From NCBI RefSeq assembly GCF_030316135.1, contig NZ_CP128185.1:1116001-1180000 (forward strand): DNA of 64,000 nucleotides, written 5' to 3'. Every line of letters begins with the position of its first letter. The stretch's first letter is position 1. The position numbers and the translations under genes were made by a program. Under the pieces are notes generated by a model. The model was not told the origin of the DNA. It was given only the letters and a program-made list of their open reading frames with translations, and searched no databases. This document shows positions 1 through 64,000 of the stretch, piece after piece. The DNA comes from Aliiglaciecola sp. LCG003. GTDB taxonomy: Bacteria; Pseudomonadota; Gammaproteobacteria; Enterobacterales; Alteromonadaceae.

Positions 1-151
1 TGGCTTCGCCCATTGCATATTGTTGTGGATTTTTATCATCTAGAATGTATAGGGCGATCGTGCTTCCATCCGAACAGGCTTCGCGCAATGCGGGGTTGTC
101 CCGTAACCGCAGGTCCTGTCGAAACCACATGATGTTGATCTGTTTATTCAA
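1..151 (-). CDS. Deoxyribodipyrimidine photolyase / cryptochrome family, N-terminal fragment (runs off the left edge)
   Basis: Only the first ~50 codons lie in the window. The reverse-strand reading gives a start followed by MWFRQDLRLRDNPAL, then an EA and an IALYILDD stretch. This is the signature N terminus (photolyase alpha/beta antenna domain) of FAD-dependent light-driven DNA repair enzymes. The start is uncertain. I prefer the TTG at 151, which has GGA nine bases upstream and puts the conserved Trp near residue 9, as is usual in the family. An in-frame ATG at 220 would add 23 residues behind only a close-spaced AAAGG, and the ATG at 130 has no visible ribosome site. The gene diverges from the metallohydrolase at 294. 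The catalytic and FAD domains lie outside the window, so CPD versus other specificity cannot be judged. Confidence 0.8.
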   Translation of the reverse strand, partial: MNKQINIMWFRQDLRLRDNPALREACSDGSTIALYILDDKNPQQYAMGEA

Positions 152-293
152 AGTTGCTGTTCCATTGTGACCCGTGTGGGCAATAATATGTTTACTCGCT
201 TTTAATGGAATTGGATCCATTGACCTTTTGTACAATCGTTCAAAAATCGGTATAACTCTTAATTAGTAATATCAGTTTAAGAGAAGTACAGCG

Positions 294-1424
294 GTGCACA
301 ATCAGTTTTCTAAAGAATATTTAGTCGTGGCGCAAAATGCCTCCGGTCGCAATATGAATGTGCCCCTGTATCGATTTAAAGGCAGCCAACCAGGTCCTAA
401 AGTTTATATTCAAAGTTCAATTCACGGTGCCGAAGTCCAAGGCAACGTCGTAATTTATCACCTGATTCAAATCTTAAAAACACAACAAATATTTGGTGAA
501 ATTACCTTAGTGCCCAATTGCAATCCAGTAGGAACCAATATCAAAGCTGGAGAATATACCCTAGGTCGCTTTGACCCTGTTAATGGTACAAACTGGAATC
601 GAGGATATTATTTCGATTCCGAATTGGTTGAACAATTCGCACTAACAGTCGCGGATGATGAACCACTAGCCGCTATGAAAGATCGCTTTCGCCAAGCGAT
701 TAAACAAAAAATCGATGAACGTTTGAATAGTACTTGGGGATTGGGGCTGGCTCAGCAACTGAATCTCAAGTTACAACAACTGGCGTTTGATGCAGACATC
801 GTGATTGATATCCACAATGGTCCAGTGTCGACCCGACATATCTATGTGCCCGAATATGCAAAAGCATCCGCCTCACTGTTTAATATTCCCCATGTGATAC
901 TTATTCCTAACAAGTTTGCTGGAGCATTGGATGAAGCAACATTTTGTCACTGGTGGACCTTACAGAAACTGTTGGCCTGCAAAACTGGCGTTGATGTTGA
1001 TTTAAATGTCGAGGCTTTTACCTTAGAAATGGGCAGCCAAGAAGTGATTGATTTTGATGAGGGCAAATACGATGCAAGTAGCATCTTATCTTACCTCAAT
1101 GCCAAACACTGTCTGGTCGAGGCCGATTATCAGCCGAAGAACATGCAGCGGGTGGCCGTGACATTAGAAAACTATAAAATTCTTTACACCCGTCAAGGGG
1201 GCATTGTGGAATATATGGCTAAGCCTGGTAGTTACCTCAAGGAAGGCCAACCCTTAGCCAAGATTTTAAATGTAGATGAATTGGAGAATGAAAGAGCAAC
1301 TGAAACCATCACTGCGCCTTGCGATCTGATCCCTATTTTACATTTCCCATCGGCATCTGTACTCAGTGGCACGCAATTGTATAAGTGTTTCACCCATTTC
1401 TTTTTGCTCACTGAAGCAACATAA
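294..1424 (+). CDS. Succinylglutamate desuccinylase/aspartoacylase-family (M14-like) zinc hydrolase
   Basis: This 376-residue protein belongs to the AstE/AspA branch of the M14 carboxypeptidase fold, which hydrolyses N-acyl amino acids or related amides. Visible zinc ligands are H44 and E47 in IHGAEVQG and a third His near H174 in DIHNGP. E245 in TLEMGS is the likely catalytic glutamate. The NPVGTN segment (about 77-82) is family-typical. The last ~90 residues, starting GGIVEYMAKPGSYLKEG, look like the barrel-shaped C-terminal domain common in this subfamily. The start is GTG, supported by GAGAAG seven bases upstream. It is much longer than the ordinary AstE of arginine catabolism relative to its catalytic core, and there are no ast genes around it, so the substrate is unknown. 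Confidence 0.85.
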   Translation: MHNQFSKEYLVVAQNASGRNMNVPLYRFKGSQPGPKVYIQSSIHGAEVQGNVVIYHLIQILKTQQIFGEITLVPNCNPVGTNIKAGEYTLGRFDPVNGTNWNRGYYFDSELVEQFALTVADDEPLAAMKDRFRQAIKQKIDERLNSTWGLGLAQQLNLKLQQLAFDADIVIDIHNGPVSTRHIYVPEYAKASASLFNIPHVILIPNKFAGALDEATFCHWWTLQKLLACKTGVDVDLNVEAFTLEMGSQEVIDFDEGKYDASSILSYLNAKHCLVEADYQPKNMQRVAVTLENYKILYTRQGGIVEYMAKPGSYLKEGQPLAKILNVDELENERATETITAPCDLIPILHFPSASVLSGTQLYKCFTHFFLLTEAT

Positions 1425-1584
1425 AAGTGCTTTACTCAGGGATCCCTTCTGGCATACTCATGGTTAGTTGTTGTGCTCAAGGCACATATAGTACAAGGAA
1501 GTAATATCATTTTGTTAACCTCTCCCAACCAATTTAGTTGTGCGTTTTCGGCAGATCCTCTTATGACAACGAGGAAATACTAAA

Positions 1585-2265
1585 TTGCCCATCGACAATC
1601 AAATTCAGCTCGAAACCGCAGAGGGGATCGATATCCAAATAACACCTGCTGGAATTGGGGTTAGAACCGCGGCCTTTGTTTACGATTTATTGATACGTTT
1701 AGTGATATTAGCCGCTGCGGCTATGATACTGGGTTACCTGGGCCAAATGGGAGTAGGGATGATGTTGATCATTTACTTCTTTGTGGAATGGTTATACCCG
1801 GTGGTTTTTGAAATTCTTAAAGGCGACACGCCAGGCAAAAAAGCCTTCGGTTTGGCAGTTGTGTATGACAATGGTTTACCCATTACGCTTTCCGGTTCTT
1901 TGACCCGCAATTTATTTCGCGCTATCGATTTTTTGCCATCTTTTTATTTCATAGGTGGGATCTGTATGGTGCTCACCCACAACTCGAAACGTTTGGGCGA
2001 TATATTAGCCGGTAGTATGGTGGTTTATCGCCAGAAGCCTACCGTCAGTCATCATTTTAGTTATGAAAAAGCACTCAATCTAGAATTGCCATTAGATACA
2101 GAAGCACAAAATGCAATCATCTCATTTGCCGAGCGTAGTAAAACCCTTAGCAAACAACGTCAGCAGGAACTAGCCAATATTTTGTCTGAACTTGTGGACG
2201 CTCAAGGAGATGAAGGGGTGATTAAATTGAAGTCTGTCGCAGCGGGGCTGATTGGTAAATCATGA
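1585..2265 (+). CDS. RDD family membrane protein, first gene of the MoxR operon
   Basis: The 226-residue protein has an RDD domain at about residues 22-150. Membrane segments lie near 28-48, 55-75 and 118-135, and the LFRAIDF and RLGDILAGSMVVY motifs are typical of the family. A soluble C-terminal tail (about 155-226) is rich in Glu, Lys and Gln. The start is TTG, chosen because a strong GAGGAAA lies seven bases upstream. The gene opens a tightly packed operon in which every following gene overlaps the previous one. RDD proteins commonly accompany SpoIIM-like, DUF4129, MoxR and DUF58 proteins; their biochemical role is not settled, with transport or cation exchange proposed for some members. 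Confidence 0.88.
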   Translation: MPIDNQIQLETAEGIDIQITPAGIGVRTAAFVYDLLIRLVILAAAAMILGYLGQMGVGMMLIIYFFVEWLYPVVFEILKGDTPGKKAFGLAVVYDNGLPITLSGSLTRNLFRAIDFLPSFYFIGGICMVLTHNSKRLGDILAGSMVVYRQKPTVSHHFSYEKALNLELPLDTEAQNAIISFAERSKTLSKQRQQELANILSELVDAQGDEGVIKLKSVAAGLIGKS

Positions 2266-3221
2266 AACAGCAAGATTTTGTCACTCAGCGTCAATCGGAC
2301 TGGAAGTTGTTCAGCGAAGCAATCAAAGATCCCAATAATATTGCGCTAGGTGATATTGATATTCCTCATCTTTACCGTCAACTTAGCCATGATTTGGCGT
2401 TGGCCAAAAGCCGCAATTATAGTCCGGCAATTGTTACTCGTTTAAATGAAATGTTGGTTCAGGGCCAGCAGTATCTATACAAACCCAGTAATCGGCTTGT
2501 GACTCCGTTATGGCAGTTTTTACGTTACGACTTTCCAGCCCATCTGCGAGCATTAAGGGCCTATGTAATTTGGGCGCACATCCTATTTTACGGCGTTGCC
2601 TTGCTAACATTTACTGTGACTATCATTGAGCCGGATTTTGTTTGGAATGTTATGCCAAACTCTCAAGTCACGAGTTTAGAAAGTATGTATGACCCTGCAT
2701 CAGAGCACTTTGGCAAAGAGCGCGCCTCCGATAGCGATTTTTTGATGTTTGGCCATTATATCCAAAATAATATTTCCATTGCTTTCCAATGTTTCGTGGG
2801 AGGCCTCATTTTAGGCTTCGGTAGCTTATATTTTGTGGTGTTCAATGCGATTTTCTTGGGGGCCGTGAGTGGACATATCGTCAATATTGGCTACTCATCA
2901 ACCTTCTTTTCATTTGTGGTCACCCACGGCGCATTTGAGCTTACTGCCATTGTGTTATCTGCCGCAGCTGGTGGCGTCATCGGTATGCATTTACTTCGAC
3001 CGGGCCAACTGTCACGATTATCTGCGCTTAAAAGGGCGTCTAAACTGGCATTCCCGGTGATCTTTGGGGCATTTTTGATGCTGGTGGTAGCGGCTTTCAT
3101 AGAGGCTTTCTGGTCGAGCAGCCAAACTATCCCTAATGTGGTCAAGTATCTAGTCGGGGCTGGTTTTTGGATATGGATATTGTTGTATATTTTCCCTAGG
3201 GACAAGCATGCAGCTAGATAA
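2262..3221 (+). CDS. Stage II sporulation protein M (SpoIIM/DUF95)-like membrane protein
   Basis: The 319-residue protein has a cytoplasmic N-terminal third followed by five or so hydrophobic segments between about 105 and 312. The segment NISIAFQCFVGGLILGFGS and the later VTHGAFELTAIVLSAAAG are the hallmark of the SpoIIM family; HG-FE is the most conserved block. In non-sporulating bacteria this family is found next to MoxR and DUF58 genes and is not a sporulation factor. The start overlaps the RDD gene by ATGA, indicating translational coupling. The function is unknown beyond a membrane partner in the MoxR system. Confidence 0.86.
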   Translation: MKQQDFVTQRQSDWKLFSEAIKDPNNIALGDIDIPHLYRQLSHDLALAKSRNYSPAIVTRLNEMLVQGQQYLYKPSNRLVTPLWQFLRYDFPAHLRALRAYVIWAHILFYGVALLTFTVTIIEPDFVWNVMPNSQVTSLESMYDPASEHFGKERASDSDFLMFGHYIQNNISIAFQCFVGGLILGFGSLYFVVFNAIFLGAVSGHIVNIGYSSTFFSFVVTHGAFELTAIVLSAAAGGVIGMHLLRPGQLSRLSALKRASKLAFPVIFGAFLMLVVAAFIEAFWSSSQTIPNVVKYLVGAGFWIWILLYIFPRDKHAAR

Positions 3222-4767
3222 TATCGCAATAGAAATAAAGCCACGAAGCAGTTGGAGCTCTTTCGACCTTGGGTGTCGAATGGCGGTAACTTGGTGGCGC
3301 TCGTTAATCGGTTTTTGGTTAGTCGTTACTTTGCCATTATTTGTGTTGTTAAACGCTTGGGATTTGACCTGGGGTATGTTGATTTTTTGGTGGTGCAAGC
3401 CATTATATGAAAAAGGTTTATTGTATATTTTAAGTCGAGCAGTATTTGGCGAAAGAATATCGATTAAGCAAGCACTCAGAGCATGGCCTGCAGAGCTGAA
3501 AAAGGATTGGTTTACCACACTGACCTGGCGTCGCTTGTCTCCAGCACGTGGCTTTAACTTGGCAGTCGCCCAGTTGGAAGGACTTACTGGAGTAAAACGT
3601 GCCAACCGACTCAATGTGTTACATCGCACCACAGATGACAATTCCGCTTGGTGGACAATCATTTGTGTGCACTGGGAAAGCTTCTTGTTTATGGGCCTGG
3701 TTGCCTTGGTGGGTTTCATAGTGCCGCAAGGCATTGATATCAATTTCTGGCAGATATTCTCCAGTGAAGATGGGCAGATTTCGTTGCTTTTCAATATCTT
3801 CTTGTATCTGGTATACGCTATGGTTGCACCGTTTTATATCAGTGGTAGCTTCGCTGCATATTTGAATAGGCGGATCACTTTGGAAGCATGGGACATTGAG
3901 CTTAGCTTTAAAAAGTTAATCCAAAAACAGCCAAAGGGAATACGAGGTAAGGCCATTTCTACATTGGCTGCAGTCACCTTGCTAGTATGTTTAAGCGGTT
4001 TTCCGCAGCATCAAGCGTTAGCAGATGAAACCGCAGGTTCAGACAGCGTAGTGACTGATTTGTTAAATAATACCCAGTTAAAGGATAGCAAGCCCAGAGA
4101 CGTCGATAACATTGAGTTTGAATCTGAAATCAGGATCGAGAGGATTCTAGCTAATCCACCGTTCAGTAGCGAGGAAACCGTTAAAAAATTGCGCTGGATT
4201 GAAGAGGCTCCTGAACAAGTGGAAGAATCCAAAGACAGCGAATTTTGGCCATGGCTAACATCCATAATGAAAATCGTTTCAGCCATATCAGAGCTGGTTT
4301 TATGGTTGGTTTTCGGTGGTCTCTTGGTCGCCTTAATCTATTTTTTTAGAGACCACATTCGTTCACTGTTTACGCCTAGTGGTAAAGCAGATACCTCTGA
4401 GCCCATGAGTATGATGTCTTTTAGCCAAGCATATCAAGGTGATGACTTACCCGATGATCCCGCCAGCGAAATGGATCAGCTAATGGCAAGGGGGGCTTAT
4501 CGACAGTTATTGTCACTAATGTTGATCACTAGCTTGATGGAAATAAGCAAACAACAAGCTCTCCCGCTGACCAAGTCGATGACTGAACGTGAATGTTTAA
4601 ACGTTATCAAGCAAAGTATTGTTGGTGAGCGAAGTGAATACATGCACAGTTTGATTGATACCTGGGTGAAACTTGCTTGGGCTCATCAATGGCCACAGCT
4701 AAGTAAAATGCAGCAGCTTAGCGAACAATGGAAATCATTATTTAGTGCATCGCAGGCGGTTGCATGA
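3208..4767 (+). CDS. DUF4129 domain-containing membrane protein
   Basis: The 519-residue protein is multi-spanning. There are N-terminal hydrophobic segments around residues 30-60 and 155-215, another near 250 that looks like a cleavable or anchor segment, and one near 350-375. The C-terminal soluble part (about 420-510) includes GAYRQLLSLMLITSLM and the ERECL motif, matching the DUF4129 pattern of MoxR-operon proteins. A charged linker (about 275-345) is probably periplasmic. The gene overlaps the SpoIIM-like gene by 14 bases and the next gene by ATGA. Role inferred: an envelope component of a MoxR-assisted complex. No enzymatic motif is visible. Confidence 0.8.
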   Translation: MQLDNIAIEIKPRSSWSSFDLGCRMAVTWWRSLIGFWLVVTLPLFVLLNAWDLTWGMLIFWWCKPLYEKGLLYILSRAVFGERISIKQALRAWPAELKKDWFTTLTWRRLSPARGFNLAVAQLEGLTGVKRANRLNVLHRTTDDNSAWWTIICVHWESFLFMGLVALVGFIVPQGIDINFWQIFSSEDGQISLLFNIFLYLVYAMVAPFYISGSFAAYLNRRITLEAWDIELSFKKLIQKQPKGIRGKAISTLAAVTLLVCLSGFPQHQALADETAGSDSVVTDLLNNTQLKDSKPRDVDNIEFESEIRIERILANPPFSSEETVKKLRWIEEAPEQVEESKDSEFWPWLTSIMKIVSAISELVLWLVFGGLLVALIYFFRDHIRSLFTPSGKADTSEPMSMMSFSQAYQGDDLPDDPASEMDQLMARGAYRQLLSLMLITSLMEISKQQALPLTKSMTERECLNVIKQSIVGERSEYMHSLIDTWVKLAWAHQWPQLSKMQQLSEQWKSLFSASQAVA

Positions 4768-5951
4768 CATCAGCAAACCTCAAACCCGTTAGCCATTACC
4801 AACGTTACACTGTAATGGTGATTTTAACCCTGATGGGTTTAATTTTGGCTGGGTATGTTTACAAAAACGTCGAAATCTACGAGCAAAAAAGTTTCACGGG
4901 ATTTTCCGAAGAAGCGCGTAAAGAACCCTATTTAGCAGCCAAATATCTACTTGAAGAAGATGGTAAAAAAGTCACTTTATTGAATGATTACCGGCTATTG
5001 TATGGGCAATCTACAGCCGGTGTTTACCCTCAAAATAAAGACACCATTATATTCAGTGAAGGTGAAATTGCCCTGTCGCAAGCATTATCAGACAAATTGC
5101 TGGAGTGGGTAGAAAATGGTGGTCACCTGATCCTCGCTTTAAATGCGACAACTGAGGATGACGGGTTTAGAGCTAATGCATTGATTAAACAACTGGGTTT
5201 AGGGGTGATTTGGAAGGATTCAGATGATTTTGCCGAATCTAATATATATCCCTATGCAACCGAGATTATCAATCAAGATGATCAGGTCATGATGATCAAT
5301 TTAGAGAACACATATCGACTAAATCTGCCGCAAAGCGACAACATTTTTTACACCGCAGGGGACGAACAGGGTGTAACATTTGCCCAGATGGATTCAGGAA
5401 ATGGTTTGATAACCCTAATGACTGACGCCTACATCTGGGATAACCAACAGATCGCAGAAGAAGATAATGTCGCGCTACTGATCGAGTTAGCCGGAAGCTC
5501 ACCGCATGTTTATTTCTTTACTGCCAAAGAATTGCCTCATTGGTTTTCATTGTTATATAACTATTCACCATTCTTTATTTGGTTGGCTATTTGCCTGTTA
5601 ATCTTACTTATGTGGCGGGCAGCAGTGCGAATTGGTCCGGTGTTAAATATTGATGAACACCGGTACTCGCCCTTTTCAATGCACATCAAAGCGGCCGGTG
5701 AATTTTATTGGCGAACTGACAAACAGTTGAGCTTACAAGCTGTCGTTCGCCAAGCAATTTTAGTTGAATTGGCTAAGAAACGCCCGTCTAGCAAAGGCGC
5801 ACACAAGAGCGAGATTATTGCTCAACTTAGTGCTATTAGCCACTGGCCAAGTGAAACCATAGACCTGCTTATGTTCAACCAGAACAAATTAAATGAAACC
5901 CAGTTTACTCAAAGAATAGCGAGCTTGCAGACGCTCAGGAAAATGATATGA
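4764..5951 (+). CDS. DUF4350 domain-containing membrane protein
   Basis: The 395-residue protein has one N-terminal membrane anchor (about 15-36). A periplasmic DUF4350 domain follows (about 45-230), with motifs such as AKYLLEEDGKKVTLL and LLEWVENGGHLILA that resemble a GATase-like Rossmann fold. A second membrane segment lies at about 270-290, and a cytoplasmic tail of about 100 residues ends the protein. It fits the usual fourth place in RDD/SpoIIM/DUF4129/DUF4350/MoxR/DUF58 operons. It overlaps both neighbours by ATGA. Catalysis is unlikely, since no nucleophile motif is evident; a ligand-binding or structural role is inference. Confidence 0.82.
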   Translation: MTSANLKPVSHYQRYTVMVILTLMGLILAGYVYKNVEIYEQKSFTGFSEEARKEPYLAAKYLLEEDGKKVTLLNDYRLLYGQSTAGVYPQNKDTIIFSEGEIALSQALSDKLLEWVENGGHLILALNATTEDDGFRANALIKQLGLGVIWKDSDDFAESNIYPYATEIINQDDQVMMINLENTYRLNLPQSDNIFYTAGDEQGVTFAQMDSGNGLITLMTDAYIWDNQQIAEEDNVALLIELAGSSPHVYFFTAKELPHWFSLLYNYSPFFIWLAICLLILLMWRAAVRIGPVLNIDEHRYSPFSMHIKAAGEFYWRTDKQLSLQAVVRQAILVELAKKRPSSKGAHKSEIIAQLSAISHWPSETIDLLMFNQNKLNETQFTQRIASLQTLRKMI

Positions 5952-6997
5952 ATGATTCAGAATTAGAAAGCTCCACCATGTCGCCACCGGTACCAGATGA
6001 AAGTGTTCAGCCAGAGTATACCCCCTCAGAGGTGCTAGATGATGCAATCCTTGCCCGTGCCAGCGAGCAAATCAGCGCCCTCAAAGCAAACGTTCAAAAA
6101 GTGTTGATTGGTCAAAATGAAGTGGTAGAACAAGTCATCATTGCCTTTATTGCTGGTGGACATGTGTTGCTGGAGGGCGTTCCGGGCTTAGGCAAAACAT
6201 TGCTTATTCGAGCCTTAGCAAAGAGCATTGCGTTGGATTACAAACGGGTGCAGTTCACGCCTGATTTGATGCCAGCCGATGTTACCGGCCATTCAATGTT
6301 GGATATGGCTTCGGGCAAATTTACAGTGCGTAAAGGCCCAGCATTTACCCACTTATTATTGGCCGATGAAATTAACCGAGCACCAGCCAAGACACAAGCA
6401 GCACTTCTGGAGGTGATGCAGGAATATCAGATCACCATCGATGGTCAAAGTATGCCGCTGGAAACCCCCTTTATGGTGCTCGCCACCCAGAACCCCATCG
6501 ATAACGAAGGTACCTATCCTCTGCCAGAAGCTGAACTGGACCGCTTTATGTTAAAAGTGCTGGTCAGCTATCCTGAGCCTGACGATGAAATTGCACTAAC
6601 CAAACTCAATACCGAAAAGCAAACCGGTATAGTCAGCACTCACATAGAGGCAGTACTCAGTAAGCAAGATGCTATTGAATTGCGTGAGTTGGCCAGCAAA
6701 GTATTGATCGATGATAAAGTAATTGAATATGCTGTTGGTTTGGTCCGTACTACTCGTGTGTGGGACGGTATCGCCCATGGTGCTGGGATCCGAGCCAGTA
6801 TTGCTCTGGTCCAAGCAGCCAAGGTGAAAGCGCTATGTGAAGGGCAGGGTTTTGTTACACCGGATCATGTCAAAGATATGCTTATGCCAGTGTTGCGTCA
6901 TCGCATTATATTGTCTGCTGAACGTGAAATAGCCGGTTCTAGCCCAGAAAGCGTGTTAAATGAGATTTTACAGCAGGCTGAAGCACCCCGACAATGA
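5948..6997 (+). CDS. MoxR-family AAA+ ATPase
   Basis: This 349-residue ATPase shows Walker A GVPGLGKT (about 76-83), Walker B LLLADEINRA (about 138-147), the MoxR-specific QAALLEVMQE block, and sensor 1 in ATQNPID. MoxR ATPases act as chaperones that insert cofactors or assemble complexes, often together with von Willebrand-type or DUF58 proteins encoded next door. The first ~40 residues are acidic and low in complexity, longer than in the compact family members. ATGA overlaps on both sides make it part of one co-translated six-gene operon. The client protein is not identifiable from this locus. Confidence 0.93.
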   Translation: MNDSELESSTMSPPVPDESVQPEYTPSEVLDDAILARASEQISALKANVQKVLIGQNEVVEQVIIAFIAGGHVLLEGVPGLGKTLLIRALAKSIALDYKRVQFTPDLMPADVTGHSMLDMASGKFTVRKGPAFTHLLLADEINRAPAKTQAALLEVMQEYQITIDGQSMPLETPFMVLATQNPIDNEGTYPLPEAELDRFMLKVLVSYPEPDDEIALTKLNTEKQTGIVSTHIEAVLSKQDAIELRELASKVLIDDKVIEYAVGLVRTTRVWDGIAHGAGIRASIALVQAAKVKALCEGQGFVTPDHVKDMLMPVLRHRIILSAEREIAGSSPESVLNEILQQAEAPRQ

Positions 6998-8331
6998 AAC
7001 GAATAGCTCTGCGTCCGGCTCGACGCTTAATCCATACCGTCGGTTTCTTATGCGTATTTGCGTTACTTTTCCCGTTGTTGGTTATTTGGAACGGACTGCA
7101 TCAGTTGAGTGCAGTCCCCTTGGCTTTTGCCAGCGTACTATTGGGGGTTCTGTGTTATGACTTATTTAATAGTCGAAGGCAGCCTTGGATAGCGGTCAAG
7201 CGTGATATTCCCACCAACCTTTCAGTCCATGTCGCGCAAAAGGTGAGTGTCGCTTTAGCAAATCGAGGTCCATTCGAGCTTGATATCGAATGCATTGAAC
7301 ATATTCCCGAACATTGGATTAGCCCACGCCTTCCCCATAAATGTGCACTGGCACCTGGTCAGATAGCTGAATTTGAATATAGCATCACACCTACTCAACG
7401 GGGCAAGTCGCTTATTCCGGCTACCGAGGTTGTCATTAGATCGCGACTTGGATTCTGGCAATTCAGCTGGTTGATAGCGCACCATAGCGAGCATAAAGTC
7501 TTCCCCAATTTTAATGCAATATCAGATCTAGCTGGCTTACAAGGCAGTGTTAATCTAACTCAGGCAGGACTTAAAAAATTCAACAAACGAGGCAGTGGCA
7601 TGGATTTTATGCAACTGCGAGATTATCGCGAAGGGGAGAGTATTCGCCAGATTGATTGGCGTGCCACCAGTCGTTTTAATAAATTGATATCCAAAGAGTA
7701 CCAAGAAGAGAAAAACCAACACGTGATTATAATGCTCGACTCTGGTCGACGCATGCGAGTACAAGATGATGAACTTAGCTATTTTGATCACGCCCTCAAT
7801 TCGCTAATAATGTTGTCTTATACCGCATTGAAAAATGGTGATAACCTCAGTCTGCAAAGCTTCGGTAGTGAATCACGTTGGTTAAGTCATGTGCGCGGAG
7901 CGAAAAATGTTGGGCGAGTGATGAATCACTTTTATGATTTGTATCCGCAAAAAATTGCCAGTGACTATCTGGCTGCTGCGCAAGAGTTGTTGCTAAAACA
8001 GCCCAAACGGGCGCTTATCTTATTAGTGAGTTGTTTGCGTGATGAAGATTTTGCTGATCTGCTCAAAGCGGTTCAGTTATTAAAAGCCAAGCATCTTGTT
8101 GCTGTGATCAGTATTGAAGAGCCGATATACCAACAGATTGAATCCCAGCAGGTTGAAAATTTCGATGATGCGCTTAGTTATGCCTCGGCGATTAAACTAA
8201 AAACATCCATTGAGCAAAACATGCAGCGCTTGCGACACAACGGCGTGATGTGCATTCACGGGCCCGCACATCATTTGACTCCAAGTGTACTAAATACCTA
8301 CTTAAGTGTGAAAAAAGCGGGATTGTTATAA
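6994..8331 (+). CDS. DUF58 domain-containing protein
   Basis: The 445-residue protein has two membrane segments near its N terminus (about 15-55). An immunoglobulin-like region follows, then the DUF58 core with GSGMDFMQLRDYREGE and IRQIDWRATSR (about 200-228), the family signature. After the core, VIIMLDSGRRMR resembles the first strand and MIDAS-like DxS of a von Willebrand A fold. DUF58 proteins pair with MoxR ATPases. It is the last gene of the operon, and the ORF after it runs the other way. No clear terminator hairpin was seen in the 87 bases that follow. Confidence 0.88.
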   Translation: MKRIALRPARRLIHTVGFLCVFALLFPLLVIWNGLHQLSAVPLAFASVLLGVLCYDLFNSRRQPWIAVKRDIPTNLSVHVAQKVSVALANRGPFELDIECIEHIPEHWISPRLPHKCALAPGQIAEFEYSITPTQRGKSLIPATEVVIRSRLGFWQFSWLIAHHSEHKVFPNFNAISDLAGLQGSVNLTQAGLKKFNKRGSGMDFMQLRDYREGESIRQIDWRATSRFNKLISKEYQEEKNQHVIIMLDSGRRMRVQDDELSYFDHALNSLIMLSYTALKNGDNLSLQSFGSESRWLSHVRGAKNVGRVMNHFYDLYPQKIASDYLAAAQELLLKQPKRALILLVSCLRDEDFADLLKAVQLLKAKHLVAVISIEEPIYQQIESQQVENFDDALSYASAIKLKTSIEQNMQRLRHNGVMCIHGPAHHLTPSVLNTYLSVKKAGLL

Positions 8332-8418
8332 GCCATTTTTGAGCTAGGACATGTCGGCAGAGTACTTATAAAATCTGACCATATATAGTTATCCTCCAAG
8401 GCGAGGGCAATCACCAAT

Positions 8419-8823
8419 TTAGCCTAACTTAGTATTTAACCAGCTTAGGGCTTCTTGTTCAGACTCAAAGAAGCCGTGACTGATATCGCTTTGGGTATAT
8501 ATTTCGCTCCAGAACTGCTTTACTGTGCTGATATATTCTACATCTATTAATACCACAGCGGTTGCCTTCAGCCCCATGATTTTAGCCTGCTTGATGGTTT
8601 CTACAAAAATCAATTTAGCTTCAGGCGGCACTAATGGCTCGCCAGATAACAAAACGATGCTCGCCCAGGGAGAGTGCATGATTTTTTGCCGATAGGCCAT
8701 GACCTCTTTTTGATAAAGCAGGACCATTTCCAAATTAGCGGGGCCATGTCCTTCTATGACTAATATTTGATCTTGTGTCGACAACTTCAAATTGCCATGA
8801 ACGGGAAAGTTTCTTTGATTCAT
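8419..8823 (-). CDS. Small STAS-like protein of unknown function (paralogue of the protein at 25830)
   Basis: The 134-residue soluble protein has an alternating beta/alpha pattern: ILVIEGHGPANLEM, then ASIVLLSGEPLVPPEA, then KATAVVLIDV, ending in EALSWLNTKLG. This layout resembles SpoIIAA/STAS-like single-domain proteins, but no phospho-acceptor Ser is obvious, so the family call is tentative. It is clearly homologous to the protein at 25830-26273: both share a G-x-GP-N-E start, PWA...L-GE-x-x-PP-A, KQ-x-x-SE-Y and a closing FF...A-x-WL. It is encoded downstream of hemN on the same strand with an 83-base gap, so co-transcription is possible. Function unknown. Confidence 0.6.
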   Translation of the reverse strand: MNQRNFPVHGNLKLSTQDQILVIEGHGPANLEMVLLYQKEVMAYRQKIMHSPWASIVLLSGEPLVPPEAKLIFVETIKQAKIMGLKATAVVLIDVEYISTVKQFWSEIYTQSDISHGFFESEQEALSWLNTKLG

Positions 8824-8906
8824 TCATACCTCTGGCTGCGGTCAAAAAGTTTGGGAAAATATAGTCCCTCCTCACCGGTATGAGGGTATCAACAAAACAT
8901 GACCAA

Positions 8907-10274
8907 TCACATTACTCTAGAATAGCGTTGTGTATTCTGCAAATTTATATGGGCATCAAAGGACATACAGATGCTGCGGATCAAAAAGCGTGCTCTGGCT
9001 GATACGTGGATCTGTTGTTTGCCGTTTTCAATCAAGCCATCTGTGATAAAGGGTTGTAAAGCGTTCAAGCTTTGCTCGAAGTAATGGTCAAATTCAATAT
9101 CAAACAGCTGATTAACTCGAGTTTTGTTAACCGAGAGGTTGCACATAAGTTGACCGATTACATAGCCGCGGATTTGGTCATCTACGGTTAATTTCACTCC
9201 TCTACAAACTGCATTACCTGCTTCTCGAATATTGGCATAATAACCCTGCAGATCTTTGCGATTTTGGCTGAAGATATCACCTATATGACTAATTGAAGAG
9301 ACGCCGAACCCGACTAAGTCACAGTGGGAATGCGTGGTATAACCTTGGAAGTTACGATGCAATTTACCTTGTGCCTGTGCAACAGCTAGCTCATCACTTG
9401 GTTTAGCAAAGTGATCCATGCCAATCATTACATATCCGGCTAGTAACAAGCGCTCAATCGCCATTTGCATAAGTTCAAGCTTTTGTTCTGTGCTAGGTAA
9501 CCAGTGATCACGGATTTTGCGTTGTGCGGCAAACCTATCTGGCATATGCGCATAATTAAACAAAGAGATACGGTCTGCATCCATTTCGATCACCCTATCA
9601 AGAGTCTGTGCGAAAGCAGTCAAACTTTGATGAGGCAAACCATAGATAAGGTCAAGATTAACAGAGCCCATGCCAATCTCTTTTACACGGTCAACTAAGG
9701 CATGAATGAAGTCAGTGGATTGAACTCTATTAATTGCTTTTTGCACCTTAGGATCAATATCTTGTACTCCAATACTAATCCGGTTAAAACCTATATTAGA
9801 CAAGTGATTAATATAGTCTAGAGGTAGGTTGCGTGGATCAATTTCAATACTAATTTCCGCATCCTGCTCTATGCTAAACGTGCGATGTAAATGTGCTATG
9901 AAGTTGGTGAGTTGCTGTATCGTCAAAAAGCTCGGCGTACCGCCCCCTAGGTGGACTTGCTGCACTTTGTGGCGACTCAATAGAGACTGCCGATTACTCA
10001 TTTCTTCAAACAGGAACTGCAGATACTCATCGGCTTTTTCGCTGTGACGAGTGACAATTTTATTACAAGCACAGTAGTAACATAAGCTATGGCAGAAGGG
10101 GATATGGAAATACAATGACGCCTTATTGTTTGGAGTGGTCTTTAAAGCCTTTATCACATCATCATTTACAAAGGAATCGTGAAACGACAGTGCCGTTGGA
10201 TACGAAGTGTACCTTGGCCCATTGGAATCGTATTTTTTCACAAGGTTTGGTTCAAAGAATTCTGTGATGTTCAT
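8907..10274 (-). CDS. hemN: Oxygen-independent coproporphyrinogen III oxidase (radical SAM)
   Basis: HemN converts coproporphyrinogen III to protoporphyrinogen IX without oxygen in haem synthesis, in the cytoplasm. The 455-residue length matches E. coli HemN. The radical-SAM cluster motif is C61-x3-C65-x2-C68 followed by C70 in CHSLCYYCAC. It is preceded by RYTSYPTA and followed by GGGTPSFL, and the HemN C-terminal domain is present. The extra Cys after the third cluster Cys separates it from HemW, which is encoded separately at 53233. A probable FNR-type site lies about 70-80 bases upstream, fitting anaerobic induction. Confidence 0.96.
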   Translation of the reverse strand: MNITEFFEPNLVKKYDSNGPRYTSYPTALSFHDSFVNDDVIKALKTTPNNKASLYFHIPFCHSLCYYCACNKIVTRHSEKADEYLQFLFEEMSNRQSLLSRHKVQQVHLGGGTPSFLTIQQLTNFIAHLHRTFSIEQDAEISIEIDPRNLPLDYINHLSNIGFNRISIGVQDIDPKVQKAINRVQSTDFIHALVDRVKEIGMGSVNLDLIYGLPHQSLTAFAQTLDRVIEMDADRISLFNYAHMPDRFAAQRKIRDHWLPSTEQKLELMQMAIERLLLAGYVMIGMDHFAKPSDELAVAQAQGKLHRNFQGYTTHSHCDLVGFGVSSISHIGDIFSQNRKDLQGYYANIREAGNAVCRGVKLTVDDQIRGYVIGQLMCNLSVNKTRVNQLFDIEFDHYFEQSLNALQPFITDGLIENGKQQIHVSARARFLIRSICMSFDAHINLQNTQRYSRVM

Positions 10275-10342
10275 GATGCCTTCAATGCCTAGCTGAATGT
10301 ATATATTGAAAGTTAGTATAGGGAAGGTTTAAATCGGCTTTA

Positions 10343-10356
10343 TTGATCAAGCGCAA
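10343..10356 (-). promoter_or_regulatory. Probable FNR/Anr-type binding site upstream of hemN
   Basis: The 14-mer TTGATCAAGCGCAA matches the TTGAT-N4-ATCAA consensus fully in the first half and at CAA in the second, so eight of ten informative bases agree. It sits about 70 bases before the hemN start codon, a place compatible with activation. hemN is a classical FNR-controlled gene in related bacteria. The site was found by eye and has not been scored. Confidence 0.5.
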
Positions 10357-10446
10357 AGATATCTAATTTTGCGCACCACATGGTCGTTTCACTAGAAAAG
10401 TATTGAGAAGGCAGCGCTAGAACACATGAGTAAATAGTGAGGCACT

Positions 10447-10477
10447 GGTTGCGCACCCTAATTGGCGGTGCGCAACC
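10447..10477 (-). terminator. Perfect 11-bp hairpin after the 472-residue protein gene
   Basis: GGTTGCGCACC and its exact complement GGTGCGCAACC are separated by nine bases, ten bases beyond the stop codon of the minus-strand gene at 10487. There is no T-run on the minus strand, so it may be a terminator needing a factor or an mRNA-end stabiliser. Confidence 0.5.
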
Positions 10478-10486
10478 ATAGCATGG

Positions 10487-11905
10487 TTAGCGCTTGGCTT
10501 TATAGCCAAAGAAACGATTAGTAATAATTTGTTCGGCTACGGATTCTGGCACTGACTTTTCCCACCCTCCGCGACCATGGGGAAGCTGTTTAAGAATTTC
10601 CCGAGAATAAATGGAAAATAATCCAGGATCGCTGCACTCGATCCCAGTTAAGAATCCATTTTCAAGCAAATGTCGATACAAAAACCGCAAGTGCTCTTGG
10701 ACTTTTACCCCGGTAAAGTCACTTAATTCACCTTTGTCGTCAAGCTCTGGATAGATAAACAATCGAGTATTATCCGGAAATAGTTTGCCAAAACCCTCTA
10801 AAATTCCACCTTCCACGCCACGATATGAATCTTCATCAAAAATTTGCTTAATATTGACCATGCCAACCACTATGCCAATTTGCAGTTGGGTATACTGCCT
10901 GAAGTATGCCCGCAAAGAGAAGTAACGGGTGTAATCCGACACCATCACGCTATATCCTAATGAATTAAGCAGTTGGACCCGAGCAACTATGTCTTTCTCA
11001 GGTACCCGAGCATCATTCCCTTGTGCATCGTTTAATGAAATCTCTGCGATCACCGCAGTATTGTTTTTGTCCACACCATTTAGGGTATAAAAAGAGTTTT
11101 GACCTTGTTCAATCATGTCCACATTGAGCTTAGTCACCGGCCGAAATGAACCTCGAATAGTTAATACATTCTTCTTATAAAGAACCTCAGAGGGCACAGC
11201 AACGGAACCATCGGGACGGAACATGACGGCTCGTGTTTTCCAACTACGGATCAAATGTAAATTGATGGCGCGGTTGTCAACGTCTTCAAAATACGGACCG
11301 CGGAAATCAATCGAGTCGATTTCGATGCGGTTGGGTTTCATATTGTCAGTCAAAGAGTCGATGATCATTTTAGGATCTTCGAAATAGAAGTAGGAGGCAT
11401 ATATCAAGTTCACCCCGAGTACGCCCAATGCCTGTTGTTGGGCTTCAGCATTGTCATCGAACATGCGCACATGCACGGTGATTTCTGATGGCTCAGCGCC
11501 TGGATACATCTGAATACGGATCCCAACCCAAGCATGACATTCATTTTTACGCCCAAAGCTCTTGGCTGCGACGGTTGCAGCGTAGGCAAAATAACGAGAG
11601 CTTTTCGAACGAATCGAGCCCACACGATCCACTACCAAGTCAAATTCCTGTTCCATCATCGCTTGTACGCGGGCTTTGCTGACATAGCGCCCGTCTTCCT
11701 GTACGCCATAAATAGCATCGGAAAACAACATGTCGTATGCCGACATGGTTTTTGCAATGGTCCCCGCCGCGGCGCCGGCAATAAAAAACTGTCTCGCCAC
11801 TTCTTGACCCGCACCAATTTCAACAATGGTGCCGTACTTCTTTTCATCTAAATTAATTCTAAGGGCTTTTTGACTGGTAGTGCGGGAACTGACTTGTTTA
11901 TCCAT
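10487..11905 (-). CDS. Conserved hypothetical protein, 472 residues, unassigned
   Basis: I cannot assign a family. The protein is soluble, without a signal peptide or membrane segments except a mildly hydrophobic glycine-rich stretch near residues 40-55 (FFIAGAAAGTIAKT). Its middle contains a pattern of short beta strands, and its C-terminal third includes YFSLRAYFRQYTQLQIG and a KLFPDNTRLFIYPE stretch. It ends in a basic KAKR. The gene stands alone between hemN and the PilZ gene, with its own hairpin downstream. The length and lack of low-complexity sequence suggest an enzyme or a structured cytosolic protein; any more precise function would be a guess. Confidence 0.75.
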   Translation of the reverse strand: MDKQVSSRTTSQKALRINLDEKKYGTIVEIGAGQEVARQFFIAGAAAGTIAKTMSAYDMLFSDAIYGVQEDGRYVSKARVQAMMEQEFDLVVDRVGSIRSKSSRYFAYAATVAAKSFGRKNECHAWVGIRIQMYPGAEPSEITVHVRMFDDNAEAQQQALGVLGVNLIYASYFYFEDPKMIIDSLTDNMKPNRIEIDSIDFRGPYFEDVDNRAINLHLIRSWKTRAVMFRPDGSVAVPSEVLYKKNVLTIRGSFRPVTKLNVDMIEQGQNSFYTLNGVDKNNTAVIAEISLNDAQGNDARVPEKDIVARVQLLNSLGYSVMVSDYTRYFSLRAYFRQYTQLQIGIVVGMVNIKQIFDEDSYRGVEGGILEGFGKLFPDNTRLFIYPELDDKGELSDFTGVKVQEHLRFLYRHLLENGFLTGIECSDPGLFSIYSREILKQLPHGRGGWEKSVPESVAEQIITNRFFGYKAKR

Positions 11906-12337
11906 GGATATCTTGTCTTCTTAAGTGGGCGTTTGAGCAATATTAGAACAAAGTGCTTTTGGGGTACAGGGTAATTAATCCCATTCTGATTGATGAGCAA
12001 CTTAGGAAGCATTCAAACTAGCGTTTTTCATTTAATTAGACCATGTCATTCCAATTCATTTTATTAAATAAAGCTCTGCGTTACTTATTGGCTTTTAGTC
12101 CAATACGAATAAGATAGACAGTGATGCAGTCAAATGGGCAATCCATGGCGAAAAATCACTGGCGGATCACTGAGTCATTTATCGTGTGAGGGTAAATATA
12201 TGGCCATTAATGGACGAATCGCCTGTTGAAGGCAATTTAATGCGATTAGTTCTTGAATTTGCTAGGGTTGAACTTTAGATTGAGGGTATAACCATTACTG
12301 TGATCAATATGATTTCGAAAGGTAGTAGATAGTCCAA
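11906..12337. other. Intergenic region between divergent genes (no gene seen)
   Basis: The 432 bases hold the promoters of the unassigned gene (left, minus) and the PilZ gene (right, plus). The stretch is AT-rich. I see no ORF with a plausible start, no clear hairpin and no copy of the dispersed repeat found further on. Confidence 0.5.
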
Positions 12338-14740
12338 ATGGAAAGCAACGCGAAAATTACAAGAGACGAGTTGGATGCAATTATTGCCAAAATTCGTTAT
12401 GTACCCCTAAGTCGTTTTATTAAGCTGGTTGAAAGTAACAGTTTATTAAAAGGCTTGGACGATAAGACTGTGGTTTCTTTGAAAACGGAAATTTCGCGTT
12501 TGTGGACTGTTTGTGATCGCACCATCGATTTACGCTATAAAGTCGATGAATTAGAAACCGCAAAAGTGGAAGTGGCAGGCATTACCCATTTCCTAGACAA
12601 GGCGTCTTTAGGCTTGTTAGAAAATGAGATCCACCGTTACGCTAACCATTATACAATCGGCGCTTATGAGCAAGTGAAGCGCTATTTCGAAGAAAACAAA
12701 GATGCATTAGCGACCCAGCAGCAACTGTCGACTAAGACTATCGAGACGGTAGATTTTAGCCAAATATTTGAACGCTCAGAAGAGCGCATGAATTTGGCGA
12801 TATCCTGTTCTTTATACAAACTTAATGTAGATATCGTTGAGCGGGATTTTGATCCTGCTCGATTAGTCTCTGATCAACACTTTGAAATAGTGACCTCTAA
12901 TATTAGTAAGACCGCCTTGAAAGTGCGCAGTAAAGTGATGCTCAAACGGGGTGACTTTGTCGCTATTTCCTTTGATGACTTGGAAAAGGAATTACTCTTC
13001 AAACAAAGTCTTATCACTTATGAAGTCATGCATTGTTCCTACAACCTCAAACTGAAAAAGTTTGACTGTGCTTTAAAATTGGCAGATATCGAAAAAAATG
13101 AAGAGTTTCAGAAGTATACTAAAAATCTTATTTTCAGCCACAAGCACAAATACAAGGTTGACTTAGATACCATATATGACGCCTGCATCGCCAAAGGGTA
13201 TGAGCAGTTTTTTGTCACTACCACTGATAGCTTTGGGTTATTTGTGGATGATAATAAGACCGTTAGCCAATCCTTCGGTAATGATCATTCCCTTGAAAAT
13301 ATTCATTTATTTGATGTGAATGGTAAAAATTATAGCGATGCACTGCTTAGTAAGATGGATATATCCAACTATTTAAGTGCTCATCCATATTGCTATCTTT
13401 TTGTCGCCAGAGGCAAAAAAAACGACAATCAGCAAACCATATTTTTTCATTGCATTCTTGATGGACAAGCCGATAATCTAGCGGCGGTTCAGCGTTTTGC
13501 CAAGACTAAAGGAGCGAGATTATTCAAAGTCACTAAAGCCCAAGTCAATCGTTCTGAAGCATTTAGGACATCTACCATTCCCAGTGAAGCGCAGCAGGAA
13601 TATGGCACCGAACGGATTTATCGTAGTTCATCAAAAGCCCGTAAACTGCTGGAAAAGAATCAGTCTATTTATAACTTCACACCTGTCTTGAACAATGCAT
13701 TGGATTTGATCGATTGGTCTACAGAAACTTACTCAGTCAACCCAAAACATGTGTTTACCCCGAATGCCAATAATGGAATTGACGATTTACGCTTGATTAA
13801 AGCGGAGACCTTAGACTTACGAGTAGAAGATCGCTTCGCGTTGAAAACTAAAATTACCTTGTTCCGCAAAGGTGAAAATGTATCAGGCATTACTATCGAT
13901 GTATCTTCCTTGGGTTTATGCGTGAAAATGGAGAAGAATCTCGATATAAAACCCAACACCAAAGTTGAGATAGGCTTCGACAATTTTGCCCAACGGACAA
14001 CGTTATATACTTTGAGTCGATGCTCTTATTATGTCATAGGTTGCGATAGAAATATGCTTCGCTTAAGCAATCGAGGTATAGCTAATCATGATGGCAGAGA
14101 GTTTTTTACCGCCTATATTCGCAGCAAATTAGAAGAACTAACTGCTATTGGCAAAGAAAACGAAGTCTATGGCTTGAATCGGATGTTGCGCAATGTGTTT
14201 TCCTCCAATGCTCGCAACTGCCAGCTATTTACGTCGACTTTCAAAAATCAGTTATCGTTATCTGTTATTGCCAATACCGATCAACGTTTCTCAATGTTCG
14301 GCAATCCAGTCACCTCTGAACAACTGGCAGCCCATATTAGAGATTGGTTTTATGATAATACGATCAATCAGGGATTGAAAAAATTATTGCAAGAAGCTGA
14401 GCAGCAAAAAAGCCAACAGGTTGCATTGTTGGTTCTTTCAATTGCTGAGAAAGAGGGGATCCCTTATATCGGCAAAATGCGATTGTTGCCGTTAGAGGGG
14501 CTAGACAAAGTTGAGTTGCACAATGCGATACGAGTTTCTCAAGTGAAGAAGCGCACCGCTAGGGTGTTTGAATTAAAGGCTATTTCCGCGCCTGACGAAT
14601 TTAAACGTTATTACAGTGATGAGCTTAGTTATATCAATCGTTTCGCAAAGCACAAATACAAAGACCTTCGAGAACGTATAACAGATGTAAAAGGCGTAAT
14701 TGAAATTGTTGAAATCACAGACCTGTTTCACCAAAAATAA
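12338..14740 (+). CDS. Large PilZ-domain protein (putative cyclic-di-GMP receptor)
   Basis: The 800-residue cytosolic protein has a canonical PilZ domain at about residues 492-575. The RVEDR (RxxxR) motif is at about 494-498, and DVSSLG, matching the (D/N)xSxxG box, lies about 23 residues later, so cyclic-di-GMP binding is expected. A second related module lies near residues 165-250, where NISKTAL replaces the glycine, so that copy is probably degenerate. The N-terminal ~160 residues are helical. The region after the PilZ domain contains no enzymatic motif I recognise. The gene is monocistronic by position. The long multi-module build suggests a scaffold or motility effector rather than a simple YcgR. 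Confidence 0.8.
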   Translation: MESNAKITRDELDAIIAKIRYVPLSRFIKLVESNSLLKGLDDKTVVSLKTEISRLWTVCDRTIDLRYKVDELETAKVEVAGITHFLDKASLGLLENEIHRYANHYTIGAYEQVKRYFEENKDALATQQQLSTKTIETVDFSQIFERSEERMNLAISCSLYKLNVDIVERDFDPARLVSDQHFEIVTSNISKTALKVRSKVMLKRGDFVAISFDDLEKELLFKQSLITYEVMHCSYNLKLKKFDCALKLADIEKNEEFQKYTKNLIFSHKHKYKVDLDTIYDACIAKGYEQFFVTTTDSFGLFVDDNKTVSQSFGNDHSLENIHLFDVNGKNYSDALLSKMDISNYLSAHPYCYLFVARGKKNDNQQTIFFHCILDGQADNLAAVQRFAKTKGARLFKVTKAQVNRSEAFRTSTIPSEAQQEYGTERIYRSSSKARKLLEKNQSIYNFTPVLNNALDLIDWSTETYSVNPKHVFTPNANNGIDDLRLIKAETLDLRVEDRFALKTKITLFRKGENVSGITIDVSSLGLCVKMEKNLDIKPNTKVEIGFDNFAQRTTLYTLSRCSYYVIGCDRNMLRLSNRGIANHDGREFFTAYIRSKLEELTAIGKENEVYGLNRMLRNVFSSNARNCQLFTSTFKNQLSLSVIANTDQRFSMFGNPVTSEQLAAHIRDWFYDNTINQGLKKLLQEAEQQKSQQVALLVLSIAEKEGIPYIGKMRLLPLEGLDKVELHNAIRVSQVKKRTARVFELKAISAPDEFKRYYSDELSYINRFAKHKYKDLRERITDVKGVIEIVEITDLFHQK

Positions 14741-14891
14741 ATTACCCTCAAATAATCAGTTTAACAAGAGTATGATTTAATTTAATATTTTGGCCATATA
14801 AGGGCAAATATTGCACCCTGAATGAGACTGCTCTAGCAAAATCAAAAATGTGTCTTACACTTTATAGTTCATAAACTAGGACACACATATT

Positions 14892-15734
14892 ATGAAAACA
14901 TGTTATTTGGTGTTAGTAGTAGTTAGTTCACTTGCTCTGATTGCTTGTAGTCCAGAGTCTAAGCAATCCGTCAATGCTGAGCAAAATCCCGCCATTACGA
15001 CTCAACCCCTAGGGCAATCTACGCCCGTTGATCCCCAATGTTCTTATATTCTTGGATTTGACGTATGGGAGCCCTACCAATACGTTGACGTAGATAACCG
15101 TGTTAGGGGCTTAGACGTCGAGCTCATTACCACTGTGCTAAGTAACATGGGATGCAGTATTGAATTTAAACAAGGTACTTGGGTGATGCTGTTGGAGGAT
15201 CTTAAACAAGGCCAGGTTGACATTTTACTCGGTGCCTCGAAAACCCAACCCAGAGAAGAGTATGCGTTTTTTAGTGAGCCTTATCGCAGTGAGGAGTTTT
15301 CGCTATATATACGTAAAGATGATCAAAAACGCGCTAGTTATTCAGATCTTGATGATTTCATTGCCAACGGCAGTAAAATAGGAGTTGTCAGTGACTACTT
15401 TTATGGTCCGAGGATCTCTATCTTGCTTGACGGAAGCGCCACATCAAAACAATTTGTCAGTGGCATTATGGGCGAGCTAAATATTGCGAGGTTACTTGAT
15501 CAAGATATTGATGGCTTCTTAGAAGATAGTTTCGTTGGGGCATCTATGCTGCGTAGAAAAGGTCTAAGTCAGTACATTACTCCTCATGGTTTTACGATTA
15601 AAACGGGCGAAATATACGTGATGTTTAGCAAGGATAGTGTTGAGGAACAAAAAGTGGACGAGTTTAATCATAAGTTATCTGAATTTAGAAGCAGCACCGG
15701 CTATAAAGAACTTATGGGAAAATACAGTCTTTAA
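14892..15734 (+). CDS. Transporter substrate-binding domain lipoprotein (SBP_bac_3-like)
   Basis: The 280-residue protein carries a lipoprotein signal peptide with a lipobox ending LIAC at Cys19, followed by a low-complexity linker to about residue 50. A family-3 periplasmic binding fold then follows: ILGFDVWEPYQYVD, RGLDVELI, QGQVDILLGASKT and REEYAFFSEPYR are the usual blocks for amino-acid-type binding proteins. No ABC permease or ATPase gene is nearby, so it may serve as a sensor or as a stand-alone binding protein, as is common in Alteromonadales. The next ~760 bases contain no gene. Confidence 0.82.
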   Translation: MKTCYLVLVVVSSLALIACSPESKQSVNAEQNPAITTQPLGQSTPVDPQCSYILGFDVWEPYQYVDVDNRVRGLDVELITTVLSNMGCSIEFKQGTWVMLLEDLKQGQVDILLGASKTQPREEYAFFSEPYRSEEFSLYIRKDDQKRASYSDLDDFIANGSKIGVVSDYFYGPRISILLDGSATSKQFVSGIMGELNIARLLDQDIDGFLEDSFVGASMLRRKGLSQYITPHGFTIKTGEIYVMFSKDSVEEQKVDEFNHKLSEFRSSTGYKELMGKYSL

Positions 15735-16493
15735 ACGCAAAGTTTGATGTATTATTTTTTGCTGAACACTAATCTCCTGCTGGGACCTAACCCCCATTGG
15801 AGGATCTAAATACTGGGTTGGCTAGCCCCTAATAATGAACCGAAAATTAGGGTGCTGGCTTTCAGTTTTTCCCAAATTAATTCAATACTGGATAATCAGG
15901 TTCACTAGGGACATAGGAAGCTGCAAACATTACTTGTCTTAAATACAAGTGTGTTTGCAGTGTTCAAGCAATATTGTTGTTGAACACCACTGCGCTAAAC
16001 CGTATTCCCGCAGGGCTAATCACAGGCCCACTTAGGTTATTCAAACGTCTATTTCTAGCCGTTTACATTTTTGCTCGTTGATGTTGAGCACGACGTTCCA
16101 TCTCAAGGACAAAATGCTACTGGCGCCGGTATCACCATCGCCAACTGGGCGAATAGAGCGTTAAGATAAATTAGTAGCGCCGTCCCTAATGATATCGCCC
16201 AGCACCTTTGCAAAACTTGCTGCTGACTAAATGCACTAAATATTCAATTTCACCTAATTTACTCTGCAATAGCGACTATCCCTACCTGTGCGGGAATGCT
16301 TAGGGATGACACTTGTTTGGGCAGTGGAGGGCGACTTTGCGGGTTGACGGGCATCCCATAGTTGTTTTTTTTGATTTGATAAAGTGGTATAAACTCGAGC
16401 CATTGAACCGCTGGTTTTCCTGCGCATTCCAATTAACAAGTCTGTTTTAATGTTTTTCTGACATAGGGTGTTAACCCCAAAGGTTGTGTTCTA
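15735..16493. other. 759-bp gene-free region with consecutive inverted repeats
   Basis: No convincing gene is present. Four inverted repeats are visible: CCCTAAT/ATTAGGG (15827-15833 with 15846-15852), a long one at 15921-15960, TGTTCAA/TTGAACA (15960-15966 with 15979-15985), and ATCCCTA/TAGGGAT around 16278-16307. The last resembles the short palindromic intergenic repeats (with GCGGGAAT inside) common in proteobacteria. The region separates the binding-protein gene from the dctB-like gene, whose promoter must lie at its right end. Confidence 0.55.
15921..15960. repeat. 40-nt near-perfect inverted repeat
   Basis: CTGCAAACA pairs with TGTTTGCAG and the inner ACTTGT pairs with ACAAGT. Only TT on one side and G on the other are unpaired, and the loop has seven bases. 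It would fold into a strong cruciform or RNA hairpin. It lies nearly 190 bases past the last stop codon and has no T-run, so it is not an ordinary terminator. Confidence 0.65.
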
Positions 16494-18278
16494 TTGCGTT
16501 TACTTTCAGTGCTCGGTATATGGATTTTATGTGTTGGTCTTGTGGCAATTATCGCAGTGCAGGAAGGTAAATCTTATCTAGAATCCAAGTCAAATCGCAT
16601 GCTAACCGAGGTTTCTGCACGGCTTGAAATCGAATTAGACAAATATCGAACCCTGCCGAAAGTTTTGACCTTGCACCCGGTTATTGAGACTGCGTTATTA
16701 AAAACAACCCCTGAGATTGATCAAGACGCCAACCTGTTATTGGCCCGCTACAATAATTCGTTGTCTAGTGAGGCCGTATATTTGATTGACGCAACTGGTG
16801 TCACCATAGCCTCGAGCAATTGGGACCAAGCAAATAGCTTTGTGGGTAGCGATTATCACTTTAGACCCTATTTTCAGCAGGCGATGATGGGCAATGAAGG
16901 AAGTTACTTTGCCTTGGGTACGGTTTCTAAGCAGCGTGGCTACTACTTTTCCCAACCCGTTCGCAGAGACGATGAAGTCTTAGGGGTATTAGTCATTAAA
17001 GTATCCCTCACTGCAATTGAAGATGGGTGGTCAGGGCAGGGACTAGAGTTTTTACTTACAGACATATACGGCGTGGTGTTTTATGGCTCTCAAGCGGAGT
17101 GGAACTACAAAGCACTTGCGAGTTTGCCGGTTGACGTTGAGCAACAACTCATTGAGCAGCGCCAATATGATGGCATGCCGATTCAACAATTAACCGATTT
17201 TGCCAATAATAGCGATGTTCTCAACAGTAAAAAATTCTATTTACCATTCAAAGGTAGTTCAAAATCTTTTTATCAAACCCACAAAGATATGAGTCCTGTA
17301 GGCTGGCGTCTTTTTGCGCTTACTCCGGTCAATATGATCAACCAGATTGTTTTTTGGAGTTTGGCAGTTGCTACGGTATTTTTCGTGTTGTTTTACCTTG
17401 TGAGTTTTTATTGGCGAAGAACAGTCGATGCGCAGAAACAACTAGCAGCGATAAACGAAGAGCTTGAGCACCGTGTTGAGACTCGCACAACCGAGCTTCG
17501 TCAATCGAACAATCAATTAATCAGTATTATTGATAAGCAAAAGCAGACCGAAAAAATACTAAAAGAAACTCAGTTTGAATTGATCCAAGCCGGCAAGTTG
17601 GCGTTGCTTGGCGAAATGTCAGCAAGTATTAATCATGAACTGAATCAACCATTGACGGCGATGCGAACTTATACCGAAACATTACTGATGATGGTGTCAA
17701 AAGGGAAACTGGACAATTTGGAACATAATGCTCAGGAGATCTTAAAGCTCAACAAGATGATGGCAAAAATCGTTGGACAATATAAATTGTTTGCACGCAA
17801 ATCTGTCGGCAAAATGGGACCTGTTTGTATTCAAGAAATCCTATCAGCGTCGCTATCAATCTTAGATGCAAAAATGCAGAAAATAGGGGTTAAGCTTGAT
17901 GTTGAGGGGAAATTAGCAGGAATTCAAGTTTTGGCCGAATCCGTTCCATTGGAGCAAGTCCTGGTTAATCTTCTTAACAACGCCCTGCAAGCTTGTGTGG
18001 ATACCGACATCCCAGCAATCGATATTAAAGTCGAGCATGATCAAAACTTAGTTACTATCAGCGTGGCGGACAATGGCCCGGGATTCCCTCAGGGTGTAAT
18101 TGAGCATGTTTTTGAGCCGTTTTATACCACCAAAGGGCAGGGCTTGGGATTAGGCTTAACTATATCAAAACGCATTGTTGAATCTTTCGGAGGTACCATT
18201 GGGGCTAGTAATGGCGCAGTCAACGGCGCTGTATTTACCGTGATTCTTGCGCGTTTCAAAGAAGATAATAAAATATGA
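16494..18278 (+). CDS. DctB-type sensor histidine kinase
   Basis: The 594-residue inner-membrane kinase has a first membrane segment at about 5-25, a periplasmic double-Cache-like sensor (about 30-280, with the DATGVTIASSNW and SYFALGTVSKQRGYYFSQP blocks typical of DctB) and a second membrane segment at about 283-305. A coiled coil follows, then the H box with His381 in NHELNQPL, the N box NLLNNALQAC, and ATP-lid motifs DNGPGF and GLGLGL. DctB senses C4-dicarboxylates in rhizobia and pseudomonads; here the ligand is unknown. TTG start, with AAAGG ten bases upstream. It overlaps the regulator gene by ATGA. I withhold the symbol because the regulon here is not the classical dctA. Confidence 0.88.
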   Translation: MRLLSVLGIWILCVGLVAIIAVQEGKSYLESKSNRMLTEVSARLEIELDKYRTLPKVLTLHPVIETALLKTTPEIDQDANLLLARYNNSLSSEAVYLIDATGVTIASSNWDQANSFVGSDYHFRPYFQQAMMGNEGSYFALGTVSKQRGYYFSQPVRRDDEVLGVLVIKVSLTAIEDGWSGQGLEFLLTDIYGVVFYGSQAEWNYKALASLPVDVEQQLIEQRQYDGMPIQQLTDFANNSDVLNSKKFYLPFKGSSKSFYQTHKDMSPVGWRLFALTPVNMINQIVFWSLAVATVFFVLFYLVSFYWRRTVDAQKQLAAINEELEHRVETRTTELRQSNNQLISIIDKQKQTEKILKETQFELIQAGKLALLGEMSASINHELNQPLTAMRTYTETLLMMVSKGKLDNLEHNAQEILKLNKMMAKIVGQYKLFARKSVGKMGPVCIQEILSASLSILDAKMQKIGVKLDVEGKLAGIQVLAESVPLEQVLVNLLNNALQACVDTDIPAIDIKVEHDQNLVTISVADNGPGFPQGVIEHVFEPFYTTKGQGLGLGLTISKRIVESFGGTIGASNGAVNGAVFTVILARFKEDNKI

Positions 18279-19621
18279 CTTTACCTATTATAATTGTTGA
18301 TGATGAATCAGCAATACTGCATTCACTATCCCAACTGTTAGAGCTTGAAGATTATCTGCCAACCACTTTTACCGATGCGCGCAAGGCGCTGGAAATATTG
18401 GAACCGAACTGGCCCGGAGTTATTCTCAGCGATATCAATATGCCAGGCATGGATGGAATTGCATTTTTAAAAAGTGCCCTGAAAATTGATTCTGAACTTC
18501 CGATTGTTATGTTGACTGGCCATGGTGATATATCCACCGCGGTAGAAGCAATGCGCCTAGGGGCCTATGATTTTATCGAAAAGCCCTTTTCAAATGAGCA
18601 TATCTTAGACGTCCTAAAGCGGGCGGGTGAGAAACGTGCGTTAGTATTAGAAAACAGAGAGCTCAAAAATGAGCTTTCAGCGCAAGGCGTGGCTGGCCCA
18701 CGGATACTGGGGAATACCGCAAAAATTAAAGAATTACGCAGAGTACTGACTCATGTAAAAGATATACCTGCTGATGTACTGATCAAGGGAGAGACAGGTT
18801 CCGGTAAAGACTTAGTCGCTAGGTATCTGCATTACAACAGCACTAGACATAATGAAAACTTCGTCGCAATCAACTGTGGTGCTATTCCTGAAAGCATGAT
18901 TGAAAGTGAGTTATTTGGATTTGAAGCTGGTGCGTTTACCAGTGCCCAAAAGCGTCGAGTGGGCAAAATTGAATATGCCAATGGCGGTACATTTTTTCTA
19001 GATGAAATTGAAAGCATGCCAATGGCGTTGCAGATTAAGTTGCTTCGTGTTTTGGAGGAAAGACGTATTGAACCTCTCGGCAGCAACAAGCAAGTAGATC
19101 TCACTATCCGTTTTGTTGCGGCAGCGAAGGTGGATTTGCTCGAATTAGTCGGCAGAGGTGAGTTTCGAGAAGATCTCTATTATCGACTCAATGTGATCAA
19201 TATTGAAATTCCTCCTTTGCGAGAAAGGAAAGAGGATATTTCGCTACTTTTTCAACATTTCGCGGCAATGGCGAGTACCCGTTTTAACACCGATACCCCC
19301 AAACTAACTGCGGAGCAGATTTACCACCTTAAAATGCATAGCTGGCCGGGCAATATCCGAGAGTTGCGCAATACCGCCGAACGGTTTGTGTTGATGGGGG
19401 GAGTATCAGTACTTGATAGTGCTGAATCTCTTACTAACGGTAAAGCTGAAATGTCATTAGTTGAAAAAGTTGCCCACTATGAGACCAGCGTGCTGCAAGA
19501 AGCGTTGCTCGCTAACGAAGGACGGCTAGTAGACGTGCAGCAACAGCTCGGTCTACCTAGAAAGACGCTATACGATAAGATGCGAAAATACGGCCTCGAA
19601 AAGGATGATTACAAGCAGTAA
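18275..19621 (+). CDS. DctD-type sigma-54-dependent response regulator
   Basis: The 448-residue activator has a receiver domain with the phospho-acceptor D53 in LSDINMPGMDG and a AAA+ domain with Walker A GETGSGKD (about 172-179). The GAFTSA loop is a conservative variant of the GAFTGA element that contacts sigma-54. The C terminus has a Fis-type helix-turn-helix (QQQLGLPRKTLYDKMRKYG). It should turn on sigma-54 promoters when phosphorylated by the kinase whose gene it overlaps. The nearest sigma-54 promoter is at 19912-19927, in front of the TonB receptor, so that transport unit is the obvious target. Confidence 0.92.
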   Translation: MTLPIIIVDDESAILHSLSQLLELEDYLPTTFTDARKALEILEPNWPGVILSDINMPGMDGIAFLKSALKIDSELPIVMLTGHGDISTAVEAMRLGAYDFIEKPFSNEHILDVLKRAGEKRALVLENRELKNELSAQGVAGPRILGNTAKIKELRRVLTHVKDIPADVLIKGETGSGKDLVARYLHYNSTRHNENFVAINCGAIPESMIESELFGFEAGAFTSAQKRRVGKIEYANGGTFFLDEIESMPMALQIKLLRVLEERRIEPLGSNKQVDLTIRFVAAAKVDLLELVGRGEFREDLYYRLNVINIEIPPLRERKEDISLLFQHFAAMASTRFNTDTPKLTAEQIYHLKMHSWPGNIRELRNTAERFVLMGGVSVLDSAESLTNGKAEMSLVEKVAHYETSVLQEALLANEGRLVDVQQQLGLPRKTLYDKMRKYGLEKDDYKQ

Positions 19622-19632
19622 ACGAATAATTG

Positions 19633-19661
19633 GCTGCTCACGGGAGTACTTCGTGAGTAGC
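19633..19661 (+). terminator. Hairpin after the two-component operon
   Basis: GCTGCTCACG pairs with CGTGAGTAGC (ten pairs, one G-T) across a nine-base loop, twelve bases after the regulator stop codon. It is followed by AATATTAATAGTT rather than a pure T-run, so termination is probable but not certain. Confidence 0.55.
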
Positions 19662-19675
19662 AATATTAATAGTTA

Positions 19676-19772
19676 CTAAGAGTGTCTGTCCATGCAATTT
19701 CTAAGAGTGGCTGTCCATGCAATTTTACTAAGAGTGGCTGTCCATGCAATTTATTTGGTCCATGCAATTTTA
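19676..19772 (+). repeat. Dispersed repeat, three tandem 25-bp copies plus a partial copy
   Basis: Units at 19676-19700, 19701-19725 and 19728-19752 read CTAAGAGTG(G/T)CTGTC followed by CATGCAATTT. A partial fourth, GGTCCATGCAATTTTA, follows. The same core CTGTCCATGC recurs at 25528-25537 (minus), 27566, 27595, 32701 and 33595. The array lies between the regulator terminator and the sigma-54 promoter. Its family is probably mobilised by the Y1-type transposase encoded at 26403. Confidence 0.85.
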
Positions 19773-19774
19773 GA

Positions 19775-19831
19775 AAACGGGTGGACTTCCATCCATTTGT
19801 ATTTTTATCAGGTGTCAACTCCCACCCGTTT
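19775..19831. promoter_or_regulatory. Inverted decamers upstream of the sigma-54 promoter (possible activator site)
   Basis: AAACGGGTGG (19775-19784) and its exact complement CCACCCGTTT (19822-19831) are 37 bases apart and lie about 80-140 bases upstream of the sigma-54 promoter. This is the distance range of enhancers bound by NtrC/DctD-type activators. They could instead form a hairpin belonging to the neighbouring repeat array. The regulatory role is inference. Confidence 0.4.
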
Positions 19832-19911
19832 GAGACTGAAAAGAATCATATCAATTTTAGATTTTGCTATAACATATTGATTGTTTTAGATAAATTTGAT
19901 TTTTTGAATTG

Positions 19912-19927
19912 TGGCAAAGTTGTTGCA
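19912..19927 (+). promoter_or_regulatory. Sigma-54 (-24/-12) promoter of the TonB receptor operon
   Basis: TGGCAAAGTTGTTGCA matches TGGCAC-N5-TTGCA with the exact spacing: GG and GC are twelve bases apart, and all invariant bases are present. The expected transcript start is about 19938, giving a leader of about 95 bases before the receptor start codon. The gene just upstream encodes a sigma-54 activator. Confidence 0.75.
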
Positions 19928-20033
19928 GTTATGTGATAGCTGTTAAAAAGTTTTTGAAAGATGATTTTCTTGGTTTCATTAACACTAACAGTTCCAGCTA
20001 ACAGGACACACTGAATACCAAAGGTATAAAACA

Positions 20034-23000
20034 ATGATAAATTTGATAACCCATGGGATTAGAAATAAATACACTTTGCCCAAATCCCTATGTTGCTTCG
20101 TATTAGCAAGTTCTTTTTCACTCCCAAGCATCGCCCAGTCGAATAACCAAAATCAACAAAATAACTCGGGAAATTTAGAAAAAATATCGGTTTTAGGCTC
20201 TCAGATAAAAGGTGCCGAAATCAGCGAGGCATTAGCAATGTCTCAACTTGATGGTGAAGATATTGACATTATGGGGGTAGATTCGGGTGAAGAATTATTG
20301 CGTCTTATCCCAGAAAATGGTCAAAACTTTTTTAATGAGGCAGGCAATATCAGTGGGGGAGTCAACGCTGCCCGCGGCGATGTAGGCGCATTTAACTTGC
20401 GTAATATTGGAACAGGTAACACCTTAGTGCTTCTTAATGGCAGACGAATGGTCAATTCAGCCGGTTTTCAAACCGAAGAAGTCGGCGGCAGTTTTGTGCC
20501 TGTTAACACAGTAAATTCACAAACTATCCCAATCTATGGTGCTAAACGGGTCGAAGTCTTACGTGATGGTGCGTCAGCTATTTATGGTGCAGATGCTGTT
20601 GCGGGTGTAGTGAATACGGTTACTCCTAACGACTTCACTGGCTTTGATATTCGTGTGAAGTGGCAAGAATACGAAAACCTTCCCAGAGACGACCAAACTC
20701 TGTCGATGCACTGGGGGAAGGATTTCAATGGTGGAAATACTAACGTTGGCGTAATATTTAATTATTATCAACGTGATAGGGTTAATTCTCAGGATGATCC
20801 TCGCTGGGGTAACTCTGATTTTACCGAACGATTGTCAACTGACTCTCCTTGGTACGGGCATTCTGAGTTTGATAATACCAGTGCTAATTCATTGTATGGT
20901 CAGTTCGATGTTGTTGAACGACTTTCTTCAGGTCACAGCTTGCGTGCTAACGATATAGTTGATAATGCTGGAGAATTTGAAACTTATCCATCAGGTGATT
21001 CTCGTTGTTCATGGGAGCTAGGTAATGGTTTATGTGCAGCTGAAGATGGCCAAGGCACTATTCGCTTCAATGTAAATCAAAATCGTGACTTGGCTTCTGA
21101 ACTAAGCCGCGCCAATGTATTTATTAATATCAACCATACATTCGACAACGGCTGGGAAGCCTTTACTGAGATGATGGGCTATAAGTCAGATACTAACCTT
21201 ACACGACATCCGACAACATCCTTCTCGTCCTCCAAATTGGTTGTTGCCGCAGACAACTATTACAACCCATTTGGACCTTGTGGCTCAGTTAATCGTCTAC
21301 CCGATGAGGTCATTGGAGATGATGTACCTTGCGAAGGTTTAGCGTTGCAGATCGACAATTATCGTTTTGCAGAGGTACCACGACAGGTGGATAACGATGG
21401 CAAAACATTCCGTCTCCTGCAGGGCTTACGAGGTTATTATGGCGATTGGGATTGGGAAACAGCGATTTCATGGTCGAAGGATAAAAAGCAAGACGTGACT
21501 CATAATCGAGTGTCAAACTTGCTAATGCAAGAGGCCCTTAATGATACTACCGAAGCCGCATACAATCCATTCAGCGCGGGTGTAAATTCAAATATAGAGC
21601 GTGCTCAAATTAGTGTATCGCGCATCAGTGAAACTGAGCTAAAAACCTTCGATGTGAAGTTTTCAAATAGCGGTTTATACGAGCTTCCTGCAGGCTACGT
21701 TGGCTTCGTGGCGGGATATGAATATCGACAAGAATCATTTGTCGATGATCGTGATCCACGTTTGGATGGCACTATTCAATTTACCGATGCCGAGGGCGAT
21801 ACCTATCCATTTGTGTCAGACGTGGTGAATTCTAGTCCGACGCCAGATAATTCTGGTAAACGGGATGTATCGTCACTATTTGCCGAGTTACAAATACCCG
21901 TATTGGATTCTTTAGATGTGCAAGTGGCTTTGCGTTATGAAGATTTCTCAGATGTGGGAGACACCACAGTTGGTAAGTTTGCCTTCGGTTGGCGGCCTGT
22001 CGAGCCGTTATTGTTAAGAGGCTCATGGTCACAAGCTTTTAGAGCGCCGAATCTTGTTACCATAAATGAAGAAATTGTCGCTCGTACTCAAACTCGAACT
22101 GACTACGCCTGCTTATATGCCGCTGAATATGGCGGAGATCCAGGCCAAGATGTGTTGGATTGTAATTATTCGCTTCAGCGTATAGCACAAGGTAGCGACG
22201 AATTAGAGCCTGAAAAATCTGACAACACCTCTATCGGTATTGTTTTCGAGCCTTTAGATGGTCTGGCTATTACGCTAGATTATTGGTCGATTAAAAAAGA
22301 AAACACGATTGGCTTATTTGGAGAAGAAAATCACACTTTACTAGATTTGCTTAACCGTATTGAGCAAGGTACTGCCAATTGTGAAGGAGCACAATTTAAT
22401 CCAGCCATTACCCGTATTGAAGCTGATGAGGATGAAGCTAGCTATTATCAAAATGCAGGTATTTGTCCTGCAGGTAATATCAATTACATTAATGATCAAT
22501 ACGCAAACTTGGATAAGCGTACCGTTTCAGGCCATGATCTTGGTATCTACTACGACATCTCTACCGACTTAGGCCGCTTTAAAATTGACTATAATGGGTC
22601 ATTTTTAGATAAGTTTGAACAACAGGCTGGTGGTGTAGCTTCGACACTTGTTGATGCACAAAGCGACGGTTTGATCCCTACTAGTTATCCAGTTAACGGT
22701 TTCGCAGATTTAGTCGGTCGCGACGGCAATCAAAAACAGAAGCATAGCTTGCGTATGACGTGGCGCGGAGAAGAGTTTGGTGCGTCTTTAGCTGGCTATC
22801 GGATTGGTAGTTTTTATCAAAGCGTGCTGACGCTGGACGATGGTACTCGCTATGTTATACCAGCTATGACCACGTTTGATGCTACTGTTGATTATCGGAC
22901 TGATATTAATGATGTAAATACACGCTTCAGGATAGGTGTGAAGAATCTTACCGATAAGCGCGCTCCGTTGGCGGCTGAATCATTTGGATTTTTCAATGAT

Positions 23001-23054
23001 GCACATCAAGATTATGGACGTTATGCATACCTAGATGTCCGCGCAAGCTTTTAA
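20034..23054 (+). CDS. TonB-dependent outer-membrane receptor
   Basis: The 1006-residue receptor has a signal peptide ending near residue 36 (LPSIAQ), a short glutamine/asparagine linker and a plug domain (about 50-200, with ISVLGSQIKGAE and NLRNIGTGNTLVLLNGRRM). A 22-strand-type barrel follows, ending in ASF with a terminal Phe, as outer-membrane insertion requires. No N-terminal signalling extension is present, so it is a transducer-free importer. AAAGG precedes the ATG by nine bases. It is the first gene behind the sigma-54 promoter and is followed by a periplasmic hydrolase and an inner-membrane anion symporter, suggesting import of an esterified or oligomeric organic acid. Confidence 0.93.
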   Translation: MINLITHGIRNKYTLPKSLCCFVLASSFSLPSIAQSNNQNQQNNSGNLEKISVLGSQIKGAEISEALAMSQLDGEDIDIMGVDSGEELLRLIPENGQNFFNEAGNISGGVNAARGDVGAFNLRNIGTGNTLVLLNGRRMVNSAGFQTEEVGGSFVPVNTVNSQTIPIYGAKRVEVLRDGASAIYGADAVAGVVNTVTPNDFTGFDIRVKWQEYENLPRDDQTLSMHWGKDFNGGNTNVGVIFNYYQRDRVNSQDDPRWGNSDFTERLSTDSPWYGHSEFDNTSANSLYGQFDVVERLSSGHSLRANDIVDNAGEFETYPSGDSRCSWELGNGLCAAEDGQGTIRFNVNQNRDLASELSRANVFININHTFDNGWEAFTEMMGYKSDTNLTRHPTTSFSSSKLVVAADNYYNPFGPCGSVNRLPDEVIGDDVPCEGLALQIDNYRFAEVPRQVDNDGKTFRLLQGLRGYYGDWDWETAISWSKDKKQDVTHNRVSNLLMQEALNDTTEAAYNPFSAGVNSNIERAQISVSRISETELKTFDVKFSNSGLYELPAGYVGFVAGYEYRQESFVDDRDPRLDGTIQFTDAEGDTYPFVSDVVNSSPTPDNSGKRDVSSLFAELQIPVLDSLDVQVALRYEDFSDVGDTTVGKFAFGWRPVEPLLLRGSWSQAFRAPNLVTINEEIVARTQTRTDYACLYAAEYGGDPGQDVLDCNYSLQRIAQGSDELEPEKSDNTSIGIVFEPLDGLAITLDYWSIKKENTIGLFGEENHTLLDLLNRIEQGTANCEGAQFNPAITRIEADEDEASYYQNAGICPAGNINYINDQYANLDKRTVSGHDLGIYYDISTDLGRFKIDYNGSFLDKFEQQAGGVASTLVDAQSDGLIPTSYPVNGFADLVGRDGNQKQKHSLRMTWRGEEFGASLAGYRIGSFYQSVLTLDDGTRYVIPAMTTFDATVDYRTDINDVNTRFRIGVKNLTDKRAPLAAESFGFFNDAHQDYGRYAYLDVRASF

Positions 23055-23067
23055 CAACCACTAATAA

Positions 23068-23100
23068 TTTGATGGGTAATCCTTAGGGTTGCCCATCAAA
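23068..23100 (+). terminator. Intercistronic hairpin between receptor and hydrolase genes
   Basis: TTTGATGGGTAA pairs with TTGCCCATCAAA (twelve pairs, one G-T) around nine bases. There is no T-run after it, so it more likely stabilises the receptor mRNA or lowers downstream expression than ends transcription. It argues against translation starting before 23119. Confidence 0.5.
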
Positions 23101-23118
23101 ATAAACAAGAGATTTTCT

Positions 23119-24018
23119 ATGTATAAGTTTAGTTTTCTGGTGGCGATGGTCTTTTTGGCTGCTATGTCTAATTTAGTTTCAGCGACTGAAAAAAACCTGC
23201 CATGGCAAGATAATGTAAAAGGAAAATATATATTTTCTAAATGGGATGGCGGTAAGGTATCAGTCAATTTTACGGTTCCTCCAACTGCCAATGCCGACAC
23301 ACCTATACTATTGGTTGTACCTGGCGCTAAAAGAAACGCAGATAACTACCGAGATCAATGGCATCAATTGGCCCTTAAGCACAACTTCATTGTATTGGCG
23401 ATAGGCTGCAGCTTGAAAACCTGTCAGTCGGAGTATGAATACAATATGGGGGGCATATTTGATCATACAGGTCGCAAACAAGGTGAGAATAGACAGTTTT
23501 TTTCGGTGCCTGAGTTGGTTTTCAATGATTTTGTTGAAGCGTTTCACTCCCAACAAAAAACCTTCGCCTTGTATGGGCATTCTGCAGGTGGAGGGTTTGT
23601 TCATTTATATATGTTAACCAGACCTAATGCCCCCGTGAGCCGCGCAGTGTCGGCAAATGCTGCCTTTTTCACGTTCCCCGATGAACAAATAACATTTCCG
23701 TTTGGACTAAAATCCAGCACTTTTAACAGCAAAAATGTGGAGGACTGGTTACAAACACCCTTAATCTTCATGTTAGCAGATCAGGATATTGGCCCAAGAA
23801 CAAAACCATTGAGTAACAGCCAAAGAGCCCGGGAGCAAGGATTGAGTGTATTTTCTCGAGGGCTGAGTTTCTATTCAGCAGCAATAAATACAGCGGCTCA
23901 AAAGAATATTAAGCCAACATGGAAGCTGGAGATTGTCCAAGATGTAGGTCATAACAGTACTAAAATTGTACCTCATGCTTTTAAGTATCTTTTCCCTCAG
24001 TTGATTAAGGAATTATAA
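23119..24018 (+). CDS. Secreted alpha/beta hydrolase (probable esterase)
   Basis: The 299-residue protein begins MYKFSFLVAMVFLAAM, a cleavable signal peptide ending in VSA near residue 21. The nucleophile elbow GHSAGGG puts the catalytic Ser at about 155. DVGHNS near the C terminus supplies the His, and an Asp in MLADQD is a candidate acid. The overall shape resembles poly-hydroxybutyrate-depolymerase/feruloyl-esterase-like periplasmic hydrolases. I place the start at the ATG preceded by AAGAGA; an ATG at 23089 falls inside the intercistronic hairpin and would bury the signal peptide. It lies three bases before the symporter gene, so both are co-expressed. Substrate unknown. Confidence 0.82.
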   Translation: MYKFSFLVAMVFLAAMSNLVSATEKNLPWQDNVKGKYIFSKWDGGKVSVNFTVPPTANADTPILLVVPGAKRNADNYRDQWHQLALKHNFIVLAIGCSLKTCQSEYEYNMGGIFDHTGRKQGENRQFFSVPELVFNDFVEAFHSQQKTFALYGHSAGGGFVHLYMLTRPNAPVSRAVSANAAFFTFPDEQITFPFGLKSSTFNSKNVEDWLQTPLIFMLADQDIGPRTKPLSNSQRAREQGLSVFSRGLSFYSAAINTAAQKNIKPTWKLEIVQDVGHNSTKIVPHAFKYLFPQLIKEL

Positions 24019-24021
24019 ATC

Positions 24022-25515
24022 GTGTCTGCTAACTCTGCATTACCTCCTATCGACAATAAAAATGGGCGCGAAACCTACCAAAATGTAGGGCTATTGTTAG
24101 GACCAATTCTTTTTGTACTTTTTATTTTAATCCCCACGCCTATGGATCTGGCAAAAGTTGGATGGCTAACCGCGGCTGTCGGAATTTGGATGGCTGTTTG
24201 GTGGTCAACAGAGGCGGTGCCTGTTCCCGCCACTTCACTCATCCCTTTGGTGTTGTTTGAGCCCCTAGGGATTTTATCCTTAAAAGAAGCTGCTGCCCCT
24301 TATGCAAACCCTACTATCTATCTATTTCTAGGTGGCTTTATTTTGGCTGCAGCGGTTCAAAAATCTGGATTGCATCGCCGTATTGCTTATTTCATCTTGA
24401 GTTTTGTCGGTATGGGCGCACGCTCGATTATATTGGGTTTTATGCTAGTCAGTGCAATTTTGAGTATGTGGATGACGAACACATCCACCACTATGATGCT
24501 TTTGCCCATAGCGCTGTCAATTGTGTCGACCCTTGATTCTGGTGAGCAATATATTTCTGACCAGGAGAAACGTAATTTTCAGCTTTCATTGTTGTTGGGC
24601 ATAGCCTATGCAGCCACGATTGGGGGAATGGCCACCTTAGTCGGAACACCACCTAATGCATTTTTAGCGGCTTTCATGAACGAAACTTACGGCATGCAAA
24701 TCGATTTTGCAAAATGGATGTTGGTTGGTATTCCGTTGACGGTAGTGCTTTTGCCGGTCGCTTGGTTGTCATTGACCCGATGGGTTTATCCAGTGAGTTT
24801 TAAAACACCCCAAGAAGCCAAACTACGCTTGATTCAGCAGCGAAAAAATCTTGGTCAAGTTAGTTCTGCAGAATGGCGCGTGGGCATTGTGTTCGCGCTG
24901 ACTGCATTTTTTTGGATGACCAGACCTTTGATTGCAAAATGGTTCGAAGTCGATGGCTTATCAGATGCCGGTATTGCAATATTTGCGGCGGTGAGTCTGT
25001 TCGTTATTCCATCTGGAACAACAAAGCAGACTGCACTAATGGATTGGCCTGATATGAAGGATATACCTTGGGGCATTTTACTGTTGTTCGGCGGTGGGTT
25101 GAGCCTGGCAGCCGCTGTATCTTCTTCTGGTTTAGCCCAGTGGCTTGGAGAAAGCTTAGTCAGCTTAAATGTGTTTGGCATGGTTGTGCTAGTGTTAAGT
25201 GCTACTGCATTAGTCATATTTTTAACTGAACTAACCAGTAATTTGGCCACGGCCGCTACGTTTTTGCCGGTTGTTGCTGTGATCGCTCTAGAGATGGGCG
25301 GCTCTCCAATGAGTTTGGTCGTGCCCGTAACCTTGGCGGCGAGTTGTGCTTTTATGCTACCAGTTGCAACGCCCCCAAATGCTATCGTCTTTTCATCTGG
25401 CTACATTAGCATCCCGCAAATGGCAAAAGCAGGATTCATTTTAAATATATTATGCATTGGATTGGTTACGCTAGTGTCGGTATTTATCGCTCCACTAGTA
25501 TTTAAGGGCATGTAA
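24022..25515 (+). CDS. DASS/SLC13-family sodium-coupled anion symporter
   Basis: The 497-residue inner-membrane carrier has about a dozen membrane segments and the two repeated Ser-Asn/Asn-Thr signatures of the VcINDY/SLC13 family: MTNTSTTMMLLP near residues 151-163 and LTSNLATAATFLPV near 408-421. Such carriers import C4-dicarboxylates, citrate or related carboxylates with sodium. GTG start three bases after the hydrolase stop. With the receptor and secreted hydrolase it forms a complete outer membrane-periplasm-inner membrane import route. A DctB/DctD-like system next door fits a carboxylate substrate, which is an inference. Confidence 0.92.
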   Translation: MSANSALPPIDNKNGRETYQNVGLLLGPILFVLFILIPTPMDLAKVGWLTAAVGIWMAVWWSTEAVPVPATSLIPLVLFEPLGILSLKEAAAPYANPTIYLFLGGFILAAAVQKSGLHRRIAYFILSFVGMGARSIILGFMLVSAILSMWMTNTSTTMMLLPIALSIVSTLDSGEQYISDQEKRNFQLSLLLGIAYAATIGGMATLVGTPPNAFLAAFMNETYGMQIDFAKWMLVGIPLTVVLLPVAWLSLTRWVYPVSFKTPQEAKLRLIQQRKNLGQVSSAEWRVGIVFALTAFFWMTRPLIAKWFEVDGLSDAGIAIFAAVSLFVIPSGTTKQTALMDWPDMKDIPWGILLLFGGGLSLAAAVSSSGLAQWLGESLVSLNVFGMVVLVLSATALVIFLTELTSNLATAATFLPVVAVIALEMGGSPMSLVVPVTLAASCAFMLPVATPPNAIVFSSGYISIPQMAKAGFILNILCIGLVTLVSVFIAPLVFKGM

Positions 25516-25525
25516 TCTACGTTTT

Positions 25526-25577
25526 AGCATGGACAGCCACTGCTAAAAATATACATACGTCGTATATTTTTAGCAGT
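25526..25577 (-). repeat. Dispersed repeat copy fused to a perfect 16-bp hairpin
   Basis: On the minus strand a perfect 16-bp stem (25577-25562 with 25554-25539, loop of seven bases) is followed directly by GGCTGTCCATGCT, the repeat core. ACTGCTAAAAATATAC is one arm. It begins ten bases after the symporter stop codon and may also terminate that operon, since the plus-strand reading ends in AGCAGTCTTTT. This is the clearest hairpin-plus-motif unit in the window. Confidence 0.8.
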
Positions 25578-25829
25578 CTTTTAGGACCACTTTCCATTTA
25601 ATGTAATTGAAAACGATGGTGGAGTTTAAATAATCATCAAACGCTTTACCTGTTGCATAGCCGTACTCGGTTCGCACCTCCTTCAGTCCGAAATTAATTA
25701 CCAATAATAGAGGTTTTATTCACTGAAAATGGTTGCTATATTTTAGTGGCAGATTAACTCAAATTAAAATTCGCTTGGGCGTGTATTACGTTACGTAACT
25801 GAAAGAAATTAAATCTTAAGGAACCAAAC
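25578..25829. other. Rest of the gap before the STAS-like gene
   Basis: Apart from the palindrome GTTACGTAAC at 25790-25799, which sits about 30 bases before the next gene and could be an operator, I see no feature here. Confidence 0.4.
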
Positions 25830-26273
25830 TTGCAGCAGCATGGTGATTATGCAGTTGGTCGCATAGGCCAAGTAGTGTTATTTATGGGCCGTGGACCATG
25901 GAATGACGAAACACTCTACATGGGAGCTAAGGAGCTAGGACAGATCATTAGTAGTATCGACCAGAATAGACCATGGGCACAATTCAGCTACTTAGTTGGT
26001 GAAAGTATCATGCCCCCATCAGCTTATAAGCTCTTTGACAAACATACTAAAATACGCAAAGAAAAGGGCCTCGAAGCCCTTAGTATTGTCATTAGAAAAA
26101 CTGACATTCGAAACACTATTAAGCATCAATTAAGTGAGGCTTATAGTGCGGCTAATTTGCTACATGAGTTTTTTGATGAGGTAGAACCCGCGCGACTGTG
26201 GCTTATGAGTAAAGGATTTTTGCTGGATCAAGCCGAATTAAATAAGTTTATAGAAAACTGTAATTTTATTTAA
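25830..26273 (+). CDS. Small STAS-like protein of unknown function (paralogue of the protein at 8419)
   Basis: The 147-residue soluble protein shares with the protein at 8419-8823 the blocks G-x-GPWNDE, RPWAQFSYLVGESIMPPSA, KEKGLEALSIVI, IKHQLSEAY and a closing FF-x-x-x-E-x-ARLWLMSKG. It extends about 15 residues further at the C terminus. The alpha/beta order recalls STAS domains, but the assignment is weak. Start TTG, with AAGGAACC about ten bases upstream. It stands alone in the accessory region close to the transposase. One copy next to hemN and one here suggests a lineage-specific family. Confidence 0.6.
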   Translation: MQQHGDYAVGRIGQVVLFMGRGPWNDETLYMGAKELGQIISSIDQNRPWAQFSYLVGESIMPPSAYKLFDKHTKIRKEKGLEALSIVIRKTDIRNTIKHQLSEAYSAANLLHEFFDEVEPARLWLMSKGFLLDQAELNKFIENCNFI

Positions 26274-26402
26274 ACTAGTAATCGTTTTGGTTGTCGCTTA
26301 AAGAACAATGAAAACTGTACTTAATACTAGACCTAATTTGCTGGTAACGATCCCTTTAACCGCTAGAATATTGATTAAATATCGCGCAAATGGATTTTTG
26401 GC

Positions 26403-27368
26403 ATGCCTTTACCCAGGAAACGATTAATTTGTTTAGCTGAAACCCCTTATTATCATTGTGTCTCCCAGTGTGTGCGCCGTGCTTTTCTTTGTGGAAAAGA
26501 TAAATTTAGCGGCAAAACATTTGAGCATCGAAGGCAGTGGGTTGAAGACAGACTGTTGTTTTTGTCTACTGTCTTTTGTATAGACCTATATGCTTTCGCT
26601 GTAATGAGTAATCACACTCATGTAGTTCTATGTGTCAATAAAGAAAAGGCCCTGGCTCTAAATGACATAGATGTATTATTGCAATGGCAGAAAATACATA
26701 AAATCACATTGTTAGCACAAGAGTTCATAGATAATCCACAAAATTTAAATGATGTAGAACTCAGGTCAATAACGTCTGCCATCAAAACTTACAGGCAACG
26801 CTTGTTTGATGTAAGTTGGTTCATGCGGGAGCTCAATGAACCTATAGCACGAAGGGCTAATTTGGAAGATGATTGCACGGGACATTTTTGGGAAGGGCGA
26901 TTTAAATCGCAAGCCTTGCTCGATGAAGAAGCGCTAGCTGCATGTATGGTATATGTAGATTTGAATCCGATACGCGCCAATATTTCCAAAACACTTGAAA
27001 CTTCAGCTCATACCAGTATTAAGGTTAGAATCCAGGATTTGAAGAATGGCAGACATACCAAAGGCTTAAAACCCTTTACCAAAAGCCTACAACCAAACCT
27101 AAAGGACGGTATACATATTGAGCTGTCTGAGTACATTAAACTGTTAAGAGCGACAGCTCAATACCAGCAATCAATTGTGCAGTCTTTAATCCCCCTTAAA
27201 CTTGTTCCTATTTTTAAGCAACTAAATATGAATCCTAAAGAGTGGCTAACCTATAGCCAATGGTTTGAAGCCACTTTTAGTATCGCAGCAGGTCAAAGAG
27301 ACTCGCTGGAAAGATTCAAAATTAACACTCATCGTATGCGGATCAATGCACCTAAACGCATAGCTTAA
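26403..27368 (+). CDS. Y1-type transposase of the REP-associated (RAYT/IS200-like) group
   Basis: The 321-residue protein opens PLPRKRLICLAETPYYHC and has the metal-binding HUH motif H71-T-H73 in MSNHTHVVL. It also has GHFWEGRFKSQ (about 160-170) and VDLNPIRA (about 185-192), the standard marks of the TnpA_REP-like family. These single-strand transposases do not form classical insertion sequences but are linked with short palindromic repeats scattered around genomes. Here CTGTCCATGC repeats lie on both sides, the nearest ones 187 bases downstream (27555) and about 830 bases upstream (25577). The nucleophile Tyr is not obvious: Y130 or Y184 are candidates, and the segment NEPIARRAN lacks one. 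Confidence 0.9.
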   Translation: MPLPRKRLICLAETPYYHCVSQCVRRAFLCGKDKFSGKTFEHRRQWVEDRLLFLSTVFCIDLYAFAVMSNHTHVVLCVNKEKALALNDIDVLLQWQKIHKITLLAQEFIDNPQNLNDVELRSITSAIKTYRQRLFDVSWFMRELNEPIARRANLEDDCTGHFWEGRFKSQALLDEEALAACMVYVDLNPIRANISKTLETSAHTSIKVRIQDLKNGRHTKGLKPFTKSLQPNLKDGIHIELSEYIKLLRATAQYQQSIVQSLIPLKLVPIFKQLNMNPKEWLTYSQWFEATFSIAAGQRDSLERFKINTHRMRINAPKRIA

Positions 27369-27510
27369 TTATCAGTTAAATCACGGCCAGTAGGTCGCTC
27401 GCAATCAATAAAGATATTTCAATACTAATTGGCGATTATTTGCGTCCATCATCCCCAAAGCTGAACGCAACAAGTAGCGGCTAAGTGGAGCACGTTCCCT
27501 TCTTAAATAT

Positions 27511-27540
27511 AATAATATAACGATGCATGTCTATATTATT
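27511..27540. repeat. AT-rich hairpin upstream of the 29-bp repeat array
   Basis: AATAATATA and TATATTATT form a nine-pair stem around a twelve-base loop that reads ACGATGCATGTC, itself like the start of the repeat (GATGCCTGTC). It lies 142 bases after the transposase stop codon and 14 before the array, so it probably belongs to the same repeat family. Confidence 0.5.
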
Positions 27541-27554
27541 TGCGTTACTTGTAA

Positions 27555-27637
27555 TTTAGCGATGCCTGTCCATGCTATTGCGATTTAGCGATGCCTGTCC
27601 ATGCTATTGGTCCATGCTATTGCGTGCTATTGCGATC
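27555..27637 (+). repeat. Dispersed repeat, 29-bp tandem units with partial copies
   Basis: Unit one (27555-27583) and unit two (27584-27609) start TTTAGCGATGCCTGTC and continue CATGCTATTG. They are followed by shortened copies GTCCATGCTATTGCG (27610-27624) and TGCTATTGCGATC (27625-27637). The stepwise shortening looks like slippage. The array ends about 75 bases before the SDR gene. Confidence 0.85.
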
Positions 27638-27712
27638 AATTACGGACGTACTAGTATAATTTGAATATTTTCCGCATAATCTCAGCACATTTAAAAAACG
27701 TACTCAATAAAA

Positions 27713-28450
27713 ATGAATAAAACTCTAGTCATTACTGGGGGCTCTTCTGGTATCGGGTTGGCCATCGTTAATAAATTTTTGGCGGGGGGCTATCAGGTCT
27801 TTAATCTTGATATAAAAGATGTCGATAGCAATAGCCATAATCTCAAAAATATAAAGTGCGATGTTACCGATCATGGCTCAGTTACTAAAGTGCTCTTAGA
27901 TATATGCAGCGCACAGACTATAGACGTGCTCATTTCAAATGCTGGTAAACATGTTTCAGCGAATATTGAACAGACCAGCGAACAAGATCTTTTGGATTTA
28001 TTCAATTTGAATGTCAAAGGAGCTTATTCAGTTACCCGCGCCGTTTTACCGAGTATGAAGGCTGCAAAAAATGGAGTAATCATCTATATTGCTTCTGATC
28101 AAGCCATCATCGGCAAACCCAATTCATTTGCATACAACTTGTCAAAGCATGCACTAGCTTCTATGGCAAAAACGACCGCACTGGATTACGCAAAGTTTAA
28201 CGTCAGAGCCAATGCATTGTGTCCAGGCACAATTGAAACACCGCTGTATCACCAAGCTATTGATAATTATTGTCAGCAGTCTGGAGCTGACACTATTATA
28301 ACGCATCAAGAGGAAGCTGCTTTGCAGCCGCTCAATCGTATCGGCCAACCTGAGGAGGTAGCCGCTTTTGCATGGTTTTTGGCAAGTCAAGAAGCTAGTT
28401 TCATTACAGGCAGCCTTCAAAGTATTGACGGTGGATATACTACGCAATAG
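27713..28450 (+). CDS. Short-chain dehydrogenase/reductase (SDR)
   Basis: The 245-residue classical SDR has the NAD(P) motif TGGSSGIG (8-15), an NAG block in LISNAGKH, catalytic Tyr141 and Lys145 in YNLSK, and the closing SIDGGY. D34-type residues after the second strand (NLDIKD) suggest NAD preference. In this cluster a sugar or 2-keto-3-deoxy-sugar-acid dehydrogenase step is plausible. It is followed 59 bases later by an amidohydrolase-2 gene on the same strand; the two opposite-strand genes after that (enolase-like, aldolase-like) complete a sugar-acid type pathway. The exact substrate cannot be read from sequence. Confidence 0.9.
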   Translation: MNKTLVITGGSSGIGLAIVNKFLAGGYQVFNLDIKDVDSNSHNLKNIKCDVTDHGSVTKVLLDICSAQTIDVLISNAGKHVSANIEQTSEQDLLDLFNLNVKGAYSVTRAVLPSMKAAKNGVIIYIASDQAIIGKPNSFAYNLSKHALASMAKTTALDYAKFNVRANALCPGTIETPLYHQAIDNYCQQSGADTIITHQEEAALQPLNRIGQPEEVAAFAWFLASQEASFITGSLQSIDGGYTTQ

Positions 28451-28509
28451 TCAAAATGACTCAATTAATATTGATAAAAATAATGAAAGGAAAGGGATAC
28501 AGTTAATCA

Positions 28510-29391
28510 ATGCAGCATCTTGATATCATCGATCCTCATATCCATTTATTTGATTTGGAAAAAGGTGAATACACTTGGCTAAAAACTCAATTTTGGCAAG
28601 ATAAGGCTAATATTAGTCAAAGCTTCTGTGACTCGTCATTGATAGTTAAATCACCCTTGTCCCTGGTCGGGTATGTTCATATTGAAGCCGGCTTTAATAA
28701 CCCCAAACCTTGGTTAGAGATTGCTAATATCGAACAGCGACGCACACTGCCTGTGAGAACCATTGGTAGTTTAGACCTTACCCTTTCTTCTAATGACTTT
28801 AAACACAGTCTAAAAGAACAGTTACAGTACGACAGTTGTGTGGGCTTCCGGCACATATTCAATGAGCAGACAATTGACATATTGTCACATCGAAATGCAA
28901 AGAAAAACCTAGCTGATTTAAATCGTCTAAAATGTAATTTCGAACTACAAATTACAGTGTTTAGTCCAACCACAATTGAAAAAGTAATTAAAGTATTTGC
29001 CTTTTATTCTGATATCAAACTCGTATTAAATCATGCTGGCTTTGCACCTATTCAAGCTGAAAATTTAACGCAGGCTAGCGAATATTCGCTTTGGCAGAAT
29101 GCAATGAGGCGATTAGCTGAGGGCACCAATGCTCATGTCAAATGTTCAGGATGGGAAATGACTAATGCTAACTACACCCAAAACCACTTAATACAGCCGC
29201 TTACTTTTCTTAAATCGGTCTATGGACAGTCACGTGTAATGTTCGCAAGTAACTTTCCTTTATGCCTATTAACAATGGATTACCAAACATATTGGACAAC
29301 CGTGATTCAAGTTGCCCAACATGTTGGTCTTTCACCAAAAGTGGTTTGTCACGACAATGCATTTAAGCTTTATAAATTCAATACTCACTGA
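28510..29391 (+). CDS. Amidohydrolase-2 family protein (probable sugar lactonase)
   Basis: The 293-residue TIM-barrel hydrolase opens IIDPHIHLFDLEKGEYTWLK. The DPHIHLFD metal motif followed by YxWL is characteristic of the L-rhamnono- and L-fucono-lactonase branch of amidohydrolases. Further blocks are VGYVHIEAGF, a VLNHAGFAP strand and VMFASNFPLC, the usual SNFP motif with the active-site region. Such enzymes open sugar-acid lactones after sugar oxidation. AAAGG lies about 18 bases before the ATG, which is long, so translation may be weak. It converges with the enolase-like gene, the stops being two bases apart. Confidence 0.85.
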   Translation: MQHLDIIDPHIHLFDLEKGEYTWLKTQFWQDKANISQSFCDSSLIVKSPLSLVGYVHIEAGFNNPKPWLEIANIEQRRTLPVRTIGSLDLTLSSNDFKHSLKEQLQYDSCVGFRHIFNEQTIDILSHRNAKKNLADLNRLKCNFELQITVFSPTTIEKVIKVFAFYSDIKLVLNHAGFAPIQAENLTQASEYSLWQNAMRRLAEGTNAHVKCSGWEMTNANYTQNHLIQPLTFLKSVYGQSRVMFASNFPLCLLTMDYQTYWTTVIQVAQHVGLSPKVVCHDNAFKLYKFNTH

Positions 29392-29393
29392 GT

Positions 29394-30569
29394 TTATTTC
29401 ACAGTTAGATGAGGTGAGCGCTTAATTATTTCATCGTTTAGCTCAATACCAATGCCAGGTAGGTCAGGTACTTTAAATATGCCATTCTCAGGCTGATAAT
29501 CTTGAATGCACAGCTCCCGATTCCAATATTTGATAGCGTAGGTGTGGTGTTCATGGATCAAAAAATTGGGAATAGCAGCTTCTAGTTGCAAAGCAGCCGC
29601 TGTTGCAACAGGGCCTCCACACACGTGTGCTTGAATACGAATGTCATACACATCTGCATAGTCGCAGACTTTTTTTGCTTCGGTAAAACCACCACACAAA
29701 CCCACGTCTGGCTGCAGGACATCGATAGACTGATCTTCAAAATAGGGGCGCACGTCCCATCTATGATAAAGTCGCTCACCCCCTGCGATAGGTACATTTA
29801 CGTTTTCTGCAACTTTTTTATGTACAGCAGAGTTTAGGTAATTGACGGGCTCTTCAAACATCATGCAGCCCACTTCTTCAACGATCTTGCCCATTTGAAT
29901 TGCAGATGCACAGCCCATAAGTGAGTGAGCTTCGAAAATAATATCTACTTCATCGCCGACTTCGGTGCGAATAGCACGTAACCTATCGCCAAAAAGCTTC
30001 ATTTGTTTTGGAGTAAATAGCTTGGTGCGATCAAAACTTGAATCACCATTTTCATCGTACACTATAGGGTCAACTTTAACGGCGTCATATCCTTCGGCCA
30101 TCGCTTTGGCAGCCGCTCTGGCGTAGTCCGCAGGCGTCAGCATTTTTACGCAATCTTGGCTCCAATCAAACTGAAGTTGGCTCGCATAGGTACGCAAATT
30201 ATCGTTAGTTTTTCCGCCTAACAGTTGGTAGACCGGGACATTTAGAGCTTTTCCTTTAATATCCCACAATGCGGTATCAATCGCACTCATCGCAGAATAA
30301 AGAACGGGGCCTCCACCTAGTCCCCAAAAACTCTCCCGTAACATTCTTGACCACAATAATTCAGTTTTGAACGGGTCAAAACCTATTAATACGGCTTCTG
30401 CGATTTCTTTGATCATGGCCGCAGCCGCACTGTGTCCCCAATCGTAGGCTAATCCCGCCTCGCCGACACCATGGATGCCTTCATCAGTATGGATACGCAC
30501 GAAAATCGGGTTCCAAGGTGGACGTTCAGGGCAATGAATATCGAAGATCTCTACGTGAGTTATTTTCAT
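29394..30569 (-). CDS. Enolase-superfamily (mandelate racemase/muconate lactonizing) dehydratase
   Basis: The 391-residue enzyme has the capping-domain start MKITHVEIFDI and a (beta/alpha)7-beta barrel. Its candidate metal ligands are in IIFEAHS, MFEEPVN and AGGERLYHR. AVKVDP supplies a Lys-x-Asp on an early strand, and IQAHVCGGP a late His. This pattern is that of sugar-acid dehydratases (for example galactonate, mannonate or fuconate types); substrate not decidable. I start it at the ATG at 30569 rather than an upstream TTG at 30578. It follows the aldolase-like gene by 31 bases on the same strand, forming a two-gene unit. Confidence 0.9.
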   Translation of the reverse strand: MKITHVEIFDIHCPERPPWNPIFVRIHTDEGIHGVGEAGLAYDWGHSAAAAMIKEIAEAVLIGFDPFKTELLWSRMLRESFWGLGGGPVLYSAMSAIDTALWDIKGKALNVPVYQLLGGKTNDNLRTYASQLQFDWSQDCVKMLTPADYARAAAKAMAEGYDAVKVDPIVYDENGDSSFDRTKLFTPKQMKLFGDRLRAIRTEVGDEVDIIFEAHSLMGCASAIQMGKIVEEVGCMMFEEPVNYLNSAVHKKVAENVNVPIAGGERLYHRWDVRPYFEDQSIDVLQPDVGLCGGFTEAKKVCDYADVYDIRIQAHVCGGPVATAAALQLEAAIPNFLIHEHHTYAIKYWNRELCIQDYQPENGIFKVPDLPGIGIELNDEIIKRSPHLTVK

Positions 30570-30600
30570 TATTTGCAACTTATCTAAAAAGGTTCATAAA

Positions 30601-31371
30601 TTAATGGTCAAAATCTGGGTGCTGGCGTTTCACTCTGCGCATCATCGCAGGCCACGCCTTTTGCCCTCCGGTTAACCCTGTATGTACAATTTTGGCTTGC
30701 CCCTTGATGCCCTCGATCACAGATTGATCTACTCGAACAATCTGGTCAGTACTATGTAGCAGCTTGACTTGAATTTCACACGCTCGAATTAAATCGTACA
30801 TGTGCATGAATGCATCGCCAATGGTTTTGCCCATGGTAAGCGCACCATGATTGCGCAATAACATAAAATTGGCATCACCTAGATCGTCTTGCAAGCGTTT
30901 AATTTCATCATGGTTAACCGCCAACCCTTCATAACTATGGTAGCTAATACTAGCCAGTGCAAATGCTGCATATTGGCTATAAGGTAAAAGTCCCTGCTGG
31001 CAACTTGCCACCGCAATGGCATCGGTATGATGCAGGTGCAAAGCACATTGCTCGTCATGCCTAGCCTTGTGCACTGCGCTATGAATTGTGAAACCGGCGG
31101 GGTTTATTTCAAAAGGACAATCGAGATCCAAGATGTTCCCTTCAACATCAATCTTTACCAGATTTGAGGCTGTCACTTCTTCAAAGGCTAGTCCAAATGC
31201 ATTGATTAGTAACTCGTCAGTACCGGGGATACGCGCTGAGATGTGGGTATGAATTAGATCGTCCCATCCATGGATCACCATTAGCCTGTAACATGCGGCT
31301 AATTCTATGCGGGTTTGCCACTCTGTTTTAGACACAATATGTCGTAAATCGACCTGTGGTATTTCATACAT
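30601..31371 (-). CDS. Class II aldolase/adducin-family protein
   Basis: The 256-residue protein fits the class II aldolase fold: IHGWDDLIHTHISARIPG near the N terminus, then HLHHTDA with the likely zinc histidines, and LLRNHGALTMGKT, a strongly conserved block containing a further His. In sugar-acid pathways these enzymes cleave phosphorylated or free keto-sugars to an aldehyde and a three-carbon unit. It is first in a minus-strand pair with the enolase-like gene. About 330 bases upstream are gene-free and carry degenerate repeat copies. Physiological substrate unknown. Confidence 0.87.
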   Translation of the reverse strand: MYEIPQVDLRHIVSKTEWQTRIELAACYRLMVIHGWDDLIHTHISARIPGTDELLINAFGLAFEEVTASNLVKIDVEGNILDLDCPFEINPAGFTIHSAVHKARHDEQCALHLHHTDAIAVASCQQGLLPYSQYAAFALASISYHSYEGLAVNHDEIKRLQDDLGDANFMLLRNHGALTMGKTIGDAFMHMYDLIRACEIQVKLLHSTDQIVRVDQSVIEGIKGQAKIVHTGLTGGQKAWPAMMRRVKRQHPDFDH

Positions 31372-31627
31372 ATTTGAGCTGCCTCATACTCGCAGAATAT
31401 TTAAAAATCTAATCATATCATGCCTTTCAAGCAGGTAAATCTATCCTTTGAGAGTATTTGGCTGAAGAAAGGTCTGAAACATAAAGTAGGCATGACGCTG
31501 TGGAATTTAACTAGCGCTTCAGTTGCTTAAGCTAACAAGATCTGTGGTCTTCTAAAGTACTCTAGGCTCCACTGAAGGGAACAGTTTGTGATGTCCGCGC
31601 AATAATTCTTGAAATGATTTGGCGGTT

Positions 31628-31662
31628 AGGAATGCCTGTCCACACATTAGTTAGTCCACATA
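31628..31662 (+). repeat. Degenerate copies of the CTGTCCATGC repeat in a gene-free gap
   Basis: GGAATGCCTGTCCACACATT and then AGTCCACATAG preserve the order full core then shortened core seen in the arrays at 19676 and 27555, but CATGC has changed to CACAC. The surrounding 333-bp gap (31372-31704) holds nothing else that I recognise. Confidence 0.5.
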
Positions 31663-31704
31663 GTAGCCATTAAACTCGAACCTAGCAGACTTGAATAAAC
31701 TAGA

Positions 31705-32172
31705 TTAGCGATTTATTTTGTGGCAATTGACGCAGCCACCCGCTAGTTTTCCGGCGAAATAGAAACGAGGTTCTTGCAAAGAAGCTGCAACCCGCGCTTC
31801 GTCTACTTTGCTAACAAAATCTCGCATGAAATCCTGTAAAAATGGGTGACTAGCTCCAGCATCGCCGGCTTGCAATTTAGACGCGATTCTTTCGATATTA
31901 TGCAATGCAGTCATAACTTGCTCTTGCTGCAGCTCTGCTCCGTTCAATTGTTCTTCAGTATTCAGAGCTAGCGCGCTATCTAAAATACGCATTTGCTGGG
32001 CAAGTCTAGCCATATTTGAACGCAGTTCAGCAGGTTCAACGTACTTGAATTCAGGAGGGTAAGTCACTTTGCGGATAGATTCCGACAGTTGGTTGCTACA
32101 TCCCACAATACTGCAAAGGCCAACTAGCAAAAAACAAATGGTTAATAGTATTTTGCTCATTGGCATTTTCAT
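31705..32172 (-). CDS. Lipoprotein with a single C-terminal haem-binding CxxCH motif
   Basis: The 155-residue protein has a lipobox at Cys25 (SIVGC) and a helical middle rich in Gln, Glu and Leu. CVNCHK sits at the extreme C terminus, about residues 147-152. A mostly helical build with a C-terminal CxxCH recalls cytochrome c-prime/c-556, though it is short and has no obvious distal ligand. It would be anchored in the periplasm. It is followed by or co-transcribed with no clear redox gene; the DUF465 gene upstream (34 bases) is on the same strand. Haem attachment is inferred from the motif only. Confidence 0.8.
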   Translation of the reverse strand: MKMPMSKILLTICFLLVGLCSIVGCSNQLSESIRKVTYPPEFKYVEPAELRSNMARLAQQMRILDSALALNTEEQLNGAELQQEQVMTALHNIERIASKLQAGDAGASHPFLQDFMRDFVSKVDEARVAASLQEPRFYFAGKLAGGCVNCHKINR

Positions 32173-32206
32173 CTAACAGAATCCTTAATTAATTGACTAC
32201 TTGAAA

Positions 32207-32458
32207 TCAAAGTTCACTTTCGGTTTTTTGGATCATGCTAAACAATTGATCCTTCAAATTGAGACGACGCTTTTTGAGTGACTCTAAGTAGTCGTCAGCC
32301 ACTGGCGCGTTTTCTTCCTCTAAATGGTGTATTTCGCTATCTAACTCATGATATTGGTCAAACAATTTAGCAAAATGATTATCGTTCATTTTTAGGTGGC
32401 GAATAGTGTGGTGATGATCTGGAAAGTCTTTGAGTAACGTATGTTTTTCCAATTGCAT
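32207..32458 (-). CDS. YdcH/DUF465-family small helical protein
   Basis: The 83-residue cytosolic protein is charged and entirely helical, with HHLEEENAPVADDYLESLKK and a final LKDQLFSMI block matching the YdcH (DUF465) family. Its function is unknown. AAGG lies about ten bases upstream of the ATG. It precedes the haem lipoprotein gene on the same strand by 34 bases. Confidence 0.8.
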   Translation of the reverse strand: MQLEKHTLLKDFPDHHHTIRHLKMNDNHFAKLFDQYHELDSEIHHLEEENAPVADDYLESLKKRRLNLKDQLFSMIQKTESEL

Positions 32459-32917
32459 AGAAGATGAGCCTTATTTATCAAATACTATTTTAAAAATACA
32501 TTATGCGGCTCTTAGGGATTGATTTATTGATCCAAATCATATTTTTCGTGAAAGATGTATCAAACAATTATTGTCGCAGAATTAATGCATTGCTTTAAGG
32601 GCATTTAAAACTTGGTTCGAAAACCTTCCTGTGCCACTACATCCTGCATTTATTATCTACAGCAACACAAAGAAGTGGAAACTTATAGAATTTGTGGTGG
32701 CTGTCCATGCTATTTCATATTGAGTGAAGGATGGTGAGCAATATTCTTAAGGTTAAAAAGGCCTATTTAAATGTTATTCCACAATTCGCTGTTCGCTTAA
32801 AACCTCTATAATTCATGGGCTTGCAACACTAATTTTAATGTAATATGCTCCACTTTGTAATTTTCTACTCATGGTAGAGTAATAATAAGAAGAAGTAATA
32901 TAAGGAATCACTTCATA
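32459..32917. repeat. Gene-free gap with one dispersed repeat copy (32697-32715)
   Basis: The gap between the divergent YdcH and lipoprotein genes holds a single unit GTGGCTGTCCATGCTATTT on the plus strand, with no partner copy and no strong hairpin next to it. The rest is AT-rich promoter DNA for both flanking genes. Confidence 0.75.
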
Positions 32918-33361
32918 ATGTTCAGAAAAAGAAATAATTTTATAGCTTTAGCCTTTTGTTCAACCTTAGCCATTAGTGGGTGTGCAAGCAAATCAAAAGA
33001 TATTCCTGCGACTTATGTATCACCAAATGAATACGCTAGTCTCGACTGTCCTACACTTCAAGCAGAGATTACGGACATTTCTACCAGAGTAAATACAATT
33101 ACTGGTCAAGTAGATAAAGAGGCTTCCAACGATTCTATGCAAATGGGGATAGGATTAGTTTTATTTTGGCCCGCATTGTTATTTCTTGAAGGTGGCGATG
33201 GTGCTCTGCAAGCAGACTATGCTTTGCTTAAAGGCAAATATGAAGCCGCAAATACACAATTTAGTAGAAAAAACTGCTCTACCAACACAAAACAAAGTGC
33301 TGAGGCCGTTACACCAGTAGATACCCCAAAAACTTCTGAACAGACAGATACAACAAATTAA
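32918..33361 (+). CDS. Small lipoprotein of unknown function
   Basis: The 147-residue protein has a lipobox LAISGC at Cys22 and a helical region (about 40-75, LDCPTLQAEITDISTRVN). A short hydrophobic segment (about 78-93, GIGLVLFWPALLFLEG) follows, then a helical stretch with QADYALLKGKYEAAN, and a Thr/Ser/Pro-rich tail. The family is common in marine gammaproteobacteria but has no known role. It is monocistronic, followed by a hairpin at 33374. Confidence 0.75.
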   Translation: MFRKRNNFIALAFCSTLAISGCASKSKDIPATYVSPNEYASLDCPTLQAEITDISTRVNTITGQVDKEASNDSMQMGIGLVLFWPALLFLEGGDGALQADYALLKGKYEAANTQFSRKNCSTNTKQSAEAVTPVDTPKTSEQTDTTN

Positions 33362-33373
33362 TAAATCAGATAC

Positions 33374-33400
33374 CAACCTACTAATAATTTTAGTAGGTTG
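33374..33400 (+). terminator. 11-bp hairpin after the small lipoprotein gene
   Basis: CAACCTACTAA pairs exactly with TTAGTAGGTTG around five bases, 13 bases after the stop codon. There is no T-run behind it, so it is a likely but not classic terminator. Confidence 0.6.
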
Positions 33401-33934
33401 ACTGTCGCACAGTTTTCGACCTCTTTAAGATTTCCCAATCAAATTAACACTCGATAATGTTAAAATTGAGGGTGGCGTGGGCTGTTTTCTCCCGTGTAAA
33501 ATCAATTTTCCTTGCTTAAAGCTGGAATTACATGTTGATTATAAAATCATAAATACTAGTGTTAGTGATGCCTGTCCACCTTATTTTTTTATGGCTGTCC
33601 ATGCTATTTGTATTTGCACTTCCTTACTTTCACACCTTATTTTTAAAGGGAGCCGGCTTTAATTGATAATTATCAAAAAGTTGCTGTAGAGTAAAAATAC
33701 TCCAAAAATGAAAATATTGTATAAACTTAGTAGACGCGTACCTCGAATGCCTGAAGATATTGAGTATGCAGATATTTAATGAACAGCTATATTTGTTCAA
33801 GGTTAAATTATTTTTTGATACCGATCTAACTAGCACATCAACTGCCTACTGCTGTTAATTGCTGTTAATTGATGAATATGGTCTGTTGTTTTTCATGAAA
33901 CTTATTTCTAATGGAATATGAACGAGGCGCTGCG
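33401..33934. repeat. Gene-free gap with two dispersed repeat copies (33561-33610)
   Basis: GATGCCTGTCCACC (33567-33580) is a degenerate copy and ATGGCTGTCCATGCTATTTG (33591-33610) an intact one, separated by a run of Ts. The remainder is AT-rich, contains a doubled CTGTTAATTG near 33855, and leads into the chemoreceptor gene. Confidence 0.7.
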
Positions 33935-35842
33935 ATGTTTAAAAACCTGAATATTGGACACTTATTGGTACTTGGGATTTCGGTTGTATTGATATTAGTG
34001 ACATTAGTTAATACACCTCTAATGATATCTACCGCTACTTCAATAGTCGAAGATGCCGAGCAGCAAAAATTAGCAAGTTTATTTACCAGTGCAGAAGTTG
34101 AAATCGGCTCTGAGGGGCGTATTGCCAGTGCCTTAGCAACTTTTGTAGCTCATATAGATGTGCTGAACGAAAAATTTGCCAATGGTCAAAGAGACGAACT
34201 CGCTGAGATGTTAGTTCCTGCTTATAAGTCAGTGAAAACTGATTTTAGTGCCCGTCAATTTCAATATCATCTCCCACCGGCTACCTCTTTCCTACGCCTA
34301 CATAAACCTGAAAAATTTGGCGATGATTTATCTTCTTTTCGTAACACAGTGGTCGAATCAAACAGAAATAAAGCAGTAATTGTAGGGTTAGAAAAAGGAG
34401 TGGCAGGCCTTGGTATTAGAGGTATATCACCTGTTAGTTATAAGGGACAACATGTCGGCTCTGTAGAATTTGGGATGTCATTCGGGCAGCCATTTTTTGA
34501 AAATTTCAAACGTAAATATAATGTCGATATTTCCTTATATTTAAAAAACTCCGATGGTTTCAAAAAATTTGGCTCTACGGTACAAAATGCCACGCTGCTA
34601 AGTCCCGATGAATTGCAGCAGGCACTCAATAATCCAGTCTTAGTCGAAAGAGAATATGGTGATCTAGAGTTGGCTGTTTATGGTTACAAAATTAGTGATT
34701 ATGAAGGTAAAACCATTGGCGTACTGGAAATTGGTATGGACCGTAGCCAGTATGCAAAAGCCATATCCAGTGCGCGTAACACCGCAATAATCGTAGGTAT
34801 AGTGTCTATTCTGATTGGCCTGGCCGTCGCCTTATTCATAGCTCGCCAAATTACTAGACCACTTGATCTGACTGTTGCAACCATGAATGAAATCGCAGAA
34901 GGAGATGGAGATTTAACCCGTAGACTCAATGTCGAAGGAAGTAATGAAATTAGCCAATTATCTCAGGCCTTTAATGCTTTTGCTGAAAGAGTACATAAAA
35001 TTGTAAGTCAGGTCGCTCGTGCAACCCTTCAGCTCTCATCTGCGGCGGAAGAATTGTCAAAAATAATGGACGAAACCAAGAGAAATACTAGTCAGCAACA
35101 ATCTGACACTAGCCAAGTAGTAACTGCCATGAACGAAATGGAATCAACTGTCAATGAAGTGGCTCGTCATACCACCGAAGCGTCTGTAGCTGCTGGGAAT
35201 GCAGATAGCGCCTCAGCTGACGGAAAAATCGTAGTAGGTAAAACAATGAGCTCCATTGAGAGCTTAGCAGCGGAGGTTGATTCTGCAGCCAATGTGATTA
35301 CTCAATTGGAGCGCGATAGCGATCGCATAGGTTCTGTTCTAGATGTCATCAAGGGAATAGCTGAACAAACAAATTTATTAGCGCTAAATGCAGCTATTGA
35401 AGCCGCCAGAGCCGGTGAGCAAGGTAGAGGGTTCGCCGTGGTGGCAGATGAAGTTCGCTCGTTGGCCAGCAAAACGCAGAAGTCCACGGAAGAAATTCAG
35501 AAAATGATCGAAGATTTACAAGGGGGCTCTCGCTCTGCAGTTAATGCGATGAACGACAGTCGTTCTAAAGCTAGCAGCAGTGTATCTTTAGCCGAGAATG
35601 CGGGCAACTCAATAGAAGCGATTACACATTCAGTGGCGCTTATTAGAGATATGAATACTCAAATTGCCACCGCAGCAGAAGAGCAAAGTGCAGTAGCAAA
35701 AGAAGTGAATCGAAATATATTGAACATCAGCGAGATTAGTAAATTATCAGTTGTGGGAGCAAATCAAGCCGCAATAGCTAGTGATGAGTTGGCGAAACTT
35801 GCAGCAGAGTTACAAGATATGGTGAACCAATTTAAGGTTTAG
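33935..35842 (+). CDS. Methyl-accepting chemotaxis protein
   Basis: The 635-residue chemoreceptor has a first membrane segment (about 8-30), a periplasmic Cache-type sensor (about 35-280, with [18 protein letters not shown] and [12 protein letters not shown]) and a second membrane segment (about 285-308). A HAMP domain ([19 protein letters not shown]) follows, then a long signalling coiled coil whose hairpin tip reads [19 protein letters not shown]. The ATG at 33935 is preferred because GAGG lies seven bases before it; an upstream ATG at 33911 has no such site. The ligand is unknown; the Cache fold fits small carboxylates or amino acids. No che genes are adjacent. Confidence 0.93.
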
Positions 35843-35940
35843 GAAATAAGGCTCTAAAATTACTTGATGATTGAACAACTACACGACTGATTTACTTTGT
35901 ATTGTTTAGGTCGCAGATGCACTTGCAAAGTCTTTAAAAA

Positions 35941-35986
35941 TGGTGGCCCAACCCTGACTTGAACAGGGGACCTGCCGATTATGAGT
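35941..35986 (-). tRNA. Displaced 3' part of the native CAT-anticodon tRNA (left end of the inserted element)
   Basis: On the minus strand these 46 bases read from the anticodon loop (ACTCATAAT) through the variable loop, a perfect T arm (CCCTG, TTCAAGT loop, CAGGG), the 3' acceptor strand TTGGGCC and ACCA. There is no 5' half next to it: the sequence beyond 35986 is unrelated. Its acceptor strand pairs perfectly with GGCCCAA of the orphan 5' half at 44041, so both are the halves of one interrupted gene. It should be non-functional alone. Confidence 0.85.
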
Positions 35987-36025
35987 TATTCGTACTGGTG
36001 TAATACCAGCTTCTACACGCTTCTA

Positions 36026-36141
36026 TGTAAGCGCATGACCATATATAAATCAGCGGTTTGCGGTCATTTTTAATACTACGTGCTATTTTACAGTTCAAGG
36101 TAGATTGCTTACACTACTGCTTACATGACTTATTTGTAAGC
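36026..36141. promoter_or_regulatory. Left-end cluster of TGTAAGC/GCTTACA heptamers (putative integrase arm sites)
   Basis: TGTAAGC occurs at 36026-36032 and 36135-36141, and its complement GCTTACA at 36107-36113 and 36119-36125. A matching set of four lies at the right end (43737-43952). Such mirrored clusters at both termini are what tyrosine-integrase arm-type or excisionase sites look like. Confidence 0.5.
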
Positions 36142-36274
36142 ATGAAATAGCTGCGGCCGGCGACTGCGCCAACAGTCCCGACCGCGTGACCGACGTTCTA
36201 GTTTAGGAGCACGCCGATATGAATATTGTAACCACAAGCCCTGTTTATGTGTACCCAGCACAGGAGGGGCAGCA

Positions 36275-37558
36275 ATGAAACTCACCAACACAAAAGTCAA
36301 AAGCCTCCCGATCCCTACCGACAAGGGACAGGTCTTTCATTGGGACAGCGAAACCAAAGGCTTCGGCCTGCGCATTACCTCAGCAGGTGCAAAGAGTTGG
36401 ATCGTACAAGGACGAGTTCACGGAAAGACCCGCCGTTACACATTGGGGCCGTTTGAGCTATTAGCCGCTGATGAAGCGCGGAAGCGAGCACAAGCTAAGC
36501 TCCTCGAAATGTATGACGGGAAAGACCCACAAGTTGAGAAGAAAAAACTCAAGGCTCAAAGTGAATCCTTACGCGAGGTCATGGAAGATTACATACTGCA
36601 CAAGCGCACCAAGAATGGACCGTTGCGTCCTACCAGCAAGGAAGACATCAGGAGGTGTGTTGAAGGTACGTTTTCCGACTGGGCGGATAAACCTGTGGTC
36701 ACTATTACTCGTGACGCTTGTATCAAGAAATTCCGCGAATTATCAAAGTCCGCACCAATTCAAACGAATCAATCATTTCGTAACCTTCGAGCATTGCTTA
36801 ACTGGGCGCGTGAGAAGAACGCCACTGCTGACGGCACTTATCCGATTCTGCCAGTCAACCCAGTTTCGCAGATGTTCAAGAAAGGCGGTCTTGTACAGTG
36901 GAACCCTGAGAAGGCTCGCGCCAGTCGTGTACCAAAAGACAAGATTGGCTCTGTGTGGTTGATGCTACAAGAGCACAGCAACCCTGACCACCATATAACC
37001 ACAACTTGCATCAGTGCCGATTTGATCGCGTTCATGCTGCTAACGGGCTGCCGAGTATCGGAAGCCTGCAAGCTAACTTGGAAGCATGTAAAGCTCGATG
37101 ACAAAGTGCCAACATTCCACCTTGATGAGACCAAGAACCATAACCCGATAACACTACCGATTGGCTCCGCACTGCATGAGGTATTGACTCGCCGTTATGA
37201 AGGACGCTTTAAGGGAAATGATTATGTCTTTCCTGCCATGCGCGGTAACAAGGGTTATCTGAGTGATCCTCGGGCGTTATTTAAAAAGGTGTCTGAGGTG
37301 GCGGGCGTACATTTGCACCCGCACGCACTACGCCGAACCTTTGAAGATATTGCGCAGCTTGTGGGCGTTGATTCGGATAAGCGCAGACAGCTACTCAATC
37401 ACTTAGCCAGTGATGTGCATGGGCAGAACTACGCCAACAACCCTGACCCATCCGTCTTGATGCCTGCAATGCAAAAAATCGGGGAATGGATAGAGAAGCA
37501 AGGCGGTATAGCGCGAGCAGCTTCAAAAGGTGAGAATGTAATCCCGATGAAGGCTTAG
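36275..37558 (+). CDS. Tyrosine-type integrase (DUF4102 arm-binding type)
   Basis: The 427-residue recombinase has an N-terminal arm-binding domain (about 1-85, with GFGLRITSAGAKSW and RRYTLGPFELLAADEAR), a SAM-like core-binding domain (about 95-200) and a catalytic domain. The full catalytic set is visible: R260 in TGCRVSE, H350 and R353 in HALRR, H376 in LLNHLASD and the nucleophile Y386 in GQNYAN. It should be active. An AGGAGGGG-like site (CAGGAGGGGC) precedes the ATG closely. Position next to the left end and reading into the element is typical for integrases that target tRNA genes. It should act on the 9-bp anticodon-loop core. Confidence 0.95.
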   Translation: MKLTNTKVKSLPIPTDKGQVFHWDSETKGFGLRITSAGAKSWIVQGRVHGKTRRYTLGPFELLAADEARKRAQAKLLEMYDGKDPQVEKKKLKAQSESLREVMEDYILHKRTKNGPLRPTSKEDIRRCVEGTFSDWADKPVVTITRDACIKKFRELSKSAPIQTNQSFRNLRALLNWAREKNATADGTYPILPVNPVSQMFKKGGLVQWNPEKARASRVPKDKIGSVWLMLQEHSNPDHHITTTCISADLIAFMLLTGCRVSEACKLTWKHVKLDDKVPTFHLDETKNHNPITLPIGSALHEVLTRRYEGRFKGNDYVFPAMRGNKGYLSDPRALFKKVSEVAGVHLHPHALRRTFEDIAQLVGVDSDKRRQLLNHLASDVHGQNYANNPDPSVLMPAMQKIGEWIEKQGGIARAASKGENVIPMKA

Positions 37559-37844
37559 AGCAGGTGTTGCAATAACCTAACAGGTGCTTGTAAGTGATTG
37601 ATAATTAACGGCTGTTTTGTTGAAATTGCTTGCAAGTACGTTGAAGAGCATATAAGTTAATAAGCGTAAATAGCTTTCGCTACCCAGTTGAGCGTGACGC
37701 AATAGCCGCCTCAGCGGTTTGACTGGGTTCTACACATAGCATGGGCAGTGTCGCGGAAATCGGACAACCAAGAAAAGGGTTGTCAGTTTCGCTGCACTGC
37801 CTTTTTCGTTTGTGGTGGTGTGGCAGTTCAAGAAGGGTGAACCC
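37559..37844 (+). promoter_or_regulatory. Structured leader between integrase and the AlpA-like gene
   Basis: The gap holds an ACCCAGT/ACTGGGT pair enclosing a CCGCCTCAGCGG hairpin (about 37682-37729), and then a long stem at 37744-37801. The stem has GGCAGTG with CACTGCC, GCGGAAA with TTTCGC, and GACAACC with GGTTGTC, and is directly followed by TTTTT. The second structure is a rho-independent terminator in form but lies only about 40 bases before the AlpA-like start, so it could be an attenuator or an immunity-RNA target. Confidence 0.55.
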
Positions 37845-38054
37845 ATGAACCTCTTAACCACAGAACAAGCCGCAAAATTCATCTTTGGTCCCGAAGGCAA
37901 GAAAGGCACACTCGAACAGTGGCGCTATCGAAAAGTCGGGCCGAAATTCCGCAAAGTAGGAAAGCTGGTGCGCTATGCCGAAGCTGATCTAGTTGAGTAC
38001 CTAGAGCAGCAAGCACGCACAGGAACCAGCCACCAAAACCTGCAAACTTACTGA
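37845..38054 (+). CDS. AlpA-like helix-turn-helix DNA-binding protein
   Basis: The 69-residue protein is a MerR-like winged helix of the HTH_17/AlpA type: LLTTEQAAKFIF, then a TLEQWRYRKVGPKFRKVG segment and VRYAEADLVEYLEQQ. Such proteins act as excisionases or activators of integrase and replication genes in P4-like elements. The start at 37845 has AAGGG seven bases upstream; an in-frame ATG at 37812 has none. It lies between the attenuator-like hairpin and the structured leader of the DUF3987 gene. Confidence 0.85.
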   Translation: MNLLTTEQAAKFIFGPEGKKGTLEQWRYRKVGPKFRKVGKLVRYAEADLVEYLEQQARTGTSHQNLQTY

Positions 38055-38158
38055 ACCAAGTATGTCACAGACTATGTTCAGTTCATCTTTTTTAGAAGTG
38101 TGCCAACCCTTTACCGTTGCCCAGAACGAGTCGAGTAACTGCACCTGTAAGCCAATCA

Positions 38159-38226
38159 AGAAAAAAGGCCGCTGGATCGCACTGTTTTCACAATGCGGTG
38201 GCGTGTTCCAGCAGCCTTTTACTCGA
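38159..38226 (+). promoter_or_regulatory. Long hairpin leader in front of the DUF3987 gene
   Basis: GGCCGCTGGA (about 38168) pairs with TCCAGCAGCC (about 38209) with one mismatch. CGCA-TGT inside pairs with ACA-TGCG, and a CCTTTT run follows. The ribosome site AGGAG of the next gene begins two bases after it, so the fold could control termination or translation. It parallels the hairpin in front of the AlpA-like gene. Confidence 0.5.
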
Positions 38227-38240
38227 CAGGAGCGATTCAA

Positions 38241-39803
38241 ATGCCAAGCAACAACACTATAGGACAGCCGTCAGAGGCAAAGCTAGATAACTTTCGGGAG
38301 CGTACTGAAGCAGAGTTTGCAGAGCTGCACAGGCAGCACAATAGCGAACACTGGGGAGCTGTAGCCGCTGAAATGCAGCCGATCGTGGCTAACCTATTGG
38401 CTAACTTTGACCACAGGCAGCAGGCCGCACAAGACCAGCAAATCATGGACGAATTTCTGGCAGGGACTAAACCATCTTACACACTTGACAACCCTCCGCC
38501 TGGCTTCGCTGGAGTCTTGGCAAATGCAATCCTTCAAGGTAGCTATCAGCCAGCGTCTGAAATTGCTATAGCTGCAACGCTTGGTCTTCTAGCTGGAGTT
38601 TGTGGCAGAGCATTTGCCATTCCGTCAGGGAAGGACTGTGCGCTTCACATTATTCTTGTGGCTAAGAGCGGGCTAGGTAAGGAAGCAATTCACGAAGGCA
38701 TTGCTGCCATGATTGACCTTAGCGGAATCCCAGAGGCTCGCTACTTTGTTCAAGCTGTGGACTTCGCCAGTGGGCCTGCTTTGCAAAAGCGGCTTCTTGA
38801 TAATCCCGGTTTTCTCAATCTGCAAGGTGAGTTCGGGAGAAAGTTGCGCCGAATGGCTAACGCCAAAGATGCACCGATGCAGGAGCTTCGCACAGTGATG
38901 ACAAAGTCTTACGGTAAAGACTGGCTCGATGGTATGGAGTACAGCAACGCTGAGAAGAACAAGAACGGTGTGAAGTGGCCTGCATTATCGTTCCTTGGTG
39001 AGACAACGCCGGGGACGTTTACGGAGTCACTGACTGCCGACATGATGGAGGATGGCTTCTTATCAAGGTTTAACGTCATCATGTATGAAGGGAACTGGAA
39101 AACACCGAATAGAGGGCATCGGCAATATCATCTAAACCCAAGTGAGCTAACACACTGGCAAGGTATTATTCGGCGAGCGTTACCCTATCAAGCTGCTATT
39201 CATACACCTGAATATCAAATCAGGGTTCAGTATGGAAGTGACAGCACGGAGCAACGACTACAGGCTTTCGAGGACGAGTGCGGTAAGGCCGCGGATCGAA
39301 TAGAGGATGAATCAGAACGGCAGGTCTACACCCGTGCAGCTATCAAGGCTTATAAGATTGCCAGCCTACTAGCGATTGCTGATAACCCAGCACACCCGAT
39401 GATATTCAATAACCACGCTAAGTGGGCAATCGAACTGATCAGGCGCGACATAGCAGCATTCGTTGATCGTAAAGAATCAGGGGATGTTGGCAAGACGGAT
39501 GATGCTCGCTCCCTGAAAATCAAAAAGATAATGACTGACTATATTAGGGGCAAGGTATCAGCTAGCTATAAGGTTGATCCGCGCATGATTGAAAATGGTG
39601 TTTTGCCTCGTGCATATATTCAGAAGCGAATCGGCAATAACAATCAGGCATTCAACTCTCACCCGCAAGGTCACACAGTAGCGATTGACGCCACTATTAA
39701 AAACCTGATCGACAACGGCAACTTGATGGAAATATCGAAAGATGCACTTGTTGAGCAATACGGCTTTCATGGTCGCTGCTTCAGAGTGCTAACCCTTGAT
39801 TGA
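38241..39803 (+). CDS. DUF3987 domain-containing primase/helicase-like protein
   Basis: The 520-residue protein has a helical N terminus and a P-loop-like AKSGLGKEA at about 140-148. Further on, NLQGEFGRKL, SFLGETTPGTF and DGFLSRFNVIMYEG are typical of DUF3987 (YfjI-like) proteins found in phage satellites and genomic islands, where they probably serve autonomous replication. The chosen ATG has AGGAG eight bases upstream; an in-frame ATG at 38193 falls inside the leader hairpin. It is the largest gene of the island. Enzymatic activity is inferred from family context only. Confidence 0.82.
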   Translation: MPSNNTIGQPSEAKLDNFRERTEAEFAELHRQHNSEHWGAVAAEMQPIVANLLANFDHRQQAAQDQQIMDEFLAGTKPSYTLDNPPPGFAGVLANAILQGSYQPASEIAIAATLGLLAGVCGRAFAIPSGKDCALHIILVAKSGLGKEAIHEGIAAMIDLSGIPEARYFVQAVDFASGPALQKRLLDNPGFLNLQGEFGRKLRRMANAKDAPMQELRTVMTKSYGKDWLDGMEYSNAEKNKNGVKWPALSFLGETTPGTFTESLTADMMEDGFLSRFNVIMYEGNWKTPNRGHRQYHLNPSELTHWQGIIRRALPYQAAIHTPEYQIRVQYGSDSTEQRLQAFEDECGKAADRIEDESERQVYTRAAIKAYKIASLLAIADNPAHPMIFNNHAKWAIELIRRDIAAFVDRKESGDVGKTDDARSLKIKKIMTDYIRGKVSASYKVDPRMIENGVLPRAYIQKRIGNNNQAFNSHPQGHTVAIDATIKNLIDNGNLMEISKDALVEQYGFHGRCFRVLTLD

Positions 39804-40289
39804 GGTGGGGTGAGGGTACGGCCTCCCTCCTCATACCATATAAGCAGAGTCATAGCGGCTCTGCTTTTGTGAGCGGGAACATAAAGCCTTTACCACAGTT
39901 GCAGTTCGCCAACTACGGGCACACAGCGGCGGCACAGGCCGAGATCGTGCAGTGCTCAGTAGCAATACGGCGGTGAGCATGTGTAGCGGCCTACAAGCGG
40001 TTACAGCGAGTTTTTACAGTATTAAAGGCGGTTTTTAATGAGGTAGTCTGGCTAAGTGGTTGTTGTGCAAGGGATATAGAGAAGAAATTAAATAAATTAA
40101 AAATTAAAATATACCCCTATGTCTTGTTGTTCATATAAGCCCAAATGCTATTAGGCTAATTTTGCTTAGGGTCTTTTAATTTTTAATTTTAGCCGAGAAA
40201 TAGCGGCAAACGGTTGTATTTATTCAATAAAAAAGGGAGTCACTCTATTTAATGCTCCCTTTAATGCGGTTTAACGCGATTTATTGTGG
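39804..40289. other. Gene-free stretch after the DUF3987 gene (possible replication region)
   Basis: The 486 bases contain no convincing gene. Features seen are an AT-rich tract at about 40080-40200 and the sequence AAAATATACCCC near 40105, which recurs as AAAAATATACCCC near 43063 before the cargo gene. A terminator for the opposite-strand gene is at its right end. A replication origin beside the DUF3987 gene is possible, but I could not find clear iterons. Confidence 0.4.
40226..40262 (-). terminator. Rho-independent terminator of the 120-residue protein gene
   Basis: On the minus strand AAAGGGAG pairs with CTCCCTTT around 15 bases and is followed by TTTTATTG, 27 bases after the stop codon. 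Confidence 0.75.
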
Positions 40290-40652
40290 TCAAGCTGTCA
40301 CACGTCCGCTTATACCCATGAACTTGCGCCAAGTGTACAGCTCGCACATTGCATTATTGACATTCCACCCGTTGGCGGTTGCAGCCTCGCGCACCTGCTT
40401 GGCTGTGCAGTTTGGGTGAGTATCGAGGTAGTCCCACACGGCAGCGCAAAGGCCGCCCGATGCTGGACGCTTCACGCCGTTGCGCTCTTCTCGTGTGGGT
40501 TGTGCTGTGGTTACTGGCTTATCAAGAATCACCCACTGACCTGAGCCTAGTTCGGTCTCCTGCACTTCATACCTATTCGCGTAGTCTTTGCCGTGAAGGC
40601 GGCGTGCTGCTGATTGGGCTGATCTCTTAGTGGTGTAAGTGTCTGCGCTCAT
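40290..40652 (-). CDS. Hypothetical island protein, 120 residues, possible winged-helix C terminus
   Basis: The only minus-strand protein gene of the element. The N-terminal half is basic (TTKRSAQSAARRLHGKDYANR). The C-terminal half (about 68-118, with AVWDYLDTHPNCTAKQVREA and WNVNNAMCELYTWRKF) looks like a winged helix-turn-helix. A regulator divergent from the 40890 gene is plausible: 237 bases separate the two starts, with a CAACGA/TCGTTG hairpin at 40714-40728 in between. Family not recognised. Confidence 0.65.
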   Translation of the reverse strand: MSADTYTTKRSAQSAARRLHGKDYANRYEVQETELGSGQWVILDKPVTTAQPTREERNGVKRPASGGLCAAVWDYLDTHPNCTAKQVREAATANGWNVNNAMCELYTWRKFMGISGRVTA

Positions 40653-40889
40653 TGTCGTTGCTCCTGTTTGTATTTATGACAGGCATACGCTAAGACGCAT
40701 CTCCGATGAGCGGCAACGACTTTCGTTGATAACGTGCAAATTACCGAACGAATAACGCCTAGTTATATGGGCTAATTTTGTTTTTATTTGATAGTGAATT
40801 GTTTTTAAAAAATATTTTTGTAGGTGTTTTTTGTTTTGTCTTAGCTTAGTAAGCAGTAAGTAACTACTCACACCCAAAGGAGCACCAAA

Positions 40890-41621
40890 ATGGCTAAGAG
40901 CACCGAATTAAAGACAACAGTTAGTCCCTCGCTGCACCCTGCAAATATCACAGGCATTGCAGGATATGAGGAACACAAAGCGTACCTACAGCATTCAGTT
41001 ACCGCAGTAGATAGCGCATATCAGGCGGTTGAGCATGTAATGGAAGCTCGCATGAAATTGGCGCTTGATGAAAGCCGTACACCTAAGGCGCGTGTGCTTA
41101 TGGCTGCACAAATGGCAGACAAGTACATGGATCAGCTTCAAAGAATGTTTGAGTCGAGCTGGAATCAATTAACGAAAGGCATTGACCACAGTGAGCTACA
41201 ACTCAGCAAGCCGCTTGAGGAATATGCGGGTATCGGCAATGTGGCTAGTGAGATTCGGGCGCATCTTAAATCAATGACGGCAGGCGAACGAGTCAAGTTC
41301 CTTGGCGAAGCATTAGAGCGAGGTGATGAAAAGACCCTCAAGTCTGTACTTGGCGCTCCATCATATTTGAGCGGCATGAGCGACTTGGAGCAGCAGCACA
41401 TCACTCGTAATTATCACTCCAAGAACAACCCTGAAATGGCGCAGCGCGTTGAGCTGATGAAACAAGTGCGCGACAAGTTGGAACGAGTCAAGCCAGTACT
41501 GTTTCAGGAGATGGAACGAGCTGTTGGAGCTAACAAGCTGGAGATTGCAAAACTAAAAGCGGTTAGTAGCGAAGCGGAAGCAGCGTTGATCCTTAAAGAA
41601 TTCGCGCCTGCACAGGATTGA
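40890..41621 (+). CDS. Hypothetical island protein, 243 residues
   Basis: A soluble helical protein with charged heptad-like stretches (about 40-105 and 175-235). There is no signal peptide, membrane segment or catalytic motif that I recognise. AAAGGAG seven bases before the ATG gives strong translation. It starts a rightward run of small genes with short gaps or overlaps (41653, 42123, 42371, 42807), probably one operon. In satellite elements this position often encodes packaging or helper-interference functions; no direct sign of that is visible. Confidence 0.7.
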   Translation: MAKSTELKTTVSPSLHPANITGIAGYEEHKAYLQHSVTAVDSAYQAVEHVMEARMKLALDESRTPKARVLMAAQMADKYMDQLQRMFESSWNQLTKGIDHSELQLSKPLEEYAGIGNVASEIRAHLKSMTAGERVKFLGEALERGDEKTLKSVLGAPSYLSGMSDLEQQHITRNYHSKNNPEMAQRVELMKQVRDKLERVKPVLFQEMERAVGANKLEIAKLKAVSSEAEAALILKEFAPAQD

Positions 41622-41652
41622 TGGATAGCTGATGTAATCAAAGGGTTCAACT

Positions 41653-42123
41653 ATGACAACGACTAAAGCAGAACCAGACTGGAAACAGAATTGGAAGCCA
41701 GATCCAGATACACCTAAAACGGGGAATCCGAACTGGCGTAAGGGCATGAGCAGTCCTAACCCTAGCGGCAGGCCAAAAGGCATTGTTGATAAGCGCCATA
41801 AAGTGACTCAGGCGCTGCTAAACGATGCTCACGAAATTGCAAATGTGGTGGTAGCCAAAGCCAAGGAAGGCGACCTACAAGCAGCATCGCTGGTATTAGC
41901 GCGTGTAATGCCCACGCTAGCCGCGCAATCGGAAAAGGTTCAGTTTGACCTTGATCCAAGTGCGCCACTGGCGCAGCAGGTTGAGCAAGTTCTAGCAGCT
42001 ACCGCAGACGGCGAAATATCACCAGACAACGCAAAGCGAATCATTGAGGCAATTGGTGCTCTCGGCGCTATCCGTCAGATGGACGAGATCGAGGCGCGAC
42101 TTGCGGCATTGGAGGCAAGCTAA
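41653..42123 (+). CDS. DUF5681 domain-containing protein
   Basis: The 156-residue protein has the DUF5681 signature near residues 22-45 (TGNPNWRKG, then NPSGRPKG), a positively charged motif found in many phage and mobile-element proteins. A helical region follows, with EIANVVVAKAKEGDLQAASLVLARVMP and a final coiled coil (about 130-156). Relatives often sit beside terminase genes, so a small-terminase or DNA-binding role is possible, but no large terminase is present here. AAAGGG precedes the ATG by seven bases. The stop overlaps the next start as TAATG. Confidence 0.72.
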   Translation: MTTTKAEPDWKQNWKPDPDTPKTGNPNWRKGMSSPNPSGRPKGIVDKRHKVTQALLNDAHEIANVVVAKAKEGDLQAASLVLARVMPTLAAQSEKVQFDLDPSAPLAQQVEQVLAATADGEISPDNAKRIIEAIGALGAIRQMDEIEARLAALEAS

Positions 42124-42374
42124 TGGGTGACACACTTGAAACAAAATATGAATGGGCTGGATATGACGAGTTTGAGCCGATATTGCCAGCACCTAAATAT
42201 CGCGTAGTAAAGTCCCAAACCAAAGCATTTGAAACAATCAAGCAAACCAACGGGCTGACCACAGTAGTACGCCTTGAATCAGGCGAGCTGCATACATTCA
42301 AAGGTCGAGGGGAAGTAATTGGCGTTTACGACCCCTCAATAACACAACAGCAATTCAGGAGCGACATATCATGA
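42123..42374 (+). CDS. Hypothetical island protein, 83 residues
   Basis: A small acidic beta-rich protein (RVVKSQTKAFETIKQ, then LTTVVRLESGELHTFKG). Its start overlaps the DUF5681 stop by one base and its end overlaps the next gene by ATGA, so it is translated as part of the same operon. No family recognised. Confidence 0.65.
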   Translation: MGDTLETKYEWAGYDEFEPILPAPKYRVVKSQTKAFETIKQTNGLTTVVRLESGELHTFKGRGEVIGVYDPSITQQQFRSDIS

Positions 42375-42838
42375 AATTTGATAAGAACACGTTTAAGCAA
42401 GTGCGGATACCAACCGCAGGCATGAAGCCTTTCAAAGTTATTTATCCTCAGTTTTCCGAGGTGTTAAATAAAGCGAAAATGACCCAAGGGTATGCGGATG
42501 GAGGCCAGCTAATTCACCATGAGGATAACAACCTTGAGCGCGTTTACTTTGTTCAGCGCGAAGATGGGTATTGTGTGGTTATTGGTGCAGGCTCTGGCGA
42601 TAACGCCTACCACTTGCTTGAAGAGCATTTGGACGAGAATATTAAAGCTGAGGTGATCTTGTGCAAAGTGCCAGCCGCAGCCGTTAGCACTTACGAAAAG
42701 GGCTATCTCAACTCAGAATTCGGGGCGCTTGAGTTCATAGCCCAGCACCATCCCGACAGTCATGTGCGAGTTGATATTATCGCCCGCTTAGAAAATGAGG
42801 CAGCATATGAGAACAAGAATTCCGAGCAGTTACACTAA
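42371..42838 (+). CDS. Hypothetical island protein, 155 residues
   Basis: A soluble alpha/beta protein with VYFVQREDGYCVVIGAGSGD in the middle and a C-terminal helix. AGGAG lies eight bases before the ATG and the start overlaps the preceding gene by ATGA. Family unknown. Its last 32 bases are shared with the following gene in another frame. Confidence 0.65.
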   Translation: MKFDKNTFKQVRIPTAGMKPFKVIYPQFSEVLNKAKMTQGYADGGQLIHHEDNNLERVYFVQREDGYCVVIGAGSGDNAYHLLEEHLDENIKAEVILCKVPAAAVSTYEKGYLNSEFGALEFIAQHHPDSHVRVDIIARLENEAAYENKNSEQLH

Positions 42839-43034
42839 GCGAATCGATCAGTTAGAACGAGAGCGTAAGATCCAGACGCTCCGACCTGTGGCTATGTTTC
42901 CTCGCCTCGTTTCTGTTGACGAATGGGGCGAGTTAGCAAGCCAGATGCAAGGTATTCTAAAAGATAATATCAAGCTCGATACACCACCCGATTATGGCCG
43001 CTTGCCTAAGCTGGAAGTTGTGGCGAGTCGCTAA
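42807..43034 (+). CDS. Hypothetical island protein, 75 residues
   Basis: Starts inside the end of the previous gene; GAGG six bases before the ATG at 42807 supports this start over the in-frame ATG at 42795. The short basic N terminus (RTRIPSSYTKRIDQLERERK) is followed by a helical body (WGELASQMQGILKD). It ends the operon. No family recognised. Confidence 0.55.
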   Translation: MRTRIPSSYTKRIDQLERERKIQTLRPVAMFPRLVSVDEWGELASQMQGILKDNIKLDTPPDYGRLPKLEVVASR

Positions 43035-43117
43035 ATATTTTTTTTCCGCCCTTTTGATGTAAAAATATACCCCAATATCTACAAGGTATTCTGGCTGAAG
43101 ATTAAGGGGTAAAGGGA

Positions 43118-43705
43118 TTGGAAAAATATTTATATTTAACTTGGCCTGAGTGGGTTGACGCTTGGGTTAATGGCGGCAAAATCCCTTTAAATCCTGCAAG
43201 TGTGTACAAACGAATGGATAGGGATGGAATCTATACTCCCGATGAGAACTTAATCTATGAGTCAACGCATCCGATAGATCAAATGAATCCAGCTATATAT
43301 GTAGCCAATAATGTGCAAAATGTGACAGTTGGAGCATCAGTCTTTGAGTGTGGAAATGTCCGGCAGGAATTCCCTGCAAATTATATAAAAGATTTTTACC
43401 AAGGGGATGGAGTAATTCTGTCGCTATGCAACCGAAAGAGTAACTCAATTGCGGAGCGTTTACGGAAAAGAGCAGCCGTAAAAATTTTCAATGTTGCGTA
43501 TCTTAAAGCTGTCATAGATGAACAGCTAGGAAAAAAGAGCATTGCAAAGCCGTGTGAGTACACGAGCAGTCATAACAGAAACCACTTCTTGAAGTCTGTC
43601 GCAGATCAGTGGCAGGACGAGTACCGTTTCTTCTGGGATCATCAGGAACGTGTAGAAGTGGAGCTGCCCAAAGGGATGGCAAAAAGAATCAAGATCAAGG
43701 TGTAA
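43118..43705 (+). CDS. Unknown protein at the element's right end (candidate cargo gene)
   Basis: The 195-residue soluble protein has an aromatic N terminus (LYLTWPEWVDAWVNGGKIPLNP) and a hydrophobic core strand NVTVGASVFECGN. Near the C terminus, FLKSVADQWQDEYRFFW and VEVELPKGMAKRI resemble the way DUF2971-type proteins end, though only weakly. TTG start with AAGGGG eight bases upstream. Base composition is more AT-rich than in the replication half, and it lies between the core genes and the attachment site, where satellites usually keep anti-phage or accessory cargo. No function can be claimed. Confidence 0.6.
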   Translation: MEKYLYLTWPEWVDAWVNGGKIPLNPASVYKRMDRDGIYTPDENLIYESTHPIDQMNPAIYVANNVQNVTVGASVFECGNVRQEFPANYIKDFYQGDGVILSLCNRKSNSIAERLRKRAAVKIFNVAYLKAVIDEQLGKKSIAKPCEYTSSHNRNHFLKSVADQWQDEYRFFWDHQERVEVELPKGMAKRIKIKV

Positions 43706-43769
43706 AAATAGTTGCTCTTCCCACTAAGTAATCGGATGTAAGCATCTACTTTCTATGCCCCTCAAATGA

Positions 43770-43803
43770 AAAAAGCCCTCAAACCATGCGGTTCAAGGGC
43801 TTA
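43770..43803 (-). terminator. Rho-independent terminator of the element-borne tRNA
   Basis: On the minus strand, four bases after the CCA end, AAGCCCT-TG-AACC pairs with GGTT-TG-AGGGCTT and runs into TTTTTT. It is a textbook terminator and shows that transcription of the tRNA is meant to end there. Confidence 0.8.
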
Positions 43804-43806
43804 ATG

Positions 43807-43883
43807 TGGTGGCCCCACCCCGACTTGAACGGGGGACCTGCCGATTATGAGTCGGATGCTCTAACCAACTGAGCTATAGGGCC
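43807..43883 (-). tRNA. Complete tRNA with CAT anticodon (Ile2-type or Met), carried by the element
   Basis: A 77-nt cloverleaf including encoded CCA: acceptor GGCCCTA with TGGGGCC (one U-G pair at 6-67), D arm GCTC...GAGC, anticodon stem CCGA/TCGG with loop CTCATAA, T arm CCCCG/CGGGG with loop TTCAAGT. The GGCC start, the CGACTCATAATCG arm and the TTCAAGT loop resemble the lysidine-modified tRNA-Ile (AUA decoding) more than elongator tRNA-Met, but software may label it Met. It differs from the reconstructed native tRNA at four positions that make up two base pairs, both kept paired. It lies inside the element and should replace the interrupted native gene. Confidence 0.92.
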
Positions 43884-44001
43884 GAAACTGTTTTAGCAGC
43901 TTACATATAAGTTACATGCGTTTCAATGCTGCTTTGCTTACAAGCTGTAAGCGGTTGTTTTTATAGCGTTTGCATCGCTAACTGACCTCTTAGCACATTC
44001 T

Positions 44002-44041
44002 ATTATGAGTCGGATGCTCTAACCAACTGAGCTATTGGGCC
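44002..44041 (-). tRNA. Orphan 5' part of the native CAT-anticodon tRNA (right end of the element)
   Basis: On the minus strand it begins GGCCCAATAGCTCAGTTGG, continues through the anticodon stem and ends in the loop (ACTCATAAT), after which the sequence becomes element DNA (AGAATGTGC). It lacks an anticodon 3' stem, T arm and acceptor 3' strand. Together with 35941-35977 it makes a 77-nt tRNA with perfect GGCCCAA/TTGGGCC pairing. Its promoter at 44096-44124 is intact. Confidence 0.87.
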
Positions 44042-44095
44042 ATTTAGAAGTGTTGTCTGCAAATTTGGGTGGACATCATTTACAGAGCGGTGCGC

Positions 44096-44124
44096 AGTAT
44101 AAGCAGTTTTAAATAAGTTGTCAT
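44096..44124 (-). promoter_or_regulatory. Sigma-70 promoter of the interrupted tRNA gene
   Basis: Minus-strand ATGACA (44124-44119), a 17-base spacer and TATACT (44101-44096), followed by a GC-rich discriminator GCGCACCGC as in stringently controlled stable-RNA promoters. The expected start is near 44089, about 48 bases before the tRNA 5' end. Transcription from here would pass through the orphan half and reach the complete tRNA at 43883. Confidence 0.65.
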
Positions 44125-44189
44125 CAGTTTGTGCGCTGAAATTGGTTGTTTGCTGAAAAATCACACAATGATTTGTTTGCTAGGCAAAT

Positions 44190-44215
44190 TAAAAAGCAGT
44201 GACGAATCACTGCTT
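44190..44215 (-). terminator. Rho-independent terminator of the YdgA-family gene
   Basis: Minus-strand AAGCAGTGA and TCACTGCTT (nine pairs, four-base loop) are followed by TTTAATTT, 36 bases after the stop codon. Confidence 0.8.
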
Positions 44216-44250
44216 CTCATATTTTCATTATATTTCTGGGTACGTGGGGG

Positions 44251-45663
44251 TTAGTAAGGTAGTGGCATCGCTGTGCCATTTAACAATACTTGGCCGTCTT
44301 TTACGATTAGATTTGATTCGTATTTATCACCCTTGTCGACCATTAAACCTTGTACTTGAAGCTGTTCGATGAACATTGGCGCTTGTTGCTCAACAATAGC
44401 GGCAATATCTTCTTTGGACATGCCTACGGTTTGCGGGTTTTGTGCAAATTGATTGGTCATATAAAAAACCGCCATCTTGATGGCAAGGGCTTTATCAATA
44501 ACGATATTAGTGTCAGAAACCGTATGATCCAACCAAAATTTTGGGTCTGCTGGCGCCGCGGGAACAGCGTCAATGCCAACTAACTTATTTTTGCTGTGGG
44601 CTTTCAATTCCCCTTCAGGGAGCTTGGCAGACAAGTCGGTAATGTTTATTTCTGGATTGCCTTGCAGCAGATCCAAAGCATTGGTTCGTAAAAACTCTAA
44701 ACTTTTTTGCTGTATTTCAACTTCTGAAAAACTAGACATATTGCGCGCAAATTCTTGATACGCTTTTAAAAATGGCACGCTAATCTGGTTTATTTCTAAT
44801 TCGAGATTAAGACTCTTAGCGCTATACCCTTGGGCCTCGACATTACCAATATGAATTTCTTGGTTCATAGTAGCGAACGCTTCTTCATCATCTAATTTGG
44901 ATGAAACAAATATATTGAAGTTTTCTATGCTAAATTCGGGCTTATCTTGACCGACTTTAGCAAAAGTGATGTCACCTATCATGAAGCCCAGAAGTGAATC
45001 TAACAATTCCCCATTCATGGCTTTAACTATGTCACCATCAACTTCCATTACTAGGGCTAAATCGGTTACGTCAAACACACCGGTTTCAGCGCTGGCTTTA
45101 AATGCATCGGAAGTGCCTTTGTATTTGAAGGTACCGGTTGAATCATCACCTTCTCCTACATAACCGGTAAAAGTTATTTCTCGAGTGCCATCACTTTTTT
45201 GCGCGATAAATGCCGCAACGGAATCTTGTAATTCTGTGCCACCGAACAAACTATGTTCTACAAGCACTTGATAAAACGGGCGTGCAGCATCCCAAACAAG
45301 CTTTTGACGCAGGGTTTCGCCTGAATATATCAGCGACCACTTGGCCAGACCTAAGCCAAAAGATTCACTGAAGAATATAGGGCCATGGTAGGAGTTAAAG
45401 GACAAAATTAATTCGGGTTTTTGTTGTTCTTGAGTTAGGTCCATATCTGGTGCAAGTTTCGCCATGTCTACGGTGAGCTTGATTTTACCCTTTGAACTAA
45501 ACCAGCCTTCATTAAACTCTGTTACTTCGGCCATATAACCTTGAACCTGATTAACTTGCGCGGCGTAATTGGTAACAGATTTAGCGACTTGCATTGAAAT
45601 TATTTTAGGTAATACTAAAACGGCAGCTACAACTAAGGCTGCAATCAAATAACGTTTTTTCAT
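44251..45663 (-). CDS. YdgA-family (DUF945) protein
   Basis: The 470-residue protein has an N-terminal membrane anchor (MKKRYLIAALVVAAVLVLPKI) and a large periplasmic region of repeated beta-rich segments. It includes FNEGWFSSKGKIKL near residue 55, the GWFSS block being a mark of DUF945/YdgA proteins. E. coli YdgA is of similar length. The ATG at 45663 has AAGGAAG about nine bases upstream and starts directly with the anchor; an upstream in-frame ATG would add eight residues. It is the first chromosomal protein gene right of the element. Function unknown; AsmA-like envelope roles have been discussed for such beta-rich proteins. Confidence 0.85.
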   Translation of the reverse strand: MKKRYLIAALVVAAVLVLPKIISMQVAKSVTNYAAQVNQVQGYMAEVTEFNEGWFSSKGKIKLTVDMAKLAPDMDLTQEQQKPELILSFNSYHGPIFFSESFGLGLAKWSLIYSGETLRQKLVWDAARPFYQVLVEHSLFGGTELQDSVAAFIAQKSDGTREITFTGYVGEGDDSTGTFKYKGTSDAFKASAETGVFDVTDLALVMEVDGDIVKAMNGELLDSLLGFMIGDITFAKVGQDKPEFSIENFNIFVSSKLDDEEAFATMNQEIHIGNVEAQGYSAKSLNLELEINQISVPFLKAYQEFARNMSSFSEVEIQQKSLEFLRTNALDLLQGNPEINITDLSAKLPEGELKAHSKNKLVGIDAVPAAPADPKFWLDHTVSDTNIVIDKALAIKMAVFYMTNQFAQNPQTVGMSKEDIAAIVEQQAPMFIEQLQVQGLMVDKGDKYESNLIVKDGQVLLNGTAMPLPY

Positions 45664-46033
45664 ATAAATACTTCCTTGGTAAAACACAAAACATCCGAAA
45701 TAACGGTATGTATGCAGACTAATTGGAGATTGCGGGCAACTTCGCTCCGGCAGCCCAGTAGTATGACATACAGACTAATACAAGGAAACTGACGATAATC
45801 AGCCCTTTAGATTATAAAAGGTCACTACAGCTTGCAGGTTGGGTAAATTAACATGCCGCAGATGGGCTGGTATCAAAAATAATATTAAAAACGTTGAGTT
45901 AGCTATTTTATTAACAAATGAAAATTGGGATGCAACATTTCACAAACTTTGTTATCTTCACCGAAGATGACGTTGCGCGTGGGTGCAACTACAATATTAA
46001 TATAGTTGGCAAGAGCCAAGTGCGGAGATTCTC

Positions 46034-46363
46034 ATGACAGAAAAACCATTTTTGGTTAGTGGCAGAAATACCATCATTCATAAAATTAGAAAATTTGATC
46101 TACTTATTTTAAATGGGGAAGACAATCCGCCAGTTCTTGTAACCCATAAAGCATTGAAAGAATATACGGGTAAAATACCTGAGAATAAGCGTGATGCTAA
46201 GTTGATGGATATGGAGTTGGTTGACGTCACTTTGTCGGAAGTATTTGGTGATGAAAAGACTCTGCTTTTCGTGCAAACCCTAAATGGTAAAGAATATAAA
46301 GTCGACTACAGCAAATTGGGTACTTCTTTGTTCATTAAGGTGCACCAAGACAACGCCTTCTAA
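46034..46363 (+). CDS. Hypothetical protein, 109 residues
   Basis: A small soluble beta-rich protein with no signal peptide (VSGRNTIIHKIRKFDLLIL, then LVTHKALKEYTGKIP). GGAG precedes the ATG by eight bases. It is monocistronic with its own terminator-like hairpin. It resembles short conserved proteins of Alteromonadales; no family name is certain. Confidence 0.7.
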   Translation: MTEKPFLVSGRNTIIHKIRKFDLLILNGEDNPPVLVTHKALKEYTGKIPENKRDAKLMDMELVDVTLSEVFGDEKTLLFVQTLNGKEYKVDYSKLGTSLFIKVHQDNAF

Positions 46364-46370
46364 TCTGCTA

Positions 46371-46402
46371 TACCAAAAGTGGCAATCTAGTCACTTTTGG
46401 TA
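46371..46402 (+). terminator. 11-bp hairpin terminator
   Basis: TACCAAAAGTG pairs with CACTTTTGGTA around ten bases, seven bases after the stop codon of the 109-residue protein gene. No T-run follows. Confidence 0.6.
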
Positions 46403-46676
46403 AACTTCCTAAATCCTCGGTAAAAACCATTCAGCTAACTATTTAAACTCGTGCTGCACGCCTGCTTGTTACAAAATATGTGAAATCTGCGCCAAGCAAC
46501 TGCTCAGTAGGGTAGTTTATCCTATCAATTAGGGACTTTATCGATCCGTCTCATCTAACGGTTGCTAAGCGATTACCACTCTCATTTTCCGGACTATTTA
46601 ACTAACTTTTACCAGGTTCGATGTACGTTAGGTTTATTCGAACATTAGGAACATTAAACAACAGGTGGAAATTAAG

Positions 46677-47000
46677 ATGAAAATATTCAGTGTTAGAAGG
46701 GTGTTTACCGCGAGTTGTCTGTTTGTTGCATTAATCGGTAACAATGCAATGGCAAGCCTGGATCAATCTACAGAAGCTAAGCTAGTCAAAATATGTCATG
46801 CACTTAAAAGCAATAATCAGTTTCAATTACACCGTGCAATCAAGCACAGCAACATGAGTTATAAAACGGTGGCCCGCGGGCTTAAATGCAATGGGAAATC
46901 TGCATTTAAGTTTGCTTTGATGCATCAGGCCGACGTCACGGCTGGTTATCTTGCCAAACGAGCATACATAGATCACAAAGGCATGCTAGCCAAGCGTTAA
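46677..47000 (+). CDS. DUF3718 domain-containing secreted protein
   Basis: The 107-residue protein has a signal peptide ending NAMA near residue 26. The DUF3718 body contains the two conserved cysteines in KICHAL and LKCNGKSA and the FALMH segment. DUF3718 proteins are typical of Alteromonadales and Vibrionales and have no known role. The ATG at 46677 has AGGTGG eight bases before it; an upstream GTG lies within that ribosome site. The 276 bases before the gene hold only promoter DNA. Confidence 0.82.
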   Translation: MKIFSVRRVFTASCLFVALIGNNAMASLDQSTEAKLVKICHALKSNNQFQLHRAIKHSNMSYKTVARGLKCNGKSAFKFALMHQADVTAGYLAKRAYIDHKGMLAKR

Positions 47001-47188
47001 GTGATTGGAATCATGAGATAAAGACTACTAACCAGCTTAAATAGCTTTTCTGCGCATTTATCCCACAAGCAGGTGCGTTCATCACAATAGTCTATGAATA
47101 CAGGGAGTGAGTACTATGCTAGTTACGTCGGCGTAGTGAACCGGCGAATACATATTTAGCTAATATGTATTGTTTCCTGGATAAATAC

Positions 47189-47223
47189 GAGGCTGCTTGT
47201 TGCATAACACAGCCTCTTTTTTT
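47189..47223 (+). terminator. Rho-independent terminator before the lrgAB genes
   Basis: GAGGCTG pairs with CAGCCTC around 14 bases and is followed by seven Ts. It lies 188 bases past the DUF3718 stop, so a short untranslated RNA between 47001 and 47223 is possible but not otherwise supported. Confidence 0.75.
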
Positions 47224-47293
47224 GTTGCGCAAAACGCCCGCCCCTTATAGTGTGTAAATACAGCAATTGTCCAAATTTCTTTAGAGTATCACT

Positions 47294-47653
47294 ATGTTGC
47301 GAGTCGCCTTATTTTTCTGTGTATTATTGGGGTTCACCTACTCAAACGGGTGGTTGGTCAAATATTTTGCTTTGCCACTACCCTCATCGTTATTAGGTTT
47401 ACTTATTCTGTTCTGTATTTTCTTAGTGGCTAAAAAAGTCCCGAAGGATTTGGTCAAAGCAAGTGGTTTTCTGCTGCGGTATATGGCGTTGTTCTTTGTG
47501 CCTGTCACCCTTTCAGTGGTGATGTTCAAACAGCAAATCCTCCAATATGGTGTACTGGTCATATTTACCCTGTTAGTCAGCACTATTATTAGCCTTTTAG
47601 TGACATTATTAGTGGCTAAGAAACTTTCTATTGAGCATCATCATGACGATTAA
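47294..47653 (+). CDS. CidA/LrgA-family holin-like membrane protein
   Basis: The 119-residue protein has four membrane segments. The N-terminal block ALPLPSSLLGLLILF and the LLRYMALFFVPVTLSVV segment identify the CidA/LrgA family. It pairs with the LrgB-family protein encoded next (11-base overlap). Such pairs modulate murein hydrolase export or pyruvate uptake in other bacteria; the role in gammaproteobacteria is unproven. Confidence 0.9.
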   Translation: MLRVALFFCVLLGFTYSNGWLVKYFALPLPSSLLGLLILFCIFLVAKKVPKDLVKASGFLLRYMALFFVPVTLSVVMFKQQILQYGVLVIFTLLVSTIISLLVTLLVAKKLSIEHHHDD

Positions 47654-48341
47654 TTTTGTACTCAACTCAATACTGTGGATGGGCGTGACTATTGGGGTGT
47701 ACATTTTGGCACTGAGATTCTATCGATTCAGCCGTCAGACTAGCGTGCTTCATCCCATCATCACCACCTGCTCGGTAACCTATCTGCTGCTATTGGTAGC
47801 CGCCGTTGAAGTTGAGCAGTACCTTTCATATACCTTAGTGTTAAGTGGCTTGATCGCACCAGCAACAGTGGCACTTGCCGTGCCTTTGTTTCATCAGTTG
47901 CGTCTGTTGAGAAAAATAGGCTGGCGATTGCTATTACCCATAGTTGCCGGTGGAATAGTGGCTCCACTAAGTGCTGTATTGATATTTTGGATTTTCGGTC
48001 TAGACAGTAGCTGGATTGCTACGGTTTCAACCAAATCTATCACTACACCTTTGGCAATAGAAACCTCCGCGATAATTGGTGGACACCCATCATTAGCTGC
48101 TGTTATGGTGGTATTGACCGGTATTCTTGGCGTGGTAGTCGCACCGCTGGTTTTTGCTATTGTTAACGCTAAATCGGCGGTTCACATTGGTTTGGCCCTA
48201 GGGACAGCCGCCCATGCAATCGGTGTGGCAAAATCATCGGAAATGGGGGAAACAACTATGGGGTTTGCGACTTTGGCGTTGTGTATCAATGGCATCATAA
48301 CGGCTACTACATTGCCGATTATCTTTTTCGTGGTTGGATAG
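47643..48341 (+). CDS. LrgB-family membrane protein
   Basis: The 232-residue protein has six or more membrane segments. The conserved SVTYLLLL-type strand, STKSITTPLAIETSAIIGGH (a signature of LrgB) and GTAAHAIGVAKSSEMGE are present. I prefer the ATG at 47643 over an in-frame TTG at 47631; both overlap the LrgA-type gene. It acts with that partner. Confidence 0.9.
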   Translation: MTINFVLNSILWMGVTIGVYILALRFYRFSRQTSVLHPIITTCSVTYLLLLVAAVEVEQYLSYTLVLSGLIAPATVALAVPLFHQLRLLRKIGWRLLLPIVAGGIVAPLSAVLIFWIFGLDSSWIATVSTKSITTPLAIETSAIIGGHPSLAAVMVVLTGILGVVVAPLVFAIVNAKSAVHIGLALGTAAHAIGVAKSSEMGETTMGFATLALCINGIITATTLPIIFFVVG

Positions 48342-48566
48342 CAATCTGAAAAGCTATAACCTAGTGGCACAATAAAGATTTGGCCCTAGCAGTCGATAGA
48401 ATAAGTGGATAAATGTAGTATTTCAATTTGGTGTTTTAGGTAAGAACTGCTATTTATTAATTCTCTGTCAATGTTGTTTACATGCATTGAGCAAAAAAAG
48501 CGTTATGTACATATACTTGTGTACGTTAGTAAAATTATTCCAGTACGATAAACTAAACAGGCTCAT

Positions 48567-49562
48567 ATGTTTTCAGTGTTGATATGCGACGATTCAATGG
48601 TCGCTCGTAAACAAGTTGCTAAATGTCTTCCGCAAGATTGGGAAGTGGCCGTGCATTTTGCTAAACATGGGCAAGAAGCTGTCGCTGCAATCGAAGAAGG
48701 CAAAGGTCAATTGATGTTTCTTGACCTAAATATGCCTATTATGGATGGCTATGAAACACTAAAAGCGATTCAGAAAAAGAAACTCTCATCTAAAGTCATC
48801 GTCATTTCTGGTGACATTCAACCTAGCGCGCATGAGCGTGTAAAAGCGTTGGGTGCTCTTGAATTTATTGAAAAACCGGTGAGCCCTGATCAGGTTCATG
48901 CTGTGCTTGTTAAACACAATTTAATTGGTGCTGAAGTTGAAGAAGAACAAATTGATTCAGCTGCTTTACCGGCGGATATTCGTGATTGTTATCAAGAAAT
49001 CACCAATATAGCCATGGGCCAGGCGGGAGATCACCTTGCCCGCATACTCAATGTATTTGTCAAACTCCCCATTCCGAATGTGAATTTAATTGAAGTATCT
49101 GAGCTGCATATGATGTTGCAAGATATCGAAGATAAAGACACAGTGTCGGGGATTTGCCAGGGCTTTCTAGGCGCCGGCGTATCGGGTGAAGCTTTATTTA
49201 TTCTCAGTGATTCCAGCTTTGGTGATGTGGCTAAAATCATGGATATCCATGAAGAGGTTGATGATCAGGTTCAGCTTGAACTGCTGATGGATGCGGCAAA
49301 CATCTTGATCGGTACCTGTTTGCGCGGGTTAGCCAATCAACTTGATGTTAACTTCAGCCAAGGTCACCCTGTTGTTTTAGGCCAGCATCGCAGTGTGTCT
49401 GAGTTGATTTCTAACAACAAAGCAAAATGGCGAAGAACTCTGGCCATTGAGTTAAGTTATGGGTTAGAAGGATATAATGTGCAGTGTGATTTGGTACTGC
49501 TTTTCACTGAGGAATCAATGAAAGTAATGAATTACAAACTATCTCATTTGTTAGAGGATTAA
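48567..49562 (+). CDS. Response regulator fused to a CheC-family phosphatase domain
   Basis: The 331-residue protein has a receiver domain (about 1-120) with the acidic pair ICDDS, phospho-Asp in FLDLNMPIMDG (about 53) and a KP near 109. A CheC/CheX-like domain follows (about 140-325), with ITNIAMGQAGDHLARIL and DAANILIGTCLRGLANQLD, the two N-terminal and C-terminal phosphatase helices of the family. It probably adjusts a phosphorylated partner, for example CheY-like proteins. Four bases separate it from the PAS gene, so both form one signalling unit. No other chemotaxis genes are near. Confidence 0.88.
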   Translation: MFSVLICDDSMVARKQVAKCLPQDWEVAVHFAKHGQEAVAAIEEGKGQLMFLDLNMPIMDGYETLKAIQKKKLSSKVIVISGDIQPSAHERVKALGALEFIEKPVSPDQVHAVLVKHNLIGAEVEEEQIDSAALPADIRDCYQEITNIAMGQAGDHLARILNVFVKLPIPNVNLIEVSELHMMLQDIEDKDTVSGICQGFLGAGVSGEALFILSDSSFGDVAKIMDIHEEVDDQVQLELLMDAANILIGTCLRGLANQLDVNFSQGHPVVLGQHRSVSELISNNKAKWRRTLAIELSYGLEGYNVQCDLVLLFTEESMKVMNYKLSHLLED

Positions 49563-49565
49563 GCC

Positions 49566-50057
49566 ATGAGTCATACCAACAGCGATGATATGGCTGAATT
49601 CCATTGGATGATGGATATGGTCCAAACTGTAGATGTAGGCATAGTAGTGCTAAATGAGCAGTATCAAGTTAAGGTTTGGAATGGTTTTATGGAAAGCCAT
49701 AGCGGGCTGCTGCCCAGTCAGGTGCAGAATAAAACTTTGTTCGAGCTATTCCCAGATATCAGTGAAAGCTGGTTTAAGCGCAAAGCCCAACCTGTTTTCG
49801 ATTTACGCACCCGTGCATTTATGACTTGGGAGCAGCGACCATTTTTATTTAAGTTTCCAAATTACCGCCCCATCACTGGCAGTGAAGATTATATGTATCA
49901 GAACATTACTTTGTCGGCTTTGGCTAGTGCCACGGGTCAGGTCGACAATATTTGTATGATGATTTACGATGTGACCGATGTAGCAGAACACAAGAAAAAA
50001 TTAGAAGCACTACAAGTGAAAGTCAGCGAACATCTGGAAAAGAATCCAAATTGGTAA
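49566..50057 (+). CDS. Single PAS-domain protein, partner of the RR-CheC fusion
   Basis: The 163-residue protein is one PAS domain (about 12-140: DVGIVVLNEQYQVKVWN, then LFELFPD, then MMIYDVTDV) with a short coiled tail. There is no output domain. The long segment between strands (about 65-105) is unusual for a PAS fold. Being four bases downstream of the RR-CheC gene suggests it delivers a sensory or scaffolding input to it. Ligand unknown. Confidence 0.82.
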   Translation: MSHTNSDDMAEFHWMMDMVQTVDVGIVVLNEQYQVKVWNGFMESHSGLLPSQVQNKTLFELFPDISESWFKRKAQPVFDLRTRAFMTWEQRPFLFKFPNYRPITGSEDYMYQNITLSALASATGQVDNICMMIYDVTDVAEHKKKLEALQVKVSEHLEKNPNW

Positions 50058-50116
50058 TTCATTACTGGTACACAACTTGCTGTAATAATGCATTTACCGA
50101 TTTATAATTTGACCCT

Positions 50117-51829
50117 ATGTGCAACACTATCCCAAAGCAGTTAGTTCGTATTCTGTCAGTCAGTCTGATTTCAATAGTGATGATGTCGTGCTCAGGTGGT
50201 TCGTTGGATAGCGACACGGACCAACCTGACCCTCTAGTCTTTGTAAGCGCTGGGGCCAATCAAAGCGTAAATGAACAAAGCACGGTTGTTTTGAGTGGCA
50301 CAGCGACAGGCACCAGCGACACACTGCTATATTCTTGGAGCGCCTCTCCGGCTATCGCTATTACGCAAAGCGATCAGAATGCACCCCAAGCCACTTTTGT
50401 AGCTCCTACTACAACGGAAACCTTAACCTACATTTTGACGCTGTTGGTGACAGATCAAAGTGGCAACCAAGGCTCAGATTCAGTACAGATCCAGGTTCAA
50501 CCAGTTAATGCAGCACCCAATGCAGTCGTTACCGTTAGCCAACCAACCCAAACAGTACAAGGTCGTTACCCTGCAGGTATTGAAGTTATTTTAGATGGCA
50601 GTGCCAGTAATGACGCGGATGCAGAGGATACGCTTAACCCGATTACGGCATATCGGTGGCAACAAACTGCCGGAACCAGCGTGCTGGATAATGTCAGTTT
50701 AGATGGTGACAGTATTGCGTTTATCACTCCTATTTTAGACGATTCTAATCAATTAAGCTTTGAGTTGATGGTTACTGATCAAGAACAGGCCAGCGATAGT
50801 GTGAGTATTTCCTTGGATATCCTCAGTGCAAGTCAAACACAGCCGGTGGTTGATGCGGGAGTGGATCATCAAGTTTATCCTGGTGAAATGATTTTGCTCA
50901 CTGGTCAGGCGAGCACTAGCATTCCAGCGGGCAGGCCACTTAACTATTTTTGGTTAAATGATTCAGAACTTGTGCCTGAGATCGGCAATGCTAGCGCACA
51001 AAAGACCTTTGCCATTGCCCCCAGTGTGGCGCAAACCCAAACGGTCACTTTTACTTTGCAGGTAACGGACACCTTTGGCAATGAGGTAAGCGACAGTGTT
51101 CGGGTCAGGATCAAGCCTTTACCCATCTTGGCGATTAATGATACAGGTGTAACCATACAAGCAACCTTAAGCGAGAACAGTTCAGCCCATCAGGCCGATT
51201 ATCCAGGGCAAGATGGACAACGTGGCCGAGATATTATCAGTGAAAATAGTTTGCTGGAGAAAGCCGGTCGGGGTGAGCAAGGATTTGACTATACTCGCCT
51301 TGATGAAATTGGCGACGAGCAGGACGATACCGCTGAGCCTTGGAGCTGTGTGCGAGACAACACTACTGGATTAGTCTGGGAAGTGAAAACAGCCGATAGC
51401 AGCTTACATGGTGCGGAGCACGAGTTCTCTTGGTATCAATCCGAAAACAGCGGCGGATTCGAAGGCTCTGTAGGCTCTGTCGGATTGACCTGTGCCAATA
51501 ACACTTGCGACACCAGCGGTTTTGTCGCAGCAGTCAATGCACAAGGCTTATGTAATTTTTATGATTGGCGTCTACCGACCCTTGATGAACTGCTGTCTTT
51601 GGTACATTTCGGTAACGTCACAGGCACTAAAATTGATTTGGGCTATTTCCCAAATACCAATGACTTTGTGACCACACCGTTATGGTATTGGACCAGTCAA
51701 CCTAGCGCTGATGGCGTATCCGAAGATGTGGCGCAAAACGCTTGGGCGATTGATTTTACCACTGGTAACGATAATTTCTTGAATAAAGCGACCTTGTCCA
51801 AAGTACGACTAGTCAGAGGAGGGCGCTAA
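50117..51829 (+). CDS. Lipoprotein with Ig/PKD-like repeats and a DUF1566 C-terminal domain
   Basis: The 570-residue surface or periplasmic lipoprotein has a lipobox at Cys25 (VMMSC). Three immunoglobulin/PKD-like modules follow (about 40-135, 138-238 and 243-340), each with the VxAGxxQxV...V-L-x-G pattern. The C-terminal DUF1566 (Lcl) domain spans about 395-570: RDNTTGLVWEVKT, FYDWRLPTLDELLSLV and AWAIDFTTGN. DUF1566 occurs in collagen-like and adhesin-type proteins. Only one base separates it from the following DUF1566 gene, so the two are co-expressed. Confidence 0.82.
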   Translation: MCNTIPKQLVRILSVSLISIVMMSCSGGSLDSDTDQPDPLVFVSAGANQSVNEQSTVVLSGTATGTSDTLLYSWSASPAIAITQSDQNAPQATFVAPTTTETLTYILTLLVTDQSGNQGSDSVQIQVQPVNAAPNAVVTVSQPTQTVQGRYPAGIEVILDGSASNDADAEDTLNPITAYRWQQTAGTSVLDNVSLDGDSIAFITPILDDSNQLSFELMVTDQEQASDSVSISLDILSASQTQPVVDAGVDHQVYPGEMILLTGQASTSIPAGRPLNYFWLNDSELVPEIGNASAQKTFAIAPSVAQTQTVTFTLQVTDTFGNEVSDSVRVRIKPLPILAINDTGVTIQATLSENSSAHQADYPGQDGQRGRDIISENSLLEKAGRGEQGFDYTRLDEIGDEQDDTAEPWSCVRDNTTGLVWEVKTADSSLHGAEHEFSWYQSENSGGFEGSVGSVGLTCANNTCDTSGFVAAVNAQGLCNFYDWRLPTLDELLSLVHFGNVTGTKIDLGYFPNTNDFVTTPLWYWTSQPSADGVSEDVAQNAWAIDFTTGNDNFLNKATLSKVRLVRGGR

Positions 51830-51830
51830 T

Positions 51831-52334
51831 ATGCGTACTTTACTATTGTTGATATGCTGTGCGTTTAGCACCATGCTAGCAGCGCAAACCTGTTTATCCG
51901 ATTCCCCCGAAACCACTCCCACCAGTGACTTTTCAAATAACGGTAACGGTACCATTACCGATAACACTACAGGATTAATGTGGATGCAGTGCAGTCTAGG
52001 TCAAACTTGGTTCAATGGTAACTGCCAAGGTGACGCTGATGCTCTTAATTGGCAACAAGCCCTGCAACAGGCACACGGTTTTGAATTTGCCGATTTAGAT
52101 GGCTGGCGCTTGCCGAATGTAAAAGAATTAGCCACCTTGACTGAGCGTCGATGCGTTAGACCTGCCATCAATGAAGTGCTATTTCCCAATACACCTTCGG
52201 ATGATTTTTGGACATCCACCCCTAGCTTAAGTGATGCACAGCGGGCATGGGTGGTAGCATTTTTTAATAGTAGTAACTCTATTAAACAGAAAAACTTATT
52301 TGTATTTGTTAGGTTGGTACGTACTGCCGATTAA
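51831..52334 (+). CDS. Secreted DUF1566 domain protein
   Basis: The 167-residue protein has a signal peptide (LLLLICCAFSTMLAA, cut near residue 18) and one DUF1566/Lcl domain: ITDNTTGLMWMQCSLG, DLDGWRLPNVKELATLTE, VVAFFNSSN and a closing VRLVR. It is homologous to the C-terminal domain of the lipoprotein encoded one base upstream, so the pair arose by duplication or domain shuffling. Function unknown; partner of the larger protein by context. Confidence 0.82.
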   Translation: MRTLLLLICCAFSTMLAAQTCLSDSPETTPTSDFSNNGNGTITDNTTGLMWMQCSLGQTWFNGNCQGDADALNWQQALQQAHGFEFADLDGWRLPNVKELATLTERRCVRPAINEVLFPNTPSDDFWTSTPSLSDAQRAWVVAFFNSSNSIKQKNLFVFVRLVRTAD

Positions 52335-52424
52335 CCTGAATTTTATCGTGCTGGTCTTGTCGTCCCTTTTCAAGCCAGAAAATAAGGTCCACAATACTCG
52401 ATAACTTAGCCAGGGTAAGCATTC

Positions 52425-53216
52425 ATGCGTTTTGTGTTGTTGTTATGTTCGTTATTATATTCGTTGCAATCGGTAGCGGATCTAAAGTGTGATGTTGATT
52501 TAAAATACGGCTTGGTGGTTAATGATCGCCAGATCCGAATTATCGATCAAAGTCGCACCCTCTACCAAATTAACGGCACCAAACAGCTTATTGTTCTAGG
52601 GAATGTAGTTGAGCTTGATGATGCGCAACAACGTGATTTAGAAGAGTTGGCCAGCGGAATTCACTATGTGGTGCCTAAGATGATCATTCTCGCTACCGAC
52701 GGCGTCGAGTTAGCGGTAGACACTGTGGAACACGTCTATAAAGGCTTAGTGGGTACCGATCATCAAAGTTATGAAAAATTGCAGTCGTCGCTGCAACGGG
52801 TGCAAAGACGAGTAAAAGAAAAGTTTATTCACGCAAATGAAAATTTCTACATGGGGCCTGGTCGATTGGAAAATGTCGATGATTTGGTCGACCGCGAAAT
52901 CGAAGAGCAAATTGAACAGGCTATCAGTACCTCGGTAGGAGGGGTGCTATCAGCCATAGGTGGCTTAACTGACGGTGCCAGTGAAGAAACGGAACAAAAA
53001 ATGGAAGATCTGTCGCAACGTATTGAACAGATGGGTCTGGATATTGATTTGCAAGTTGGGCCCAAGGCACTAACCTTGCGTAAAAAAGCTCGCTGGTTTT
53101 GCAATAAAATGCATTTGTTGGATAAAACAGAAGATCGGCTACGCGATGCGGTACCTCAACTACGTGATATCAATGTGATCACTACGTCTAACAGTGAGTT
53201 GCTTGAGGTTAAGTAA
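52425..53216 (+). CDS. yggN: YggN-family (DUF2884) periplasmic protein
   Basis: The 263-residue protein has a signal peptide (ending SVADL near 18) and the DUF2884/YggN body: CDVDLKYGLVVNDRQIRI, TKQLIVLGNVVELDDAQQ and a helical middle with EEQIEQAISTSVGGVLSAIGG. E. coli yggN also lies close to the rdgB-hemW locus, so the synteny supports the call. It converges with hemW, the stops being 16 bases apart. Function unknown. Confidence 0.82.
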   Translation: MRFVLLLCSLLYSLQSVADLKCDVDLKYGLVVNDRQIRIIDQSRTLYQINGTKQLIVLGNVVELDDAQQRDLEELASGIHYVVPKMIILATDGVELAVDTVEHVYKGLVGTDHQSYEKLQSSLQRVQRRVKEKFIHANENFYMGPGRLENVDDLVDREIEEQIEQAISTSVGGVLSAIGGLTDGASEETEQKMEDLSQRIEQMGLDIDLQVGPKALTLRKKARWFCNKMHLLDKTEDRLRDAVPQLRDINVITTSNSELLEVK

Positions 53217-53232
53217 ACCTCAAGCAAAAAAC

Positions 53233-54372
53233 TCACACTAATGTTTCCAGCAGGCTATTTAGATAACGTTTGCCTAGCGCTGTTAGTTGCCAATGATTAG
53301 GCTCATCACTGAGCAGACCCTTATCAATCGCCCGTTGTAGGTTAGCAAGGATCTCGCTTCCCAATGGTAAACCGGTCAATTTGGCATAGTCATCTTTTGG
53401 GCAAGGCTCAAGTAAGCGCAATCTATTCATGAAAAACTCAAAGGGTAAATCGTCTTCTTCAACCTGCCATTGTTTCAACAAGTAGTCTTTACTTAAATCC
53501 ATGTAACCACGGGGATGTTTGACTTTTTCGGTACGGATAATTTTGCCCGTTGCCACATCGCTGATTTTACCATGGGCGCCGCAACCAATTCCCAAATAGT
53601 CACCAAAACGCCAGTAATTTAAATTATGTTGGCACTGATGGCCTTCAAGGCTATATGCACTGATTTCATATTGCCGATACCCAGCTTGCTCCAAAAGGAT
53701 TTGACCTTGCTCTTGAATGTCCCACAAGATGTCATCATCGGGCAGAGTAGGGGGCTTGGAGTGAAACTGGGTATTGGGTTCAATGGTTAACTGATACCAA
53801 GATAAATGCGGGGGATGCTGACTGATAGCTTTTTTTATATCGTTCAAAGCATCTTCGATACTTTGATTTGGCAGCCCATGCATTAAATCTAAATTGAAGC
53901 TCGGTAATTGGGCATCTCGAGCATAGCCTGCCGCTGCACTGGCCTGTTTGCCATCGTGAATACGTCCTAGGGCAGCTAGTTTTTCAGCTTGAAAACTTTG
54001 GACACCAATGGAGATACGGTTAACGCCGGCGCGTCTAAAGCCGCTAAATTTTTCACTTTCAAGAGTACCTGGATTGGCTTCCATGGTGATTTCGGCATCG
54101 GCTTTGAGATTAACCCTTTGCTTTATACCGTCAAGTAAGCGTGTCATGGCCGACTCACTGAGCAAACTGGGTGTGCCGCCACCAATGAAAATGGTATTGA
54201 TTTGACGCTGACCAATTTTTAAAGCGTCGTTTTCTAGATCGCTAAGCAGATGACTCACATATTCCTGTTCAGGAATGGCTTGCTTCATACCATGAGAGTT
54301 AAAGTCACAATAGGGGCATTTTTGCACGCACCAAGGAATATGTACATATAACGATAAAGGCGGTGCTATCAA
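53233..54372 (-). CDS. hemW: Radical SAM haem chaperone HemW
   Basis: The 379-residue protein has cluster cysteines C15-x3-C19-x2-C22 followed by F24 instead of the fourth Cys of HemN (CVQKCPYCDF), the key that separates HemW from coproporphyrinogen oxidase. GGGTPSLL, MEANPGTLE and RISIGVQSF follow. HemW inserts haem into respiratory proteins. The start overlaps the rdgB stop by ATGA, the same order as in E. coli. Confidence 0.93.
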   Translation of the reverse strand: MIAPPLSLYVHIPWCVQKCPYCDFNSHGMKQAIPEQEYVSHLLSDLENDALKIGQRQINTIFIGGGTPSLLSESAMTRLLDGIKQRVNLKADAEITMEANPGTLESEKFSGFRRAGVNRISIGVQSFQAEKLAALGRIHDGKQASAAAGYARDAQLPSFNLDLMHGLPNQSIEDALNDIKKAISQHPPHLSWYQLTIEPNTQFHSKPPTLPDDDILWDIQEQGQILLEQAGYRQYEISAYSLEGHQCQHNLNYWRFGDYLGIGCGAHGKISDVATGKIIRTEKVKHPRGYMDLSKDYLLKQWQVEEDDLPFEFFMNRLRLLEPCPKDDYAKLTGLPLGSEILANLQRAIDKGLLSDEPNHWQLTALGKRYLNSLLETLV

Positions 54373-54980
54373 TCTAGGTATCCCAGCTTTTCACTAAGCT
54401 TGTCGATTAACACTTTCATCGCTTTGCCGCGATGACTCAAGCGGTTTTTAACCTCGGCAGTAAGCTGCGCCGCAGTTTGATTTTGGGAGGACACCCAAAA
54501 TACCGGATCATAACCAAAGCCATCTTCACCGCGCTCAGTCATTGCTATATGTCCATGCCACTCACCCTGACAAATTATGGGAGTGGGATCGTCCGCCGAT
54601 TGCATAAACACGATGACGCACAAAAAGCGCGCTGCCCTTGATGCCTCAGGAATATCCGCCATGTTAAGCAGTAATTTATTCAGATTGTCTTTATCACTGG
54701 CATTCACTCCAGCATAACGGGATGAATAGACTCCAGGGGCGCCGCCTAAGGCATCAACCGCTAATCCTGAATCGTCAGCGATAGCTGGTAAGCCGGTTAC
54801 TTTTGCGGCGTTGCGAGCTTTAATAATTGCGTTTTCGACGAAGGTGGTACCGGTTTCCGGCGCTTCTGGCACCGAGAACTCACTCTGGGGGATCACCTCA
54901 TACGGGAAATCTTGCAGCATGCGGGCAAATTCTTTTACTTTGCCTTGGTTACCTGTGGCTAAGACGATTTTTTGTTTCAC
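54369..54980 (-). CDS. rdgB: XTP/dITP diphosphatase (non-canonical purine NTP pyrophosphatase)
   Basis: The 203-residue enzyme hydrolyses ITP, dITP and XTP to monophosphates, keeping these bases out of DNA. ATGNQGKVKEF at the N terminus, AIADDSGLAVDAL, GVYSSRYAG and the closing LSHRGKAM are the conserved Ham1/RdgB blocks. It is co-translated with hemW. The ATG lies 26 bases before the queC stop on the same strand, so queC-rdgB-hemW may be one transcript. Confidence 0.95.
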   Translation of the reverse strand: MKQKIVLATGNQGKVKEFARMLQDFPYEVIPQSEFSVPEAPETGTTFVENAIIKARNAAKVTGLPAIADDSGLAVDALGGAPGVYSSRYAGVNASDKDNLNKLLLNMADIPEASRAARFLCVIVFMQSADDPTPIICQGEWHGHIAMTERGEDGFGYDPVFWVSSQNQTAAQLTAEVKNRLSHRGKAMKVLIDKLSEKLGYLD

Positions 54981-55006
54981 GTTGTACCTATAATTGCTGC
55001 TATATG

Positions 55007-55663
55007 TTATTCGTATTCTAGTGGGTCAATCACGTTGTTCATGCTAAACGCCTCTAAACGTTCCTGACAAGCTCCGCATTTCCCACAGGCTTTTTCTCTA
55101 CCGTTATAGCAGGTCCAAGTTTGCGCATAATCTAAGCCCATCTTGATCCCGTCGGTTAGAATATCAATTTTTGTCACATCTAAATATGGGCAGTCAATTT
55201 CAACGGCTTCATAATTGGCAATGGCGCACACATCATTCATTTTGTGCACAAACTCCGGACGGCAATCAGGGTAAATTGCATGATCACCAGAGTGGGCCCC
55301 ATAGAATACTTTGCTAGCCTCCAAGGACACAGCGTAGCCTACCGCCATCGAGAGCAAAATCATGTTGCGATTGGGGACTACGGTTTGCTTCATGCTTTCT
55401 TGTTCGTAGTGCCCCTCGGGCACCTCGATGTCTGAGGTCAAGGACGAGCCGCCGATCAGTTCATTAATTGCTGATATGTCGACTATTTTATGCTGAACAC
55501 CTAGGTTTTTACACACGTTGGCGGCATAATTAAGTTCTTTGCTATGTCGCTGACCATAATTAAAAGACAGAGCAAAAACGTCATAACCCTGACGAACAAC
55601 TTTATTTAACACGGTAAATGAATCCATGCCGCCTGAAAAAATTACCACTACCTTTTGTGACAT
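55007..55663 (-). CDS. queC: 7-cyano-7-deazaguanine synthase (queuosine pathway)
   Basis: QueC turns 7-carboxy-7-deazaguanine into preQ0 with ATP and ammonia. The 218-residue protein has the PP-loop SGGMDS near residue 9, [22 protein letters not shown] and the zinc cysteines in [16 protein letters not shown]-type order near the C terminus. I start it at the ATG at 55663, which gives the usual [12 protein letters not shown] start; an in-frame upstream TTG would add 17 residues. It diverges from queE with about 120 bases between, so both queuosine genes share a promoter region. Confidence 0.95.
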
Positions 55664-55783
55664 TTGTCTCGCTTCTCTATAATCTGGATATATTCCAACG
55701 AACTGTTGGGTCAATTAGGGTAAATTATGACGTTTGGCCCGAAGAAGTGCTAATGCTATTTCAATAAATTTTAGGATGTATTT

Positions 55784-56467
55784 TTGCAAACCCCTATTCA
55801 ATACAAAATAAATGAAGTGTTTGAGTCGATTCAAGGTGAGGGTGCATTGACCGGCGTTCCCTCAATTTTCGTGCGCTTGCAAGGTTGCCCTGTTGGTTGC
55901 TCATGGTGCGATACTAAGCACACTTGGACCCTAGATGAGCAATTTCAAACCACAACTGATACGGTGATGGCACAAAACTTTGAATCCGAAAATTGGTTTT
56001 CGAGCACCCCAGAGCAACTTATAGAATTATTCAAACAACAGGGTTACACCGCCAATAATGTAATTCTCACCGGCGGCGAGCCTTGCATGTACGATTTGCG
56101 ACCATTATGCAGGGTGCTTGATGATAACGACTATAATGTATCTGTGGAAACCAGTGGTACATTCGAAATCAAGGTACTAGATAACACTTGGGTCACGGTA
56201 TCGCCAAAAGTTGATATGAAAGGCGGGTTTGATGTGCGTCAAGATGCGATTTTGCGGGCCAATGAAATCAAACATCCAATTGCCATGGAAAAACATATTG
56301 CCGATCTTGAAAACTTGCTAAAGTGGGCTACGCAAACTCCACCTCCTTTGGTGTATTTGCAACCCATTAGTCAACAAAAACGGGCCACCGAATTGGCGGT
56401 GAAAACCTGCATCGCCCACAACTGGCGATTGTCATTGCAAACCCATAAATTTATCGGGATTGAATAA
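55784..56467 (+). CDS. queE: 7-carboxy-7-deazaguanine synthase (radical SAM)
   Basis: QueE makes the 7-deazapurine ring of queuosine precursors. The 227-residue protein has the cluster motif C35-x3-C39-x2-C42 in CPVGCSWC, preceded by ESIQGEG and FVRLQG and followed by [10 protein letters not shown]. It is a standard-length gammaproteobacterial QueE without truncation of the cluster loop. TTG start with AGGA eight bases upstream. It is followed after 12 bases by an NTF2-like gene on the same strand, probably one transcript. Confidence 0.95.
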
Positions 56468-56479
56468 AAGGACGGTCAC

Positions 56480-56902
56480 ATGGTAGATAATATCGAAGAA
56501 TTTTTCAGACTATACGCCACTGCCATGGATCAAGCCGCGGCAGATGAAATGACGTCTTTCTCGAAGAACCCAATGGTGTTCGTCTCCGATGATAAAAAAC
56601 AAGTTTGCAGTAGTCTTAAAGCGGTCCATCAGTTCAACACTAAGTTGCTATTGGCCTTACAAAACGGTGGAGTGACCCGCCATGAGCCCACTATTAATCA
56701 GTCCATGCGCTTGTCTGATACGGTACGATTCGTCAATGTGAGATGGTCTTTATATGATAAAGATAGCCAGTTGCTATTTAGTTGCTATTGCTCCTTCACA
56801 TTGCAGCTTAATAAGCACAAAAAGCTTAAAATAATCGTTGCAGTGCTTGATGATGATCAAAAAATCATCAGCAAACTGCTGCAGCAATTAGAGGATAAGT
56901 GA
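56480..56902 (+). CDS. NTF2/SnoaL-like small protein
   Basis: The 140-residue protein begins with IEEFFRLYATAMDQAAADEM and continues through strands VFVSDDKKQV, VRFVNVRWSLYD and LLFSCYCSFTLQL. This is the cone-shaped alpha+beta pattern of NTF2-like folds. Catalytic residues are not evident. It overlaps the following binding-protein-like gene by ATGA and follows queE closely; a link with queuosine is doubtful. Confidence 0.65.
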   Translation: MVDNIEEFFRLYATAMDQAAADEMTSFSKNPMVFVSDDKKQVCSSLKAVHQFNTKLLLALQNGGVTRHEPTINQSMRLSDTVRFVNVRWSLYDKDSQLLFSCYCSFTLQLNKHKKLKIIVAVLDDDQKIISKLLQQLEDK

Positions 56903-57744
56903 TGAAAAAATTGGTGTTTGGGCTTGTACTATTGTTGATAAGCGGCAACTTATTAGCGGCGACGTGGATCATTACCTTTCCAAGGCCACTGGGCGAAGCC
57001 GATCATCGTACCGAATATCCAGTTAAATTAATTGCGTTGGCGTTAGATCAAACTGGGGTGAACTACCAACTTGTCCCTACTGAAAAAATCATGCTGCAAG
57101 ACAAGGCTTTGAAACAGTTGGCCGACAATCGAACTGTCAATGTGGTTTGGAGCATGACAGATAAAGATAGGGAAGAGCGTTTACTACCTATCCGCATCCC
57201 CATTTATAAAGGTCTGATAGGTTGGCGAGTCTTCTTAATTAAGCAAAATAGAAGTAAAGAATTTCAAAATATCAATAATTTGCAGAGCTTGATTAAGTAT
57301 AAACCGATACAGGGCTTTGACTGGCCGGATACCAAGATTTTACAATCCAATGGATTTGATGTTTACACTTCAAAAACCTACAAAGGTTTGTTCACCATGT
57401 TGAGCCAAAAGCAAGGCGATTTTTTACCTCGCTCGTTAGTCGAGGTTTGGCCAGAATATGATAGCGGAAATCTGGATCAATCAATCGTGGTGGAATCCAC
57501 TCTTGGGGTTCGCTATCCCACTGCAATGTACTTCTTTGTGAACAAGAATAACAAAATTTTAGCGCGTATTCTTGAAGACGGTTTGGAAAAAGCCATCGCC
57601 AATGGAAAGTTTGATGAGCTTTTTAGAACGGAATTTACCGATACGCTGAAGCGCACTAATATGGGTAAGCGGTTTTTCTTTGAAATAGAGAATCCATTGC
57701 TGCCAGAAAAGACCCCAATAGGTCGCAAAGAGCTTTGGTATTAA
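56899..57744 (+). CDS. Periplasmic binding-protein-like secreted protein
   Basis: The 281-residue protein has a signal peptide (ending LLAA near residue 21) and the layout of a family-3 binding protein: YPVKLIALALDQTGV, LADNRTVNVVWSMTDKDREE, YKGLIGWRVFLI and a final FDELFRTEF helix. Such orphan proteins, without transport genes, are common in Alteromonadales and often act as sensory accessories. It differs from the SBP lipoprotein at 14892 in lacking a lipobox. Confidence 0.75.
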   Translation: MMKKLVFGLVLLLISGNLLAATWIITFPRPLGEADHRTEYPVKLIALALDQTGVNYQLVPTEKIMLQDKALKQLADNRTVNVVWSMTDKDREERLLPIRIPIYKGLIGWRVFLIKQNRSKEFQNINNLQSLIKYKPIQGFDWPDTKILQSNGFDVYTSKTYKGLFTMLSQKQGDFLPRSLVEVWPEYDSGNLDQSIVVESTLGVRYPTAMYFFVNKNNKILARILEDGLEKAIANGKFDELFRTEFTDTLKRTNMGKRFFFEIENPLLPEKTPIGRKELWY

Positions 57745-57796
57745 CCCAACGCTTATCTGGTTAGCCTCGTAATATAAGTGTCATTAACGCTCATAA

Positions 57797-57824
57797 AAAA
57801 GCCGCTACAGTTGCAGCGGCTTTT
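57797..57824. terminator. Bidirectional terminator between the binding-protein-like and asnB genes
   Basis: AAAAGCCGCT pairs with AGCGGCTTTT around eight bases; A- and T-runs flank the stem on both strands. It lies between convergent stops at 57744 and 57843. Confidence 0.8.
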
Positions 57825-57842
57825 AGTATTGGTTAGCTTTGG

Positions 57843-59510
57843 TTAAGCCTTACCGTGCACGCCGATAACGGAACGTCCAGACGGGTCGGCCATATTCTTG
57901 AAGCTTTCATCCCACTCTAGTGCTTCCACTGTACTACAGGCGATAGATTTACCACCAGGTACACAATGTGCAGCACTTTCTTGCGGGAAGTAACTTTCAA
58001 AAATGCTCCGATAAAAATAACCTTCTTTAGTATCCGGCGTATTTATCGGGAAGCGGAAATCAGCACTGGCAAGTTGTTGGTCGGTAACTTGTACATCGAC
58101 ATATTCTTTAATTGAATCAATCCACGAATATCCAACGCCATCACCAAACTGTTCTTTTTGACGCCACAGCACCTCTGCCGGTAAGTATTCGCCATTGTCG
58201 AAGGCCTTACGCAAGATCCATTTTTCCATCTTGCCATCTAAACACATCTTGTCTTGTGGATTTAAGCGCATTGCTACATCCATAAACTCTTTGTCCAAGA
58301 AAGGCACGCGAGCTTCTACGCCCCAAGCAGAGGTTGATTTATTAGCTCTGGCACAATCGAACATATGTAAGCGGTCTAGTTTACGTACGGTTTCTTCATG
58401 GAATTCTTTGGCATTGGGTGCTTTGTGGAAATACAAGTAACCACCAAATATTTCATCGGCACCTTCACCAGATAAGACCATTTTGATCCCCATCGCTTTG
58501 ATTTTGCGGCTCATCAAATACATTGGTGTCGCAGCGCGAATGGTAGTGGTGTCATAGGTTTCAAGATAGTAGATAACGTCGCGGATAGCGTCGATGCCTT
58601 CTTGAATAGTAAAGTGGATCTCATGATGCACAGTACCTATCATGTCCGCGACTTTTTTGGCGGCGATCAAATCTGGAGCGCCTTCTAGGCCTACTGCGAA
58701 AGAATGCAGTCTTGGCCACCATGCATCTGACTTATCACCGTCTTCAACGCGCTTTGCCACATATTTAGCAGCTACCGCAGATACCAATGACGAATCTAGG
58801 CCACCGGATAACAATACCGCGTAGGGTACGTCAGACATGAGGTGTGATTTGACTGACTTTTCAAATGCTTCTTTTAATTGTTCAAGATTTGTTGGGTTGT
58901 CTTTAACGGCGTCATATTCCATCCAGTCACGTTTGTAATACTTGGTTAACTTACCGGTTTTACTCCACAAATAGTGGCCGGGGGGGAATTCTTGCACGGT
59001 TTTACAAACCGGCACTAGGGCTTTCATTTCTGAGGCAACATAAAAGTTACCGTGTTCATCATAGCCAGTGTACAGGGGAATAATACCAATATGGTCACGG
59101 GCTATCAGATAGGCATCTTGTTCTTGATCATACAAGATGAAGGCAAACATACCTTGTAAGTCATCGATAAACTCGACACCTTTTTCTTGGTACAAAGGCA
59201 GAATGACTTCACAATCCGATTTGGTTTTAAAATCATATGGGTTTGCTAAACCTTCTTCTAAGGCTTTGTGATTATATATTTCACCATTTACCGCCAAAAC
59301 AAGATTATTATTTCGGCTAATTAAAGGTTGCGCACCATTATCTACATCTACGATCGCCAAGCGTTCGTGACTCAATATAGCGCTATTATTGTTCCAAATA
59401 CCTGACCAGTCAGGGCCACGATGGCGAAGTAATTTGGAAAGCTCTAACGCTTGCGTCCTAAGTTCTGAAACATCAGTTTTGATATCCAGAATGCCGAATA
59501 TTCCACACAT
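57843..59510 (-). CDS. asnB: Asparagine synthase B (glutamine-hydrolysing)
   Basis: The 555-residue enzyme converts aspartate, glutamine and ATP to asparagine. Cys2 (MCGIFG) is the glutaminase nucleophile. RHRGPDWSG and LAVNGEIYNH follow in the glutaminase domain, and the synthetase domain has the PP-loop LLSGGLDSSL (about 232-241) and SGEGADEIFGGY. Its length equals that of E. coli AsnB (554 residues). It is alone in its transcript. Confidence 0.96.
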   Translation of the reverse strand: MCGIFGILDIKTDVSELRTQALELSKLLRHRGPDWSGIWNNNSAILSHERLAIVDVDNGAQPLISRNNNLVLAVNGEIYNHKALEEGLANPYDFKTKSDCEVILPLYQEKGVEFIDDLQGMFAFILYDQEQDAYLIARDHIGIIPLYTGYDEHGNFYVASEMKALVPVCKTVQEFPPGHYLWSKTGKLTKYYKRDWMEYDAVKDNPTNLEQLKEAFEKSVKSHLMSDVPYAVLLSGGLDSSLVSAVAAKYVAKRVEDGDKSDAWWPRLHSFAVGLEGAPDLIAAKKVADMIGTVHHEIHFTIQEGIDAIRDVIYYLETYDTTTIRAATPMYLMSRKIKAMGIKMVLSGEGADEIFGGYLYFHKAPNAKEFHEETVRKLDRLHMFDCARANKSTSAWGVEARVPFLDKEFMDVAMRLNPQDKMCLDGKMEKWILRKAFDNGEYLPAEVLWRQKEQFGDGVGYSWIDSIKEYVDVQVTDQQLASADFRFPINTPDTKEGYFYRSIFESYFPQESAAHCVPGGKSIACSTVEALEWDESFKNMADPSGRSVIGVHGKA

Positions 59511-60061
59511 AAAGAATTTTCTCTCTTAATACAGATTGTGATTAAAGTGATAGGTAAAGGTAAACCCAAGGCTAATCTGAAATAATTTTTCAATTTTGGC
59601 GGGTTTGCGATGATATTCATCCTTTTCCACACCTTGAATTTGCCAGTATGCGGGAAAATTGCAAGGGTAAAATGTAACTTTTTTTCAGTTAAGCTGCTTT
59701 TCGCCCAACTAATTGCCTTTAATCCCTTGAAAACAGAGCATATTGGGATGCTATATTGTGTATAACATATGAATTTAATGTCTGTATATTAGCCATGTGC
59801 TAGGTTTCAACCTGCATAGTCGACTAACTATTTGCCCTTAGAAAGGCAAATGAAGTGAAACGGACAAAAGCTACATTCACTGCTGCAAGTCCATGTATTT
59901 AATCAGGCAACCCGAGAAAGTTGATACATCAATCCTTTTTAATCTTAATATTAGATTAGAATGATTTGTATTAATTAGTTTTTAAAATTAATTATATTGT
60001 CTATACTTGCTTCATCGAATTAAGCACATATGATTCAAAATTAACTTACACGGAGAAACAC
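59511..60061. other. 551-bp promoter region between divergent asnB and peroxiredoxin genes
   Basis: No gene is visible. An ATTTGCC/GGCAAAT hairpin (59830-59851, eight-base loop) lies in the middle, and the last 130 bases before the peroxiredoxin gene are very AT-rich. I found no convincing OxyR site by eye. Confidence 0.45.
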
Positions 60062-60808
60062 ATGACACAAGCTAATCCAAACTTTGCAGATAAATCCGGC
60101 CAAAAAGTTCCGTCGGTAACCTTTCGTACACGCAGGAATGACGAGTGGGTCAATATTACTAGTGATGAGTTGTTTGCTGGTAAAACCGTAGTGGTTTTCT
60201 CATTGCCTGGTGCCTTTACACCAACATGTTCGTCAACTCATTTACCTCGTTACAATGAATTGGCCAGGACCTTTAAGCAAAATGGCGTAGATGAGATCAT
60301 TTGTATGTCTGTGAATGACACCTTTGTGATGAACGCTTGGGCTGCTGATCAAGAAAGTGACAATGTCACCTTGATCCCTGACGGCAACGGTGAATTTACC
60401 GATGGTATGGGCTTGCTCGTTGATAAAGCCGATTTAGGTTTTGGCAAACGCAGCTGGCGCTATTCGATGTTAGTGAAAGACGGTGTTGTAGACAAAATGT
60501 TTATCGAACCTGACAAAGCCGGTGACCCCTTTGAAGTGTCTGACGCGGATACCATGCTTGCATACGTTGCACCAGAAGCCCTTAAGCCAGAAGCTATCTC
60601 ATTGTTTACTAAGCCTGGTTGCTCTTTTTGTGCTAAGGCCAAAGCCTTGCTAAAAGACAAAGGCCTTGCCTATGAAGAGATAGTATTAGGTGCAGGCGCA
60701 ACCTTAACGTCGTTAAAAGCTATGACCGGCCGTGACACTGTGCCGCAGGTCTTTATCGGCGGTAAGCACATAGGCGGAAGCGAAGAATTAGCGGCCTATT
60801 TCAAGTAA
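60062..60808 (+). CDS. Peroxiredoxin-glutaredoxin fusion protein
   Basis: The 248-residue hybrid reduces hydroperoxides using glutathione. The N-terminal Prx5-type domain (about 1-165) has the peroxidatic Cys56 in [16 protein letters not shown]. The C-terminal glutaredoxin domain (about 178-248) has the dithiol C187-S-F-C190 and the TVPQVFIGG glutathione-site motif. This architecture matches Haemophilus Prx5-Grx. It is followed after 71 bases by a dihydrolipoamide-dehydrogenase-like gene with a hairpin terminator between. ACGGAGAAAC stands before the ATG. Confidence 0.93.
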
Positions 60809-60836
60809 CAATTTGTTAGGCTGAACAAAACAATAC

Positions 60837-60863
60837 CTAGGGGTGATTCGTTACCCCTTTTTT
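60837..60863 (+). terminator. Terminator/attenuator between the fusion peroxiredoxin and flavoprotein genes
   Basis: AGGGGT(G) pairs with (T)ACCCCT around a short loop and runs into TTTTTT, 13 bases before the ATG of the next gene. It may let only part of the transcripts continue into the flavoprotein gene. Confidence 0.7.
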
Positions 60864-60879
60864 GTGTCTGGAGTATGAG

Positions 60880-62331
60880 ATGAAGACGTTAGTAACAGAT
60901 GTAGCGATTATAGGGGCAGGCACCGCCGGAATGGGGGCCTATCGTGCGGCCAAAAAGCATACCGACAAGGTTCTTTTGATCGAAAGTGGCAGCTACGGCA
61001 CAACTTGTGCGCGAGTCGGATGTATGCCGAGTAAATTGTTAATAGCAGCAGCAGAGCGGGCTCACGATATGAGCACTGCCAGTCCGTTCGGCGTATCTCC
61101 ACTAGGAGGTGTGCAAATTGATGGTAAAGCGGTGATGCAACGAGTCCGGGACGAACGCGACCGTTTTAGCGGTTTTGTGGTTGAGACAGTGGAGCAGTTT
61201 CCCGAGCAAGACAAAATCAAAGGGCAGGCAAAATTTATCGACAACCACACCCTGCAGGTGGATCAACACACGCGAATTAGTGCCAAACGTATAGTGATTG
61301 CAACCGGCTCACGTCCTGTCTATCCTGGATTTTTCGAAGCTGCGGGTGAGCGTTTAATCGTTAATGATGACGTATTTAATTGGCAAGACTTGCCCAAGTC
61401 AGTGGCGGTGTTCGGGCCTGGTGTTATTGGTCTGGAGCTTGGACAGGCATTGCATCGGTTAGGCGTCAAAACCAAAGTTTTCGGGATTGGCGGATCCATT
61501 GGCCCGTTAACCGACCCGGCTATCAAACAAAAGGCTACTGAGATATTTGCAGCTGAGTATTACTTAGACACCCAAACAAAAGATGTCAGCATTGCCAACA
61601 ATGATGAAGGCGTTGCCTTAACGTATAGAAATACAAGTGGCGAGCTAGTTGAAGAGTCTTTTGATTATTTGCTGGCAGCTACTGGGCGGCGACCCAATGT
61701 AGATAATCTTGATATACAAAATACAGATTTGCAGTTAGATCAATTTGGTGTGCCCCTTGCCGACCCATTTACCATGCAGGCTGGTCAAAGTAATATTTTC
61801 ATCGCCGGTGATGCCAGTAATATGTTGCCATTACTGCACGAGGCGACCGACCAAGGTAAGATCGCAGGAGACAACGCAGGACGGGGTGATTTCGCTAAAG
61901 CCGGTTTGAGACGCACGCCTATCTCTGTGGTGTTTTCCGATCCACAAATCGCCATGATCGGCATGACACATAGTAATGTCATGGAACGCTATGGAAGCTG
62001 CGATTGCTTTGCAAGCGGCGAAGTGTCTTTTGAAAATCAGGGCCGCAGTCGCGTGATACTTAAAAATAAAGGCATGCTGCGGGTTTACGCTGAGCAGGGC
62101 ACAGGCTTGTTCTTGGGCGCTGAAATGATAGGACCGGCAGCGGAGCATATTGCCCATCTATTAGCTTGGGCCGTTCAAGCCAAAATGACCGTGCAACAAA
62201 TGCTCGATATGCCATTTTATCATCCGGTGATTGAAGAAGGGCTGCGCACGGCATTGCGGGATGTATATGCTAACTTGCGCTTTGGACCTGCTATTGTTGA
62301 GCATTGTATCGAATGTGGCCCAGGTGCTTAG
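60880..62331 (+). CDS. Dihydrolipoamide-dehydrogenase-like flavoprotein disulfide reductase
   Basis: The 483-residue FAD enzyme has the dinucleotide motif IIGAGTAGMGA, the redox pair C43-ARVG-C48 followed by MPSK, a NAD-domain glycine motif GPGVIGLELGQ and IFIAGDA. The usual His-Glu active-site pair is present near the end (YHPVIEEGLR), in a form differing from the HxHPTxSE of the pyruvate-dehydrogenase E3. It is therefore not the E3 of a 2-oxoacid complex, none of which is encoded here. Position behind the peroxiredoxin-glutaredoxin gene suggests a thiol-redox role. Start chosen by GGAG six bases upstream; an earlier ATG at 60862 lies within the terminator tail. Confidence 0.85.
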   Translation: MKTLVTDVAIIGAGTAGMGAYRAAKKHTDKVLLIESGSYGTTCARVGCMPSKLLIAAAERAHDMSTASPFGVSPLGGVQIDGKAVMQRVRDERDRFSGFVVETVEQFPEQDKIKGQAKFIDNHTLQVDQHTRISAKRIVIATGSRPVYPGFFEAAGERLIVNDDVFNWQDLPKSVAVFGPGVIGLELGQALHRLGVKTKVFGIGGSIGPLTDPAIKQKATEIFAAEYYLDTQTKDVSIANNDEGVALTYRNTSGELVEESFDYLLAATGRRPNVDNLDIQNTDLQLDQFGVPLADPFTMQAGQSNIFIAGDASNMLPLLHEATDQGKIAGDNAGRGDFAKAGLRRTPISVVFSDPQIAMIGMTHSNVMERYGSCDCFASGEVSFENQGRSRVILKNKGMLRVYAEQGTGLFLGAEMIGPAAEHIAHLLAWAVQAKMTVQQMLDMPFYHPVIEEGLRTALRDVYANLRFGPAIVEHCIECGPGA

Positions 62332-62356
62332 GCTAATTAGTATTGCTTGAGCTTTA

Positions 62357-62385
62357 ACTAGGCTCCAACCCAATTGGAGCCTAGT
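62357..62385. terminator. 12-bp hairpin shared by convergent genes
   Basis: ACTAGGCTCCAA pairs exactly with TTGGAGCCTAGT around five bases and overlaps the stop codon of the prepilin gene. It probably terminates both the flavoprotein gene and, from the other side, the prepilin gene. Confidence 0.7.
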
Positions 62386-62884
62386 CGTTTATGCCTATCT
62401 CACCAGTATTGGAGTCGTAAGTTACATTTTTGTTGAGATCCGCTTTTAGGGAATAAATACATTTACCTTCTGCAACATATTCGGCGCTGTAGGCTTCAGC
62501 GTCATCATTGCCCACACCTGAGCTAAAGCTATCAAGTACGGCTCGCCAAACGTCAAGACAGTCATCTTCACTATTGAGGGTTCGACTCACACCGCGAGTG
62601 TCGGCAGGGTATCCAGCGCTATTTACGGTTAATGCGCCGCCTACATTAGGATCTGCGATAGGTAGAAAGTTTTGTACCGCAACACCTTTACCGCGCACTA
62701 ACCATGCAAGATGAACCTGATTCACCCCTTCACGAAAAGCGGCCGCTGTGGCGGTAAAAGCCGCTTTTCTAGCATCACTAGTGAAATCGACAAATCGCGG
62801 AGCGGCAACAACAGCTAACACTCCTAAAATGACTATGACAATGATTAATTCTATTAGGGTAAAACCACTACTACTATTTTTCAA
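62381..62884 (-). CDS. Type IV prepilin-like protein (MSHA-pilin-like)
   Basis: The 167-residue prepilin has the leader MKNSSSG, cut before F8 in GFTLIELIIVIVILGV. Glu5 of the mature protein and the hydrophobic helix are intact, so it should be processed by PilD. The region that follows (APRFVDFTSDARKAAF) resembles MSHA-type pilins, and two cysteines (DDCLD and GKCIY) likely form the C-terminal disulfide loop. No assembly genes are nearby, so it is an orphan minor or major pilin. Confidence 0.88.
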   Translation of the reverse strand: MKNSSSGFTLIELIIVIVILGVLAVVAAPRFVDFTSDARKAAFTATAAAFREGVNQVHLAWLVRGKGVAVQNFLPIADPNVGGALTVNSAGYPADTRGVSRTLNSEDDCLDVWRAVLDSFSSGVGNDDAEAYSAEYVAEGKCIYSLKADLNKNVTYDSNTGEIGIND

Positions 62885-63099
62885 AATGACAACCTGACCA
62901 TTACTACATCTTTATATTGTAGTATCACAGATTATTAAACCATTGAAAATACTTGCGATATAGAAGGATTAACTTTGATTTCATCAGTCAAGCTCAAAGG
63001 TTGGTCGGTATAACTATTATTCAACCTGATTGATAAAGTCGTAGCCAAGTTTGCCTGGTCTGTTTATAGTGAATTTTTTCAGATCAATAGTTTATGCTT

Positions 63100-64000
63100 A
63101 TGAAACAATTCGTTGCTCTTCTTGCCTTGGGTTTAATTAGCTCATTTAGCGCCTTTGCCGATGACTTGGGATGGTTAGATCCCTTTAAACAATTTTACGC
63201 TACTGAGTTGGGCAGTGTTCAGCCGTGTCAGCATCAGCAAAAATCTATCCTTACAGTGTGTTCTGCGGCATTGAAAAATGAGGGCAATGGCCCTTATGTT
63301 TATCACCACGGCAAACCCACAGATACCACGGTAGTATTGTTTCACGGCTTGAGTGATTCACCCTTTTTCTTTCGCTCTATTGCACCTGCTATTCATAATC
63401 TGGGTTACACAGTGATAGTGGCGCTGCTGCCGGGGCATGGAAAACTAGACGCTGACGATGACATGGAAGATGGCGACTTGGCAAAACGCTGGACCGCGCA
63501 CGTCAATGAAGTGATGGCATTTGCTCAGTCTCAAAGCCCACATGTGTATATTGGTGGCTTCTCTACCGGAGGGGCATTGGCTGCGCAGTACGTTTTAGAC
63601 CATAACAATAACGTGGACGGTCTTTTACTGTTTTCCGGTGCTCTAGCACTCGATGAGTCAGTGGAGGGTATGGCCGGTATCTGGGGCATCAAACTGTTAG
63701 CCAAAGTATTGGATTGGAGCTATGCAACCCAAGGACCGAACCCGTATAAGTATCCCAGTGTCGCCAAGCATTCAGCCTTTATGCTGACCGAGTTGATTTT
63801 TGATGTGAGAGACAAGCTAGCTCAAGGAAAAGAGCTCAATGTTCCCATATTTAGTGCCCACTCACAGGCCGATAAGACAACGCCTATTCGTGGGGTCAAG
63901 GAGTTACTAGAGAACAATAAAGGTGCCAATTCAACCTTCTTTATTGAAGCCGATTATGACGTCTGTCATGCAGATTTGGTGGTCAGTGACAGTCAGTTAA
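63100..64000 (+). CDS. Secreted alpha/beta hydrolase (runs off the right edge)
   Basis: The reading frame stays open to the last base. It begins MKQFVALLALGLISSFSAFA, a signal peptide. It continues with VVLFHGLSDSPFFFRSIAP (oxyanion HG), the nucleophile elbow GGFSTGG with Ser near residue 155, and AHSQADKTTP, which carries a candidate acid Asp. The last codons before the edge (DYDVCHADL) may contain the catalytic His. The fold matches serine-aminopeptidase/monoacylglycerol-lipase-like hydrolases. An ATG two codons earlier (63094) is an alternative start. Cellular location: periplasm. Confidence 0.85.
   Translation, partial: MKQFVALLALGLISSFSAFADDLGWLDPFKQFYATELGSVQPCQHQQKSILTVCSAALKNEGNGPYVYHHGKPTDTTVVLFHGLSDSPFFFRSIAPAIHNLGYTVIVALLPGHGKLDADDDMEDGDLAKRWTAHVNEVMAFAQSQSPHVYIGGFSTGGALAAQYVLDHNNNVDGLLLFSGALALDESVEGMAGIWGIKLLAKVLDWSYATQGPNPYKYPSVAKHSAFMLTELIFDVRDKLAQGKELNVPIFSAHSQADKTTPIRGVKELLENNKGANSTFFIEADYDVCHADLVVSDSQL

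Follow-up and report, generated by a model that had tools for sequence, protein, structure and literature searches.

An integrative element of 8.0 kb in the genome of Aliiglaciecola sp. LCG003 has split a tRNA-Ile2 gene at its anticodon loop and brings with it a complete second tRNA-Ile2 gene, apparently the only one that the genome now has. We explain this as whole-tRNA replacement by the element, with the substitute being read from the host's own tRNA promoter, and give this explanation a probability of roughly 0.87. The stretch of DNA analysed, referred to below as the window, comprises 64,000 nt of NZ_CP128185.1. The arrangement in it is not a one-off: there are 17 genomes with it, in three spacer layouts, plus a case involving a tRNA-Ser.

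The two displaced halves of the native gene lie ~8.0 kb apart on the minus strand, the 5' half at 44002-44041 and the 3' half at 35941-35986, as identified by a search with the full tRNA against its own genome and by reading the two in joined form. Since that search gave E 6.2e-13 for the 5' half and E 1.8e-13 for the 3' half, neither is a chance match. Common to both is the attachment core (~9 bp), ACTCATAAT, which contains the anticodon loop CTCATAA and forms the 3' end of the 5' half (44002-44010, minus strand) and the 5' end of the 3' half (35978-35986, minus strand). Put together, the halves make a 77-nt sequence recognised by ARAGORN as a CAT tRNA, with standard pairs at 7/7 positions of the acceptor stem and 5/5 of the T stem; the joined form was judged by ARAGORN and these pair counts, the covariance model (Rfam RF00005) being used for the complete gene at 43807-43883. 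Between the halves sits the gene for a tyrosine integrase (Phage_integrase and Arm-DNA-bind_3 domains), and with the core in both halves this is the layout of a tRNA-targeting island, an integrase between attachment sites within a tRNA gene. Where such an island's attP restores its target, that of the window element overlaps the gene only in ACTCATAAT, and both native halves are orphaned.

The one tRNA that ARAGORN finds in the window is the complete replacement, at 43807-43883 on the minus strand with anticodon CAT, and it scores 66.2 bits against Rfam RF00005. The element also matches RF04354 in Rfam, antisense to the tRNA and under that family's gathering score. Replacement and rejoined native differ at four bases that constitute two base pairs, 6/68 (A-U to U-G) and 53/63 (U-A to C-G), and the element has in it what defines a whole-gene-replacement island, a full divergent copy of the gene it disrupts. 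An earlier note on this DNA, made from the letters alone, had proposed a native gene broken by an integrase element whose attP does not restore it, halves that rejoin to a 77-nt tRNA, and a whole second gene differing at four bases making two pairs. All of this is borne out, coordinates included, as is the covariance-model check it suggested for the second gene.

The same note had left conditional the identity of the tRNA as Ile2. Comparison with the other CAT genes of the genome and with E. coli tRNAs identifies the window CAT tRNA as tRNA-Ile2, the lysidine-modified CAU species that reads AUA: it is distinct from initiator and elongator Met tRNAs, TilS is encoded in the genome, and no Ile-TAT gene is among the 58 tRNA genes found there (the first look of this survey scored 150 of 273 candidates). 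A count of CAT genes, proposed earlier as a check, gave four, the other three being initiator or elongator Met. A hidden second Ile2 gene was rejected on the own-genome search, the tRNA survey and Ile2 pattern matching. A mechanical selection of 39 window ORFs, each ≥200 aa, has ATA at 216 of 1,036 Ile codons, and 38 of the 39 use it. All seven nearly complete congeners, which are other species, have a single, uninterrupted Ile2 gene; the tandem tRNA pair in element-free strains that had been named as the counter-case was not seen among them, nor was any element-free strain of this species seen, and pre-existing tandem genes were rejected since congeners carry one. The gene beyond the window's 3' half, presumably MCP-like, was not found in the seven congener stretches searched, and an empty site with both flanks was not seen in these.

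Ahead of the broken tRNA, at 44096-44124 (minus strand), a sigma-70-like scan and congener comparison point to a promoter-like site of the host, ATGACA-17-TATACT. The scan of 43600-44250 found 1 match against a shuffle mean of 1.1, which is no higher than chance; the same ATGACA-17-TATACT precedes the lone Ile2 gene of 7/7 congeners, and the window's arm has no match of equal score in that scan. From core to replacement tRNA runs a 118-nt attP arm (43884-44001, minus strand; by alignment) with short TTAC/GTAA-type stretches, partly conserved across seven aligned loci having the 118-nt-type layout, which may well be integrase arm sites. Directly 3' of the replacement is an intrinsic terminator-like hairpin with a 13-pair stem and a T run (43773-43802, minus strand), and terminator-like sites in 43600-44250 number 3 against a shuffle mean of 0.8. 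Among the 17 loci, promoter matches of at least 9/12 are upstream in 13 and within half plus spacer in 2, counts made without a shuffle control. Of the 10 loci with short spacers, 6 have their best -10-like box ending 2-3 nt 5' of the tRNA. The replacement tRNA probably depends on the host promoter ahead of the broken half.

How would such an exchange proceed? The integrase of the element, perhaps a satellite-like one, would recombine at the anticodon loop of tRNA-Ile2(CAU), a single-copy gene, and because attP shares just the ~9-bp core with that gene, integration would break the tRNA and not rebuild it. Compensation would come from the whole tRNA-Ile2 and its terminator just inside the attP arm, facing the host tRNA promoter; transcription from there would traverse the orphan 5' half, then the arm, then the replacement, which RNase P would free in its normal 5' processing. 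The host would have exchanged an essential tRNA for a presumably foreign one. As long as the element stays in place, losing its tRNA end should kill the cell, but precise excision would restore the native gene. The earlier description of this as addiction by gene replacement therefore stands in part: the element copy being the sole Ile2 gene, imprecise loss should indeed kill, but with neither half damaged and the core the same in each, a sound native tRNA would come back on precise excision. Only in relatives such as G727, in which no 3' half was detected, or G085, with a G-G mismatch in the T stem of the rejoined native tRNA, does the dependence look irreversible.

Seventeen gamma- and betaproteobacterial genomes, the window and sixteen others, have the arrangement, and they were picked by an orphan 5' half and not by an adjacent tRNA. 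They fall into three groups of fixed spacer, of 7, 7 and 3 genomes, the tRNA being 41, 52 or 116-119 nt from the core, with seven of the loci in the longest layout and ten in the two short ones, and in 17/17 the element copy is the sole Ile2 pattern match. Left out of the 25 collection stretches were six intact tRNAs with a G-U pair (L115, L118, L126, L131, L132 and L135) and six in which no full tRNA on the same strand lies close to the orphan half (L120, L123, L125, L127, L129 and L138); fragment counts exclude one scan limited to two candidates per genome. Two IMG/VR stretches, L140 and L141, were rejected as cases, appearing to be intact or contig-edge tRNAs. In four elements replacement and native differ at 4 (the window), 5, 8 and 8 bases, mostly at paired positions, and in 4 of the 8 elements with both ends located they are identical, so that a foreign origin is not demonstrable in those four. 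Loci L155 and L158 have an identical replacement within different native genes. In the betaproteobacterium Azoarcus, whose integrase is 74% identical to that of the window, the halves are on separate contigs and the rejoined anticodon stem has a G-G.

Isoleucine is not the only amino acid concerned. In one relative (L150) an element carrying a complete tRNA-Ser(TGA) lies between the halves of a broken one, which make a tRNA-Ser when joined; 58 of 88 aligned bases (66%) of the complete copy are identical to the native. The L150 integrase is 40% identical to the window's, and a promoter/terminator scan of L150 found neither. Integrase target and carried tRNA appear to change together, since a related element does with tRNA-Ser(TGA) what that of the window does with tRNA-Ile2. 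Whole-gene replacement is not a trait of the entire integrase family, however, because eight of the 18 integrase-relative stretches examined are ordinary, with the gene restored, the 3' half displaced and integrases 30-36% identical; nine were not judgeable (L149, L153, L172, L174, L177-L180 and L182).

Could the window hold no more than an ordinary tRNA island restoring the 3' part, its extra 5' half being the remnant of a tandem tRNA duplication or an earlier insertion? Ordinary islands do occur at this site, congener G002 having an intact gene and about 10 kb off a displaced 3' half, with a recombinase-like match (24%) between, and the eight gene-restoring relatives point the same way; a search pairing a tRNA with a downstream 3' fragment, by the rules in the available text of PMC4383910, would class the window as ordinary. 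An ordinary event would, however, leave a gene made of native 5' half and element 3' half, whereas here paired changes set the full gene apart from the native in each half; 3' restoration of that sort was rejected on this ground. The single Ile2 gene of congeners speaks against tandem duplication, and the fixed spacers recur in 17 genomes with differing natives. The paired differences in the window and the low identity of the serine element's tRNA to its native largely contradict the ordinary reading, and we regard it as most improbable. We give just as little credence to the replacement tRNA being translation cargo, an extra Ile2 for an AUA-rich element after the fashion of phage tRNAs, that is near the attachment site by chance. 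Some prophages do have Ile2 genes, e.g. in Latilactobacillus curvatus (PMC10688831, in the part available), but here the tRNA is of the same isotype as the broken target, on its promoter side and at one of three set distances from the core, it is the sole Ile2 match in every one of the genomes, and the serine relative brings serine, not isoleucine. Selection by an orphan 5' half, with six of 25 stretches lacking a full same-strand tRNA nearby, also argues against cargo, and among related elements none was seen with an Ile2 far from attP at other sites.

Whole-gene replacement in which the new tRNA is driven by a promoter in the element's arm, not by that of the host, deserves more weight than either of these but is still unlikely. 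The 118-nt arm is long enough for a promoter and the Ectothiorhodospira arm has a 10-of-12 match; against this, the window arm is without a match of that score, and arms of 41 and 52 nt leave little room. Beyond the preferred reading, whole-tRNA replacement from the host promoter, we think it probable, with a lesser degree of assurance, that such replacement represents an integration strategy of its own, at which unrelated integrases have arrived on more than one occasion and which is open to more than one tRNA, and that attP arm plus whole tRNA would be a portable module, moving between beta- and gammaproteobacteria, that captures the promoter of the host tRNA and puts a foreign gene in place of an essential one. 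In the window's integrase family it would be derived from gene-restoring islands, with target and carried tRNA switching isotype together, and as the replacement keeps the target site it would be open to the next element, a relay of takeovers.

Textbook tRNA islands are harmless, as attP rebuilds the gene. If the native gene has truly gone here, with the element supplying an essential tRNA in its stead, part of the host translation machinery has been exchanged by insertion. This would offer a route for tRNA genes between distant bacteria, an essential gene being able to pass between species by insertion, and would let an element raise the price of its own loss. In searches that match a tRNA to a single fragment, such cases would be recorded as ordinary. 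The ordinary relatives in the same integrase family provide a natural before-and-after comparison, relatives in which a half is missing or has decayed represent a stage past reversal, and together they therefore make the evolution of essential-gene takeover testable.

Searches of the open-licence PMC literature turned up no account of an element replacing the whole tRNA at its target. Islander-type tRNA islands, as the accessible parts of PMC4383910 and of an archaeal review (PMC8371274) describe them, are alike in having the integrase adjoin one attachment end, an anticodon-loop crossover, displaced tRNA fragments at the ends and a host that keeps its tRNA promoter, and 159 of 3,919 Islander islands have a 5' fragment (PMC4383910); their attP carries the missing part and reconstitutes the gene, whereas the window element has the core alone and a separate whole gene. 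Also comparable is the recA mobile element of Vibrio cholerae S24 (PMC4405046, in the text available), an island that splits an important gene, carries a full divergent copy and on excision restores the native gene, as precise excision would be predicted to do in the window, where the rejoined halves form a canonical tRNA. The recA element has a protein-gene target and inverted-repeat ends, with both orientations seen, in contrast to the tRNA target of the window element, whose copy follows the host promoter at a constant spacing.

The genes of the element, on the plus strand unless stated, begin with the integrase (36275-37558), as close to that of Ectothiorhodospira (a fragment) as to the Azoarcus one. 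Its matches among 7 plasmid and 10 phage records are all <33% identical (E limits 1e-30 and 1e-20); one integrase scan of IMG/VR gave no relative, nor did that resource have one of the DUF3987 protein or a match to the exact attP pattern, and PADLOC found nothing among eight window proteins. An HTH_17 protein (37812-38054; identity 61% in Azoarcus, 37% in L150) is a candidate AlpA-like excisionase or regulator by a weak match (PHROG 66, E 0.0076), and a DUF3987 primase/helicase-like replication protein follows at 38193-39803 (Pfam PF13148, 1.5e-7; PHROG 3022 DNA primase, 1.4e-101). In its small size, integrase and primase-like gene, and perhaps in the weakly matched AlpA-like candidate, the element resembles PICI satellites, some of which integrate in tRNA-Ile2 genes and whose attP usually carries replacement sequence, unlike the core-only attP of the window (PMC10111431, in the part available). 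Domain and PHROG searches left ORFs of 83 aa (42123-42374) and 195 aa (43118-43705) of unknown function, and that at 40290-40652 on the minus strand matches phage families of unknown function (PHROG 21588, 4.1e-21). Protein comparison gave an ORF of 155 aa (42371-42838) relatives in the Marinobacter (48% over 77 aa) and G727 (26%) elements, and two more ORFs recur in Azoarcus, G727 and L150, one of 243 aa (40890-41621; 34, 28 and 39% identity) and one with DUF5681 (41653-42123; 52, 60 and 43%).

Read along the minus strand, the window's locus opens with a promoter-like site of the host (44124-44096) ahead of a broken 5' half-tRNA (44041-44002) that ends in ACTCATAAT; a 118-nt spacer leads to a complete CAT tRNA (43883-43807) and a terminator-like hairpin (43802-43773), after which come the genes of the element, its integrase and a 3' half-tRNA (35986-35941) starting with the same ACTCATAAT. 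Measured core to core, the element spans 8,024 bp at 47.5% G+C, versus 42.5% in the remaining window. The earlier note proposed that the halves join into one CAT tRNA with the core common to both, and the rejoined reading bears this out, its acceptor and T-stem pairs being standard, as are those of the complete copy. The native gene, rejoined from its halves, and the replacement within the element differ at 6/68 and 53/63 only, both as paired changes: the four differing bases are indeed two base pairs with pairing kept.

That the tRNA is the AUA-decoding Ile2, previously a conditional, can now be upheld. The host genome is a single contig of 4,411,932 bp in which 58 tRNA genes were found (with 150 of 273 candidates scored at the first look). 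Four carry CAT, namely two identical initiators, one elongator Met and the element copy, the other three thus being Met types; there are four Ile-GAT genes and, among the 58, no Ile-TAT. We take the element copy to be Ile2 from its unlikeness to those three and from E. coli sequences. TilS is encoded, and ATA provides 216 of the 1,036 Ile codons in the 39 window ORFs of 200 aa or more, being present in 38 of them. On the census, the assignment, TilS and ATA use together, the element apparently holds the host's sole AUA-reading tRNA.

Related genomes with an uninterrupted locus, suggested earlier as a check, do exist. A genus search covered nine genomes including the window's own, and seven of the other eight have one full Ile2 gene and no tandem pair; none was detected in the eighth, which is 59% complete. 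The gene is identical in six of the seven (G-C at 6/68) and different in the seventh. All seven share ATGACA-17-TATACT upstream of it and have, nearby, homologues of two genes from the window's upstream side; the downstream side is variable. The tRNA-Ile2 site is an insertion hotspot. The congener G002 has an intact Ile2 gene and a 3' half some 10 kb off (G002:C1:3067-3111 and 13324-13400) with a weak recombinase match (24%) between, apparently an ordinary insertion into this tRNA, in which the gene is restored and the 3' half displaced.

How is the replacement expressed? Near the window tRNA only one sigma-70-like match of at least 9/12 occurs, ahead of the broken half, with none in the spacer. 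As one match equals the shuffle level (mean 1.1), promoter conservation in the congeners is the better argument. The replacement is followed by the terminator-like hairpin, the spacer holds a second such hairpin on the opposite strand, and the best -10-like box stops 2-3 nt short of the tRNA in six of the 10 loci with short spacers. With a promoter-like match ahead of the broken half and no such match in the spacer, a terminator-like hairpin, and -10-like boxes close to the tRNA, we favour a scheme in which the host promoter would be read through to the replacement tRNA, followed by normal 5' processing.

For the spread of the arrangement, the query was an Ile2 5' half whose next base breaks off the usual stem. 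Of 395 genomes in the host family seven matched, all seven with a complete CAT tRNA just downstream. A collection scan (84,980 species per the database description) matched 25 stretches: in 13 a full same-strand tRNA comes shortly after, in six the orphan half has none close behind it, and six were intact tRNAs with a G-U pair and were dropped. Three of the 13 coincide with family loci, giving 17 distinct genomes, in each of which the exact Ile2 pattern, applied to what are in many cases drafts or MAGs, had a single match, the element copy. Hosts include the betaproteobacterium Azoarcus, Ectothiorhodospira, Marinobacter, Zhongshania, Neptuniibacter, Neptunomonas, Pseudoalteromonas, Rheinheimera, Alishewanella and Arsukibacterium. 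Orphan Ile2 5' halves with no same-strand full tRNA close behind occur in the stretches L123, L125, L127 and L138; the pattern used had no match in these genomes, that of L127 excepted. L162, from an Oceanospirillales MAG (G768:C7), is a rearranged variant: two orphan 5'-half patterns in opposed orientation accompany a single complete Ile2 gene and a 3' half that is inverted.

Both ends could be located in eight Ile2 elements of 2.0-17.8 kb, and all eight rejoin to a CAT tRNA. Native and replacement differ at 4 positions in the window, 5 in L155 and 8 in each of L156 and L158, and are the same in L157, L161, L164 and L122; L155 and L158 hold exactly the same replacement within different native genes. 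The replacement tRNA travels with the element. Ectothiorhodospira shaposhnikovii has two orphan 5' halves ahead of one full tRNA (L136, 2640-3160) and, on another contig, a displaced 3' half with a hairpin and T run behind it that resemble those after the element tRNA (L152, 1158-1250). This 3' half forms good pairs with the second 5' half; on the simplest reading across the contig breaks, a second element probably split the first element's replacement tRNA.

From core to replacement the spacer is 116-119 nt in seven of the 17 genomes, 52 nt in seven and 41 nt in three, and such fixed spacing suggests that the tRNA may sit as near the core as the integrase arm permits. The window's layout comes with an Arm-DNA-bind_3 integrase that shows 74% identity to those of Azoarcus taiwanensis and Ectothiorhodospira (there a fragment), and its elements have neighbouring genes in common. 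The 52-nt layout has a different, tandem tyrosine recombinase pair in L157 and L158; in the latter (Pseudoalteromonas lipolytica; 1044-3401 and 7041-9293) the cargo includes a DNA methyltransferase as well as a TOTE-type primase-helicase, an ORF in L156 (4824-7181) is equal in length and begins similarly, and L155 carries an Old-type protein. We infer that the layouts arose independently. The element of L122, from an uncultured Gammaproteobacteria MAG, spans 2,028 bp core to core and carries the replacement tRNA; having no ORF of at least 110 aa, and hence no integrase of its own, it may be a miniature element mobilised in trans.

Whole replacement is not confined to Ile2. In the relative G457 an integrase 40% identical to the window's, with three further related genes, belongs to an element in tRNA-Ser(TGA) (L150, about 10000-18450, complement), ordered as 5' half, 93 nt, full tRNA-Ser(TGA), element, integrase and 3' half, and measuring 8,361 bp core to core. 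Its halves rejoin to tRNA-Ser(TGA); native and replacement agree at 58 of 88 aligned positions (66%), by which the substitute is clearly, on sequence, no recent copy of the native gene. Scans of this locus found neither promoter nor terminator. The control set comprised 18 stretches around relatives of the window integrase, nine of which could be judged. Eight show the ordinary pattern, their integrases 30-36% identical to the window's: one end has an intact tRNA (Ile2, Thr, Phe or Leu), the corresponding 3' half lies next to the integrase, and the 320 nt upstream of the tRNA contain no further copy of the anticodon loop; L150 is the one whole replacement. The family therefore targets anticodon loops and, in the judged stretches, mostly restores the gene; whole replacement looks derived, having arisen, we infer, within the part nearest the window. 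The nine set aside include the other two relatives at 39-43%, L149 (43%) and L153 (39%), which have beside the integrase a 3' half with loop TTT and one of TGA serine type respectively (isotypes by eye) and no tRNA at the opposite end of the stretch.

In known systems, the Islander attP carries a fragment whose integration restores the target (PMC4383910), and under the pairing rule used there the full tRNA and 3' half of the window would pass for an ordinary island; the HE-PICI attP usually carries the replacement, exceptions being read as regulated gene integrity (PMC10111431); and a recA-targeting island has a whole divergent copy of its target (PMC4405046). For a tRNA target our searches of the open-licence literature showed no report of such a copy. 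We would class the window's element with the tRNA islands on its site and enzyme, and with the whole-gene-replacement islands on its strategy.

The addiction that the earlier note envisaged stands in part. For as long as it stays integrated, the element bears the one Ile2 gene found, and for that reason loss of its tRNA-bearing end should be lethal; both halves are intact with identical cores, however, and a precise excision would give back the native gene. In the relative G727 no 3' half was detected in the genome (E up to 0.01), nor any relative of the window's integrase at 1e-8; its stretch L154, possibly an element remnant, keeps the replacement tRNA and neighbouring genes. The halves of G085 rejoin with a G-G mismatch in the T stem. 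These two genomes look like an irreversible stage of dependence.
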